IMG/VR virus record: IMGVR_UViG_3300025115_000028
Span: 1-38,954 of that record
Reading direction: 5' to 3' (one strand)
DNA from: a virus
DNA: 38,954 nucleotides
The notes beneath the pieces were generated by a model that worked only from the letters and a program-made list of their open reading frames with translations, did not search any database and was not told the DNA's origin. A program made the position numbers and the translations under genes. Positions within the stretch are counted from its first letter, which is position 1; each line of letters starts with the position of its first letter. Positions 1-38,954 of this stretch are shown one piece after another.

Positions 1-920
1 GCCTTAATATCATCAGTCCAATATTGTTTTCTTTTAGATATCACATAATTATAAAAGTCTTTATCTGTTTTCATTTTATGATGAAAAACTTCAGACCCTA
101 TTTTAAAATTAGCACGAGATGTTTCTGCTCTTTTAATTCTATCATAGTTTGATAATCCATCAATATATTCTGATACAGCAACACTCAACTTATCGCACAT
201 TTGATGATATTCTTCATCTGTTAATTCTCTCCAAAATTTTTTAGAATTATAAGATATAGTTTCACACCATGCATTATATGCGTCAATATCATTTTCTTTT
301 AAATATAATAATTTGTTTTTAGCCGCTATGGTTCCGACATTAGGAGGGAATCCTATATCCTGATGAAGTTTCTTATGATCATCCCAAGACATAAACACTA
401 AATTATCAGGAGAATTATTAAATCTATTAAAATCTTTATGATGACGAACACCATACTGTCCATTAGAAATATTTTCATCATATGTATGATATTCAACTTC
501 ACAATCTTTTAGCATATCAGAAACAACTCTATGTGTATATTTCCACTGTTTATCATTATTATCAAAAAATTGTTCATATTCGTTTGTATATGAAGATATT
601 TTTTGTGTCCTTCTATATAAAGGTATTAAACTATCATCAACAGTTATTTCATCAGCACGAACAAATCCTCTATCATACATAGGAAATTTGTGATCATATG
701 TACATATGATATGTTCACCATTATCTAATGTTAATTTCATAACTTTAGCAGACTTTTGAGTAACACCTGCCCAACTAATTAACCCAGGAACAACTTCTCC
801 TGTTTCAGGATGACATGAATATGTCCATAATTTTTTACCCATATCAATTTCATCTTTAATTTCAGATATAGATAATTCTCTACCATCTAATAATGAAACT
901 TTAGTATCCATAGCCAAACA
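1..920 (-). other. Intein with HNH homing endonuclease inside the portal gene (partial)
   Basis: The intein begins at the Cys codon 918-920 with CLAMDTKVSLLDG, a standard splicing block A. Block B is seen as GEHIICTYDHKF (about 684-715), with the TxxH signature. A homing endonuclease of the HNH type follows at about 360-450: GVRHHKDFNRFNNSPDNL, then WDDHKKLH, with the expected His-His, Asn-Asn and terminal His residues. The C-terminal splicing blocks (His-Asn then Cys/Ser/Thr) lie beyond the left edge. The insertion point is directly after the conserved TLxGG of the portal. Inteins normally sit at highly conserved host-protein sites, which fits. It should be active if the C-terminal blocks are intact, but this cannot be seen here. 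Confidence 0.9.
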
Positions 921-2033
921 TCCACCCGCCAATGTGTCTACGGAGGTTCCCTCTCCATTTTCATCCTTAGCGAACCAGAAGTCCTCTGTCATAGCCTGGA
1001 AGTTCCTAGAAGAGTCCATAGCCCCTGTAGATGGATCATAATAAACATTCTTGCGATAACGCTGAATAAGACCACGAATATGTTGTTCTGCTTTACCCTT
1101 AGGCATCTTACCCACATTAACATTCCAAATACGGCGTTCTGGTGCACGAACAATACGATACACAACAACCGCATCCTCAAGATATTTTAATTGATTATAT
1201 ATTCTAATGTTTGATTCTAAAAATCCACGAACATCTAATTTATTTCTACCTGTCTCACCGTAGTTAATATATACAACTTGATTTTTATCAAAACGGACTT
1301 CATCATTTACTGTATTTTCGTGTCCACTATAGTCATCACTTCGTTCTGTATTATCACCATATCCTGCATTGTCTACATTTCCTGATGCTCCTCCATCATT
1401 AACACCATATGTAAAACTAGGAGTTTGAACATATCCTATTATTTCGGTATCATCATAAACGGGGGTAACTGTTTGTGGAGGAAGAACCTTAAAATCAATA
1501 ATATTTTCACCTTCATCATCAAGAATCAATTCAAGATATAATTCTCCATCGACGAGCCATCTACGAAACAAATCCCATCCCGTGTCATTCAATGAAAAAA
1601 CATTATGTATTAGATAATTCCAATGGTCACGAAGTTGTTCCTCTATATGTTCAGGAACTTCATCTTTTAGATATAATTCTAAATAATCACCTGTCTGTGA
1701 ATTTTCAACCATTGCTTCATCGCATATCATATCAAGTCCATCATTGATATCAGGATAATATGACATCTCACGGTATTTGTATATTCTTTGTGCCTTCGCT
1801 CTAAAATATTGATCAAATTGAATGCTTATTGATGACATACCATATCCGGCATTGTCGGGTTCACCTATACCATAATTCCAATATGTAGCAAATCCAAAAT
1901 CAAGTTCCTCTTGTGAATAACCTTGACTGTTACTCTTTTTAACTACTTCGTCCTTTATATTAGAATCTTGTAATCTTCCAAATCTAAAAAATTTAGCAAA
2001 GGGATTTGTGCTACCAAGTATAGGTATATTCAT
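1..2033 (-). CDS. 20: T4-like portal vertex protein (gp20) interrupted by an intein, 3' end beyond window
   Basis: The gene is open from ATG at 2031-2033 to the left edge (677 codons) and has no stop in the window. Residues 1-371 are the N-terminal part of a T4 gp20-type portal, the ring at the capsid vertex through which DNA is packaged. The best match to T4 gp20, from memory, is the stretch with LEDAVVVYRIVRAPERR, then YYDPSTG, MTEDFWF and SVDTLAGG. After TLAGG, where T4 continues with its own portal sequence, the reading frame enters an intein beginning with Cys372 (see the separate entry). The ATG overlaps the stop of the upstream gene (TAATG). Base composition is more AT-rich than the siphovirus DNA to the right. 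A second, unrelated portal lies at 18306-19712, so this gene belongs to a different phage. The C-terminal extein is not seen. Confidence 0.93.
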   Translation of the reverse strand, partial: MNIPILGSTNPFAKFFRFGRLQDSNIKDEVVKKSNSQGYSQEELDFGFATYWNYGIGEPDNAGYGMSSISIQFDQYFRAKAQRIYKYREMSYYPDINDGLDMICDEAMVENSQTGDYLELYLKDEVPEHIEEQLRDHWNYLIHNVFSLNDTGWDLFRRWLVDGELYLELILDDEGENIIDFKVLPPQTVTPVYDDTEIIGYVQTPSFTYGVNDGGASGNVDNAGYGDNTERSDDYSGHENTVNDEVRFDKNQVVYINYGETGRNKLDVRGFLESNIRIYNQLKYLEDAVVVYRIVRAPERRIWNVNVGKMPKGKAEQHIRGLIQRYRKNVYYDPSTGAMDSSRNFQAMTEDFWFAKDENGEGTSVDTLAGGCLAMDTKVSLLDGRELSISEIKDEIDMGKKLWTYSCHPETGEVVPGLISWAGVTQKSAKVMKLTLDNGEHIICTYDHKFPMYDRGFVRADEITVDDSLIPLYRRTQKISSYTNEYEQFFDNNDKQWKYTHRVVSDMLKDCEVEYHTYDENISNGQYGVRHHKDFNRFNNSPDNLVFMSWDDHKKLHQDIGFPPNVGTIAAKNKLLYLKENDIDAYNAWCETISYNSKKFWRELTDEEYHQMCDKLSVAVSEYIDGLSNYDRIKRAETSRANFKIGSEVFHHKMKTDKDFYNYVISKRKQYWTDDIK

Positions 2034-2473
2034 TATTTATCTCCATTTTCAATTGAATCAAAAACCGACTCCATAAACTCAACAATTTTTCTAATCTTCT
2101 TTTTCTTTGTTGGTGTTCTTTTTACAGTGTCACCAACTTTAGAATAATGTCTCCATCCGCCAAAATCTCCACCCGTACTAATGCTTGCCACATCCATAGC
2201 ACCCGTGGTTATAGCCGCATCCTCTTCAACATCAGTAATTTTAGGCTTATCATTATTTATAGATTTTTTTCTATCATTCATTGATGCTTCTTTTTCTGCA
2301 CGCAATTTAATGTTAGAAATATTATTCTCTATTTGTTGTGACTTTTCTTCTAGATCCGCAATATCATTTTGAAACTTAAGAACAATCTCTCGTTTTTTAG
2401 ATATCTGATCTTGAAGTTGTTGCTTTTTAGACGCAAGATTCGCAATCATATTATTAGTTTTTTCACTATCCAT
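2033..2473 (-). CDS. Hypothetical coiled-coil protein upstream of T4-like portal
   Basis: A 146-residue acidic/basic protein. Residues 5-65 form a clear coiled coil with heptad-like leucine, isoleucine and glutamine spacing. The middle is Gly/Ser/Thr-rich (TTGAMDVASISTGGDFGGW) and a lysine cluster TPTKKKKIRK lies near residue 120. It ends one base into the portal start (TAATG), so the two are probably translationally coupled. The position just before a portal gene suggests a role in head assembly, for example a scaffold or portal-associated factor, but no family was recognised. It is not an obvious homologue of T4 gp67, gp68 or gp22. Confidence 0.75.
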   Translation of the reverse strand: MDSEKTNNMIANLASKKQQLQDQISKKREIVLKFQNDIADLEEKSQQIENNISNIKLRAEKEASMNDRKKSINNDKPKITDVEEDAAITTGAMDVASISTGGDFGGWRHYSKVGDTVKRTPTKKKKIRKIVEFMESVFDSIENGDK

Positions 2474-2489
2474 TATTTATACCGCCATA

Positions 2490-2888
2490 TCAGTTATTAA
2501 CGAGAATTTTAGATACTCTCTTCTCTATGCTATCCAAAAATTTAATTTTTTCTTTAAGAATAACATCTCTAATCTTCTCAACTACTTTCTTAATCTCTTT
2601 ATCATCGTCAGACTTCATTATCTTTTTAATCTCATAATTCAAAACACTTTTTAATTTTGTAGCAGACGGAAAAGACTTGTCAACCTCACGATCAAGATAA
2701 TCTATAAGACGCTTACAAAATTCATCGTCTATATACATTTTCCCATTATTATAATTAGAATCAGTTGTAATAGTATCTTCATCAGATTTAGATTTATTTA
2801 ATTCGACCTTTCGTATACCCATCCTACGCTTGGTATTATCAAGCATATGTTTTATATCGCCATAAAGATCCTCGTATAAATTATCCAT
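2490..2888 (-). CDS. Hypothetical charged helical protein
   Basis: A 132-residue, lysine/aspartate-rich and probably all-helical protein. It opens with MDNLYEDLYGDIKHMLDNT and ends with a helical segment LDSIEKRVSKILVNN. No Cys pattern, membrane segment or catalytic motif is visible. The start is preceded by AACGGAGATATA, a usable ribosome site (GGAG). It lies in the same operon as the portal gene, 16 bp upstream of the coiled-coil gene. Low-complexity Lys/Asp composition and AT-rich codons match the portal rather than the siphovirus genes. Function unknown. Confidence 0.7.
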   Translation of the reverse strand: MDNLYEDLYGDIKHMLDNTKRRMGIRKVELNKSKSDEDTITTDSNYNNGKMYIDDEFCKRLIDYLDREVDKSFPSATKLKSVLNYEIKKIMKSDDDKEIKKVVEKIRDVILKEKIKFLDSIEKRVSKILVNN

Positions 2889-2941
2889 TATATCTCCGTT
2901 TTAACAAACAATGTCCCATTACTACTATTTATATTAATTAC

Positions 2942-3349
2942 TTAATCATCAATTTCAGTTGAGTCCCAAGTTACATCACAAACCTGTTCTACCGTAACAC
3001 ATTGATTCTTTATATAATCTTGTTTCGTGATATTCTTGATATATGCTTCCATCCCCCATGCCTCAACTTCATCAATCATAGCAGACATATTAGCCAATGT
3101 GTCTATATGAGTTTTTTTAGAGTATGGGTCACGGGCAATACAATCTGTAGTACCAATCTTGGCGTAATATGACAAAAACGCCTTTAGAGAGAACAATGCC
3201 TCTCGTCCACCAGCAACATGCATATCTTCGGTTCTATTATTACCGTATTTAACTTTCAATCCTGCACGAATCATATTATTAAAATATAATTCAATTTCAT
3301 CCATTCGTTCCTGTTTGCTTGATTCAAGTTTTTGTTCAGGTGTCAACAT
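2942..3349 (-). CDS. Small protein following the adhesin gene, possibly fibre-associated
   Basis: A 135-residue protein. It has a helical N-terminus (LTPEQKLESSKQERMDEIELYFNN is the pattern, Lys/Glu/Gln rich), a middle with HVAGGREALFSLKAFLSYY and a helical C-terminal half around HIDTLANMSAMIDEVEAWG. Short proteins with an early R-x-x-E-I helix followed by paired helices often accompany tail-fibre genes (DUF4376-like), and this one lies 14 bp after an adhesin gene. That assignment is an inference from position and pattern only. The ribosome site AAGGAGACTTAAAA precedes the ATG. It probably belongs to the T4-like phage on the left side of the junction. Confidence 0.7.
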   Translation of the reverse strand: MLTPEQKLESSKQERMDEIELYFNNMIRAGLKVKYGNNRTEDMHVAGGREALFSLKAFLSYYAKIGTTDCIARDPYSKKTHIDTLANMSAMIDEVEAWGMEAYIKNITKQDYIKNQCVTVEQVCDVTWDSTEIDD

Positions 3350-3363
3350 TTTTAAGTCTCCTT

Positions 3364-4290
3364 TTAAGTTATAATTATTCGACGAAGTGTTTTGAAACTT
3401 ACATTCGCTCCGTATGACGTACCTACACTATTTGTTGCATACGCTCTCACATAATAAGTTGTTCCCGGTGATAATGATGTTAATGAAGATGTGAACGACC
3501 CTGTTCCGGTTCCATCCGTTGTTTTCGAGTTTTCCGTTGTAGGATCGGTTGAAGTATTCCAGCAAGCTCCCCTTGCTGTTACTGAAGCACCGCCATCAGA
3601 AGTGACATTTCCACCAGATGAAGCAGTTGTTCTTGTTATATTTGATATTGCTGTTGTTGTTACTGTAGGAACCGAACTAGAAACAGCCTCTTCAACTTCG
3701 ACACCTAAAATAATCATTGGTGCAGTTGCATTTGACTCTATAGTGTATGCCCCTGCAGGAAGTCTTGGAGAAACGGCACCCCATGTATAATTATTAATAT
3801 TGTGGGTAAACAGTAAAGTTCTTACTGTGCCTTGCGGAATCTCCATATTGGCGTTTGTGCTATCACCACCTATTGCACAGCCAATAATTATCGCATTTGC
3901 TGATATGTTTGATAGCGATATCGTCTTTGGAGTTGCTTGTGTATTGTCCCAACTAACAGTCCCGACACCCGAAGCACCTGTAAATGAGCAAACAAAAACA
4001 GAAGTACTGTTCCACTGCGCTGCGGTAAAAGTTACTGCAACATTGTTCGCTCCTGTTGCCGGATTATCGAGTTCATATACTCTCCAAAAATTGGAATATG
4101 ATGTTGAGACATCAAGCATTGATTTCATTGCCTCTCCGTTATATTTAACGGATGATAAATTGGTAGTAGGTGAGGCGACAATAACAACTAAATAGCCGTC
4201 AGAACCTTTGTTATGATTGTGAGAAAAGGAGTAACTACTTGAACCTGGGACTCTTACATCTGCTGTATGGTTGCCTTTAACTAATGCCAT
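3364..4290 (-). CDS. Adhesin-like structural protein with C-terminal fibronectin III-like domain (hybrid copy)
   Basis: A 308-residue protein. Residues 1-205 form a beta-rich domain starting MALVKGNHTADVRVPG and ending VEVEEA. Residues 210-302 resemble a fibronectin type III or Ig-like domain (TVTTTAISNITRTTASSGG, then SLSPGTTYYVRAYATNSVG). Such modules occur on phage tails and decorate surfaces for carbohydrate binding. The first domain is nearly identical to 35120-35764, but that copy lacks the FN3-like part. Differences between the copies are confined to 3775-3889, and everything left of 3685 is unrelated. This copy is therefore a junction between the siphovirus (N-terminal part) and the left-hand phage (C-terminal part). 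Whether the hybrid exists in nature is uncertain. Confidence 0.8.
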   Translation of the reverse strand: MALVKGNHTADVRVPGSSSYSFSHNHNKGSDGYLVVIVASPTTNLSSVKYNGEAMKSMLDVSTSYSNFWRVYELDNPATGANNVAVTFTAAQWNSTSVFVCSFTGASGVGTVSWDNTQATPKTISLSNISANAIIIGCAIGGDSTNANMEIPQGTVRTLLFTHNINNYTWGAVSPRLPAGAYTIESNATAPMIILGVEVEEAVSSSVPTVTTTAISNITRTTASSGGNVTSDGGASVTARGACWNTSTDPTTENSKTTDGTGTGSFTSSLTSLSPGTTYYVRAYATNSVGTSYGANVSFKTLRRIIIT

Positions 4291-4291
4291 A

Positions 4292-4573
4292 TTACAGCCC
4301 TTCCGTGTTTGTTATTTCAGTTAAATCCATACCATCTATACAGTTGGTATTACACCTACATTCATATACGAATGGTGTTTCTATGAAAAAATCACCTATT
4401 GAGACAGTGCCGTCTTGTAACCCAGTTTTATTATTTTCTATAAATACACCGAAACTCAAATCAGACGCTGAATTTATTTCATTCATTATACTCACATCAG
4501 TTGTATAATATACCGGAGTATATTCAATAGAACCATCAATAAACTGAATTTTACTTATGACAAAATATTCCAT
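4292..4573 (-). CDS. Small structural-region protein of unknown function
   Basis: A 93-residue protein with alternating hydrophobic/polar beta-type segments (MEYFVISKIQFIDGSIEY). It has three clustered cysteines near the C-terminus (YECRCNTNC), which could bind a metal or form a disulfide. It sits between the fibre gene and the adhesin gene, 15 bp after the first and 1 bp before the second, and is duplicated exactly at 35766-36047. The start is preceded by AACGGAGATA (GGAG). Likely a tail-tip accessory or short fibre-associated protein by position. No family recognised. Confidence 0.7.
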   Translation of the reverse strand: MEYFVISKIQFIDGSIEYTPVYYTTDVSIMNEINSASDLSFGVFIENNKTGLQDGTVSIGDFFIETPFVYECRCNTNCIDGMDLTEITNTEGL

Positions 4574-4588
4574 ATTATCTCCGTTTAC

Positions 4589-6481
4589 TTAATCTATTGT
4601 GTATCTGATATCAATTGACAATATGACACTTGTTCCGGAAGCCGCAGTCGTTTCAAGCCAAATCCAAGAATTGGCAGGAATTGCGGCAGTGCTTAAAGTC
4701 GCTGTGTTTCCTGTCGTTTTGCTTGTTGTTGCGGCACTTGTTGTCAAATTAGTTCCGGCGGCATCTCTATCAGTACCGTGTTTGAGTTGGTATGTTGTGC
4801 TTGGGCTTGTCCCAGTGCTAACAGCGATAACTTCATTAACAGTAATTGCAACATCCGTTCTGTAAATTGTTATGTCTTCAGACGCAGTTGGTGCTTCTAT
4901 AGTAATAGTCTTGGTAAGATTCTGACCACCTTTGGAAAGGTTTACAGCGACACCATCAGTACCCTTTGTAAACAAACTGCCACTGCTTGCGTAAATCTTC
5001 GCCGCATTCGTGGGGGTTGCTATGGGTTCGGCGGTGTTGTTGATTTGTATTTCACCTGTCTGATTAACCCTAAAAGGTTCAAATCTAACACCGCTGTCCT
5101 TACGCATTCGCAAAGCAAATGTAGTACCTATCTTTGTCGCATCCTCCGCTATACAGCACAGTTGCAGTTGTGCAGATATTGCGGTCAACGCAAACGATGA
5201 GTACTGACCATTTAGTCTATCTTCCAAGGCTGGAACATTAGCACATCGGACACCGTTTATATCAATTCCTGACGGAGAATACACTGTTAGGTTTATAAGG
5301 TCGTTTTGTATAAACCCAGTGTATTGTGCCCAAGCACTCAACAGACACCTCGAAGTACCCGCAGAATTCACCGAGTAGAGTTTACCGTCTGTCAATGCGT
5401 ATATTCCATGGTAGTTTGACAAATGTAATGGTGAGGGTCCTTCCCGAAGGAAAATCGCAGAGTCTCTTGAAATACCGTTTGTTACTGTTGTCCATTTACT
5501 CGCAATGTTAACACCGTTGACTTTGTAGGTCTGACCGGATGATATATCTATACCATTGGAAAATAAAAAACTCGTACCGATTGCCGCACTCGGAAACTTA
5601 ATATAAGATTCTGCATCTCCTGTCTGAAATGCGTTTAATTGCCAAGTACTACCGTCATTTGACAAAGTGAAACTGTTTGCGGCATTATCCGCACCTTGCT
5701 TTGTTACTCGCAGGTAATTGTTTGTTTTTATTACTGATGCTGATTCTTGTGACCACTTACTCGCAATGTTAACTCCGTTAATCTTGTAGGTCTGATTGGA
5801 TGGAATATCTATACCGTGCGTAACCTGTAACCGACCTTCCATATAATGGTCGTAACTATTTGTATAAGTGTTGCGTATTCGGTAAGGAGTGCCACTGCCA
5901 CCCATTGACAAGTCACCCAATTGGGCAAACCCCAAAATATATCCGTTAGGATTAGCAGGGTCGACAACGCCAAAAACACCCGCACCAGTATTCTCTCCGA
6001 GTTGGTATCCGATACCTGTATACCCTTGACCTGCAAGCGGGAAGGTTGTTGTTTTGTAGTTGGTACCGTTTAACCCAACGACTGAAAGAGGCTCGCCCGC
6101 AGTCCCATCACCTGTCAATGACGCATCGGTGGTAACAGTAGCACTACCCAATGTCTTCCACTCCCCACCCTCACGGAAATTAAAACCACCTTCCGTATAC
6201 TGTATTGTCCCGTTGTTATCTCCAGATGCCTCGCCGACAATTAGAGCACCGTTAATGTCAAGTTTCTCTCTTGTCAACGGTGTTGCCGTGTACCCTACCG
6301 AAAGGCTATCATAGAAGGTATTAGTTCCCTCTGTTGCCGCTTTTTTGTAGTTGTTTCCGACCCGTGCGATAAACTTCATGCTGTCGGATGCGAACCCGAA
6401 CATTTTATCTTTCAGTCTCGTACTTGTAAAGTCCGCTTCGACATCGTGTACCCGTATCACATCTTTGTATTCATCAGCCAT
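4589..6481 (-). CDS. Tail fibre protein
   Basis: A 630-residue fibre. The N-terminus (MADEYKDVIRVHDVEADFTS) probably attaches to the tail tip. The body contains two copies of a fibre repeat, GIDIPSNQTYKINGVNIASKW and GIDISSGQTYKVNGVNIASKW (about residues 224-245 and 312-333), a pattern common in phage fibre shafts. The Thr/Ser/Ala-rich C-terminal 110 residues (TTSAATTSKTTGNTATLSTA) look like a beta-structured head domain. It is 2 bp from the tail-tip gene stop. The same protein occurs unchanged at 36063-37955. It should contact the host surface. The receptor cannot be predicted. Confidence 0.85.
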   Translation of the reverse strand: MADEYKDVIRVHDVEADFTSTRLKDKMFGFASDSMKFIARVGNNYKKAATEGTNTFYDSLSVGYTATPLTREKLDINGALIVGEASGDNNGTIQYTEGGFNFREGGEWKTLGSATVTTDASLTGDGTAGEPLSVVGLNGTNYKTTTFPLAGQGYTGIGYQLGENTGAGVFGVVDPANPNGYILGFAQLGDLSMGGSGTPYRIRNTYTNSYDHYMEGRLQVTHGIDIPSNQTYKINGVNIASKWSQESASVIKTNNYLRVTKQGADNAANSFTLSNDGSTWQLNAFQTGDAESYIKFPSAAIGTSFLFSNGIDISSGQTYKVNGVNIASKWTTVTNGISRDSAIFLREGPSPLHLSNYHGIYALTDGKLYSVNSAGTSRCLLSAWAQYTGFIQNDLINLTVYSPSGIDINGVRCANVPALEDRLNGQYSSFALTAISAQLQLCCIAEDATKIGTTFALRMRKDSGVRFEPFRVNQTGEIQINNTAEPIATPTNAAKIYASSGSLFTKGTDGVAVNLSKGGQNLTKTITIEAPTASEDITIYRTDVAITVNEVIAVSTGTSPSTTYQLKHGTDRDAAGTNLTTSAATTSKTTGNTATLSTAAIPANSWIWLETTAASGTSVILSIDIRYTID

Positions 6482-6483
6482 TT

Positions 6484-9432
6484 TTATACTCCCTGTTCTA
6501 TTATGTTATCGTCATTATCACCCTGCTCGATTATATTATCGTCATTGTCTCCGGTCTCGATTATATTGCCAACCTCTGACACCGGAACCACCTCTACAAA
6601 CGCTGTACAGGTTACTTTCGGGTCTTTAATCTGTACTTGGTAGTTTACCTTGGTAATCACTCCTAAAAGGTCTCCAAGTGCCTCGTATTGCGGTACTGAA
6701 AGGTTTATCGGAGTTCCGATGTCAATATCGTTCTCAACTGCAAATTCATAAGGCACCGCAAAGGAAATTTCCCTGCGTTCTTTCACCGTTGTATCAGCAC
6801 CCTGCCATTTTAGCCATGAGTCAAGATACATGAAACCGGATTCATCCGCAGAAAACAGTTTACTATTTGTCAACTGCGTAGGAGGTGTATTTTTAATGCC
6901 GTAATATACATACAACATCCGACCAGCATTCCAAAGACCTTCGGGGTCTGACAGTACCGCATTGGTTTCGATGTATGCCGGATCGTACACCGCCTTGTCG
7001 GTATTTGTGACCCGTATGTATTTAGTGTATTTCTGCGAACCTTCATCCCATGCGAAATTTATTATCGGTTCGCAGAAAATATCGTTCGTATTTCGGTCTT
7101 TGATATTACCGAGTGAGCCATCAATAATGTTTGTGAGGTTGATTTCAGTTCTTATAATACTTGGATTGAAAAATCCGTGCATGAAAAACAGTTTGTATCT
7201 TCCTAATCTGTCAAGCGACAGGATCGACCAAGAGTTCTGACAAAGGTCATTCAGCATTTTAGTGCTTGAAGAATCCTCGTATTTGTTAATCTGATAACTG
7301 AACTGCCCATTATTGCCGTAGTATGCAGACTGCAATCCTCCCCACGATGTGCTATTGTCAAGCACGGTCGCATAGTCATCAGTCGCATAAGTAAACGAGT
7401 ACCCCTCACGGGAATAGTCCTGCAGTCGTACAATATGATTCATCAAGTCGTATGGGTCGTACATGATGTTAGTAGCACCGGTGCCAAATTGTGTAGTTCC
7501 GAACTGCCTGCCGTACCAATGTGCGAAGATGCCCGTTTCGGTGTTGATGTCCGCAATCGGTACGCACAAACCAAACTGATACATATCGATCTTATGCGAT
7601 AGGGTTGTGATAGCGGGTGTCGTTTGTCGTTGGTAATTAACTAATAAGTAAATGTCAAATGTATCGTTTTGCACATATTTTAAATACTTGTTGTAATCGA
7701 ATGTGACTAAATTATATCCGCCTAATGAATTATAAGCACCTGTGATTTTTAGATTTTTCTCGAAAAAATTAATCTCATTAGTTGAATAAAATGGCAAGCC
7801 ACTAAAATCTAACCAATTAGAATCGAAATTGTTTAATCCAAAATCAAGATAAGTGTCAGCCTCCGTGAAAGTAGCAATCCCATTTTCTGCATTTATAAAT
7901 GGTTTATATTTTTCATTACAAATAATATATTTATACTTCAATGGTAATGACGATACATCTGTTATGCCGAAATAACAACACAGCAGCGGAAAAGCATTTT
8001 CAATATCAAAACTCGGCTTTTGAAATGTCAATTTAAATAAATGTCCAAAAATTATAGAGTCACCTTCACCCGATGAGTGTTGGTATTCAATATCAAGCGA
8101 CTTCACCGTTGTTGTCAATCTATCACTACAAGTCGTAAGCGAGCCTGTATCGGTAGTATTCGCATCAACAATCGATACAGGAGAGTTTGATACTGTTGTT
8201 TTGCTAAAAAATGTAGTTAAATCAGACCCTGTTTTTGTGTAGTTATAGAAAAATAAATTGTCGTCATCAAGACCATTATAATCAGTAGGAGCTCCGAGTG
8301 TTGCCGTGTCTGCAACAATACTTGTCGGTGTTAAAAACATGAAGCCACTGACTTTTTTAAAATCTTCTATTGTTCCACTTGATATTACAACCTTGTTGGT
8401 ATCAATGTTTAACACTCCCGCATTCTGTATTTGAGTGTATCCACTATCAACATGAGTATATAAATCGTTACCTACAAACCCTGTCGACTGAAAATCATCC
8501 GAAGAGAATTCAAGATTAAATCTGAAAAATTGCAGATAAGATATTGCCTCTGCGGCGCCCGTTTTATCCTTAAAATCATAATTTGTACCATCAAAGGATA
8601 GCGCCTCTGTTAGGTTGATGTAAAATATCCCGTTAGGATCAGAGTCTATTGGTGACGGGATAATATATCCCACGGAATCAACTTTTTTGCAAATATTTTT
8701 CCCGTTCCCGTGAATACATTTTACATATAAATTGTCATAGGTATTCAGCAAAGCAACAAAGTCATCAATATTTGAAAAATTAAATTCAACTTCGCTTAAA
8801 TTAACAGCGATAATGTATCCAGGAGGAAAGCCTGGTGTTGGCTTTATTTTATCAACTTGTAGTATAATTTTCCCGTAATTTGTCAAATCATCACCGATAC
8901 ATTCAACAGGTTGAATATCACTCACCGATGCCGTTAATCTCACTTTCTCCACATCACCAAAAATAATTGGTATACAAGAATCCACATCAACGCCACGCTT
9001 ACCGATATAAGTTTCCCGCAAAGCCGAAACATCTTCATAAGTAACCACCATTTCCGTTTCGTCAAATTCCTGTTTGGTAATATATCCGGTGTATAGCACA
9101 TATTCAGTCATACCGCCGAGGTCAATCAATTCAATCTTGCATCCTGTCAACTGAATATCGTTATTTGCAAGCCATGTCGAGAACCCGCTTATATTGTTGA
9201 CCTTTACAGAACCACCGCCAATACTTGTTATTTTCCCGTTTCTGCGAGGGTCTACGCTTTTGCTGAATCCGGTACACCACTCCTGCGTTAATATGCCAGA
9301 CTTCCAGCCTGTCATCATGTCATCAGCCTTGAGAAGCCACAGGAAAGACCCGTCTGCATATCCGAAATTATTTGAGGGGGTGCCGATGTCGTTTGCGTTT
9401 GATATTCTGATTCCGAAATTTGCTATCCGCAT
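6484..9432 (-). CDS. Large tail-tip (hub / tail-associated) protein
   Basis: 982 residues, the largest gene in the window. It lies directly after the distal-tail gene, where siphoviruses encode the tail-associated or hub protein that closes the tube and carries fibres. The N-terminus (MRIANFGIRISNANDIGT) is followed by a segment with LTGCKIELIDLGG and VLYTGYITKQEF, similar to domains at the start of tail-tip hubs. The rest is beta-rich. The last 30 residues are a decapeptide repeat, NIIEQGDNDD, about 2.7 copies. No cell-wall hydrolase motif was found. The first base of the ATG abuts the stop of the upstream gene. The C-terminal third is repeated at 37958-38954. Confidence 0.75.
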   Translation of the reverse strand: MRIANFGIRISNANDIGTPSNNFGYADGSFLWLLKADDMMTGWKSGILTQEWCTGFSKSVDPRRNGKITSIGGGSVKVNNISGFSTWLANNDIQLTGCKIELIDLGGMTEYVLYTGYITKQEFDETEMVVTYEDVSALRETYIGKRGVDVDSCIPIIFGDVEKVRLTASVSDIQPVECIGDDLTNYGKIILQVDKIKPTPGFPPGYIIAVNLSEVEFNFSNIDDFVALLNTYDNLYVKCIHGNGKNICKKVDSVGYIIPSPIDSDPNGIFYINLTEALSFDGTNYDFKDKTGAAEAISYLQFFRFNLEFSSDDFQSTGFVGNDLYTHVDSGYTQIQNAGVLNIDTNKVVISSGTIEDFKKVSGFMFLTPTSIVADTATLGAPTDYNGLDDDNLFFYNYTKTGSDLTTFFSKTTVSNSPVSIVDANTTDTGSLTTCSDRLTTTVKSLDIEYQHSSGEGDSIIFGHLFKLTFQKPSFDIENAFPLLCCYFGITDVSSLPLKYKYIICNEKYKPFINAENGIATFTEADTYLDFGLNNFDSNWLDFSGLPFYSTNEINFFEKNLKITGAYNSLGGYNLVTFDYNKYLKYVQNDTFDIYLLVNYQRQTTPAITTLSHKIDMYQFGLCVPIADINTETGIFAHWYGRQFGTTQFGTGATNIMYDPYDLMNHIVRLQDYSREGYSFTYATDDYATVLDNSTSWGGLQSAYYGNNGQFSYQINKYEDSSSTKMLNDLCQNSWSILSLDRLGRYKLFFMHGFFNPSIIRTEINLTNIIDGSLGNIKDRNTNDIFCEPIINFAWDEGSQKYTKYIRVTNTDKAVYDPAYIETNAVLSDPEGLWNAGRMLYVYYGIKNTPPTQLTNSKLFSADESGFMYLDSWLKWQGADTTVKERREISFAVPYEFAVENDIDIGTPINLSVPQYEALGDLLGVITKVNYQVQIKDPKVTCTAFVEVVPVSEVGNIIETGDNDDNIIEQGDNDDNIIEQGV
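6488..6570 (-). repeat. 30-bp tandem repeat at the 3' end of the tail-tip gene
   Basis: About 2.7 copies of a 30-bp unit encode NIIE(T/Q)GDNDD repeats at the C-terminus of the tail-tip protein. The units differ at a few bases. Because the period is a multiple of three, copy-number change would keep frame. The same array lies at 37962-38044. Confidence 0.85.
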
Positions 9433-10257
9433 TTATCGCCCCGACATCTTGAAGGAAACGCCAAATTGATTATGACTAATATGCTTTATTTTTAGCCGTT
9501 TGTCAATCAGTTTCAGATTATATGAAACATCCGGCAACCGCTCAACACCGCAAACCGAATACGACTCCGGAGCCGTCACCGGAATATCACCGCCTCGATA
9601 TGTTACAATGATTTTTTGAATCAGATTATTGACCTGCTTATCTGTCAATATCAGAGTAAACTCAACATCTATCCGGTCATCATCGCCATTATTGATGTCA
9701 AGCCCGTACTGGTATCCGCCCATCATGTAATTCAGTTTTTGGTCGAACGCTTTTTCTTTGATAAACCCATCTTCGGGATATGGCAGACCGGACACACTCG
9801 CAAATGTCAACGACCCGTCCTGTTCAAGATTGATTGACTGCGGGCGAATATCCCGACTCCCCTCATAAATCCACGACAGGGTAAATTCCACTTTGTAAAA
9901 CTTCCCCGTGATATCCTGCTTGTCTTCGGTCTTTACATCCGACATTATGCAGGAATATCCCGCAACAGGCTCCGTCACGAAATACCCGAACGGGAAAAAA
10001 CCCGTACTGTCGCACTCCGTCAATGTAATCAACTGACCCCTTAAACCGCTTGAGCGAGTGAAATTTTTCACAAAATCGCTATATGTATCGGTATCATAAA
10101 ACACCATTGAGCACTTGCAGGAATACCTATCGTAGATATCACCTGCATCGAAAGTGCTAACCGTGTCATCACCGTTGTCGCAGAATGTAAACGGAAAATC
10201 TACCGTTGTTGTATACCCGTAATTCGGGTTGTCGTATGTTACGCCGTCAATTTTCAT
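9433..10257 (-). CDS. Distal tail-like protein
   Basis: A 274-residue beta-rich protein (MKIDGVTYDNPNYGYTTTVD) between the tape measure and the tail-tip protein, the standard position of the distal tail protein (Dit) that forms the ring connecting tube and tip. The start overlaps the tape measure stop by 4 bp (ATGA). No motif is strong enough to prove the family, so the call rests on gene order, size and beta content. It contains several cysteines (YSCKCSMVF), unusual for such proteins. Confidence 0.65.
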   Translation of the reverse strand: MKIDGVTYDNPNYGYTTTVDFPFTFCDNGDDTVSTFDAGDIYDRYSCKCSMVFYDTDTYSDFVKNFTRSSGLRGQLITLTECDSTGFFPFGYFVTEPVAGYSCIMSDVKTEDKQDITGKFYKVEFTLSWIYEGSRDIRPQSINLEQDGSLTFASVSGLPYPEDGFIKEKAFDQKLNYMMGGYQYGLDINNGDDDRIDVEFTLILTDKQVNNLIQKIIVTYRGGDIPVTAPESYSVCGVERLPDVSYNLKLIDKRLKIKHISHNQFGVSFKMSGR

Positions 10258-12260
10258 ATTGTCAACCTCGTAGCGTCAATCTCGCCCCGTTCCTTGGCTT
10301 CGTAGAGCAGTTCAAGCATTGCCTGCCTGTGATTCATGTTCTCCTGTTTAAGAGCCTGTACGGTGTCATCAGAGGCGTTCCCGTTGATTATGACAGTACT
10401 ATCACCCAGCGTGATATTTCCCGCCATTCCCCGTGCTCTACCGTTGGCAATTGCCATAAATTCCCGCTGTTGCCTTGTGTTCAGTATTGCCTCACCGGAG
10501 TTGACACTTGCGTCAACCTTGTCACCTGTAAACGATGTACCCGGCACAAATCCTCCCTGTGCAAATTCCGGTTTGTTTGCGGCGATGATACCGCTTGAAA
10601 CAGCACCGAGCGCACCCGTTGCAATCACCATCGGAATAGCGGCGGGCATCCCCATTGTGGAAATGGTCTTCGTTATACCAAGCGCAGTATTGACAAACGA
10701 CATCACAAGGTTCATGCGCCAGTCCTTCATTGCGATTTCATACCGCTTTTTTCTTGCGTCTTCGTCAATCTTCTCAAGTTCCTTGGCTTTCTGCCGTTCA
10801 CTCATGCGTGATTCTTGCACATTCTTTTTCCGTGCGGCGGTCTCCTTGTCAAGTGCAACCACCTGTTTAGTCATTGCCGCATCGAATATCTGCTGTGCCG
10901 CTGTTGCCATTGTTTCAACGGCGATCAGAGCACCTTCCTTCCGGCGTTCAAGCACATTTCGGTCGGATTCTGCCTCTTGTTCTCGCAGTTGGTTTTGTAG
11001 TTCTGCCGTTTCAGCCTCGATCTTCCGTACTTCCTCGTTATAATCAAGTATCGCTTGTATTTCAGCATCAAGGTTTTTTTCCTTTGCAAGCCGCAACTCC
11101 TCTTGAAATCTTAATCTCAAATCATACTGCTCAAGTTGAGCCTTTGCCCATGCCTCGTTTGAAGCATTAATTTCTGCTTCTGTCATGGATTTTGCGGAGG
11201 TCTTCTTTGGCGCTGCCGGTGTTGCAGTTGCTCCCGCTGTTGGTGCCCCTGTTTCAGCCCCTGTAAGTTTCCGAAATTCCGCTTTTAAATTGTCAAGCCG
11301 TTCAACCGCATTGATATATAATTCATCAACATTATGACCCTTTGCGGTTTCAAGCATTTTCACTTCCTCGGCGGCTTCTTTCATCTTTGCGCCGACTTCC
11401 TCTATCTGCTTGGTCTTCTCTTCATTCTTTTTTGCTGTTTGGTTAAAAATTGCAGTCCACCCCTGCGCTGTTTCCCGCATGAGTTTAGTCGCTTCACGTA
11501 AAGCAGGGAGCAACAACACCCCGAACGCATCCCCAAGGTCGGCAATATCATTTTTAAATTGTTGCCATTGCCCAAAATCGGTAGCACCCATCGCCTCGGC
11601 AACGCCTCCGAATTGTGACTCAAGTTCTTTGAGTATCACATTTTGGGCACTTGCAATGTCATTTTGCTCCATGAATTTTGTGATTGTCTGCTTTTGTACT
11701 TCCGTAAACTGCACACCGACCCTTGACAGTGCCGCCATTCCCTCGACCGGATCGTTAAGAGCCTTACCCAGTTGCATAGCACTTGACGACAAATCTTGAT
11801 CCATCGAGGCACTCATGTCAAGCATTGCCTTGGTCACCCGTGGGAATACATCACCGCCGATGTTTTTAAATGTCAACAGCAGGCTTTGACCTGTTACGAT
11901 TGCGCCCTCGCTGAATGTCGTTACATCCTGCAACTGTTGAGCCATTGCGGTTACTTGTTTAGCGGTAAGTCCTGCTGCCGACCCTGTGGCTTTTATGGTC
12001 TGCTCAAGTTTAGCCTGTTCCTTTTGACCGTCAAGCGCCTCTTTAACGCTGAATTTTAACGCCTCACCGAGTTTTTGAATTGTAAAGTATCCGGCGGCGG
12101 CGGTCAGCATCCCCTTGATGGCATTGCCTGCCATGTCGGTGGACTTGGAAGCCTGTTGCGCCTCTTTGTCAAGGTCTCCGAGTTCTTTATTTATTTTCTT
12201 AATGGTTGGCGATAAATCATCTACCGCCTCAAATTCCATTATAACAGTATCTCTGCTCAT
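10254..12260 (-). CDS. Tail tape measure protein
   Basis: A 668-residue protein that is mostly helical and Ala/Gln/Glu-rich. The N-terminus (EFEAVDDLSPTIKKINKELG) is typical of tape measure proteins. A hydrophobic Gly/Ala region lies near residues 520-565 (MPAAIPMVIATGALGAVSSG). The C-terminal signature GGFVPGTSFTGDKVDASVNSGEAIL (residues about 573-597) is the recurrent end domain of many siphovirus tape measures. It sets tail length and passes into the host with the DNA. At roughly 1.5 angstrom per residue the tail would be about 100 nm, short for a siphovirus. It overlaps the preceding chaperone-frame stop by 4 bp (ATGA). Confidence 0.92.
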   Translation of the reverse strand: MSRDTVIMEFEAVDDLSPTIKKINKELGDLDKEAQQASKSTDMAGNAIKGMLTAAAGYFTIQKLGEALKFSVKEALDGQKEQAKLEQTIKATGSAAGLTAKQVTAMAQQLQDVTTFSEGAIVTGQSLLLTFKNIGGDVFPRVTKAMLDMSASMDQDLSSSAMQLGKALNDPVEGMAALSRVGVQFTEVQKQTITKFMEQNDIASAQNVILKELESQFGGVAEAMGATDFGQWQQFKNDIADLGDAFGVLLLPALREATKLMRETAQGWTAIFNQTAKKNEEKTKQIEEVGAKMKEAAEEVKMLETAKGHNVDELYINAVERLDNLKAEFRKLTGAETGAPTAGATATPAAPKKTSAKSMTEAEINASNEAWAKAQLEQYDLRLRFQEELRLAKEKNLDAEIQAILDYNEEVRKIEAETAELQNQLREQEAESDRNVLERRKEGALIAVETMATAAQQIFDAAMTKQVVALDKETAARKKNVQESRMSERQKAKELEKIDEDARKKRYEIAMKDWRMNLVMSFVNTALGITKTISTMGMPAAIPMVIATGALGAVSSGIIAANKPEFAQGGFVPGTSFTGDKVDASVNSGEAILNTRQQREFMAIANGRARGMAGNITLGDSTVIINGNASDDTVQALKQENMNHRQAMLELLYEAKERGEIDATRLTI

Positions 12261-12594
12261 TTTTTCACCTGTTCAAATTTATTAGTGTAAAACTTAAATA
12301 GTCGCATTGCGTCAAGGAAGAGGCAGTTGACATTATCTGGCAACCCTGTGTGCTCGATGATAGAGTATTGGTCGTACCATGCTGAAATGTCGCTTGAAAT
12401 ATATAGGTGTGGGTGTCTGCACAATTCGTAAACATCTTCGCCCCTTTTGAATTTCAACAGTCCACGCTCTATCCTACCATTCGGAACCGCTACTGTCGCC
12501 GTACTGTCAACACCCCAAAAGGGATCATGCGAGACTGCCGAGGCAGAAGGGATGCCGTCAAACAGCCCCGCATGAATAGCAGCAAATACTATAA
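12257..12594 (-). CDS. Tail assembly chaperone extension, probably made by -1 frameshift (or separate ORF from TTG 12457)
   Basis: This frame is open from the stop codon of the upstream chaperone gene (12589-12591) to 12257. There is no ATG or GTG start before a TTG at 12457, which would give a 66-residue protein. The 34 or so codons upstream of that TTG read as ordinary protein (FAAIHAGLFDGIPSASAVSH). The frame is -1 relative to the upstream gene. Siphoviruses commonly encode a G/GT pair here, the longer form arising by -1 frameshift. No classic X-XXY-YYZ heptamer is visible. The only plausible slip is TTA to TTT next to the TAG stop. If it occurs, the fusion would be about 260 residues and would bind the tape measure during assembly. 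Confidence 0.55.
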
Positions 12595-13041
12595 AGCCGT
12601 GGTTTCATCCTCTGTCAGATACGAAATCCGGCTAATCTCCGAATATATCGCATCAACAAGCCGAGGGTGGAATCTCTCAAACTCTTCCGAGTTGTCAAGC
12701 ATACAGGCTTTTATAATTTTGTCAATTTTACCAATCGAGACACTTTTCAGATAACTGCTCAACGCAAGCAAACCATGATTATCAAGGTTTGACGGGTCCA
12801 CCCCTTTGCCTTTGCACCATGCGAACGATTCCGCTTTCACCCGCTCCTGTTCTGCTTCGACTTCGTGCCGTTCCAAATATGTAAACGGTCGAATCTTGAA
12901 TACTGGGCGTTCATCCTTGGAGAACCCCATGTCATCAAGCAATTTGTGAGGTGTGAAACTGTACTCTTTCGGTTTCGCAAGCAGTAAACCGGAGAAGCCT
13001 TTCTTCTCCGGTACGGTAGTTATCTTTTTAGTCGCCATCAT
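12589..13041 (-). CDS. Tail assembly chaperone (short form)
   Basis: A 150-residue protein lying between the tail tube and tape measure genes, the standard place for the gpG-like chaperone. The start is taken as the ATG at 13039-13041 (MMATKKITTV), because GAAGGGAAAG, a good ribosome site, directly precedes it. An upstream in-frame ATG at 13053 would place that ribosome site inside the gene. The C-terminal half is helical (KIIKACMLDNSEEFERFHPR). It ends TTA TAG, possibly a frameshift stop into the next frame. Identification is by gene order and size. Sequence motifs are weak. Confidence 0.72.
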   Translation of the reverse strand: MMATKKITTVPEKKGFSGLLLAKPKEYSFTPHKLLDDMGFSKDERPVFKIRPFTYLERHEVEAEQERVKAESFAWCKGKGVDPSNLDNHGLLALSSYLKSVSIGKIDKIIKACMLDNSEEFERFHPRLVDAIYSEISRISYLTEDETTAL

Positions 13042-13065
13042 CTTTCCCTTCATTGATGTTTATTA

Positions 13066-14016
13066 TTATACGATTGCTTTTGCAGTCAAGGTAAATCCCC
13101 GAACTTGAAATTCAAGTTCCTCGGAAACGATACCTTCCGCATCGCCATCTTTACGGCTTGAAAGGTTCGCATCGGTAATTTCAAGATCGTAGTATTTACC
13201 TGCAAACTTGACACTTGAGAAGACCGAATCTGCAACCATATCAGCAGGAAACCCGCTTGTCGCAAGGTCGATTTTGTAAACCGGAACTGTCAGTTTTGCC
13301 GCTTTTCCGGTGATTCGTGCCTTGAGCACACCGCCCTCTTTATTGGGGTCTCCAATAAAAGACACCGCATTACCAAGATCAAGACTAAACGACAGGGGGA
13401 TATATGCCTGCCCGTCAACGGTGAAAACTGTTTCAAGGAACTTTTCCCGCAGTTCGTCAAGGTCTTGCAGAACCTTAATCGGTGCGGCATTGTCGGACTC
13501 TTCCTCAAACGCACCGGAGAAAGTAAACTCACAACCGACTTCCTGCCCGATACCGCCTGCGGATATTACAAGATTGCTCTGAATACCTCTTACCTTGCGC
13601 TGTACCGCCGCAGGGGTGCTCCCGCAGTTCATGTCGGAAACAATCGCCGAGATACCACCGCAAGGCATCGACCCATCGAAAGTATACACAACCGGATCCG
13701 CACCGCCGCCAGACTTGATAAGCCCCGCACTGACAAGCAGTTTACCGATTGTAGGCTCGACCGTAGCATCACCGCTATGTGTCAAGGGAGCCTTACCGCT
13801 AAAAGTCACCTTGTACTGTCCCGACCGCATCTGCCCCTCATGGAGTGAACCGTTTGCGGGGTTCCCAAGGTTCGCCATTCCATAGTCGATCTCCGGTGTT
13901 GCCACATCGTAAATCTCGATGTTATGGTCTGCCGCAAGCGGTGCGTTGTAAGTGCCTGCGGTTCCTTCGGCTTTAAATGCCACTATCCTGTTTTGTGTTC
14001 CGTATTCCGTTGCCAT
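13066..14016 (-). CDS. Major tail tube protein
   Basis: 316 residues, opening MATEYGTQNRIVAFKAEGTAG, with the Gly-rich beta structure typical of tail tube monomers that stack as hexamers. A second region (PIKVLQDLDELREKFLETVF) may be the helix between tube strands. It lies between the tail-terminator/connector genes and the chaperone genes, as expected. The start has AGGAG followed by TTGACAA and then ATG, so the -35-like hexamer TTGACA sits inside the leader. It is one of the larger tube proteins, perhaps carrying an extra decoration domain. Confidence 0.82.
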   Translation of the reverse strand: MATEYGTQNRIVAFKAEGTAGTYNAPLAADHNIEIYDVATPEIDYGMANLGNPANGSLHEGQMRSGQYKVTFSGKAPLTHSGDATVEPTIGKLLVSAGLIKSGGGADPVVYTFDGSMPCGGISAIVSDMNCGSTPAAVQRKVRGIQSNLVISAGGIGQEVGCEFTFSGAFEEESDNAAPIKVLQDLDELREKFLETVFTVDGQAYIPLSFSLDLGNAVSFIGDPNKEGGVLKARITGKAAKLTVPVYKIDLATSGFPADMVADSVFSSVKFAGKYYDLEITDANLSSRKDGDAEGIVSEELEFQVRGFTLTAKAIV

Positions 14017-14019
14017 TTG

Positions 14020-14469
14020 TCAACTCCTGTTCTGTAAATATTCAACTTCGAAATTTATATTCATTCTGACGGGGGCGTATATGCCCTCTGTCTCCACATC
14101 CTCAAAATCCATTCCAGTATACCGAAACGATTGCGCTCCGGCATCACCTGCCGCATTGTAAACCGTCCCGAAGATTACTTTGACATCTTCAAGTACCGCT
14201 TCCATCTCGTCTTTGACCGATTCCTTGACAATATCAAGGTCTACATTGGAGGTTCCCTTTTTATTGTACACATAAAGCGCAAATGACCGCTTTTGGCGGT
14301 ACTTCGTCACTCCGACATAGTTTGACCCCACATCCGTATTTTCCTCATCCTGCGAGGCTACTATGATGTATTGGTCGATATCCCTTGATAGTTTGCGATT
14401 ATTGGCGACAGTGTAGTCGCTGTCTTCCAACATCTCAATAATTGCTGATTTAATATCAAGCCATGCCAT
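14020..14469 (-). CDS. Probable tail terminator / minor tail protein
   Basis: 149 residues. The pattern is an N-terminal helix (LDIKSAIIEMLEDS), a short beta strand with RQKRSFALYVYNKKG and a final beta segment (APVRMNINFEVEYLQ). This layout, directly upstream of the tail tube gene, fits the tail terminator that caps the tube and joins it to the head. It overlaps the connector gene by one base (14469). The family was not recognised by a distinctive motif. Confidence 0.62.
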   Translation of the reverse strand: MAWLDIKSAIIEMLEDSDYTVANNRKLSRDIDQYIIVASQDEENTDVGSNYVGVTKYRQKRSFALYVYNKKGTSNVDLDIVKESVKDEMEAVLEDVKVIFGTVYNAAGDAGAQSFRYTGMDFEDVETEGIYAPVRMNINFEVEYLQNRS

Positions 14470-14855
14470 CAGTACACCGGAACCATTCTGATAAATGACT
14501 GTTCGGACAGGTTGACATTCAGAATATTCTCATATGTCAAGTCCGATTTTGCGGTATTGCGTTCGCCTGTGTAGAAATCAAGTTTCGACTTGTAAATATC
14601 GGCAACATCACCCATTGCCCCGCCCCAATAATCTGAAAGCAGTTTCCAATATATCCAAAATATTGCATAGTTAATAAGCGCCGGAGAGGTTATAAAACCA
14701 CCATTGTCAACGGGAATCTGATCCGGTTGTATTCCCCTTGCAATGCAGACATTTTTTATCTCATTGTCAAGCAGTTCAAGTTGGGTGTCGATGTTCTCCC
14801 GCTCCGCAATATCCTTCACATGAAGGTCGGTGATCCAGTCAGTATTAAAGAGCAT
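14469..14855 (-). CDS. Probable head-tail connector protein
   Basis: 128 residues, mostly helical (RENIDTQLELLDNEIKNVC, INYAIFWIYWKLLSDYWGG). Head-completion proteins of the gp6/gp15/gp36 type are small helical bundles of this size lying between capsid and tail genes. It overlaps the upstream gene by 11 bp and abuts the tail terminator gene. Gene order supports a connector role at the portal. There is no decisive motif. Confidence 0.62.
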   Translation of the reverse strand: MLFNTDWITDLHVKDIAERENIDTQLELLDNEIKNVCIARGIQPDQIPVDNGGFITSPALINYAIFWIYWKLLSDYWGGAMGDVADIYKSKLDFYTGERNTAKSDLTYENILNVNLSEQSFIRMVPVY

Positions 14856-15300
14856 CCTGCAATTCCTTTTTTATAACTACCTGTATTCTGTTTTTCATAA
14901 CGCCGATATATTTATCCCATGCCCTTACGATAAAATGGTCGGCAAGTATTCCGTATCCCTTTTTCGGTTGTGTCGGGGTGTAGGCGTTTGCCGCTTTACT
15001 TCTGCGATATCCTTTATAAGTACCCTCATGCAGAAAAGTCCCGTAGGATTTTCCACCTTTCGTAATTGTCAATCCGTCATCAAGTCCCAGTGTGAGTTTC
15101 ATATCTTTCAAATCAAAGTCTGTGCTTCTTTCAAGGTTTCCGCTTTGGGATGTGTACTCATGGTCTTTTTTAGCCATTAAAGCCATTTTCTCACCGTAAA
15201 TCCCCATGATTTTTTTTACTTGGGCGACCCACCCGGCGTTTGGGTTCGTCAGTATTTGGAGTGCTTTCTGCTTGTCCTTCAGTCCCGATACTCTGATCAT
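14845..15300 (-). CDS. HK97 gp10-like neck protein
   Basis: 151 residues from the ATG at 15300 (MIRVSGLKDKQKALQIL), a start that resembles other HK97 gp10-like proteins. A GTG at 15315 would add five residues. The central stretch YGTFLHEGTYKG, followed by ILADHFIVRAW, matches the conserved 'a-x-x-HEGT ... FI-RA' pattern of the family. These proteins sit at the head-tail interface. The gene starts inside the previous small gene in another frame, an overlap of 110 bp. Its start site lies 13-18 bp after a GGAG. Confidence 0.75.
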   Translation of the reverse strand: MIRVSGLKDKQKALQILTNPNAGWVAQVKKIMGIYGEKMALMAKKDHEYTSQSGNLERSTDFDLKDMKLTLGLDDGLTITKGGKSYGTFLHEGTYKGYRRSKAANAYTPTQPKKGYGILADHFIVRAWDKYIGVMKNRIQVVIKKELQDAL

Positions 15301-15397
15301 TGAAAGGGTTCTCACTCCATCCGAGGTTCAGCCAACCGTCAAGGTCGACATTGTAAATCTCTCTGCTCTGTCCGTTTTTGTAAATTACTTTATCCAT
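15191..15397 (-). CDS. Small protein after the major capsid gene, overlaps the next gene
   Basis: 68 residues starting MDKVIYKNGQSREIYNVDLD and ending in a basic tail with RRVGRPSKK. The W-containing middle (GWLNLGWSENPF) and basic R-x-GRPSKK tail recur in small proteins next to siphovirus capsid genes. The gene is preceded by GGAAGGGGAAAAG and an ATG. It overlaps the neck-protein gene by about 110 bp in a different frame, which is unusual but plausible because both frames look coding. Role unknown, perhaps a head-completion factor. Confidence 0.68.
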   Translation of the reverse strand: MDKVIYKNGQSREIYNVDLDGWLNLGWSENPFNDQSIGTEGQAESTPNTDEPKRRVGRPSKKNHGDLR

Positions 15398-15420
15398 CTT
15401 TTCCCCTTCCGAAAAGTAAA

Positions 15421-15442
15421 GGAGGGGTTTTTACACCCCTCC
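15421..15442 (-). terminator. Hairpin after the major capsid gene
   Basis: An 8-bp stem (GGAGGGGT / ACCCCTCC) with a 6-base loop lies directly after the capsid stop. On the coding strand it is followed by TTTACTTTT, an incomplete T-run. It may be a partial terminator that lowers expression of downstream connector genes, or a stabiliser of the capsid mRNA 3' end. Confidence 0.6.
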
Positions 15443-15448
15443 GATTTA

Positions 15449-16372
15449 TCAAGGTGCTTCGCTGTTTGCTGCGGCGTCAATGATGTTCCGCAGGCGATAC
15501 GCTGACCGCTTGGTCTTGATGATGTAGTTATTATCCCACTCAACAATATACCCGCTGTCAACCTTGTTCGGGTCGGTGTAGACCAGTTCAAGGGGTGCAG
15601 TCTGCGCTCCGACAACACCAGTGTCACCAAGTGACAGAACATAAACGGAAGAGGTGTCACCTGCCTCGGTAAATCCAAGGATTTCCGCTTCGGTATTGTC
15701 TTCACCCGCAAGCAGGATAGGAATACCGTTGTAGGTTGCAGGAGACTGTCCGTAGTTTGCAGGGGTGTAATTGACATTTGTGGATGTCTTTGCAGCCTGC
15801 ATGAGACGAGCCGCAACACCTGCGCCCATCACGATTACCTTGTCAGTTCCCCGAATGTCAAGGAGGATTTTGTCAAGGGCGTAAAGGTTGATACCGCCAC
15901 CAAGGTTGTCAACAGACTGCGATCCACTGATACGGGTCTGAAGTCCGGTGAAACTGTTGTTGTTTCCATCACCTTTGTAGAATGCTGCATTCCAAGTACG
16001 GGCGAAAGAACTGATCAACATGGTCTGCTGTGTAACGACACCGTTCATGTCACCACGCTTGAGTAGCACTCTGTCAATTTCAACTTTTCCACCACCGACT
16101 TTAAGGTCTTCGGAAACCTTCTCGGTCTCTCCGGTAGTTGCAACAAATTCAGTTCCAACGGCACGCCAAGCGGTCGTTGCTGCGGTCTTTTCACGGACCC
16201 AACTGATTGCGCCACCGACCGTGTTCTCCCATTTGAGAGACGGCAGACGTGCGCCAAGGTTCTGCGAATCACCGAGGATCGGTGCATTCATGGTAAAAAT
16301 CTTCACGACTCCTGCGAGTTTCGGGTCTTTGACCTGCACGGAACGCATATATTCCGCAAGTGATACTCCCAT
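15449..16372 (-). CDS. Major capsid protein
   Basis: 307 residues from the ATG at 16370-16372 (MGVSLAEYMRSVQ), chosen because AAAGGAG lies 7 bases upstream. A longer in-frame reading would start inside a terminator hairpin and is rejected. The gene follows a scaffold gene and precedes connector genes. The protein shows the HK97-fold pattern: an N-arm, a central beta segment with KVEIDRVLLKRGDMNGVV, a long helix (ALDKILLDIRGTDKVIVMG) and a C-terminal beta region (YIVEWDNNYIIKTKRSAYRL). It has its own consensus promoter at 16482-16510 and a hairpin leader, so high expression is expected. Assignment is by order, size and pattern. Confidence 0.85.
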   Translation of the reverse strand: MGVSLAEYMRSVQVKDPKLAGVVKIFTMNAPILGDSQNLGARLPSLKWENTVGGAISWVREKTAATTAWRAVGTEFVATTGETEKVSEDLKVGGGKVEIDRVLLKRGDMNGVVTQQTMLISSFARTWNAAFYKGDGNNNSFTGLQTRISGSQSVDNLGGGINLYALDKILLDIRGTDKVIVMGAGVAARLMQAAKTSTNVNYTPANYGQSPATYNGIPILLAGEDNTEAEILGFTEAGDTSSVYVLSLGDTGVVGAQTAPLELVYTDPNKVDSGYIVEWDNNYIIKTKRSAYRLRNIIDAAANSEAP

Positions 16373-16392
16373 TTTTTTCTCCTTTGTTAAAC

Positions 16393-16426
16393 AAAAAGCC
16401 GACCTGTCGTATTTGACAAGTCGGCT
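16393..16426 (-). terminator. Terminator-like hairpin in the capsid gene leader
   Basis: A 12-bp stem (AGCCGACTTGTC / GACAGGTCGGCT, one G-U pair) with a 6-base loop, followed by TTTTTG on the coding strand, resembles an intrinsic terminator. It lies between the promoter at 16482-16510 and the capsid ribosome site. It could stop readthrough from the portal operon, act as an attenuator, or protect the 5' end of the capsid mRNA. Confidence 0.75.
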
Positions 16427-16481
16427 CAACCATTACTTGAATTGTGTCCCGCAAGGCTCTACCGTGCAGGTATTTACAGAA

Positions 16482-16510
16482 ATAATACTAAAATGTTTCT
16501 ACTTTGTCAA
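16482..16510 (-). promoter_or_regulatory. Consensus sigma-70-type promoter for the capsid gene
   Basis: TTGACA (16505-16510), a 17-bp spacer and TATTAT (16482-16487). The -35 hexamer overlaps the last codons of the scaffold gene. Expected start near 16475, giving a leader of about 100 bases with the hairpin at 16393-16426. Confidence 0.75.
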
Positions 16511-17179
16511 GGATTTTTCTAATTCCATACGAAATATTTCCGATGGACTCATTTTGTCAATGTCAATATTCGGGGTATTATACCCGCCCTGTGACCGACT
16601 GGGAGGCAAGCCCGACCCCCTGCCGGATGGCAGAAGATTCTCGGCATATTCCTTTTTCAGAATGTCAAGTGCCTGCTGTTTCTGATAAATACCTTCGGCG
16701 GTTTCATATATCACCACCCCGTTTTCATCGTACTTGAAAGCACCCTTCGAAACGAGGTTATCGGCAAGAACCCCCCCGAACTTGCCGAAAACCCCCGATA
16801 AATCACTTGAAACCTCGGTTCTCAACTTGTCAAGCCGTGCCTGTTTGCTGATACTTTCCTTTTCCGTCCGCTCCTGCATCACGGTCTGATTTAGTGCCTC
16901 CATCTGTTTCTGCAGTTTTGAAAGGGTTTTTTCCATATCAGTCTTCTCTGCGCCGGCAGTTTTCAACTTGTCAAGGTCATCAATGTCGATTCCCGCATCG
17001 TCAAGTTTTGCCTTGATCTTCTCAAGGTCGCCGATTTCCTTTGTCAATTTGTCAATTTTCTTCTCGGTCAGCCTCGATTTTGCGTCAAGGTCGTTGTATA
17101 CCTTGAGTTCTTCCTTCAGCATTTCGATGATTTCCGCACCGCCATGCACCTTCTCAAGTGCCTCGTAAACCTTTTTCAT
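16499..17179 (-). CDS. Capsid scaffolding protein
   Basis: 226 residues, nearly all helical and highly charged, with a long coiled coil (residues about 25-115: LTEKKIDKLTKEIGDLEKIK and following) and a basic C-terminus (EIFRMELEKSLTK). This is the GP20-like minor structural/scaffold pattern found between a MuF-like gene and the major capsid gene in many siphoviruses. It directs capsid shell assembly and is removed or released. The start overlaps the MuF-like stop (ATGA). A strong promoter is embedded in its 3' end. Confidence 0.85.
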   Translation of the reverse strand: MKKVYEALEKVHGGAEIIEMLKEELKVYNDLDAKSRLTEKKIDKLTKEIGDLEKIKAKLDDAGIDIDDLDKLKTAGAEKTDMEKTLSKLQKQMEALNQTVMQERTEKESISKQARLDKLRTEVSSDLSGVFGKFGGVLADNLVSKGAFKYDENGVVIYETAEGIYQKQQALDILKKEYAENLLPSGRGSGLPPSRSQGGYNTPNIDIDKMSPSEIFRMELEKSLTK

Positions 17180-18309
17180 TTGTCAACTCCCTTCGTTGTT
17201 ATAAACTCCTGCGGCAATTTAGCCGCAGTACTCTCTATCACTATCCCATGCTTTCGCAATCCGTCAATATATTTGCTCTTATATTCCGCATCCTTGCCAA
17301 TCATCGCCTTACGCTTGGCTTCCGGTTGTTTGTCGAGGAACCGCACCGCCGAGGCATTGCTTGTCTTCGGGGGGGTGTCCCCGTAATATGCCGTAAGAGT
17401 ACAGAGACACATCGGGTGAGCAGGTAATGCCGGAAATTCACCCTTCTGATATACTCCCCCGTTAAATTCAGCGTAGAAATCACACTCATCCGGCACGGGG
17501 TGACGGCTTGACAAACTCCAACGGAACCCAGTGATAGCGTCATCCTGCTCAATACGAGCCATAAACGCTTCAGAATACGCCTGTGACATCTCCGTGCGGG
17601 CAATCCGGTCGGCATTATAGTTAATTTTTGCTTGTGCCGCCTTCTCAATTGCCCGTGAAACCGCTTCCGGCGAGCGGGATTCAACCGCCTTGATTATCCC
17701 CTCATATGCCCGTTTCAGTTCCTTGGTAGGTGCCCCCCCTGGGGAAAGCCTTTTGACATACCGCTGTGCATCCCGTGTCAGTTTTGCAATCTCCGATTGT
17801 GTCGCTCTTGGCAGGTCAAGCCGTTTCGCTGCAGCAGACAGGTCGGTTATCACCGAAGCCACATCTGAAACTTTGTCAACCTTCCGGATCTCTGCCGATA
17901 AGTTCTTCCATGTAGTACCGTTTTTTATCTGCGTTTTGACAGTATGCGAGACCAGTTTTTCCGCTTCTTTGGTGTTGTCTCGGATAATCTTCGACAATGT
18001 AACGCCGGAATATGTTTTGTCGAACATCCGCTTTATGTAATTGTCAACCGAAGCCACCCCAAGATTATCACCAAGCGCAAACTCTGCAGCCTTTAAGGTG
18101 TTTTTCGCCACAATATCGGATACTGCCGCAGTATATCCGGCAGATTCAAAAGCCCGTTCAACAATTTCGTTTACCTCTGACATTGGTGTGTCAAGCGACA
18201 ATTCAGATAATTGCTCCAAAATAGATTTATTTAAAACCCTTAATTCAGCAATTATCTGTTTATCAAGGTATTGTAGATAAGTATCTACCTGTTTAGGATT
18301 TTGATTCAA
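17176..18309 (-). CDS. MuF / SPP1 gp7-like head morphogenesis protein
   Basis: 377 residues. The C-terminal part has the conserved motif of the Phage_Mu_F family: RTEMSQAYSEAF (about residue 240), then VPDECDFYAEFNGG and a PALPAHPMCLCTL cysteine/histidine cluster (about residues 276-309). The N-terminal 220 residues are helical. Proteins of this kind bind the portal, enter the capsid and are sometimes fused to toxins, but no toxin domain is apparent here. The start is a TTG at 18309, overlapping the portal stop in the GATTGA junction. The scaffold gene overlaps its end. Confidence 0.88.
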   Translation of the reverse strand: MNQNPKQVDTYLQYLDKQIIAELRVLNKSILEQLSELSLDTPMSEVNEIVERAFESAGYTAAVSDIVAKNTLKAAEFALGDNLGVASVDNYIKRMFDKTYSGVTLSKIIRDNTKEAEKLVSHTVKTQIKNGTTWKNLSAEIRKVDKVSDVASVITDLSAAAKRLDLPRATQSEIAKLTRDAQRYVKRLSPGGAPTKELKRAYEGIIKAVESRSPEAVSRAIEKAAQAKINYNADRIARTEMSQAYSEAFMARIEQDDAITGFRWSLSSRHPVPDECDFYAEFNGGVYQKGEFPALPAHPMCLCTLTAYYGDTPPKTSNASAVRFLDKQPEAKRKAMIGKDAEYKSKYIDGLRKHGIVIESTAAKLPQEFITTKGVDK

Positions 18310-19712
18310 TCAATCGCCCTGTTTTTGAGTTCTATCTCGTCAATCAAGGCTTTTTCATCCTTGACGGTTGCCATCGGGTCGATTGTCAATCGGAGCCTCC
18401 GCAATGCGTCAATCTTGTTTTCAGAAAGTCCCTCGGCAGTGTAGAAATCCACGAGCCGAAGCATTTCGTCAACTGACAACCGAGGCACTGGTGTAAAGTC
18501 AACCGGATACTCGCTGTACGATGTCCACTCTCCGGTATCACCCATGAACACCTTATAGGTTTCATATAGCCATTTGTCAAATTTAGTCTGCAGGGTGACG
18601 GTATGTTTTAGATTCGTATTTGTAGCGTTGAAGGTATAACTCTTTGCGATACCGGATTCAGTCCCGATTTGTGCGGTCTGAACAGACACACCGGAATCGC
18701 TCATTAGGTCATACATCTGCGCCGTGACCTCTGCAATCCTTTCTGCATGAAGCCTTGGCAGATCCGCCGGCGGGGAAAGGAACTGTGGCTGAAATATCGA
18801 CCGCTCTGATTCCGAAATGACAAGCGCATTGTCAACCCCGTTCGGAACTGCATCGATATTCCCCTGTATGGCAAGGATGCTATGTGCCTGCTTGTCAATC
18901 ACATAATCGAGTTTACTACCCTTGTCGTAAAGGTAACACCCCACCGAAGCGATATCATAATGTGACGGAAACGGCTTATAGTTGTCAATATCATCGGGTC
19001 TCTGCGTGAAAAACGGGTATACCGGAAGGATTCCAAGGTTATTGGGTGCCTCGTAAACCACTACGAAACTGTCATCCGTACCCTTGTCAGATGCAAGCAG
19101 CGCCCATTTGTCAAGACCGATATATCTGCGGTAGTATGTCCCGTTCTTCTTGCCGTCATCAAACAGGCAGGCGGTCAATGCACCCTTCTCATCCGTGGTA
19201 TACTTGACAAGTTGCATGATGGTCTTATGGTACAGAAACGGCTCGACATCACCTTCTGCCATGTCCATAATGGCAAAACTGACATCATGGATAAATGCCG
19301 ATTTATTAAGTATCTTCTGAAAATCAATCTTATTCAATCCAGAACCCGTGACATTCTCGCAGAAGTCAAGGTATAAATGCTCGTCAACCATGTTTCCTTC
19401 GGGTGTCTGCACATAGGTTTTTATCTCATGCTTAAATATCGGCTTCCACTGTGCATCGATGAATTTTTTGAAATGGTTCAAATAAATTGACATTGCGCAA
19501 CGGGTTTTATAGAAATTCTCCGAAGCATTGGCAATCAGATAGGAAGTGATATCGGTTTTACCGGAAAATCCCCCGTTGCCGTCATAGGCTTCCTGCAGGA
19601 ACTGGTGCGGGTCTACATCTCTGTAATCGGTATACGCCGCTGTTGATTGACGGGATGCAACTGCCCCGCCCTGTCGTTTAGATTCCGCTCGGTTTATCGG
19701 GTCAATTGCCAT
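18306..19712 (-). CDS. Siphovirus portal protein
   Basis: 468 residues, the usual size of a siphovirus portal. It lies after the terminase and before the MuF-like gene, as in SPP1-type head modules. The helical stretches LHAERIAEVTAQMYDLMSDSG (about residues 335-355) and QTKFDKWLYETYKVF, with SVDEMLRLVDFYTAEGLSE, are typical of the portal stem and crown. It forms the dodecameric DNA entry ring. GGAGG precedes the ATG by four bases, and a consensus promoter lies at 19748-19776. It is not related to the gp20-type portal at 1-2033. Confidence 0.86.
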   Translation of the reverse strand: MAIDPINRAESKRQGGAVASRQSTAAYTDYRDVDPHQFLQEAYDGNGGFSGKTDITSYLIANASENFYKTRCAMSIYLNHFKKFIDAQWKPIFKHEIKTYVQTPEGNMVDEHLYLDFCENVTGSGLNKIDFQKILNKSAFIHDVSFAIMDMAEGDVEPFLYHKTIMQLVKYTTDEKGALTACLFDDGKKNGTYYRRYIGLDKWALLASDKGTDDSFVVVYEAPNNLGILPVYPFFTQRPDDIDNYKPFPSHYDIASVGCYLYDKGSKLDYVIDKQAHSILAIQGNIDAVPNGVDNALVISESERSIFQPQFLSPPADLPRLHAERIAEVTAQMYDLMSDSGVSVQTAQIGTESGIAKSYTFNATNTNLKHTVTLQTKFDKWLYETYKVFMGDTGEWTSYSEYPVDFTPVPRLSVDEMLRLVDFYTAEGLSENKIDALRRLRLTIDPMATVKDEKALIDEIELKNRAID

Positions 19713-19747
19713 AAGTCCTCCACTAATTAAATGCCAATGGTAAACTG

Positions 19748-19776
19748 AATATAATCTATTTTATCCGGTTTGTCAA
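19748..19776 (-). promoter_or_regulatory. Consensus promoter upstream of the portal gene
   Basis: TTGACA (19771-19776), 17-bp spacer, TATATT (19748-19753). It lies in the short gap between the 60-residue gene and the portal gene, so it can start the head operon independently of the packaging genes. Confidence 0.75.
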
Positions 19777-19785
19777 TTTAAACGG

Positions 19786-19968
19786 TCAAAACCCCTTCCG
19801 CACGGTTCTTCCCGTTAGTTTTTTTATATCGTCAACCTCAACATGATAAGACAGTATTTTATATGATGACTTTTCACCTTTAACACCCATGAGAAGCAGT
19901 TCAATGTTCGATTTACCGAATGTTATAAGTATTTTTTCGCCATTGTCAATCTTTTCGATGTCAATCAT
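19786..19968 (-). CDS. Small hypothetical protein between terminase and portal
   Basis: 60 residues from the ATG at 19966-19968 (MIDIEKIDNGEKILITFGKS), preceded by GGAGGGATTTG. The alternating pattern suggests a small beta/alpha domain (ELLLMGVKGEKSSYKILSYH). It overlaps the terminase stop (ATGA) and is likely translated with it. No family recognised. Confidence 0.65.
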   Translation of the reverse strand: MIDIEKIDNGEKILITFGKSNIELLLMGVKGEKSSYKILSYHVEVDDIKKLTGRTVRKGF

Positions 19969-21134
19969 CAAATCCCTCCAATTTGTAAACCCTGGCTAAC
20001 TCCACGGTTAAATATAGGTAATGTCAAGGCATACCGCACGGCGTCAATAACATGATCCTCCATGTCATCGGCGAATATCGGCAGTACCTCACCGTTCCGG
20101 TCTTTCTTCCGACTGAAACGCTCAAACTCCCGCCATGCCTGCGGACATTCGGTGTGGATGTGAATCTCTTTATTGCGGATCCAGTTGATGCTATACTGCC
20201 GCTCCTTACCACCGCAGGAACGGGCATTTACGCCGTGCTTCTTCAATTCCTGTATACTCTTCGGCTCGGCAGAATCGCAGTAAACCACATTCTGACCCGC
20301 CCAAGGCTTAACAAGTTCAGCAAGTTGCTGATTGTCAAGGTCGTTTGCGACAATCTCCTTAAAGATGTAGAGTTTGTCATTATGTATACCGACCATAACA
20401 TATACCGCAGGGTCCGGAAAGAACCCGAAATCTATACCGTGGTATATCCTGTCGATGGTGGGGTATACCTCCGATAAGTCTGATTTGTGCAGATTGCGGA
20501 AGACCAAACCCTCATACTGTCCGATTAGTCCCTCCCCGTAAACCCGAAACCATTCCGGATCCGTCAGCCTTCTGGCTTCAATCGAGTCTTTGATTGACTG
20601 ATCGAGGAACTCATTGTCGTGGTAAGTGCTGATATCGAACCAAACACCATCCGTGTCCTGCACCTTGTCGTGAAACCAAAACCTGCTCTCTGGATTCCAG
20701 TCAAGGAAAACCTTCTGCTTGGTTCTCGGTTCAAGTTGACTGTATGCAAAATAGTCAATATTATTGCACTCATTCATATACAAACGGTCACGCCTCGCCC
20801 CCCGTAATTTCGCAGGATCATCGGCAGAGAAGAACTCTATCTGGCTGCCGTTCGGGAAGGTATAAACCATGTTGCTGATATTATAGGCGTAATCCTTCTC
20901 CGTACTGTCAATGATCTTGAAGAAATCCCTTATAACACCCCTTTTAAGGTGCGGAATGGTCTCTGACACTATCGAGGTCAGTGTCGGGCGGGTGTCCCGT
21001 TCTGCCATTGCAGCAAGCAGTTGTAAAGTGCTATAGGTCTTGGAGGAGGAAGTCCCACCCTGTAAACCGAACACCCTGTATCTGCCGGATGCGCAGGCAC
21101 TGGCGAGGCGGTTAAATACCTTCGTTGTCAGCAA
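19968..21134 (-). CDS. terL: Terminase large subunit
   Basis: 388 residues. The ATPase part has the Walker A-like GGTSSSKT (residues 26-33), a Walker B-like LYMNECNN (about residue 131) and following coupling residues. The C-terminal nuclease part shows HGIDFGFFPDPAVYVMVG (about 230), then VVYCDSAEPKSI and a final DHVIDAVRYAL, the metal-binding acidic clusters of the RNase H-like fold. It is a PBSX/Terminase_3-type large terminase that drives DNA into the head and cuts it. The start is unusual: TTG at 21134, overlapping the small terminase gene. No ATG exists before Walker A. Confidence 0.93.
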   Translation of the reverse strand: MLTTKVFNRLASACASGRYRVFGLQGGTSSSKTYSTLQLLAAMAERDTRPTLTSIVSETIPHLKRGVIRDFFKIIDSTEKDYAYNISNMVYTFPNGSQIEFFSADDPAKLRGARRDRLYMNECNNIDYFAYSQLEPRTKQKVFLDWNPESRFWFHDKVQDTDGVWFDISTYHDNEFLDQSIKDSIEARRLTDPEWFRVYGEGLIGQYEGLVFRNLHKSDLSEVYPTIDRIYHGIDFGFFPDPAVYVMVGIHNDKLYIFKEIVANDLDNQQLAELVKPWAGQNVVYCDSAEPKSIQELKKHGVNARSCGGKERQYSINWIRNKEIHIHTECPQAWREFERFSRKKDRNGEVLPIFADDMEDHVIDAVRYALTLPIFNRGVSQGLQIGGI

Positions 21135-21468
21135 AGATTTTCTCTAAATCTTGAGCGGTTTCCTTGGTACTGACCACAATCTGCATCGGCTTTCGGGTCA
21201 CATCATTGACATCAAGCGACTGCTTCGCCTTGCCGTAGCCTCGGTCGAGGAGTTCCTGTATCGCCCGAATATCACCTTTTGCAGCCATCGACCGCAGTTG
21301 CTGAAGGATTAACTGCAATGTAGTTTTCCCGTTGATTTCATCCGCCATCAGTTCCCGCATTGCTTCCCGAATATCCGGCAGTTTCTGCCGTCCTTTGGGG
21401 TTTCCCGATTCGCCTTTTTTCCACCGTGGCGTAACCATGTGTCCGGTGTGTTTCGTTTTAGTTGACAT
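21112..21468 (-). CDS. Terminase small subunit-like (DUF5681-type) protein
   Basis: 118 residues. The N-terminal GESGNPKGRQK is the signature of DUF5681-like small proteins found beside terminases. The following helices (REAMRELMADE, TLQLILQQLRSMA, AIQELLDRGYGK) resemble the DNA-binding and oligomerisation region of small terminases. It overlaps the large subunit by 23 bp and the methyltransferase gene by 11 bp. It probably recognises the packaging site. Confidence 0.78.
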   Translation of the reverse strand: MSTKTKHTGHMVTPRWKKGESGNPKGRQKLPDIREAMRELMADEINGKTTLQLILQQLRSMAAKGDIRAIQELLDRGYGKAKQSLDVNDVTRKPMQIVVSTKETAQDLEKIFADNEGI

Positions 21469-22621
21469 TATACGGCTCTCCGTTGCGTTTGATTGTTAAT
21501 GTCGGGTCAAGTTTTATCATTCTGTCAATAATAATTTTACAGTATTTCGAGTCAAGTTCCATCCCGTAGCATTTGCGTTTCAGTTGGTGCGATGCTACCA
21601 TTGTGGTGCCGGAGCCGAGAAAAAGGTCTGTAACTAAATCGTTTTGGCTGCCCCAATTATCAAAAAAGAATGTTGCTAATTTAATTGGCTTTTGTGTTGG
21701 GTGTACTTTGTTTTGTGCATCTTGTTCGCCACTAAATAAAGTGTTGTTTATTCTTGCAATTTTCCTTTGATGCTTATTTCTACTCCAACACAATTCAAAT
21801 GCCGATCCTATCATTTTATCAAACTTTTCATCTACTCTCTTATCCCAAACTATCCAACTTCCACTATTTTTACTGGGTAATAATTCAGCAAAATAGTCAG
21901 CACCCCAAATAAAAACCTCTTTACAGTAATCAAAACAAGCAAAAATAGTATTTATTAGTTCGGGTGTAAAATCTTCGGCATCACCTTTTATTTGTTTATG
22001 TTTTTTTGGCTTTGCCCCATTGGGTGCCGTTGGCATTTTTGTATAATCAGTATCAAGAAACATCCCATAAGGCGGGTCAGTAAACACCATATCCGCCTTC
22101 TCCCCATTCATCAACTTTTCAACCTGCAATACATCCGTACTATCACCGCACAATAGCCGATGCTCCCCAATCTCAAACAGGTCTCCGAGTACAATATCCG
22201 TCTGCACTTCTTCCGGTATCTCAAAATCATCCTCTTCGGCGGTCAATTCCTCTTTAAACTCCGGCACATCCAATCCCCAATCTGTCAACTCCTCAAGGTT
22301 CCAGTCTGCTTGGAGCATTGACCAATCCCATTCACCGCCGGAGACATTATCCTTGATGATAAATTCCTTCTGCTGTTGTTCCGTCAACTGGTCCGCCTTG
22401 ATAATCGGCACTTCCTTCAGCCCCGCCGCTTTGCAGGCTTTTAGCCGCATATTACCGCCGAGCACCACCATATCGGTATTGACCACGATCGGGCGTATTT
22501 TAAGCATCTCTGGGAAGTCCTTAATGGATTTGACAAGCGACTCAAATTTATCATCCTTGATCACCCGAGGATTGTTCGGGTTTGACTTTACAAGTGCGAT
22601 CTTTACCGTTTCGGTCTGCAT
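21458..22621 (-). CDS. ParB-like N-terminal domain fused to DNA N6-adenine/N4-cytosine methyltransferase
   Basis: 387 residues. Residues 1-100 are ParB-like: VKSNPNNPRVIKDDKFESLV, then IRPIVVNTDMVVLGGNMRLKA and VPIIKADQLTEQQQKEFI. Residues about 150-387 form a methyltransferase with the catalytic DPPYGM (motif IV, about 191), HPTQKP and the SAM-binding DLFLGSGTTMVA (motif I, about 338). DPPY before FxGxG is the beta-type order. The start is ATG at 22619-22621 after GGAGGGAAA; a longer frame would start inside the leader hairpin and is rejected. No restriction enzyme is nearby, so it is an orphan methyltransferase, perhaps for defence evasion or packaging control. The site it modifies is unknown. 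Confidence 0.92.
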   Translation of the reverse strand: MQTETVKIALVKSNPNNPRVIKDDKFESLVKSIKDFPEMLKIRPIVVNTDMVVLGGNMRLKACKAAGLKEVPIIKADQLTEQQQKEFIIKDNVSGGEWDWSMLQADWNLEELTDWGLDVPEFKEELTAEEDDFEIPEEVQTDIVLGDLFEIGEHRLLCGDSTDVLQVEKLMNGEKADMVFTDPPYGMFLDTDYTKMPTAPNGAKPKKHKQIKGDAEDFTPELINTIFACFDYCKEVFIWGADYFAELLPSKNSGSWIVWDKRVDEKFDKMIGSAFELCWSRNKHQRKIARINNTLFSGEQDAQNKVHPTQKPIKLATFFFDNWGSQNDLVTDLFLGSGTTMVASHQLKRKCYGMELDSKYCKIIIDRMIKLDPTLTIKRNGEPYNVN

Positions 22622-22648
22622 TTTCCCTCCGTTGCATTTCCGTTGTAA

Positions 22649-22667
22649 ATCGGGCAAAATGCCCGAT
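22649..22667 (-). promoter_or_regulatory. Leader hairpin of the methyltransferase-terminase operon
   Basis: Perfect 8-bp inverted repeat (ATCGGGCA / TGCCCGAT) with a 3-base loop, immediately downstream of the promoter at 22675-22703. It may be a transcript 5' hairpin or an operator. The T-run needed for a terminator is absent. Confidence 0.55.
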
Positions 22668-22674
22668 ATGTGAA

Positions 22675-22703
22675 AATATACCCTATTTAGGGTGTTTTGT
22701 CAA
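22675..22703 (-). promoter_or_regulatory. Consensus promoter for methyltransferase and terminase genes
   Basis: TTGACA (22698-22703), 17-bp spacer, TATATT (22675-22680), in the gap between the 22704 gene and the methyltransferase. Confidence 0.78.
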
Positions 22704-23030
22704 TTAATAACCCCGCTCGTTTAACAGGTATTTTACAAATGTCCTTCCGATTGACACGAGAATATACTCCCCGTCAATGTAAATCCTTTCAAGGGTAGAA
22801 TCGATAAGTCTCATTCGTAAACCGAAATCGAACTCTATTATAATTTTCTCCAAAAAATCAAACAGATACTTTTTCTCTTTCGGAAATTGGAAATCGTGCG
22901 TTGTGCTGTTGATATTTTGTATTAACTCTACAAAATGAAGCCAGTCATCCCCTTTAAAATCCTTTTTAGCCTCTATTATCCTGTTAATCTCATAAAGTGC
23001 ATTTGAAACCGATTTTGCTTTAATTACCAT
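22704..23030 (-). CDS. Hypothetical protein downstream of the putative origin
   Basis: 108 residues from the ATG at 23028-23030 (MVIKAKSVSNALYEINRIIE), chosen because AAAGGAGAAGAAA precedes it. An upstream TTG at 23048 would put the ribosome site inside the gene. It is helical with a probable final beta/alpha segment (IYIDGEYILVSIGRTFVKYL). It is the first full gene after the iteron region. No domain recognised. Confidence 0.65.
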   Translation of the reverse strand: MVIKAKSVSNALYEINRIIEAKKDFKGDDWLHFVELIQNINSTTHDFQFPKEKKYLFDFLEKIIIEFDFGLRMRLIDSTLERIYIDGEYILVSIGRTFVKYLLNERGY

Positions 23031-23048
23031 TTTCTTCTCCTTTGTCAA

Positions 23049-23096
23049 TTAATTGTATAAACCCGTTAGGATTCCTGTCGGTAGTAGTGATTTCAT
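23049..23096 (-). CDS. Possible 15-residue leader peptide
   Basis: ATG at 23094-23096 opens MKSLLPTGILTGLYN and stops at 23049-23051, 18 bases before the next gene start. AAAAGGAG lies 7 bases upstream of the ATG, a strong ribosome site, which is why it is listed. Translation may couple to the 22704-23030 gene. Size gives no functional information. Confidence 0.4.
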   Translation of the reverse strand: MKSLLPTGILTGLYN

Positions 23097-23114
23097 TTGG
23101 TTTCTCCTTTTTGT

Positions 23115-23355
23115 AAGTAAGTAATGGTAAGTAATGTACGAGTAATGTTATATAATGTAATATTTATAAGGGTTATATATATATACATTACTTCATTACT
23201 CCATTACTTGTATTATTCTCATGTACGCGATACATATATACACATTTTTTATTTTCACATATAACCCCTTATATATATCCTTTTTTTCTTGTAATGAGTA
23301 AGGACTTTTTAAGTCATTGATTTTAAACAACATCCTCATTACTCCCATTACTCTC
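23115..23355. other. AT-rich iteron cluster, putative replication origin
   Basis: Eight 7-mers AGTAATG or its complement CATTACT fall within 233 bp: direct at 23120, 23130 and 23141, inverted at 23186, 23194, 23202, 23337 and 23346 (the last two inside the 3' end of the neighbouring ATPase gene). The direct copies are spaced 10-11 bp, one helical turn, and the inverted group 8 bp. An AT run with alternating TA steps (about 23171-23185) lies between them. A longer inverted repeat, TATAAGGG(G)TTATAT, flanks the region (about 23165-23180 and 23262-23278). Next to a primase/helicase-type gene this is the layout of an iteron origin. It fills the 270-bp gap, where no convincing gene is present. Confidence 0.65.
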
Positions 23356-25077
23356 AACCCGTATCACCCAGCATCTCGGTGATGTATTATTGATCCACTT
23401 ATTGACATTTACCTCGTCAACATGGTTATTTTTTACCCATTTGTCAAGTACTGCATCTTTATTGAAACCCTTTTTTGAAAGTATCTCTGATAGTTTTGCG
23501 GTTATTATAAAATACTGATTTGGGTTATCGGGGTTTCTTTTCCCCCATTGTTCCATGTTGCTTTTGGATTCAAATCTATTCGGATTTGAGGCTATTTCAG
23601 AAACAAGATATTCGTATGCCCGTTCTGATTGTTCTACCTGATCGTGATCTTTTATTATACTACTGATAAAAGGCTTGCCAAAATCGGCAAGGTTCCAGTC
23701 AAAGCATTTATTAAAAAACTCCCTTGCCGTTAATATTACACAAACGGAAAGCATTTGCTTATCTGTTGCCTTTGATGAACTAAATGAGGAAACTAATTGC
23801 CTATAATACTGCTTTATTTCCATTTCATGCTCAATAATGTATTTAATCCACCGCTCGGCAATGAATCCGTAATTTTTTTGTATAATTTCGGCATATTCCG
23901 GACCAGTTTTATTTGGGTATAATTCAACATCTGATTTTATGGCAAGAATACGGTTTATTTCGCCCGCCTGTGAGTTTTGGTCGGTCAAAGACACTTCACC
24001 CGTTGAAATCGTTATTAGATTCCATGTCAAATCGTCCCTAATTGTCATTTTTGCTGTTGCTCTGCGCTTCCCTTTACCATTTGCGAGCATATAGATATCC
24101 CTTGTCAACCGTTCCTTATCGGATTGCTGGGATTCGTCAAGGCATAAAGGCAATGAATTTAGGAAATTTGCTGTCACCTCAATACCCGCACCTGTAGTAT
24201 TATGCGATTGTACAAGTGCCAAAGGGTCACCCCATGCCGAAACAACAGCCTGCAAAGTGAGTGTTTTCCCTCCCCCTGTCATACCGTCAATATGGACAAT
24301 AAACGGAAGAGCATTAATTTTATTAAGCAAAGGAGATGCAACAGAAGCCAAGAATAGGAATCTGAAAACATCAAATTTACACTTTTCCTGTATTGCCGAC
24401 TTCCAAAGGTTATAATCACCATTTTGCCTTACCGCATTAAAAACATTTGAGTATGAGACATCACCGTCATACATTATCCCATTTAAAAATGGTGAACATT
24501 GCCCGTTTATCCACCCCATGCGCCCAATAGAGGGTTTTATAGGTAAATGGTTTCCGTTGATAATTATCATATCTTGAATGTATTTGCAGACATCTCCGGC
24601 ATTTTTTGGATTTATAGCAATTAAATAATGCCCTGCCGCCATACCGAAATCCCTTGACGATGTGAGAACGGTATAATCAAAAACCGCTGTTTTGGGCTTT
24701 TCCCCTGTTATTTTCCACCACAACTCAACCTTCCTCGCTCCGTTGACAATATTTTCGTATTTACAAATCGGCAATATAGGATGCCTCATTATCTGGTATC
24801 CATCAAGAAAAACTCCATCATTATTGACAGTATATTCTTCGGAAAAAGAACAGTCATCAAAACCATCAACAATTACAACACCGGAATTTTCTTGTTTTTT
24901 ACAGGTTTTTTCCGCTTCTTTTATTTTCCCTGCATACTGCACTTTTGCCTCTTTGCATAATTTTTGGAAAACAGTAATCAGCTTGGCTTTTTCTATGCTT
25001 TCCGGCATTTTGTATAATTCGATGAAATTATCAAAGACATACATATCTTCGGTTGTTAATGTTTCGGTATTAATCAT
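23323..25077 (-). CDS. DUF927-like replication ATPase/helicase
   Basis: 584 residues. The P-loop is GMTGGGKTLTLQ (about residues 268-279), followed by a Walker B-like LPLCLDESQQ (about 315) and a further motif (QAGEINRILAIKSD, about 370). This arrangement matches the DUF927/plasmid-phage primase-helicase C-terminal family. Residues 1-90 are a helical N-terminus, and residues 90-220 contain the domain preceding the ATPase (GYQIMRHPILPICKYENIV and WWKITGEKPKTAV). The last 150 residues include a likely winged-helix region. It probably unwinds the origin that lies at its 3' end. The primase zinc finger is encoded separately at 25952-26413. Confidence 0.78.
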   Translation of the reverse strand: MINTETLTTEDMYVFDNFIELYKMPESIEKAKLITVFQKLCKEAKVQYAGKIKEAEKTCKKQENSGVVIVDGFDDCSFSEEYTVNNDGVFLDGYQIMRHPILPICKYENIVNGARKVELWWKITGEKPKTAVFDYTVLTSSRDFGMAAGHYLIAINPKNAGDVCKYIQDMIIINGNHLPIKPSIGRMGWINGQCSPFLNGIMYDGDVSYSNVFNAVRQNGDYNLWKSAIQEKCKFDVFRFLFLASVASPLLNKINALPFIVHIDGMTGGGKTLTLQAVVSAWGDPLALVQSHNTTGAGIEVTANFLNSLPLCLDESQQSDKERLTRDIYMLANGKGKRRATAKMTIRDDLTWNLITISTGEVSLTDQNSQAGEINRILAIKSDVELYPNKTGPEYAEIIQKNYGFIAERWIKYIIEHEMEIKQYYRQLVSSFSSSKATDKQMLSVCVILTAREFFNKCFDWNLADFGKPFISSIIKDHDQVEQSERAYEYLVSEIASNPNRFESKSNMEQWGKRNPDNPNQYFIITAKLSEILSKKGFNKDAVLDKWVKNNHVDEVNVNKWINNTSPRCWVIRVESNGSNEDVV

Positions 25078-25270
25078 TTTTCACCTCATCATCTTCATTT
25101 AACACCACAAAACCACACATATTTTCCTTTTCAGAAAAACAATTTAGTCTTCCGTTGTCATGTAAAACCCATATAGAATTTTCACATATTTTAACAATTC
25201 TACCTTTATGCTTCCAAAAAACACCATCATTAATACCTTTAATTTCAATTTTCTTCCCTACCAGATCCAT
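25070..25270 (-). CDS. Small hypothetical protein downstream of the structured RNA
   Basis: 66 residues, MDLVGKKIEIKGINDGVFWK onwards, with a beta pattern (GRIVKICENSIWVLHDNGR) resembling a small SH3/KOW-type barrel and a final acidic tail. A near-perfect ribosome site AGGAGG lies four bases before the ATG. It overlaps the ATPase gene by 8 bp. It is the first gene after the terminator of the RNA element at 25285-25403, so any readthrough of that element would set its expression. Confidence 0.68.
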   Translation of the reverse strand: MDLVGKKIEIKGINDGVFWKHKGRIVKICENSIWVLHDNGRLNCFSEKENMCGFVVLNEDDEVKND

Positions 25271-25284
25271 ACAACCTCCTAAAA

Positions 25285-25403
25285 ATAAAAAACCCTACAA
25301 AGACGGTCTGCATTGGACTATGCCCAGTAACTTGGAACTGGTGACCGCCCTTGTAGGGCAATCCAAGTTTTTAATGTCAATCAGCGGGTGTCCAAGTCCG
25401 CCA
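25285..25403 (-). ncRNA. Compact structured RNA with own promoter and terminator, or attenuator leader
   Basis: About 120 bases from the promoter at 25409-25436 to an intrinsic terminator. Read on the minus strand, the elements are: a hairpin GCGG/CCGC (25384-25387, 25398-25401); a strand AACTTGGA complement pairing (25362-25369); a small hairpin GCCC/GGGC; hairpin CCAGT/ACTGG with 8-base loop (25324-25341); hairpin GCAT/ATGC (25310-25323); and a 14-bp terminator stem (25293-25306 with 25345-25358) followed by TTTTTTATTTTT. The 8-base loop is fully complementary to 25362-25369, and the loop of the GCAT hairpin is complementary over 6 bases to the loop of the GCGG hairpin. Pseudoknots or kissing loops are therefore likely. 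AGGAGG and ATG of the next gene follow. No known riboswitch or ribozyme was matched. Confidence 0.72.
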
Positions 25404-25408
25404 TAGTT

Positions 25409-25436
25409 AATATACATTATGCGTTGTGGTTGTCAA
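25409..25436 (-). promoter_or_regulatory. Promoter for the structured RNA and ATPase operon
   Basis: TTGACA (25431-25436), 16-bp spacer, TATATT (25409-25414). The -35 overlaps the last codons of the upstream gene. Confidence 0.72.
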
Positions 25437-25857
25437 TATTGTTGAGATCTAAAATTAACCCGCAATTTACCACATTAATATAACTTGTGTTTCCGAAAAT
25501 ATCGTATGTGATTAATATTAAATCCCAGTATATCTCATCGAGTGCCCAAAAGATATCAGTATATTTCAGTATTTTCTTGTCGTTTAGCGGGTGCGTATCT
25601 TCAACCTCGTAACAGACAATCGCTTTATTTTCCTTGTCAATTAAATAGGCATCCGGCACAAGTCTTGCCCTTGATTTAAATACATGAACAATATCCTCAA
25701 AAAACTCATCATCAGTTTTAACTTCACTTAATACATTTTTACAAAAATTTAAAGTTTTGATGTTGTTGTTTTTACTTATCAGTAACTCGACAATGTCTTT
25801 TGATCTACAATTTCGTTTTGATAATAAATCATCTTTAATATTATATGCGTAGTCCAT
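25417..25857 (-). CDS. Possible PD-(D/E)xK nuclease-like protein
   Basis: 146 residues. The central stretch RLVPDAYLIDKENKAIVCYE, followed by VEDTHPLNDKKILKY, has the spacing of a PD-(D/E)xK-type core: PD, a short hairpin, E-x-E in the second strand, then a helix with K-x-x-x-Y. The last part is two hydrophobic strands (WDLILITYDIFGN). This could be a small nuclease or a catalytically altered relative, because the usual Lys after the second acid is replaced by Glu (YEVED). It stands between two terminators/promoters. The start follows GAAGGGAAG. Confidence 0.6.
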   Translation of the reverse strand: MDYAYNIKDDLLSKRNCRSKDIVELLISKNNNIKTLNFCKNVLSEVKTDDEFFEDIVHVFKSRARLVPDAYLIDKENKAIVCYEVEDTHPLNDKKILKYTDIFWALDEIYWDLILITYDIFGNTSYINVVNCGLILDLNNIDNHNA

Positions 25858-25878
25858 AATAATATCTTCCCTTCTTTT

Positions 25879-25909
25879 AAAAAACGCCCCGATCCGTCAC
25901 GCTCGGGGC
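25879..25909 (-). terminator. Intrinsic terminator after the CHC2 gene
   Basis: GCCCCGA/TCGGGGC 7-bp stem (25903-25909 and 25886-25892) followed on the coding strand by GTTTTTT. It ends the early operon that runs from 33.1 kb. A second 8-bp hairpin (CATATCGG/CCGATATG) lies between it and the CHC2 stop. Confidence 0.82.
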
Positions 25910-25951
25910 AACGACTGAAATAACATATCGGTCAATATAAAACCCGATATG

Positions 25952-26413
25952 CTACTTTGACGGGTGAATTTCCCTCCACCGCTCATAAGACAGCGGTTCT
26001 GAATCGGTCATCAATCCGAAATTTATAAACTCGTACAGCCTGCCGTCGAGCCAATTGCGTTTATATTCAAGGTATTCCCGTTTACGATTGAACTCTTCAG
26101 CAGCCGCCTGTTTCTGTTTGTCAATTTCCGATTTATCAACCGGAGCATCGAGATTATACCCAAGTCTGAAATCATCATTCAAAATCCGGATCGCTTCCGG
26201 AAAAGTGACTGAAAACCTGCGCTGAATAAATCCGAAAATATCAACGGAGTCATTACACACGAAACAATGCCCCTGCGAGGCGTTTGTTGCCATGTTGTAA
26301 TCATTGCCACCGTGTAGAGGGCATTTGCACCGATTGCCCCGAAATTCAACCCCGTAATGCGAGAAAACCTGTTTCGGTGTTAGTTGGTCTTTTATTAATT
26401 GCTTGTAGTTCAT
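25952..26413 (-). CDS. CHC2 zinc-finger protein (primase-type domain)
   Basis: 153 residues. The zinc-binding pattern C-x-C-P-L-H, then HCFVC, at about residues 28-52 is the CHC2 zinc finger of DnaG-type primases. The following DSVDIFGFIQRRFSVTFPEA, a helix with aromatic residues, is also typical. No TOPRIM domain follows, and the C-terminal half is a charged helix plus a short tail. It probably supplies template recognition for priming with the ATPase at 23323-25077, or with a host primase. Its start lies inside the upstream small gene (68-bp overlap). Confidence 0.85.
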   Translation of the reverse strand: MNYKQLIKDQLTPKQVFSHYGVEFRGNRCKCPLHGGNDYNMATNASQGHCFVCNDSVDIFGFIQRRFSVTFPEAIRILNDDFRLGYNLDAPVDKSEIDKQKQAAAEEFNRKREYLEYKRNWLDGRLYEFINFGLMTDSEPLSYERWREIHPSK

Positions 26414-26558
26414 TCAATTTCCTTTTCATGTTTACAAAAGCCTCCCGCTCCCTGCGGTTTATGATTTGATGTTTTGCACACCTCTGTGCGCTACCTGCTC
26501 CGAGGAACTCTTTTCCGCAATCGATGCAGAACCTTGGTGTAGTTTTTTTAAAGACCAT
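26346..26558 (-). CDS. Small zinc-ribbon-like protein
   Basis: 70 residues with CIDCGKEFLGAGSAQRCAKH (residues 11-30), a C-x-x-C ... C-x-x-H zinc-binding pattern, followed by a basic helix (REREAFVNMKRKLNELQ). The last 22 codons overlap the CHC2 start in another frame. Its start overlaps the next upstream gene by 11 bp. Tiny zinc-binding proteins of this kind are common in phage early regions and may bind DNA, RNA or host polymerase. The role is unknown. Confidence 0.7.
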   Translation of the reverse strand: MVFKKTTPRFCIDCGKEFLGAGSAQRCAKHQIINRREREAFVNMKRKLNELQAINKRPTNTETGFLALRG

Positions 26559-26772
26559 AATATGTAGCCATTATCCGTTTTGTCAATCGTTTTTTCCGAA
26601 TCTCTGCAATAGTATCGGGTTTCTGTTGCATCGTTGGGGCGTGCGGTTTCGGGGGTTTTACACGGGGCTTCATGCCTTTTTTTACCCGATACGCAGCATT
26701 CCTGCAGGTATAACTACAATACATTGATTTCATCGGCGGCAGAGTTTTACCGCAGTGAATACAAACTTTCAA
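26548..26772 (-). CDS. Small zinc-finger protein
   Basis: 74 residues. The N-terminus MKVCIHCGKTLPPMKSMYCS, followed by YTCRNAAYRVKKG, forms a C-x-x-C ... C-x-x-x-C zinc ribbon like those of small phage and DUF-type host proteins. The rest is basic and proline-rich (KPRVKPPKPHAPT). It overlaps the neighbouring genes by 4-11 bp, so the early genes form one tightly packed operon. Function unknown. DNA or RNA binding is the simplest inference. Confidence 0.72.
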   Translation of the reverse strand: MKVCIHCGKTLPPMKSMYCSYTCRNAAYRVKKGMKPRVKPPKPHAPTMQQKPDTIAEIRKKRLTKRIMATYYGL

Positions 26773-27053
26773 TTGAAGCCTCCGTTTTTCAGAATGGTTG
26801 AAAACACCCAGTCAAAATAATAAGTGAAGTGCTCGTCATTCTGATGATGATAAATCAGTCCCCTTTTATCAAATACTGACATGACGAAATGAATACACTC
26901 GTGCGCAATGGTTTTGATCTGTTCCATTGTGTCAATGTCATCCGCAATAGTGATAAAATGAATACCATCGACAACACAGTGCTCGCCATTGTGTTCAAGC
27001 GGTGCGAACTTTACTACCAATTCGATTCTGTAAACCTCGTCAAAAATTCTCAT
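26769..27053 (-). CDS. Small HExxH zinc-metallopeptidase-like protein
   Basis: 94 residues. IKTIAHECIHFVMSVFD contains HECIH, a HExxH zinc-binding motif in a helix (about residues 50-54). A later NDEHFTYYFDWVF could give the third ligand (Glu or His). The preceding segment (EHNGEHCVVDGIHFITI) is beta-rich. This is a very short version of the minimal zincin fold, like SprT or ImmA-type domains. Its target is unknown; candidate partners are host regulators. It overlaps the helicase gene by 4 bp (ATGA). Confidence 0.72.
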   Translation of the reverse strand: MRIFDEVYRIELVVKFAPLEHNGEHCVVDGIHFITIADDIDTMEQIKTIAHECIHFVMSVFDKRGLIYHHQNDEHFTYYFDWVFSTILKNGGFN

Positions 27054-28537
27054 CGTCTCCGCCCCTTCGCAGATTTTCCGTTAATCAATAGTGCCGCTTC
27101 CATCTTGTTATCTGGTTTATAATCTACTTTCATTCGTGCCAAAAGTCCAATCTGTTTTTCGGTCGGCTTATCTTTTCCCCATTGTTTAACCATCGGCAAA
27201 TACCATAACTGCTTTTGTTCTTTGGCATTAGCGCATAACCATTCATAAACCCGATTAAGTGCCGTTTGCATCTCTATGATTTCACCGTTCTTGCGGAAGG
27301 TTTTACCCAAAACAGTAGGTGCGGGTATTACTATAGGTTTCAGTTTTGGCAGGGAGATTGACAAGTCGCCATTCGGAAGCCGAAAGTAATTGACATTATG
27401 CGTATTATACCCCTCCCGCTTTTTCCAAAGTTCAACGGTTTTGATATTTTTGACCCATGCCTGCGGTGTGTCAGCCTCTTCAAATGCCACTTCCTCAAGT
27501 TCAAGCAGTTTTTTATTTGCTTTTTCTTTCGGTATCGAATCCGGATCAAGACCAAGCAGGGAAGGTGCTCGGCACATATCCATCGATGATGCACCCACGC
27601 AATCAATCAAAGTTAGATACGGCTTCTCCTTATGCAACCGTAAACCCCTGCCGACCATTTGAGTATACAACGATACATTCTTGGTCGGTCTTGCAATTAT
27701 CACCGTGTCAACCAATGGCATATCAGTCCCCTCGGTAAATATCATACAGTTCACGATACAAGGGATTTCCCTCCGTGTAAACCGCTCAATTATGTCCTTA
27801 CGGTTTTTGGTTTCGCCTGTTACCAGTACCGCACCCTCGATATTATCGGCAATCTCTTTGCAATGCGCAACAGACACACCGAAAATAAGCGTTGACCCTT
27901 TAGCATGGTCTCGGTATGCGTCACCGATTGCCTTGCCTGTTCCTTCCATCACGGCAGCGAGTTCAGAATCAACATAATCACCGAGGGCAGAATGTACACC
28001 ATCAAGCGAATAGGAAATTTCCACTTGACGACAGAGAATATCCGACAGGAAATTGTTTTCAATTCCCCATCGAATATCCTTGTGATAGATGATACTGTCG
28101 AATGCCGTATTCAACCGCACACCGTCACCCCGTTTCGGTGTTGCTGTGAATCCAAGTACTAAACGGGGCTTGAAATATTGCAGTATCGTTTGATAGGTCT
28201 TCGCACTGGCATGATGTGCCTCGTCAACGATAATTAAATCAAAATCATCCTGCTTGAATCTGTCAAGCCTCCGCACAATGCTTTGCACCGAAGCAGATAT
28301 CACATCCTCACCGTTTGAGGTTTGTTCCGCCCGCTCAATACCGACCGGACAATCATAATACTTGACAGGTTGCGAGACCAACTCCTCACGATGGGAGAGT
28401 ATCAGAACCCTCCCCCTCCGTGGTATCTGCGAGAATAGCACGGTTTTACCCAGTCCGGTTGCAAGTGCGATAATATGCCTGCCAGATTCCGGTATTGTGG
28501 CAAGTGCCTCGGATTGGTAGTGTCGCAGTGTTATCAT
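27050..28537 (-). CDS. DEAH-box superfamily II helicase
   Basis: 495 residues. It shows Walker A ALATGLGKTVL (about residues 24-34), VDEAHHASAKTY (motif II, about 100-112), FTATPKRGDGVR (motif III) and, in the second domain, QMVGRGLRLHKEK (motif VI, about 290). The Q-motif-like start (LRHYQSEAL) is also present. The last 100 residues are extra (WYLPMVKQWGKDKPTEKQIGLL, a helix with aromatic residues). Helicases of this kind act in phage replication or recombination, and here next to a VRR-NUC nuclease and RecT. The start follows GGAGGGTAAGCA. Confidence 0.93.
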   Translation of the reverse strand: MITLRHYQSEALATIPESGRHIIALATGLGKTVLFSQIPRRGRVLILSHREELVSQPVKYYDCPVGIERAEQTSNGEDVISASVQSIVRRLDRFKQDDFDLIIVDEAHHASAKTYQTILQYFKPRLVLGFTATPKRGDGVRLNTAFDSIIYHKDIRWGIENNFLSDILCRQVEISYSLDGVHSALGDYVDSELAAVMEGTGKAIGDAYRDHAKGSTLIFGVSVAHCKEIADNIEGAVLVTGETKNRKDIIERFTRREIPCIVNCMIFTEGTDMPLVDTVIIARPTKNVSLYTQMVGRGLRLHKEKPYLTLIDCVGASSMDMCRAPSLLGLDPDSIPKEKANKKLLELEEVAFEEADTPQAWVKNIKTVELWKKREGYNTHNVNYFRLPNGDLSISLPKLKPIVIPAPTVLGKTFRKNGEIIEMQTALNRVYEWLCANAKEQKQLWYLPMVKQWGKDKPTEKQIGLLARMKVDYKPDNKMEAALLINGKSAKGRRR

Positions 28538-28869
28538 TGCTTACCCTCCGCAAAATATGCCGCAACTTCAATTTTAACATCCTCCAATGATCTGCAAACT
28601 ACAACATGATTCCCGCAGTCTTGTAAGGCAAGCATGGTGCGATACTGGATGTCCGAGATTCTCCCGGATATGGTTTTGAGTTCGATATACATAGCACCCC
28701 ATGCCCCGCAAGGAGCAGGGATGCAGATATCCGGTATACCTGCTTTGGTGCCTGCTGAATGGTGCTTCCCTTCGTTTCGCACATGGTAAGCGAGGGCGAG
28801 TTCCGGCAGTTTGTTGTATTGACTTCTGAACCATTTGAATACTGCGCTTTGCAGTTGCGACTCGGTCAT
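28534..28869 (-). CDS. VRR-NUC-type nuclease
   Basis: 111 residues. GIPDICIPAP and MYIELKTISGRISDIQ are the PD and E-x-K of the VRR-NUC nuclease family (residues about 43-76), followed by a helix with the usual Q (IQYRTMLALQDCG). VVVCRSLEDVK is the final strand-helix. Such standalone small VRR-NUC proteins occur with phage SF2 helicases and may resolve branched DNA. The start MTESQLQSA lies in a 38-bp sequence duplicated 326 bp upstream. The ATG overlaps the Cys-repeat gene stop (ATGA). Confidence 0.88.
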   Translation of the reverse strand: MTESQLQSAVFKWFRSQYNKLPELALAYHVRNEGKHHSAGTKAGIPDICIPAPCGAWGAMYIELKTISGRISDIQYRTMLALQDCGNHVVVCRSLEDVKIEVAAYFAEGKQ

Positions 28870-28880
28870 TGTTTAACCTC
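28843..28880 (-). repeat. 38-bp direct repeat, copy at the VRR-NUC start
   Basis: Identical to 29169-29206. It spans the last codons EVKQ-stop of the preceding gene, GAGG ribosome site, ATG and the first nine codons (MTESQLQSA) of the VRR-NUC gene. Confidence 0.92.
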
Positions 28881-29195
28881 GCAGTCTCTACAGTCTGTAC
28901 AGTATATGCAGTCTCTGCAGTTTGTGCAATCTCTGCAGGCTTTACAGTCTTTACAGTCTGTACAATCCGTGCAGTCTATACAATCTGTGCAATCTCTGCA
29001 ATCCGTACAATCTATGCAATCTGTGCAATCTATACAGCCCACAAGTGAAACACTTCTTTCAGACGCCTGCTCTTCAGTGTAGTTGGACATACTCCATCTA
29101 TTACTATTGTCATCTACATAGTACCCATTTTCTTTTTTCATTTTCTTCTCTCTTCCTTGCACACAATGTGCGCTTTGCAGTTGCGACTCGGTCAT
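28866..29195 (-). CDS. Cys-tripeptide-repeat protein
   Basis: 109 residues from ATG 29195, or 91 from the internal ATG at 29141 (MKKENGYYVDDNSNR), which has GGAAGAGAGAAGAAA before it. The C-terminal half is 17 repeats of Cys-x-Asp-like tripeptides, such as CIDCTDCIDCTDCRD, with 18 cysteines at every third residue. Such repeats may form a narrow solenoid or bind several metal ions. The first nine residues and the last four (EVKQ) derive from the 38-bp duplication of the flanking genes, so the gene sits exactly between the repeats. The N-terminal middle (WSMSNYTEEQASERSVS) shows no domain. Function unknown. Confidence 0.75.
   Translation of the reverse strand: MTESQLQSAHCVQGREKKMKKENGYYVDDNSNRWSMSNYTEEQASERSVSLVGCIDCTDCIDCTDCRDCTDCIDCTDCTDCKDCKACRDCTNCRDCIYCTDCRDCEVKQ
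28881..29036 (-). repeat. 9-bp minisatellite encoding Cys-x-Asp tripeptides
   Basis: About 17 units of a degenerate 9-bp repeat (coding strand TG(C/T)-NNN-GAC-like) give the Cys-tripeptide array. The unit is three codons, so gains and losses keep frame. Third-position and Cys-codon variation between units shows that the array is old or under protein-level selection. Confidence 0.88.
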
Positions 29196-29206
29196 TGTTT
29201 AACCTC
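29169..29206 (-). repeat. 38-bp direct repeat, copy at the Cys-repeat gene start
   Basis: Identical to 28843-28880, 326 bp away. Here it spans the end of the 48-residue gene (EVKQ stop), the ribosome site and the first codons (MTESQLQSA) of the Cys-repeat gene. Confidence 0.92.
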
Positions 29207-29338
29207 CTCTTTTTCCATAACTTTTATAATCTCTTCCAACTTGCGCATTGCATAGTTGTTTTCAATTGCAAAATGCCCGTTCATTTGTGCGAGTTTACAC
29301 TCGTACCACCATTCTTTAAGTGTTTCCTTTGCTGTCAT
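29192..29338 (-). CDS. Small hypothetical protein (48 residues)
   Basis: MTAKETLKEWWYECKLAQMN onwards to EKEEVKQ, a helical, charged protein. The ATG (29336-29338) overlaps the stop of the preceding gene (ATGA), and its stop overlaps the next ATG. It is a coherent coding frame, listed because the overlaps with both neighbours fit translational coupling. Its last codons are part of the 38-bp duplication. Function unknown. Confidence 0.65.
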   Translation of the reverse strand: MTAKETLKEWWYECKLAQMNGHFAIENNYAMRKLEEIIKVMEKEEVKQ

Positions 29339-29721
29339 TCCTTCGCCTCCAAACTATAGCAATAACCATCATTATAATATCCGCAATGTTTAAATGAGGG
29401 ATATTCGTTTTTACACCCAAAACAACACTCTTCATAATCCCCTTTACACTCGCAAATGTAAACCTGTTTACATTGGTTCTTTTTCATTCTTCTCCCTTCT
29501 TTTTCCTGCAATTCTTTTTCCTGCAATTCTTTGGTTTTCAAAAGTTGTTTCGTGTCCATATCCGGTTGAGTACATTTATCGGCGGGGCTTTCCGCAATGC
29601 GGCACCCCATTAGACTGTTTTCGTACAGAAACAACTCTGCATGAGACTTGGAAGAAAATCTCACCAAATCACCATCGCTGTCTAACAAAAATTCATCGTT
29701 TACAGTTTTAATACAAAACAT
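29335..29721 (-). CDS. Small Cys-rich protein with N-terminal extension
   Basis: 128 residues from ATG 29719-29721, with GGAGGAG upstream. The N-terminal half has a beta pattern (FCIKTVNDEFLLDSDGDLVR), then a repeat KELQEKELQEKE encoded by a 15-bp DNA duplication. The C-terminal 50 residues, from an internal ATG with AAGGGAGAAGA before it (MKKNQCKQVYICECKG), are very Cys-rich (ECCFGC, HCGYY, YCYS), suggesting a zinc-binding module that could be made separately. The stop overlaps the next start. No family recognised. Confidence 0.65.
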   Translation of the reverse strand: MFCIKTVNDEFLLDSDGDLVRFSSKSHAELFLYENSLMGCRIAESPADKCTQPDMDTKQLLKTKELQEKELQEKEGRRMKKNQCKQVYICECKGDYEECCFGCKNEYPSFKHCGYYNDGYCYSLEAKE

Positions 29722-29729
29722 CACTCCTC

Positions 29730-29981
29730 CTATTTAATTTCCGAACTTATAGACGCAACTGCCGTCTTATTTATTTTGTAAAGAGCAACGAAATGGTGAC
29801 AAGTCGCTTGCTCCCGTAAAAATGTCAAGTGCAAGTCCGCATCCTTTACAGTATCGTACGGGCAATCTACACCTATTATCTTCCGGCACAACAAACATAG
29901 TTCCGGTTGAAATGTCATTCCTTCTCTTTTGACCCGTGCTGATTCTTGCCGTTTTAGTTCCTTCATTGTTTCAAGTGTCAT
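29730..29981 (-). CDS. Small zinc-binding-like protein
   Basis: 83 residues from ATG 29979-29981 (MTLETMKELKRQESARVKRE), selected because GAGG lies six bases before it and it falls just after the upstream stop. A start at 30002 would overlap that gene. CLLCRKIIGVDCPYD and CHHF (residues about 29-64) resemble a Cys4/Cys-His zinc ribbon. The tail is hydrophobic (FVALYKINKTAVASI). Function unknown. Confidence 0.65.
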   Translation of the reverse strand: MTLETMKELKRQESARVKREGMTFQPELCLLCRKIIGVDCPYDTVKDADLHLTFLREQATCHHFVALYKINKTAVASISSEIK

Positions 29982-29989
29982 TATTAACC

Positions 29990-30232
29990 TCACAGCGGAC
30001 ATATTTTAGGAATGTGCCCGTTGTAACAGCGACCTCTACTGTTATGGACACAAATACTCGCAGAACATGGCGATGGCGTATTTTCGCTGTTGTCGGAAGT
30101 AATTTTTCCTTCCAGCCACGATACATACTCGACTGAAAAAACTATATTCTGATATCCTCCATCACAGTTCTCAAATGTGTAGAATATACTATTACCTGTT
30201 TCGCTGATAAATTGCTCGTGCAATAATGTCAT
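29990..30232 (-). CDS. Small Cys-containing hypothetical protein
   Basis: 80 residues (MTLLHEQFISETGNSIFYTF, then WLEGKITSDNSENT and CSASICVHNSRGRCYNGHIP). Four or five cysteines near the end could bind zinc. AGGAGGTAGT precedes the ATG, a strong ribosome site. The gene is part of the tight early operon. No known family. Confidence 0.65.
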   Translation of the reverse strand: MTLLHEQFISETGNSIFYTFENCDGGYQNIVFSVEYVSWLEGKITSDNSENTPSPCSASICVHNSRGRCYNGHIPKICPL

Positions 30233-30278
30233 ACTACCTCCTTAAAAATTATTTCCGACAACTATCTTATATACGCAA

Positions 30279-30467
30279 CTACACATCACGATCTGCAAGG
30301 TACTCCGACCGCTCAAGATTGAATATCGAAATACCCTCGTAAAGGTATTCCCTAATTTTGCTATCCGGCACCTCATCCGTAATGTCAACATCATCACGGT
30401 ATACGGTGACGACCTCATCACGGAGGTCTACTTTTATCAGTCTGCCATCCTGCTTAAACTTTACCAT
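30279..30467 (-). CDS. Small acidic hypothetical protein
   Basis: 62 residues (MVKFKQDGRLIKVDLRDEVV, then YRDDVDITDEVPDSKIREYL). It has a beta-hairpin pattern followed by an acidic helix. The start overlaps the HTH gene stop by 14 bp with TTGACA just before the ATG. There is no known domain. Confidence 0.62.
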   Translation of the reverse strand: MVKFKQDGRLIKVDLRDEVVTVYRDDVDITDEVPDSKIREYLYEGISIFNLERSEYLADRDV

Positions 30468-30627
30468 TTGTCAACACCCTTTCCATGCGCATTAATCTCT
30501 CGACCGAGAACCTTCTGAACCCGCCGATATACTGGCAGAGTTGCGAGTAATCAATACCCGTTTTCTCCGCCGTTTCTTTCAATCCGATTTCTCGGATTTT
30601 TTCCTTTATTCGTTTTTCGTCTATCAT
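30454..30627 (-). CDS. Small HTH (XRE-like) DNA-binding protein
   Basis: 57 residues from ATG 30625-30627, which overlaps the previous stop (ATGA) and has GGAGG upstream. A longer frame to 30648 would overlap it more. KIREIGLKETAEKTGIDYSQ then LCQYIGGFRRFSVERLMR is a clear helix-turn-helix of the XRE/Cro type, the smallest form. It may be a weak regulator of early genes. It sits inside the early operon and is not a divergent lysogeny switch. Confidence 0.78.
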   Translation of the reverse strand: MIDEKRIKEKIREIGLKETAEKTGIDYSQLCQYIGGFRRFSVERLMRMERVLTNGKV

Positions 30628-30791
30628 ATTGAGAAGAACCTCCGACATCTCTTACATGTACGAATGTTTACAATGTTCGTTTCCCTACTGCCACCGTGGC
30701 AGTAGGGGCATCGTGTCAACGCTGTTAGTATGATTATTGTGGGTATAATTACCACACCAACACAGATAAGTCCGATTAAGATTTCAGCCAT
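30624..30791 (-). CDS. Small membrane protein with zinc ribbon
   Basis: 55 residues from ATG 30789-30791, with AGAAAGG upstream. A membrane helix (ILIGLICVGVVIIPTIIILT, residues about 4-23) is followed by CPYCHGGSRETNIVNIRTCK and RCRRFF, a C-x-x-C ... C-x-x-C zinc ribbon. The order, an N-terminal helix with a cytoplasmic ribbon, is common in small phage membrane proteins. A role at the membrane in early infection is possible. Confidence 0.68.
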   Translation of the reverse strand: MAEILIGLICVGVVIIPTIIILTALTRCPYCHGGSRETNIVNIRTCKRCRRFFSI

Positions 30792-30886
30792 TTTAAATAC
30801 CTTTCTATTTTTTCTTTTTCTGGGCACTCTTCATATAGTGCGAGTTGTTTCTCGCACCATTCGATCTTCTTATTTAATGACCACAT
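30776..30886 (-). CDS. Tiny helical protein (36 residues)
   Basis: MWSLNKKIEWCEKQLALYEE onwards (ATG 30884-30886). The ATG lies within the last codons of the Gp157 gene and the stop overlaps the next gene. The ribosome site (GAACGAAAGA) is weak. Listed because the frame is amphipathic and charged, as real genes are, and no better gene occupies the stretch. Confidence 0.45.
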   Translation of the reverse strand: MWSLNKKIEWCEKQLALYEECPEKEKIERYLKWLKS

Positions 30887-31355
30887 TCTTTCGTTCTGTG
30901 ATCCATGCTCCTTCGACTTTGACTCCGGCATTGATGCACTCCTTGATATAGGTTTTATCCGGTGTCCGGATAGTCTTAATATTGCAGTATGAGTCCTCAA
31001 GTTTCGTTTCGTCAACCTCGACCGAGGAGGACTTCCGGAAACTTATTGCAACCCATGGCGTCTCGAATTTTTCGGAGAGATTACTTGACAGGTAGGACTT
31101 CAGCCAGTCGATTGTTTTTTCCGCCTGCTTCCTACGAGCCTGCAAAACCTTCTCTTCTTCAAAGAGTGCACCGGCAAGTGCGATTTTCTCTTTTATGACA
31201 ACACCAATCGCCTCTATCTTGTCATCCCTTACAATCTGCAACTCGTTCATTCGCTCCTGCAGGTGGTCCGGTATAACACCGTCATTCTGTTCAGCAAATG
31301 CCTCAGCATAGGCGACAAGCATCTCAATCTCTGTGTTTATTTCATATAATTTCAT
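30870..31355 (-). CDS. Siphovirus Gp157-like protein
   Basis: 161 residues. Residues 1-85 are helical (KLYEINTEIEMLVAYAEAFA). The C-terminal part, including SEKFETPWVAISFRKSSSVE, then RTPDKTYIKECINAGVKVEGAW, is the Gp157 core. It is the partner gene found next to phage recombinases and exonucleases and probably helps DNA recombination. The gene overlaps the RecT gene by 14 bp. Confidence 0.86.
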   Translation of the reverse strand: MKLYEINTEIEMLVAYAEAFAEQNDGVIPDHLQERMNELQIVRDDKIEAIGVVIKEKIALAGALFEEEKVLQARRKQAEKTIDWLKSYLSSNLSEKFETPWVAISFRKSSSVEVDETKLEDSYCNIKTIRTPDKTYIKECINAGVKVEGAWITERKNVVIK

Positions 31356-32040
31356 CGTTAAGATCCTTTTTTAAACCGTTTATAAAACTCATCAGACTAT
31401 CAAACTTTTCCGTGGGGCAACTTTTAAACCCCTTTAGTTTCGACTTCTGCAGCACTTCCGCAGGGTCGAGACCGAGCGACTCGCACAGGTTAACGATCTC
31501 CGTGACCTGTTCATCGGTGATCGTCTCCGGTATAACCTCGCAAGGGGTCTCAACCGGAGCCTGCGGTTTATAGTCCATATCTTGGACTTCTTCCGGTGTG
31601 TATACCCCGCAAAGCACCGCAGGGTATACCGTCCGCACTCCTTCCGAAATAACCCGTGCCCGAAGCATCGCCCTTGGATATTTTGACCAAGTCGGGTTTC
31701 CGGTGACACCCGCTTTCTTCGCCCGTTCGAGCGTCCAGTCTATTTTGACCGACCCGCCCTGCGGGTGAGAAAATTCCGCTTCCGCAATTGTATCTGACAG
31801 GCTGATCCACTTGACCGCACCCCCCGCCTCTTGAAACCTTGCGAGGATCGCATCCGCCTTCAGAGACGGTCGCCCGTTGATAATGTGATAGTCCCTTGCG
31901 ACTATTGCAGGATGCCTGCCCTCTGCCTGGGCAACCAAGGCAAGGGCGACAAATTCTTCCGGCGATTTAATCCCGAAAAGTTTACTTTTTGCGACTGCGA
32001 CACCCATCTGATTGATGTCGTTAATTGGTATTAACTGCAT
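31342..32040 (-). CDS. recT: RecT-family single-strand annealing protein
   Basis: 232 residues. IKSPEEFVALALVAQAEGRH (about residues 24-43) and DYHIINGRPSLKADAILARF match the RecT core. The later WSKYPRAMLRARVISEGVR is the conserved segment of the family. RecT anneals single strands in phage recombination and is often paired with an exonuclease. None of the known RecE or lambda-exo type was seen here; the VRR-NUC at 28534 may substitute. AAGGAGG precedes the start. Confidence 0.88.
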   Translation of the reverse strand: MQLIPINDINQMGVAVAKSKLFGIKSPEEFVALALVAQAEGRHPAIVARDYHIINGRPSLKADAILARFQEAGGAVKWISLSDTIAEAEFSHPQGGSVKIDWTLERAKKAGVTGNPTWSKYPRAMLRARVISEGVRTVYPAVLCGVYTPEEVQDMDYKPQAPVETPCEVIPETITDEQVTEIVNLCESLGLDPAEVLQKSKLKGFKSCPTEKFDSLMSFINGLKKDLNDEII

Positions 32041-32210
32041 ACTACCTCCTTAATAAGTTTATTGCATTTGTTAACTGCCTGCCTGTATGTACCATCGAAA
32101 GCACCCCAGTACTCCCAATCTTCGCCCATGGTCGGAAAGGTTTCGGCTGTTTCGATGTGGCAAGCCTTTTGTTTTTTTGAGATCCAAATGTTCCAACTTT
32201 CAGTTAACAT
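32031..32210 (-). CDS. Small hypothetical protein (59 residues)
   Basis: ATG 32208-32210: MLTESWNIWISKKQKACHIE, then MGEDWEYWGAFDGTYRQAVN. Tryptophan-rich and charged. It overlaps the upstream stop by 7 bp and the RecT start by 10 bp. The frame is coherent and fits the overlap pattern of this operon. Function unknown. Confidence 0.6.
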   Translation of the reverse strand: MLTESWNIWISKKQKACHIETAETFPTMGEDWEYWGAFDGTYRQAVNKCNKLIKEVVCS

Positions 32211-32419
32211 AAAACAGTCCTTTCTATAAGTTTTTCAAGTTCCTTCACGGTCATATCACCGTGAATTTTTTCCCATACAATCAAAACATCGGCTTCCTCA
32301 CCGCCGAGTTTCTCGACCGCTCTTCTGATTGCGGGGATCCATACATCCGCCCTCGGTTCCCAAGGTTTTTCCATTTCCGACAAATCCCCTGTCGGCATGT
32401 CTGCCATTGTAAATCTCAT
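32204..32419 (-). CDS. Small hypothetical protein after hairpin cassette 1
   Basis: 71 residues from ATG 32417-32419 (MRFTMADMPTGDLSEMEKPW). A longer frame starts at 32518, but would translate the hairpin cassette, so the cassette-linked start is chosen. The middle VWIPAIRRAVEKLGGEEADV and the end GDMTVKELEKLIERTVL suggest a small helical domain. Function unknown. Confidence 0.65.
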   Translation of the reverse strand: MRFTMADMPTGDLSEMEKPWEPRADVWIPAIRRAVEKLGGEEADVLIVWEKIHGDMTVKELEKLIERTVLC

Positions 32420-32455
32420 CTTTCCCTTCCTTCTGCCCCCGAAGGGGCGGTTTTG
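32420..32455 (-). repeat. Hairpin plus ribosome-site cassette, copy 1
   Basis: Coding strand: AAAACC, then GCCCC-TTCG-GGGGC hairpin, then AGAAGGAAGGGAAAG directly before ATG. The 15-base A/G ribosome region and hairpin match copies 2 and 3. Confidence 0.9.
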
Positions 32456-32459
32456 TTTA

Positions 32460-32594
32460 TTAGTTTTTGATGCGGATGCGGATGTTATGCTGCCCGAAAT
32501 AATATTCGAATTTTGCATCCCTGCGGGTCGGATCCATTGTGTAGGCGGCTTTTTTAATCCTCCGGTTTACCCAGCTGACATTTTTAATATTCAT
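32460..32594 (-). CDS. Tiny basic protein after hairpin cassette 2
   Basis: 44 residues (ATG 32592-32594): MNIKNVSWVNRRIKKAAYTM, then FEYYFGQHNIRIRIKN. It is basic and aromatic, plausibly nucleic-acid binding. The cassette directly upstream is the main reason for calling this small ORF. Confidence 0.65.
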   Translation of the reverse strand: MNIKNVSWVNRRIKKAAYTMDPTRRDAKFEYYFGQHNIRIRIKN

Positions 32595-32628
32595 CTTTCC
32601 CTTCCTTCTGCCCCCGAAGGGGCGGTTG
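32595..32628 (-). repeat. Hairpin plus ribosome-site cassette, copy 2
   Basis: Same as copy 1: GCCCC-TTCG-GGGGC and AGAAGGAAGGGAAAG before the ATG at 32592-32594. Confidence 0.9.
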
Positions 32629-32630
32629 TT

Positions 32631-32804
32631 TTATGCTACAACTTCCCAACCCATAGAAACGGCATACTTTGCCGCTTCCTTGTAACCGTCAAAGTCACCT
32701 GCACAGTTTGTATCGTTCGCATGATCTTTGACGATCCAGTTGATCGTACCTTCACAATCTTCATCTCCCCAAAACTCTTTGAAGCAGGCAATGTAAACTT
32801 TCAT
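32631..32804 (-). CDS. Small acidic protein after hairpin cassette 3
   Basis: 57 residues (ATG 32802-32804): MKVYIACFKEFWGDEDCEGT, then KDHANDTNCAGDFDGYKEAA. Three Cys, several acidic residues, no known family. It follows cassette 3 and precedes cassette 2, so each gene in this row carries its own signal. Confidence 0.65.
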   Translation of the reverse strand: MKVYIACFKEFWGDEDCEGTINWIVKDHANDTNCAGDFDGYKEAAKYAVSMGWEVVA

Positions 32805-32840
32805 CTTTCCCTTCCTTCTGCCCCCCGAAGGGGCTGTTTT
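32805..32840 (-). repeat. Hairpin plus ribosome-site cassette, copy 3
   Basis: Same element with one extra G in the 3' stem arm and a changed base before the stem (CAGCCCC). AGAAGGAAGGGAAAG is unchanged. Confidence 0.88.
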
Positions 32841-32841
32841 G

Positions 32842-33090
32842 TTAGTATATCCGCTCTACTACTACACAGTTTGCGACTACAACCTCGCCCGTGTCCTCAC
32901 CGTACTCCAAAAAATCACCGTCAACAATATATTTGTGCGGGTATGGATACATACCGTCCCTGTCAGTGCCAACCTCAAGAACAGATGTCCCCGATAGCGT
33001 TTCGCCTGTTAAGTCCCCATCATTATAAACACGACTGATCGGGAGTTTAGCCCCTATTTGCAGATCGTTGTCGTATCTTATATATCTCAT
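32842..33090 (-). CDS. Hypothetical protein, first gene of the early operon
   Basis: 82 residues from ATG 33088-33090 (MRYIRYDNDLQIGAKLPISR), which keeps the same 15-base distance to the cassette as the other genes. A GTG at 33096 is an alternative. It is beta-rich (VVVANCVVVERIY at the end). It is the first gene downstream of the promoter at 33146-33174. No family recognised. Confidence 0.68.
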   Translation of the reverse strand: MRYIRYDNDLQIGAKLPISRVYNDGDLTGETLSGTSVLEVGTDRDGMYPYPHKYIVDGDFLEYGEDTGEVVVANCVVVERIY

Positions 33091-33124
33091 TTTCACATTC
33101 CTTCTGCCCCCGTGGGGGCGGTTG
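33091..33124 (-). repeat. Hairpin plus ribosome-site cassette, copy 4 (diverged)
   Basis: GCCCC-CACG-GGGGC hairpin, then AGAAGGAATGTGAAA and ATG. The loop and part of the purine tract have changed but the stem and the AGAAGG are kept, which supports selection on the structure. Confidence 0.85.
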
Positions 33125-33145
33125 TTAGTTGCTCATCATGTTAAT

Positions 33146-33174
33146 AATATACAACATATTATTACAAAAAGCAA
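33146..33174 (-). promoter_or_regulatory. Promoter for the early operon
   Basis: TTGCTT (33169-33174), 17-bp spacer, TATATT (33146-33151). It lies in the AT-rich gap between the terminator at 33.24 kb and hairpin cassette 4. Confidence 0.7.
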
Positions 33175-33211
33175 CATTTTTTTACTCAAAAATGCACTTT
33201 TTTGTAATAAT
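33157..33211. promoter_or_regulatory. Interrupted inverted repeat at the early promoter
   Basis: TATTATTACAAAAAG (33157-33171) and its near-perfect complement at 33197-33211 (one extra T). The left arm overlaps the -35 and spacer. It could be an operator for a repressor or activator such as the small HTH protein at 30454. Confidence 0.55.
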
Positions 33212-33237
33212 AATATAACTCATTGATTTATATAGAT

Positions 33238-33271
33238 AAAAAAAATGCCCCCCCGGTACTGGGGAGGCATT
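33238..33271 (-). terminator. Strong intrinsic terminator of the lysis operon
   Basis: AATGCC-TCCCC ... GGGG-GGCATT stem (10 pairs, one bulge), followed on the coding strand by eight T's. It closes the late transcript that includes the adhesin and lysis genes. Confidence 0.9.
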
Positions 33272-33296
33272 GCCGTGCTATACTATATATATAGGA

Positions 33297-33443
33297 TTAT
33301 TCGGCAGCAGGCTTTTCAGCCGTGAGTTCATCGATTTTCACGAGTGCGGTTTTTAGATCGTTGCCGAGGTTCACGAGCGCCCCTGTCATTCGACCGATAA
33401 AGGCATCGATGTTTCCGATTGCGTTTTCTGTTTCTTTCGTCAT
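33297..33443 (-). CDS. Small hypothetical protein after the M15 peptidase
   Basis: 48 residues (ATG 33441-33443): MTKETENAIGNIDAFIGRMT then LGNDLKTALVKIDELTAEKP. It is helical with an N-terminal hydrophobic/charged pattern and no membrane segment. TTGACAA lies between the upstream stop and this ATG. GAAGGGG gives the ribosome site. It is the last gene of the late operon, before the terminator. Confidence 0.68.
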   Translation of the reverse strand: MTKETENAIGNIDAFIGRMTGALVNLGNDLKTALVKIDELTAEKPAAE

Positions 33444-33446
33444 TTG

Positions 33447-33848
33447 TCAACCCCTTCTTTTAAGTTCAAAATGCCCGTAATCTTTAAATCTATTACTTGT
33501 CAAGTTCTTGGTGTCTTTCCAGTCACCCCCCCAAATTAATTCAATGTCCATGCTTTTGGCAAGTCCTTTTACATATCCGGCAAAATATGCGCACTCTGTC
33601 AAGTCGTATGAAACACCCTTCTCGGCGGTGTACGGGTAGGCATCAATCGCCTCCGACGGGTCAAGGGTGTGTTTGCTTGTGAGTGTTTTAGACAATCCCC
33701 TGTTGTAAAGGTGCACTTGTTCTTCTTGTGACCGCCTGCCGCATACTACGGTGTTGTCAAACCCCTTTACAACCTCTTTAAAGAGCCTTTGTATATCGGG
33801 GTGACATCCTTTAAGTATACCGCTTGATTTTGCGCTATATCGTGCCAT
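33447..33848 (-). CDS. M15 peptidase-type endolysin
   Basis: 133 residues. SKHTLDPSEAIDAYPY and FKDYGHFELK give the S-x-H-x-x-x-x-A-x-D and H-x-x zinc ligands of an M15 (VanY/L-Ala-D-Glu) peptidase. VVCGRRSQEEQVHLYNRGLS precedes them, also typical. It cuts peptidoglycan peptides during lysis. There is no signal peptide, so it depends on a holin-like partner. It overlaps the upstream hydrolase gene by 14 bp. Confidence 0.9.
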   Translation of the reverse strand: MARYSAKSSGILKGCHPDIQRLFKEVVKGFDNTVVCGRRSQEEQVHLYNRGLSKTLTSKHTLDPSEAIDAYPYTAEKGVSYDLTECAYFAGYVKGLAKSMDIELIWGGDWKDTKNLTSNRFKDYGHFELKRRG

Positions 33849-34365
33849 TGCGAGCCCCTACCATTAAAGCAAGTTGATTAGGTGATACAAGTGTCGGCTG
33901 AAACCCGCCTGCCTTTGCGCACGCTTCGGAGCACCACATTTTAGTGTCTGACACTCTCCGCAGTCCAACGGGTGAGAACCACGATACGACACCTCTGTAA
34001 TCGTACCCTTGACCGATAAGACCACAGGCAATTTCAAAAGCCACTTGAATGCCGGATGCATTAAGTTCCTCATCGGGTACAATTACCCATCGATCGGGGT
34101 GCGAAAATTCAATCTGCTTGAAATTCACACCCGAAGGCTCATCCATTCCCCTTGACGAAAAGCAATTCATATTTTCATACTTTGTATTATACCTCACCCA
34201 CTGCGGGAAAATTATTTCAACATGAGAGAACTGGCATCCGTAAATCCGTTGAATCTTTTTTGAATATGTCACCGCCTTGATGATACCGGAAACTGCTTTT
34301 TCTTTTACACCGCCCTTGTCACCCTTATGGAACGCATATCGGAGTTTATTCGTGTCCATTATCAT
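33835..34365 (-). CDS. NlpC/P60-like (permuted papain fold) hydrolase
   Basis: 176 residues from ATG 34363-34365, which overlaps the upstream stop (ATGA). A start seven bases further in is also possible. The pattern CQFSHVEIIFP gives an early His, and MWCSEACAKAGG, with the catalytic Cys at about residue 145, comes later, the order seen in YiiX-type permuted NlpC/P60 enzymes. It lies with the M15 peptidase, so the phage may use two peptidoglycan- or lipid-directed enzymes, or use this one at the tail. Substrate unknown. Confidence 0.78.
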   Translation of the reverse strand: MIMDTNKLRYAFHKGDKGGVKEKAVSGIIKAVTYSKKIQRIYGCQFSHVEIIFPQWVRYNTKYENMNCFSSRGMDEPSGVNFKQIEFSHPDRWVIVPDEELNASGIQVAFEIACGLIGQGYDYRGVVSWFSPVGLRRVSDTKMWCSEACAKAGGFQPTLVSPNQLALMVGARNGTI

Positions 34366-34982
34366 TTCAACCCCCATCTATTTTTTGAAAGTTTGACCAA
34401 GACCGCAAGCATTTTGCACCATTCGATATAGTGCTTCGGTGTTTTTTTTTTGAAAATCTCCTCACGCTCAAAAATTGACAAAGGAAAAAACTTTGAAGAA
34501 TACCTTTGCCTATACTCACCCCATATTACGCCAATATGAGAATGGAAAGTACCATAAGCATAGTCACGCCACGCACGGCATTTTGCATCCGTACAGGTCA
34601 TGCACTTTTCATTCATACAAGCATCACTTGACGGTGCGGGAATGTGATTTTCAAGCAGTCGGTCTCTCATGTACCGCTCTGCTTTTAAGAAACACACATC
34701 TATCAGATCGGAATGCCGTGCAAGGATATTACCAAAATCGGTCGAATTTATCTCCACTTTCCCATCGTGTATTTGCATCTGTAAAGCGAACGCATACGAT
34801 GCTTTTGCATCCTCTATTATAGGCTTCATACGGTCACGGTAAACCGTCATCTGTTTTGAAAGAACTTTATACGATAACGCATCATTCAAAAAATAGAGCA
34901 GAACCCCGATAACGATTACAAATGGAAGAATTTTTCCGTTGTTGACAACAACGAGAGCAAGGTTGATTAGGCTCTCCGGCAT
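34362..34982 (-). CDS. Membrane-anchored lysis-region protein
   Basis: 206 residues. One membrane helix (ILPFVIVIGVLLYFLNDALS, residues about 18-37) follows a short N-terminus. The rest is a soluble helical domain with CMNEKCMTCTDAKC (about residues 121-134), a Cys cluster that may bind zinc. It could be a spanin or holin-like protein, or a host-interaction factor. It is placed next to the lysis enzymes, and no other membrane protein in this operon looks like a holin. The match to a known holin family was not made. Confidence 0.6.
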   Translation of the reverse strand: MPESLINLALVVVNNGKILPFVIVIGVLLYFLNDALSYKVLSKQMTVYRDRMKPIIEDAKASYAFALQMQIHDGKVEINSTDFGNILARHSDLIDVCFLKAERYMRDRLLENHIPAPSSDACMNEKCMTCTDAKCRAWRDYAYGTFHSHIGVIWGEYRQRYSSKFFPLSIFEREEIFKKKTPKHYIEWCKMLAVLVKLSKNRWGLK

Positions 34983-35062
34983 TGTACTCCCTTTCCACTA
35001 TCCAAACCGCACAAGCATTCTTGACACCTGCGAACGGTGTTGATTCTTTTTAGTGCCTTCAT
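34967..35062 (-). CDS. Tiny Cys-containing protein (31 residues)
   Basis: ATG 35060-35062: MKALKRINTVRRCQECLCGL, ending CRRA. GGAGGAATTTTGTAAA precedes it, a strong ribosome site, and it overlaps the membrane-protein start by 16 bp. The C-x-x-C-x-C pattern suggests a zinc knuckle. It is the only gene of convincing size in the 34982-35120 gap. Confidence 0.55.
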   Translation of the reverse strand: MKALKRINTVRRCQECLCGLDSGKGVQCRRA

Positions 35063-35094
35063 TTTACAAAATTCCTCCAATATTCTCCCATTGA

Positions 35095-35108
35095 TAGTTT
35101 ATAAACTA
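35095..35108. promoter_or_regulatory. 14-bp perfect palindrome
   Basis: TAGTTTATAAACTA lies between the adhesin stop and the ribosome site of the 31-residue gene. It could bind a dimeric protein. It does not have the T-run of a terminator. Confidence 0.4.
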
Positions 35109-35119
35109 ATTTACTCTTT

Positions 35120-35764
35120 TTAACTGACTAAAAATATTCTACGAGTTGTTGGAGCAGTAGCCTCTTCAACTTCGACACCTAAAATAATCATTGGTGCAGT
35201 TGCATTTGACTCTATAGTGTATGCCCCTGCAGGAAGTCTTGGAGAAACTGCACCCCATGTATAGTTGTTAATATTATGATTGAACAGTAATGTTCTTGCC
35301 GTGCCTTGCGGAATCTCCATATTTGCATTTGTATTATTACCACCTATCGCACACCCAATAATCATCGCATTTGCTGATATGTTTGATAGCGATATCGTCT
35401 TTGGAGTTGCTTGTGTATTGTCCCAACTAACAGTCCCGACACCCGAAGCACCTGTAAATGAGCAAACAAAAACAGAAGTACTGTTCCACTGCGCTGCGGT
35501 AAAAGTTACTGCAACATTGTTCGCTCCTGTTGCCGGATTATCGAGTTCATATACTCTCCAAAAATTGGAATATGATGTTGAGACATCAAGCATTGATTTC
35601 ATTGCCTCTCCGTTATATTTAACGGATGATAAATTGGTAGTAGGTGAGGCGACAATAACAACTAAATAGCCGTCAGAACCTTTGTTATGATTGTGAGAAA
35701 AGGAGTAACTACTTGAACCTGGGACTCTTACATCTGCTGTATGGTTGCCTTTAACTAATGCCAT
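35120..35764 (-). CDS. Siphovirus adhesin-like protein, short allele without FN3-like domain
   Basis: 214 residues. Residues 1-205 match the protein at 3364-4290 except for five substitutions (I/M, D/N, S/N, V/A and T/N). The C-terminus is different, TAPTTRRIFLVS, and the FN3-like domain is missing. This is probably the true siphovirus version, since it is followed directly by the siphovirus lysis genes. It likely forms a tail-tip surface domain that recognises the host. Confidence 0.82.
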   Translation of the reverse strand: MALVKGNHTADVRVPGSSSYSFSHNHNKGSDGYLVVIVASPTTNLSSVKYNGEAMKSMLDVSTSYSNFWRVYELDNPATGANNVAVTFTAAQWNSTSVFVCSFTGASGVGTVSWDNTQATPKTISLSNISANAMIIGCAIGGNNTNANMEIPQGTARTLLFNHNINNYTWGAVSPRLPAGAYTIESNATAPMIILGVEVEEATAPTTRRIFLVS

Positions 35765-35765
35765 A

Positions 35766-36047
35766 TTACAGCCCTTCCGTGTTTGTTATTTCAGTTAAAT
35801 CCATACCATCTATACAGTTGGTATTACACCTACATTCATATACGAATGGTGTTTCTATGAAAAAATCACCTATTGAGACAGTGCCGTCTTGTAACCCAGT
35901 TTTATTATTTTCTATAAATACACCGAAACTCAAATCAGACGCTGAATTTATTTCATTCATTATACTCACATCAGTTGTATAATATACCGGAGTATATTCA
36001 ATAGAACCATCAATAAACTGAATTTTACTTATGACAAAATATTCCAT
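35766..36047 (-). CDS. Small structural-region protein (second copy of 4292-4573)
   Basis: Same 93-residue product as at 4292-4573, including the final YECRCNTNC cluster, with no differences seen. It is probably the same gene read a second time, not a paralogue. Confidence 0.8.
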   Translation of the reverse strand: MEYFVISKIQFIDGSIEYTPVYYTTDVSIMNEINSASDLSFGVFIENNKTGLQDGTVSIGDFFIETPFVYECRCNTNCIDGMDLTEITNTEGL

Positions 36048-36062
36048 ATTATCTCCGTTTAC

Positions 36063-37955
36063 TTAATCTATTGTGTATCTGATATCAATTGACAATATGA
36101 CACTTGTTCCGGAAGCCGCAGTCGTTTCAAGCCAAATCCAAGAATTGGCAGGAATTGCGGCAGTGCTTAAAGTCGCTGTGTTTCCTGTCGTTTTGCTTGT
36201 TGTTGCGGCACTTGTTGTCAAATTAGTTCCGGCGGCATCTCTATCAGTACCGTGTTTGAGTTGGTATGTTGTGCTTGGGCTTGTCCCAGTGCTAACAGCG
36301 ATAACTTCATTAACAGTAATTGCAACATCCGTTCTGTAAATTGTTATGTCTTCAGACGCAGTTGGTGCTTCTATAGTAATAGTCTTGGTAAGATTCTGAC
36401 CACCTTTGGAAAGGTTTACAGCGACACCATCAGTACCCTTTGTAAACAAACTGCCACTGCTTGCGTAAATCTTCGCCGCATTCGTGGGGGTTGCTATGGG
36501 TTCGGCGGTGTTGTTGATTTGTATTTCACCTGTCTGATTAACCCTAAAAGGTTCAAATCTAACACCGCTGTCCTTACGCATTCGCAAAGCAAATGTAGTA
36601 CCTATCTTTGTCGCATCCTCCGCTATACAGCACAGTTGCAGTTGTGCAGATATTGCGGTCAACGCAAACGATGAGTACTGACCATTTAGTCTATCTTCCA
36701 AGGCTGGAACATTAGCACATCGGACACCGTTTATATCAATTCCTGACGGAGAATACACTGTTAGGTTTATAAGGTCGTTTTGTATAAACCCAGTGTATTG
36801 TGCCCAAGCACTCAACAGACACCTCGAAGTACCCGCAGAATTCACCGAGTAGAGTTTACCGTCTGTCAATGCGTATATTCCATGGTAGTTTGACAAATGT
36901 AATGGTGAGGGTCCTTCCCGAAGGAAAATCGCAGAGTCTCTTGAAATACCGTTTGTTACTGTTGTCCATTTACTCGCAATGTTAACACCGTTGACTTTGT
37001 AGGTCTGACCGGATGATATATCTATACCATTGGAAAATAAAAAACTCGTACCGATTGCCGCACTCGGAAACTTAATATAAGATTCTGCATCTCCTGTCTG
37101 AAATGCGTTTAATTGCCAAGTACTACCGTCATTTGACAAAGTGAAACTGTTTGCGGCATTATCCGCACCTTGCTTTGTTACTCGCAGGTAATTGTTTGTT
37201 TTTATTACTGATGCTGATTCTTGTGACCACTTACTCGCAATGTTAACTCCGTTAATCTTGTAGGTCTGATTGGATGGAATATCTATACCGTGCGTAACCT
37301 GTAACCGACCTTCCATATAATGGTCGTAACTATTTGTATAAGTGTTGCGTATTCGGTAAGGAGTGCCACTGCCACCCATTGACAAGTCACCCAATTGGGC
37401 AAACCCCAAAATATATCCGTTAGGATTAGCAGGGTCGACAACGCCAAAAACACCCGCACCAGTATTCTCTCCGAGTTGGTATCCGATACCTGTATACCCT
37501 TGACCTGCAAGCGGGAAGGTTGTTGTTTTGTAGTTGGTACCGTTTAACCCAACGACTGAAAGAGGCTCGCCCGCAGTCCCATCACCTGTCAATGACGCAT
37601 CGGTGGTAACAGTAGCACTACCCAATGTCTTCCACTCCCCACCCTCACGGAAATTAAAACCACCTTCCGTATACTGTATTGTCCCGTTGTTATCTCCAGA
37701 TGCCTCGCCGACAATTAGAGCACCGTTAATGTCAAGTTTCTCTCTTGTCAACGGTGTTGCCGTGTACCCTACCGAAAGGCTATCATAGAAGGTATTAGTT
37801 CCCTCTGTTGCCGCTTTTTTGTAGTTGTTTCCGACCCGTGCGATAAACTTCATGCTGTCGGATGCGAACCCGAACATTTTATCTTTCAGTCTCGTACTTG
37901 TAAAGTCCGCTTCGACATCGTGTACCCGTATCACATCTTTGTATTCATCAGCCAT
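36063..37955 (-). CDS. Tail fibre protein (second copy of 4589-6481)
   Basis: The 630-residue product is identical to that at 4589-6481. Complete identity over this length, with a fixed offset, argues for map wrap-around rather than an ancient duplication. Confidence 0.88.
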   Translation of the reverse strand: MADEYKDVIRVHDVEADFTSTRLKDKMFGFASDSMKFIARVGNNYKKAATEGTNTFYDSLSVGYTATPLTREKLDINGALIVGEASGDNNGTIQYTEGGFNFREGGEWKTLGSATVTTDASLTGDGTAGEPLSVVGLNGTNYKTTTFPLAGQGYTGIGYQLGENTGAGVFGVVDPANPNGYILGFAQLGDLSMGGSGTPYRIRNTYTNSYDHYMEGRLQVTHGIDIPSNQTYKINGVNIASKWSQESASVIKTNNYLRVTKQGADNAANSFTLSNDGSTWQLNAFQTGDAESYIKFPSAAIGTSFLFSNGIDISSGQTYKVNGVNIASKWTTVTNGISRDSAIFLREGPSPLHLSNYHGIYALTDGKLYSVNSAGTSRCLLSAWAQYTGFIQNDLINLTVYSPSGIDINGVRCANVPALEDRLNGQYSSFALTAISAQLQLCCIAEDATKIGTTFALRMRKDSGVRFEPFRVNQTGEIQINNTAEPIATPTNAAKIYASSGSLFTKGTDGVAVNLSKGGQNLTKTITIEAPTASEDITIYRTDVAITVNEVIAVSTGTSPSTTYQLKHGTDRDAAGTNLTTSAATTSKTTGNTATLSTAAIPANSWIWLETTAASGTSVILSIDIRYTID

Positions 37956-37957
37956 TT

Positions 37958-38954
37958 TTATACTCCCTGTTCTATTATGTTATCGTCATTATCACCCTGC
38001 TCGATTATATTATCGTCATTGTCTCCGGTCTCGATTATATTGCCAACCTCTGACACCGGAACCACCTCTACAAACGCTGTACAGGTTACTTTCGGGTCTT
38101 TAATCTGTACTTGGTAGTTTACCTTGGTAATCACTCCTAAAAGGTCTCCAAGTGCCTCGTATTGCGGTACTGAAAGGTTTATCGGAGTTCCGATGTCAAT
38201 ATCGTTCTCAACTGCAAATTCATAAGGCACCGCAAAGGAAATTTCCCTGCGTTCTTTCACCGTTGTATCAGCACCCTGCCATTTTAGCCATGAGTCAAGA
38301 TACATGAAACCGGATTCATCCGCAGAAAACAGTTTACTATTTGTCAACTGCGTAGGAGGTGTATTTTTAATGCCGTAATATACATACAACATCCGACCAG
38401 CATTCCAAAGACCTTCGGGGTCTGACAGTACCGCATTGGTTTCGATGTATGCCGGATCGTACACCGCCTTGTCGGTATTTGTGACCCGTATGTATTTAGT
38501 GTATTTCTGCGAACCTTCATCCCATGCGAAATTTATTATCGGTTCGCAGAAAATATCGTTCGTATTTCGGTCTTTGATATTACCGAGTGAGCCATCAATA
38601 ATGTTTGTGAGGTTGATTTCAGTTCTTATAATACTTGGATTGAAAAATCCGTGCATGAAAAACAGTTTGTATCTTCCTAATCTGTCAAGCGACAGGATCG
38701 ACCAAGAGTTCTGACAAAGGTCATTCAGCATTTTAGTGCTTGAAGAATCCTCGTATTTGTTAATCTGATAACTGAACTGCCCATTATTGCCGTAGTATGC
38801 AGACTGCAATCCTCCCCACGATGTGCTATTGTCAAGCACGGTCGCATAGTCATCAGTCGCATAAGTAAACGAGTACCCCTCACGGGAATAGTCCTGCAGT
38901 CGTACAATATGATTCATCAAGTCGTATGGGTCGTACATGATGTTAGTAGCACCG
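37958..38954 (-). CDS. Tail-tip protein, C-terminal part (second copy, cut by window edge)
   Basis: Open to the right edge: about 331 codons of the C-terminal part of the 982-residue tail-tip protein, ending in the same NIIEQGDNDD repeats. An internal ATG at 38938 lies in the frame but is not a true start; the real start is beyond the window. Confidence 0.88.
   Translation of the reverse strand, partial: GATNIMYDPYDLMNHIVRLQDYSREGYSFTYATDDYATVLDNSTSWGGLQSAYYGNNGQFSYQINKYEDSSSTKMLNDLCQNSWSILSLDRLGRYKLFFMHGFFNPSIIRTEINLTNIIDGSLGNIKDRNTNDIFCEPIINFAWDEGSQKYTKYIRVTNTDKAVYDPAYIETNAVLSDPEGLWNAGRMLYVYYGIKNTPPTQLTNSKLFSADESGFMYLDSWLKWQGADTTVKERREISFAVPYEFAVENDIDIGTPINLSVPQYEALGDLLGVITKVNYQVQIKDPKVTCTAFVEVVPVSEVGNIIETGDNDDNIIEQGDNDDNIIEQGV

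Follow-up and report, generated by a model that had tools for sequence, protein, structure and literature searches.

The origins of SaPIs are found just downstream of rep and are made of iterons recognized by the C-terminal domain of Rep, which apparently acts as two hexamers; Cch, a protein with DUF927, is related to the Rep of SaPIbov1, and Cch2, from another family of helicases, binds three direct repeats of AAGTG (PMC7581432). The origins of PICIs always comprise two sets of iterons around an AT-rich region, and rep together with its ori sustains plasmid replication, as reported for SaPIbov1, SaPI1, EfCIV583, and EcCICFT073 (PMC6092414). In the SaPI replicon found in the record of Staphylococcus phage PT1028, of which our comparison took in the replication gene and the gap only, directly behind a DUF927 gene comes an AT stretch with AGTTCCCG repeats to its left and right. 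Because the Rep of other SaPIs is of a different, D5-like kind, a DUF927 initiator marks the SaPIbov1 branch. Short repeats bound by an initiator beside an AT-rich melting region are also found in the RepA/TrfA iteron plasmid origins and in the lambda O system, where the initiators are non-helicases that need DnaB loading and where the iterons are mostly direct and on one side.

Here, we analyzed a window consisting of the whole 38954-bp stretch of a viral record, in which a previous sequence-only reading had proposed a cluster of AGTAATG repeats as a candidate replication origin. The comparison with relatives and the identity of the adjacent gene support this proposal. The cluster is very probably the replication start of a small tailed phage, and we are strongly inclined to see in it, more precisely, a replication origin of the SaPI/PICI type that belongs to a tailed phage of ~31.5 kb and has the adjacent helicase as a self-loading initiator. 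The locus shares with SaPIbov1 and the PICIs the DUF927 MCM-like helicase fold, the location of the origin 3' of the gene, and the opposed iterons around an AT stretch. It differs from them in that the window is a complete tailed phage with a full structural gene set, which a PICI satellite lacks, in that its iteron is AGTAATG instead of the AGTTCCCG of the SaPI examined, and in that two of its iterons are inside the helicase gene; moreover, its potential partner is a zinc-ribbon CHC2 protein, whereas an AEP primase is reported for SaPIs. The Cch of SCCmec (5dgk) has the same DUF927 core, HTH_56 family, and fold, but SCC elements are chromosomal cassettes, and the SCC literature examined describes no origin for the Cch type (pattern 1).

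A two-armed iteron cluster around an AT-rich core

The eight exact copies of AGTAATG that the sequence-only reading had placed within 23120–23352, three on the plus strand and five on the minus strand, were all recovered, and so was the arrangement that it had described. The three plus copies of the left arm are spaced by 10 and 11 bp and the minus copies of the right arm by 8 and 8 bp, on either side of an AT run (three plus copies, a 38-bp AT core, three minus copies), and the last two minus copies (23337 and 23346, 9 bp apart) are located in the end of the helicase ORF, whose final residues ESNGSNEDVV they encode. Overall, the iterons straddle the 3' end of the helicase gene, reaching 30 nt into the gene and about 200 nt past its end. 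Two additional plus copies with one mismatch each (TGTAATG at 23290 and AGTAAGG at 23297) form a second arm that had not been listed. The order on plus-strand coordinates is then three plus copies, the AT core, three minus copies, an AT spacer, two degenerate plus copies, and two minus copies; read along the helicase gene, it is two in-gene copies, two degenerate inverted ones, an AT-rich spacer of ~80 bp, three copies, the 38-bp core, and three inverted copies, so that the cluster amounts to two inverted pairs of arrays. The features are as follows:

23115–23355, no strand: candidate replication origin, comprising the whole iteron cluster, AT-rich core, and spacer (repeats, AT content, same layout in relatives)
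23120–23126, plus: iteron copy 1 (AGTAATG), left arm (exact word)
23130–23136, plus: iteron copy 2, left arm (exact word)
23141–23147, plus: iteron copy 3, left arm (exact word)
23148–23185, no strand: AT-rich core between the inverted arms, candidate melting site (AT content)
23186–23192, minus: iteron copy 4, right arm, inverted (exact word)
23194–23200, minus: iteron copy 5, right arm (exact word)
23202–23208, minus: iteron copy 6, right arm (exact word)
23209–23289, no strand: AT-rich spacer separating the two inverted array pairs (AT content)
23290–23303, plus: two degenerate iterons, each with a single mismatch, that make up the first arm of the second inverted pair (one-mismatch count)
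23337–23343, minus: iteron copy 7, inside the last helicase codons (exact word, ORF)
23346–23352, minus: iteron copy 8, inside the last helicase codons (exact word, ORF)
23323–25077, minus: MCM-like AAA+ helicase with DUF927 and a C-terminal HTH_56, proposed iteron-binding and self-loading initiator (profiles, predicted structure)
25952–26413, minus: short, primase-like CHC2 zinc-ribbon protein of 153 aa, proposed priming partner (profiles)

The AGTAATG cluster is far beyond chance. Indeed, eight copies in 233 bp make it the strongest non-simple 7-mer cluster of the window, the next best having five copies; the best non-simple 7-mer reached three (40 times) or four copies (20 times) in 60 local dinucleotide shuffles, and 1,000 shuffles of the 301-bp region never gave more than two. 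Nor is the word equally dense elsewhere, as 8 of its 11 copies in the window sit in the cluster and the remaining three are single (2917, 16431, and 35286). The AT content of the window peaks in the 60 bp around the AT core, at 83%, a value reached by 2 of 3,890 sampled windows. A search of the window against Rfam matched no known RNA element.

The adjacent helicase and the phage genome

The protein encoded at the repeats is a 584-aa helicase matching DUF927 (1.3e-35) and, at residues 485–575, PF18662, the “Cch helix turn helix domain” (2.2e-13); its best solved relatives by sequence are 8tch (6.8e-22) and Cch 5dgk (3e-11). We compared with known structures an AlphaFold model built with 37 relatives (pLDDT 81, with moderate confidence in the C-terminal part). 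It aligned to SaPIbov1 Rep (8tch) with a Z of 33.3 (rmsd 5.9 over 439 residues, model positions 67–575) and to SCCmec Cch (5dgk) with a Z of 29.5 (rmsd 6.5 over 460 residues), when all other structure entries scored 12.8 or less, the next being MCM helicases at about 12. The two features expected of the SaPIbov1 Rep/Cch family are found in the protein: an MCM-like AAA+ core with its Walker A lysine, G270 and K271 being invariant among 38 sequences, and a C-terminal winged-helix DNA-binding domain, indicated by PF18662 and by the fold alignment, which for both 8tch and 5dgk reaches model residue 575–578. At the sequence level, the helicase is only 20–28% identical to its relatives. With regard to the initiator, for which both the ATPase and the CHC2 protein had been put forward, these results favor the ATPase, which combines a Cch-type helix-turn-helix with the SaPIbov1 Rep/Cch fold; the CHC2 protein, as a primase zinc-ribbon, is a less likely site-specific binder. 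The latter has no recognized TOPRIM domain, and in loci L007 and L008 of our comparative set, CHC2 domain and helicase form a single fused protein. As another observation on these proteins, an SSB-like acidic tail (...EELPF or ...DLPF) ends the helicase in 33 of 51 representatives (including L003, L004, L007, and L008), and among other ORFs, 44 of 442 have a PF tail. The helicase of the window has no SSB-like LPF tail and ends in the residues encoded by the two iterons.

The established part of the origin reading comprises the repeats with their statistics, the AT core, the helicase gene with the fold predicted for its product, and a position and layout conserved in relatives. On this basis, and by analogy with the helicase family, we infer how replication might start. 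The C-terminal winged helix of the DUF927/HTH_56 helicase would bind the AGTAATG iterons, and the two opposed arrays would set two helicase hexamers face to face over the AT-rich core. The core would then melt, the helicases would depart bidirectionally, the CHC2 protein or a host primase would prime, and a host polymerase would carry out synthesis.

The genome around the cluster is that of a phage. Positions 35159–38954 directly repeat positions 3685–7480 (3796 bp, 99.5% identity), which implies a circular or permuted phage genome of ~31474 bp, most simply a circle. The clean closed circle assumed by the sequence-only reading was not borne out, since beside the 31474-bp circle implied by the terminal repeat, the first ~3.6 kb look foreign. 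This end (1–3600), where the GC content is about 30% compared with about 43% elsewhere, is probably chimeric; the join falls inside a minor tail gene (3364–4290), and the ORF at 3–2033 on the minus strand encodes a portal protein of the T4 type (PF07230, 4.7e-66) that an intein splicing domain (PF14890, 6e-10) interrupts. The window has genes for terminase, portal, head morphogenesis, tape measure, tail, and endolysin. The genes around the cluster are on the minus strand, leading up to the helicase in the order RecT-type single-strand annealing protein, Gp157/Gam-like protein, VRR nuclease, SF2 helicase, and CHC2, and continuing beyond the cluster with a 114-aa ORF, a ParB-domain methyltransferase (21458–22657), a small ORF, terminase, portal, and head and tail genes. 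A very short ORF with a strong ribosome-binding site (MKSLLPTGILTGLYN, 23049–23096, minus strand) lies between the origin and the 114-aa gene, and a 109-aa ORF (28866–29195) is rich in CTDCxDC-type cysteine repeats and belongs to PHROG 15341, of unknown function. GC skew, which had been suggested as a check of the origin, is monotonic and shows no turning point; it is uninformative here, the minus strand encoding nearly all genes.

The same layout in other phages

Our set of helicase loci rose to over 110 with scans of viral contigs, for which narrower alignments were used, an eight-member alignment being too diverse. From phage and viral-contig records, 54 representatives were retained, the window included, after removing helicases with more than 80% identity and requiring enough downstream sequence. 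In each of them, we counted exact words in the 450 nt starting 40 nt before the helicase stop codon, with other windows of the same loci as controls, motif refinement having drifted to poly-A/AT words in several loci. A 7-mer with at least five copies was found behind the helicase in 38 of 54 loci versus 5 of 991 control windows (Fisher p 4e-51), and one with at least six copies in 34 of 54 versus none of 991; 47 of the 54 loci have their strict maximum in the region behind the helicase. All 48 loci with at least four copies have them in both orientations, with a same-strand spacing of mostly 7–12 bp, and the remaining six hold fewer than four copies of any word in this exact-word test. In these diverged relatives, a 7-mer cluster recurs at the same position, and its word differs from phage to phage (GTAACAA, GGTTACA, GGTGAAA, GGCGATA, or GTCCCAC) while the layout persists.

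Five named phages whose helicases are annotated as MCM-like or DnaG-MCM illustrate this point, namely, Roseburia Jekyll, Faecalibacterium FP_Epona, Ruminococcus phiRg507T2_3, Thermoanaerobacterium THSA-485A, and Anaerostipes AC844P1. Like the window, they have a helicase of this family with inverted iterons behind its gene, but their helicases are 22–27% identical to that of the window and their iteron words are others: GTAACAA in phiRg507T2_3 and Jekyll, GGTAACCG in THSA-485A, and TAGGTGAAAC in FP_Epona. Most of these phages also have the acidic ...LPF C-terminal tail missing in the window protein, and their iteron arrays bear no annotation in the record stretches examined. No close relative of the window phage or of its helicase was found in viral and genome contigs; relatives reached through the terminase had no DUF927 helicase in the stretches examined, and four relatives reached through the SF2 helicase had both a DUF927 helicase and the arrays. 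Across 48 loci, repeat words resemble each other in step with their HTH domains once similarity in the ATPase core is controlled for (partial rank correlation 0.22, a value reached in 0 of 999 permutations), and more so than in the reverse test (0.10, 45 of 999). This coupling is suggestive only, because the permutation test leaves some shared ancestry in.

Some of these origins have a second conserved element, which is close to CAAACCCGCATAAATACTGGnTTT, often hairpin-like and located between inverted iterons, and absent from the window; it was seen in L007 (84 and 264 nt behind the helicase), L077, L078, L111, L079, L103, L006, and L005. For this element, the 8-mer CCGCATAA was counted in 16 of 51 origins, where 0.5 would be expected, and the loci searched gave no Rfam match.

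The comparison also bears on other ways to read the repeats. Iterons are often also operators of their own initiator, and the cluster sits between two genes of one transcription direction; it could therefore be a set of regulator sites, serving the downstream genes (114-aa ORF, ParB/methyltransferase) or the autoregulation of the helicase operon, and the Ruminococcus phage even has a gene for a small DNA-binding protein between helicase and repeats. However, the array follows the helicase gene while the downstream neighbors differ between phages, and the 54-locus test ties its position to the helicase 3' end rather than to any downstream gene. Moreover, none of the 54 loci has a cluster of at least five copies in the 450 nt before the helicase gene, a scan of the gene strand inside the cluster detected neither a strong promoter nor a terminator, and opposed arrays around an AT core are unnecessary for an operator, so that we regard an operator cluster as very unlikely. 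Even if the cluster is an origin, its binder might be another protein (the CHC2 protein, the 114-aa protein, or host DnaA), with the helicase only loaded there, since many phages use a separate initiator and loader and the CHC2 gene is close by. This is very improbable in our view: the layout recurs whether CHC2 is fused to or separate from the helicase, the 114-aa protein matches no family significantly, AGTAATG bears no resemblance to the DnaA box TTATCCACA, and the helicase itself has a helix-turn-helix domain. Finally, a packaging, partition, or recombination site (pac, parS, att) in place of an origin can be given hardly any credence, for although repeats with AT tracts are known at such sites and a ParB-domain methyltransferase gene is nearby, there is no integrase among the proteins searched, the terminase is separate and about 2 kb away, and the arrays 3' of the helicase recur in phages with other gene orders.

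Phage and satellite replicons

Returning to the replication origin, the window appears, as far as its letters can tell, to have every feature of the SaPI/PICI type, yet within a complete phage. The SaPI/PICI-type origin is known; what is new is its breadth in tailed phages with DUF927/HTH_56 helicases, among which the layouts compared here indicate that it is general. Indeed, the layout is present at 48 of 54 nonredundant DUF927-helicase loci, named complete phages included. This provides a simple rule by which the origins of many uncultivated phages could be located, which is to check directly behind the DUF927/HTH_56 gene, and the varied iteron words facing a single HTH domain family are natural material for recognition rules. 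The spread of the layout in phages also opens the evolutionary link between the replicons of phages and those of satellites to testing. With regard to this link, we more tentatively propose, as a possibility that we hold to be rather doubtful, that self-loading MCM-like initiators with PICI-type two-arm origins may be a widespread strategy of true tailed phages, many of which would use the CAAACCCGCATAAATACTGGnTTT element and the LPF tail to recruit the host primosome. If this were true, the PICI replicon would have been borrowed from such tailed phages or would be common to them.

Follow-up and report, generated by a model that had tools for sequence, protein, structure and literature searches.

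A candidate attenuator leader ahead of the primase-helicase operon of a tailed phage

On the minus strand of phage record IMGVR_UViG_3300025115_000028 (the window: the whole stretch of 38,954 nt that was analysed), a promoter is followed by a structured RNA segment, an intrinsic terminator and the ribosome binding site of a 66-aa protein gene that lies ahead of a DUF927 primase-helicase gene. We read this arrangement, with a probability of about 0.5, as a 5' leader that carries a conditional intrinsic terminator (attenuator) of the 66-aa/DUF927 primase-helicase operon. The reading is based on the promoter and terminator sequences, the gene order, complementarities that exceed chance and the absence of any other promoter; from these we infer that the leader is transcribed, partially terminated and capable of switching. 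The relevant elements are as follows (window coordinates).

25417-25857, minus strand: 146-aa orphan gene, preceded by a terminator and overlapped at its end by the leader promoter
25409-25436, minus strand: promoter TTGACA-16-TATATT, overlapping the 3' end of the upstream 146-aa gene
25383-25402, minus strand: hairpin A, at the predicted 5' end of the transcript, with a 10-nt loop, ACUUGGACAC
25362-25369, minus strand: linker strand AACUUGGA, complementary to the P2 loop throughout
25343-25363, minus strand: alternative 9-bp hairpin GAUUGCCCU-ACA-AGGGCGGUC, which takes up the whole 5' strand of the terminator
25292-25359, minus strand: three-way-junction terminator hairpin (P1, P2 and P3)
25281-25292, minus strand: U-tract of the terminator, TTTTTTATTTTT, directly after P1 and including TTTTTT
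25275-25280, minus strand: Shine-Dalgarno sequence AGGAGG of the 66-aa gene
25070-25270, minus strand: gene for a 66-aa protein, with its ATG at 25270, gene-like codon usage and no database relative
23323-25077, minus strand: DUF927 primase-helicase gene (phrog_8841, PF06048)

Promoter, leader fold and terminator

The promoter sequence reported in the initial annotation, which named no strand, is present on the minus strand, at 25436-25409 (TTGACA at 25436-25431, a 16-nt spacer and TATATT at 25414-25409). It is a strong promoter of the sigA type (11/12 match) and, judging from its sequence, transcription should start at about 25402. In the window, the minus strand has eight promoters with a match of at least 11/12 and the plus strand has none; the expectation is 0.7 per strand. 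The other strong promoters inspected, beside the portal, methylase and head genes, have short leaders of a few tens of bases without comparable structure; the leader described here is exceptional among this phage's promoters. No promoter was found between the terminator and the start codon of the 66-aa gene; therefore, all transcripts of this gene, whether from this promoter or from one upstream, have to read through the terminator. As the end of P1 is only about 20 nt from the ATG, the downstream genes depend on read-through. Promoter, leader and intrinsic terminator lie ahead of the start codon with no promoter intervening, as in an attenuator. Elsewhere in the window, a promoter preceding a ParB/methyltransferase gene (22675-22703) carries the palindrome ACCCTAAATAGGGT between its -35 and -10 elements, an operator-like site.

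From 5' to 3', the leader RNA comprises hairpin A, a 23-nt linker, a 68-nt hairpin (25359-25292), the U-tract, AGGAGG and the ATG. Hairpin A has a 5-bp stem (25402-25398/25387-25383). The 17-bp P1 stem (25359-25343/25308-25292) closes a three-way junction, at the tip of which stand the small hairpins P2, with a loop of 8 nt (UCCAAGUU, 25336-25329), and P3, with a loop of 6 nt (AGUCCA, 25319-25314). The minimum free energy of the 121-nt minus-strand stretch is -45.9 kcal/mol (z-score -4.5). For the 152-nt stretch the z-score is -4.2 on the minus strand versus -2.1 on the plus strand, and a plus-strand RNA was rejected on the grounds of its weaker fold and its lack of a promoter. Among the terminator-like hairpins of the first set of loci scanned, none equals the P1 hairpin in stability. 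Going by the sequence, termination would release an RNA of about 117 nt. These elements (hairpin A, P1, P2, P3 and TTTTTT) correspond to the RNA of about 120 bases, with at least four hairpins and an intrinsic terminator, that had been proposed earlier; the gene with AGGAGG said to begin right after the T-run is likewise in place (AGGAGG at 25280-25275, ATG at 25270).

A 40-codon frame (25417-25295) overlaps the upstream stop codon at its start (TAATG) and runs into P1, where it ends. We rejected it as a gene, its codon usage being that of non-coding frames (only 1.2% of true coding stretches score that low), and we also rejected an attenuator governed by a leader peptide, because the frame has no Shine-Dalgarno sequence and its codons resemble those of non-coding frames. 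Were the frame translated on messages coming from upstream, ribosomes would block the terminator.

Complementary loops and competing folds

The 8-base loop that had been described as fully complementary to an upstream strand is the P2 loop, which matches the linker strand 25369-25362 at 8/8 positions. Chance was gauged with shuffles of pairs and unpaired bases that keep the folded structure and the letter composition (20,000 for the loops and 4,000 for the self-hairpin). A P2 loop complementary at 8/8 positions to the upstream part arose in 0.11% of the 20,000 controls (P 0.0011), a value to be weakened by a factor of a few since the longest loop was picked post hoc. The two further loops said to pair over 6 bases are those of hairpin A and P3: UUGGAC in the former is complementary to GUCCAA at the latter, the sixth nucleotide being available only if the closing pair of P3 opens. 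A 6-nt match to the P3 loop and its flanks was reached in 4.7% of the 20,000 controls (P 0.047). Both complementarities occurred together in 0.005% of the same controls (5e-5); however, UCCAA is common to the P2 and P3 loops and CUUGGA to their two upstream sites, so that the matches are not independent and the joint value overstates their independence.

The initial annotation had also pointed to a GCCC/GGGC hairpin competing with the terminator stem. This hairpin was confirmed and proves to be 9 bp long (25363-25355/25351-25343): the linker and the 5' strand of the terminator fold on themselves at -13.3 kcal/mol, and only 0.8% of the 4,000 controls contained a self-fold as good (P 0.008).

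A peculiarity of the loop-linker match is its geometry. The linker strand stops 2 nt short of the base of P1, and its partner, the P2 loop, lies beyond the tip. An A-form helix of 17 bp measures about 48 angstroms, against a reach of less than about 20 for 2 nt. For this reason, the 8-bp pairing is unlikely to form within one molecule in which P1 and P2 are intact; on geometrical grounds, it probably either excludes the complete terminator, as part of an alternative fold, or acts in trans. By the same reasoning hairpin A, on its longer tether, could kiss P3 in cis. Thus, of the loops earlier called interlocking, the complementarities stand, whereas interlocking of the 8-nt loop in cis is doubtful.

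Prefix folding yields hairpin A, then the 9-bp self-hairpin and then P2. With 109 nt exposed, the best fold without P1 (-34.7 kcal/mol) and the fold with a partial P1 (-34.6) are level; the complete terminator is ahead by 11 kcal/mol. Since a polymerase that has reached the U-tract would have about this length of RNA exposed, a balance between folds with and without P1 is plausible at that point. Alternative folds at least as stable occurred in 18% of the structure-preserving controls, and a designed two-state switch is therefore not proven.

As an attenuator, the leader might work as follows. RNA polymerase would start at about 25402 and make hairpin A, the linker and the 9-bp hairpin into which the future 5' strand of the terminator folds on itself. 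Just before the U-tract, the 3' strand would displace this hairpin, the 17-bp stem of the three-way junction would close and the transcript would end at about 117 nt; should displacement fail, the polymerase would go on to transcribe the replication genes. Being able to pair with the P2 and P3 loops, the linker and hairpin A would favour the read-through fold or, alternatively, serve as contacts for a trans-acting copy, an antisense partner or a protein that tips the balance. Read-through could also be constant rather than regulated, and the terminated product may double as a small RNA. We consider it very unlikely that released leaders accumulate with genome number and pair in trans, through linker and loops, with nascent leaders, so shifting the terminator; if true, this would amount to a self-complementary, copy-sensing attenuator on one strand, without an antisense gene. 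The combination of a three-way-junction terminator and loops that match the 5' domain of the same RNA permits a simple mutational test of cis versus trans pairing.

Genomic setting and searches for relatives

The record is that of a tailed phage whose identified genes are all on the minus strand. They encode a terminase large subunit (of the Terminase_3 type), portal, head and tape-measure proteins, as well as a helicase, a RecT-like protein, the DUF927 primase-helicase and a fragment of a Zn-finger primase. Bacterial relatives of the helicase, at about 50% identity, sit nearly all in Clostridia metagenome-assembled genomes (MAGs), and the host is therefore probably a member of the Clostridia. 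The end of the contig (35159-38954) duplicates the internal segment 3685-7480 (3796 nt, 99.5% identical), and positions 1-3684 have no similarity to the remainder of the window; probably, a circular 31,474-bp genome has been connected to an alternative branch, or the contig is an assembly join. At 32407-33128 there are four copies of a cassette of about 51 nt, in minus-strand reading, each of which opens a small gene; in these a GC-rich hairpin, GCCCCTTCGGGGGC, runs straight into AGAAGGAAGGGAAAG-ATG (in one copy GAAGGAATGTGAAA-ATG). About 20 tandem 9-nt repeats resembling CAGTCTCTA lie at 28873-29052, within a 109-aa gene (28866-29195).

In related phages (Roseburia phage Jekyll, THSA-485A, FP_Epona and the loci L011 and L014), the Zn-finger part of the primase lies next to the DUF927 helicase or is fused to it; in the present phage the two are separated by the 146-aa gene, the RNA and the 66-aa gene. 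The structure model of the 66-aa protein is all-beta, of low confidence (pLDDT 56) and too uncertain for a fold search. The 146-aa gene scores as coding by codon usage; its product has a PD...EVE motif and a weak match to the L_protein_N family (E 0.002, below the cut-off), and is possibly a PD-(D/E)XK nuclease. Just before the ribosome site of this gene, at 25862-25951, lies a second hairpin with an intrinsic terminator (GCCCCGA...TCGGGGC-GTTTTTT), in a layout like that of the leader RNA. An AT-rich noncoding gap with repeated words resembling ATTACTTAC and TACTCATTAC follows the DUF927 gene (23049-23322) and is a candidate replication origin. Gaps of about 220-370 nt follow the DUF927 gene in loci L003, L004, L006, L011 and L014 as well.

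Relatives of the 146-aa protein, the 66-aa protein or the RNA were found in none of the datasets searched, and neighbour-gene searches with the primase and the two small proteins gave no close relative. The initial annotation had been unable to assign the RNA to a known class, and an Infernal/Rfam-type search agrees: no Rfam covariance model, riboswitch, T-box and leader families included, matched at its gathering score, and at E 10 there were only chance matches (ylbH leader, 16.6 bits with a cut-off of 50; Hovlinc, 11.2 with a cut-off of 42.3). Neither an exact 18-mer search nor blastn of the RNA against phages and plasmids returned a homologue. A gapped loop pattern hit 98 stretches and a stem pattern 115, none of them with the fold. 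A covariance model built from the single sequence gave only chance-like matches when run on the loci, on related phage records and on 391 genomes belonging to the same class as a Clostridia MAG. One of them (L216) was rejected as the beginning of an ABC-transporter-like gene, the codons of which fit the linker by coincidence; two others (L214 and L215) cover the 5' part only, lack the three-way junction, read as coding by eye and were also discarded. Since no homologue was found, leader function is a property that we infer. Should the leader be a regulated terminator, it would be an RNA switch controlling the primase-helicase operon of a phage, of which no description was found in the literature searched, and a candidate for a new leader class.

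Alternative readings and known systems

Of the functions suggested in the initial annotation, the attenuator fits best in view of the absence of another promoter, the competing hairpin and the exceptional leader. A small RNA is compatible with the data inasmuch as termination would yield an RNA of about 117 nt. A free-standing small RNA and a plain boundary terminator with chance loops are serious rivals, both less probable than the attenuator. The former, a real possibility and the stronger of the two, supposes a stand-alone gene with its own promoter and terminator, whose RNA would use its exposed loops to act in trans on targets of the phage or the host, the replication genes being served by leaky termination or by transcription from upstream. 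The complete promoter-RNA-terminator unit, a size typical of small RNAs and the non-coding character of the segment agree with this, as does the fact that it sits, together with the orphan 146-aa gene, between two primase parts that related phages have side by side or fused. However, complementarity between the exposed parts and the translation-start regions of phage genes does not exceed that of shuffles, a free-standing relative was found nowhere in the searches, and the terminator directly abuts the Shine-Dalgarno sequence of the next gene, as in attenuators. This last arrangement recurs at the plain terminator upstream of the 146-aa gene, which has the same position relative to its ribosome site and favours the other rival: an ordinary strong terminator and a promoter at an operon boundary, with loop matches due to chance and nothing regulated beyond partial termination. 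We hold this to be possible too, if slightly less so, as the stability of the global alternative fold is within the control range and conservation of the leader could not be shown; the element would then be an ordinary one. Against it stand the 8/8 loop-linker match (P 0.001) and the self-hairpin (P 0.008), the placement of the promoter upstream of the terminator rather than after it, so that the unit yields a terminated leader, and the 68-nt three-way junction, which is unusual for a plain terminator.

Two further readings are far less probable. ACTTGGA repeats acting at the DNA level could bind a replication or repressor protein, RNA pairing being a by-product: within 70 bp, beside replication genes, the motif has two minus-strand copies and one plus-strand copy, with TTGGAC as a partial fourth. 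Yet the copies sit in hairpin loops and in the single-stranded linker of an otherwise stable fold, and the gap after the helicase gene is the better origin candidate, making this reading very unlikely. Least probable of all is a packaging or self-assembling RNA like phi29 pRNA, in which the loops of one copy would lock onto another. The three-way junction with two hairpins, the length of about 117 nt and the loops that can pair elsewhere in the same RNA recall such molecules, and on geometrical grounds the 8-bp match would be sterically easier between two molecules than within one. Still, the junction loops UCCAAGUU and AGUCCA share no complementary dinucleotide, Rfam pRNA (RF00044) gives no match, the junction stem is the terminator and the phage encodes a conventional Terminase_3-type large subunit and a portal rather than a packaging ATPase system of the phi29 type. 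The packaging option of the initial annotation is thus not supported.

Set against known systems, the attenuator leader proposed here shares traits with several. A three-way junction, similar size and complementary loops also characterize packaging RNA of the phi29 type (PMC5340915), from which it differs in the mismatch between its junction loops, the conventional terminase and its ending as an intrinsic terminator. The HK022 put RNAs, which have two stem-loops in about 70 nt, bring polymerase past downstream terminators by acting on it directly (PMC9378689); like them it would be a phage leader RNA that affects termination in cis, whereas its structured part is itself the terminator. With riboswitch and protein-binding leaders it has in common a hairpin that competes for the 5' strand of the terminator and a site just before the Shine-Dalgarno sequence, although it matches no Rfam aptamer or leader and its terminator is itself a three-way junction. 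The pIP501 repR leader is attenuated by a 136-nt antisense RNA (RNAIII), which is transcribed from a convergent promoter (PMC4981023). Unlike pIP501, the phage leader has no convergent antisense promoter (no plus-strand match of at least 9/12 near the leader's 3' end in a scan of 25000-25400) and no relevant BLAST match to plasmids; the order of elements is the same in both, a promoter, a leader, premature termination and then a replication gene.
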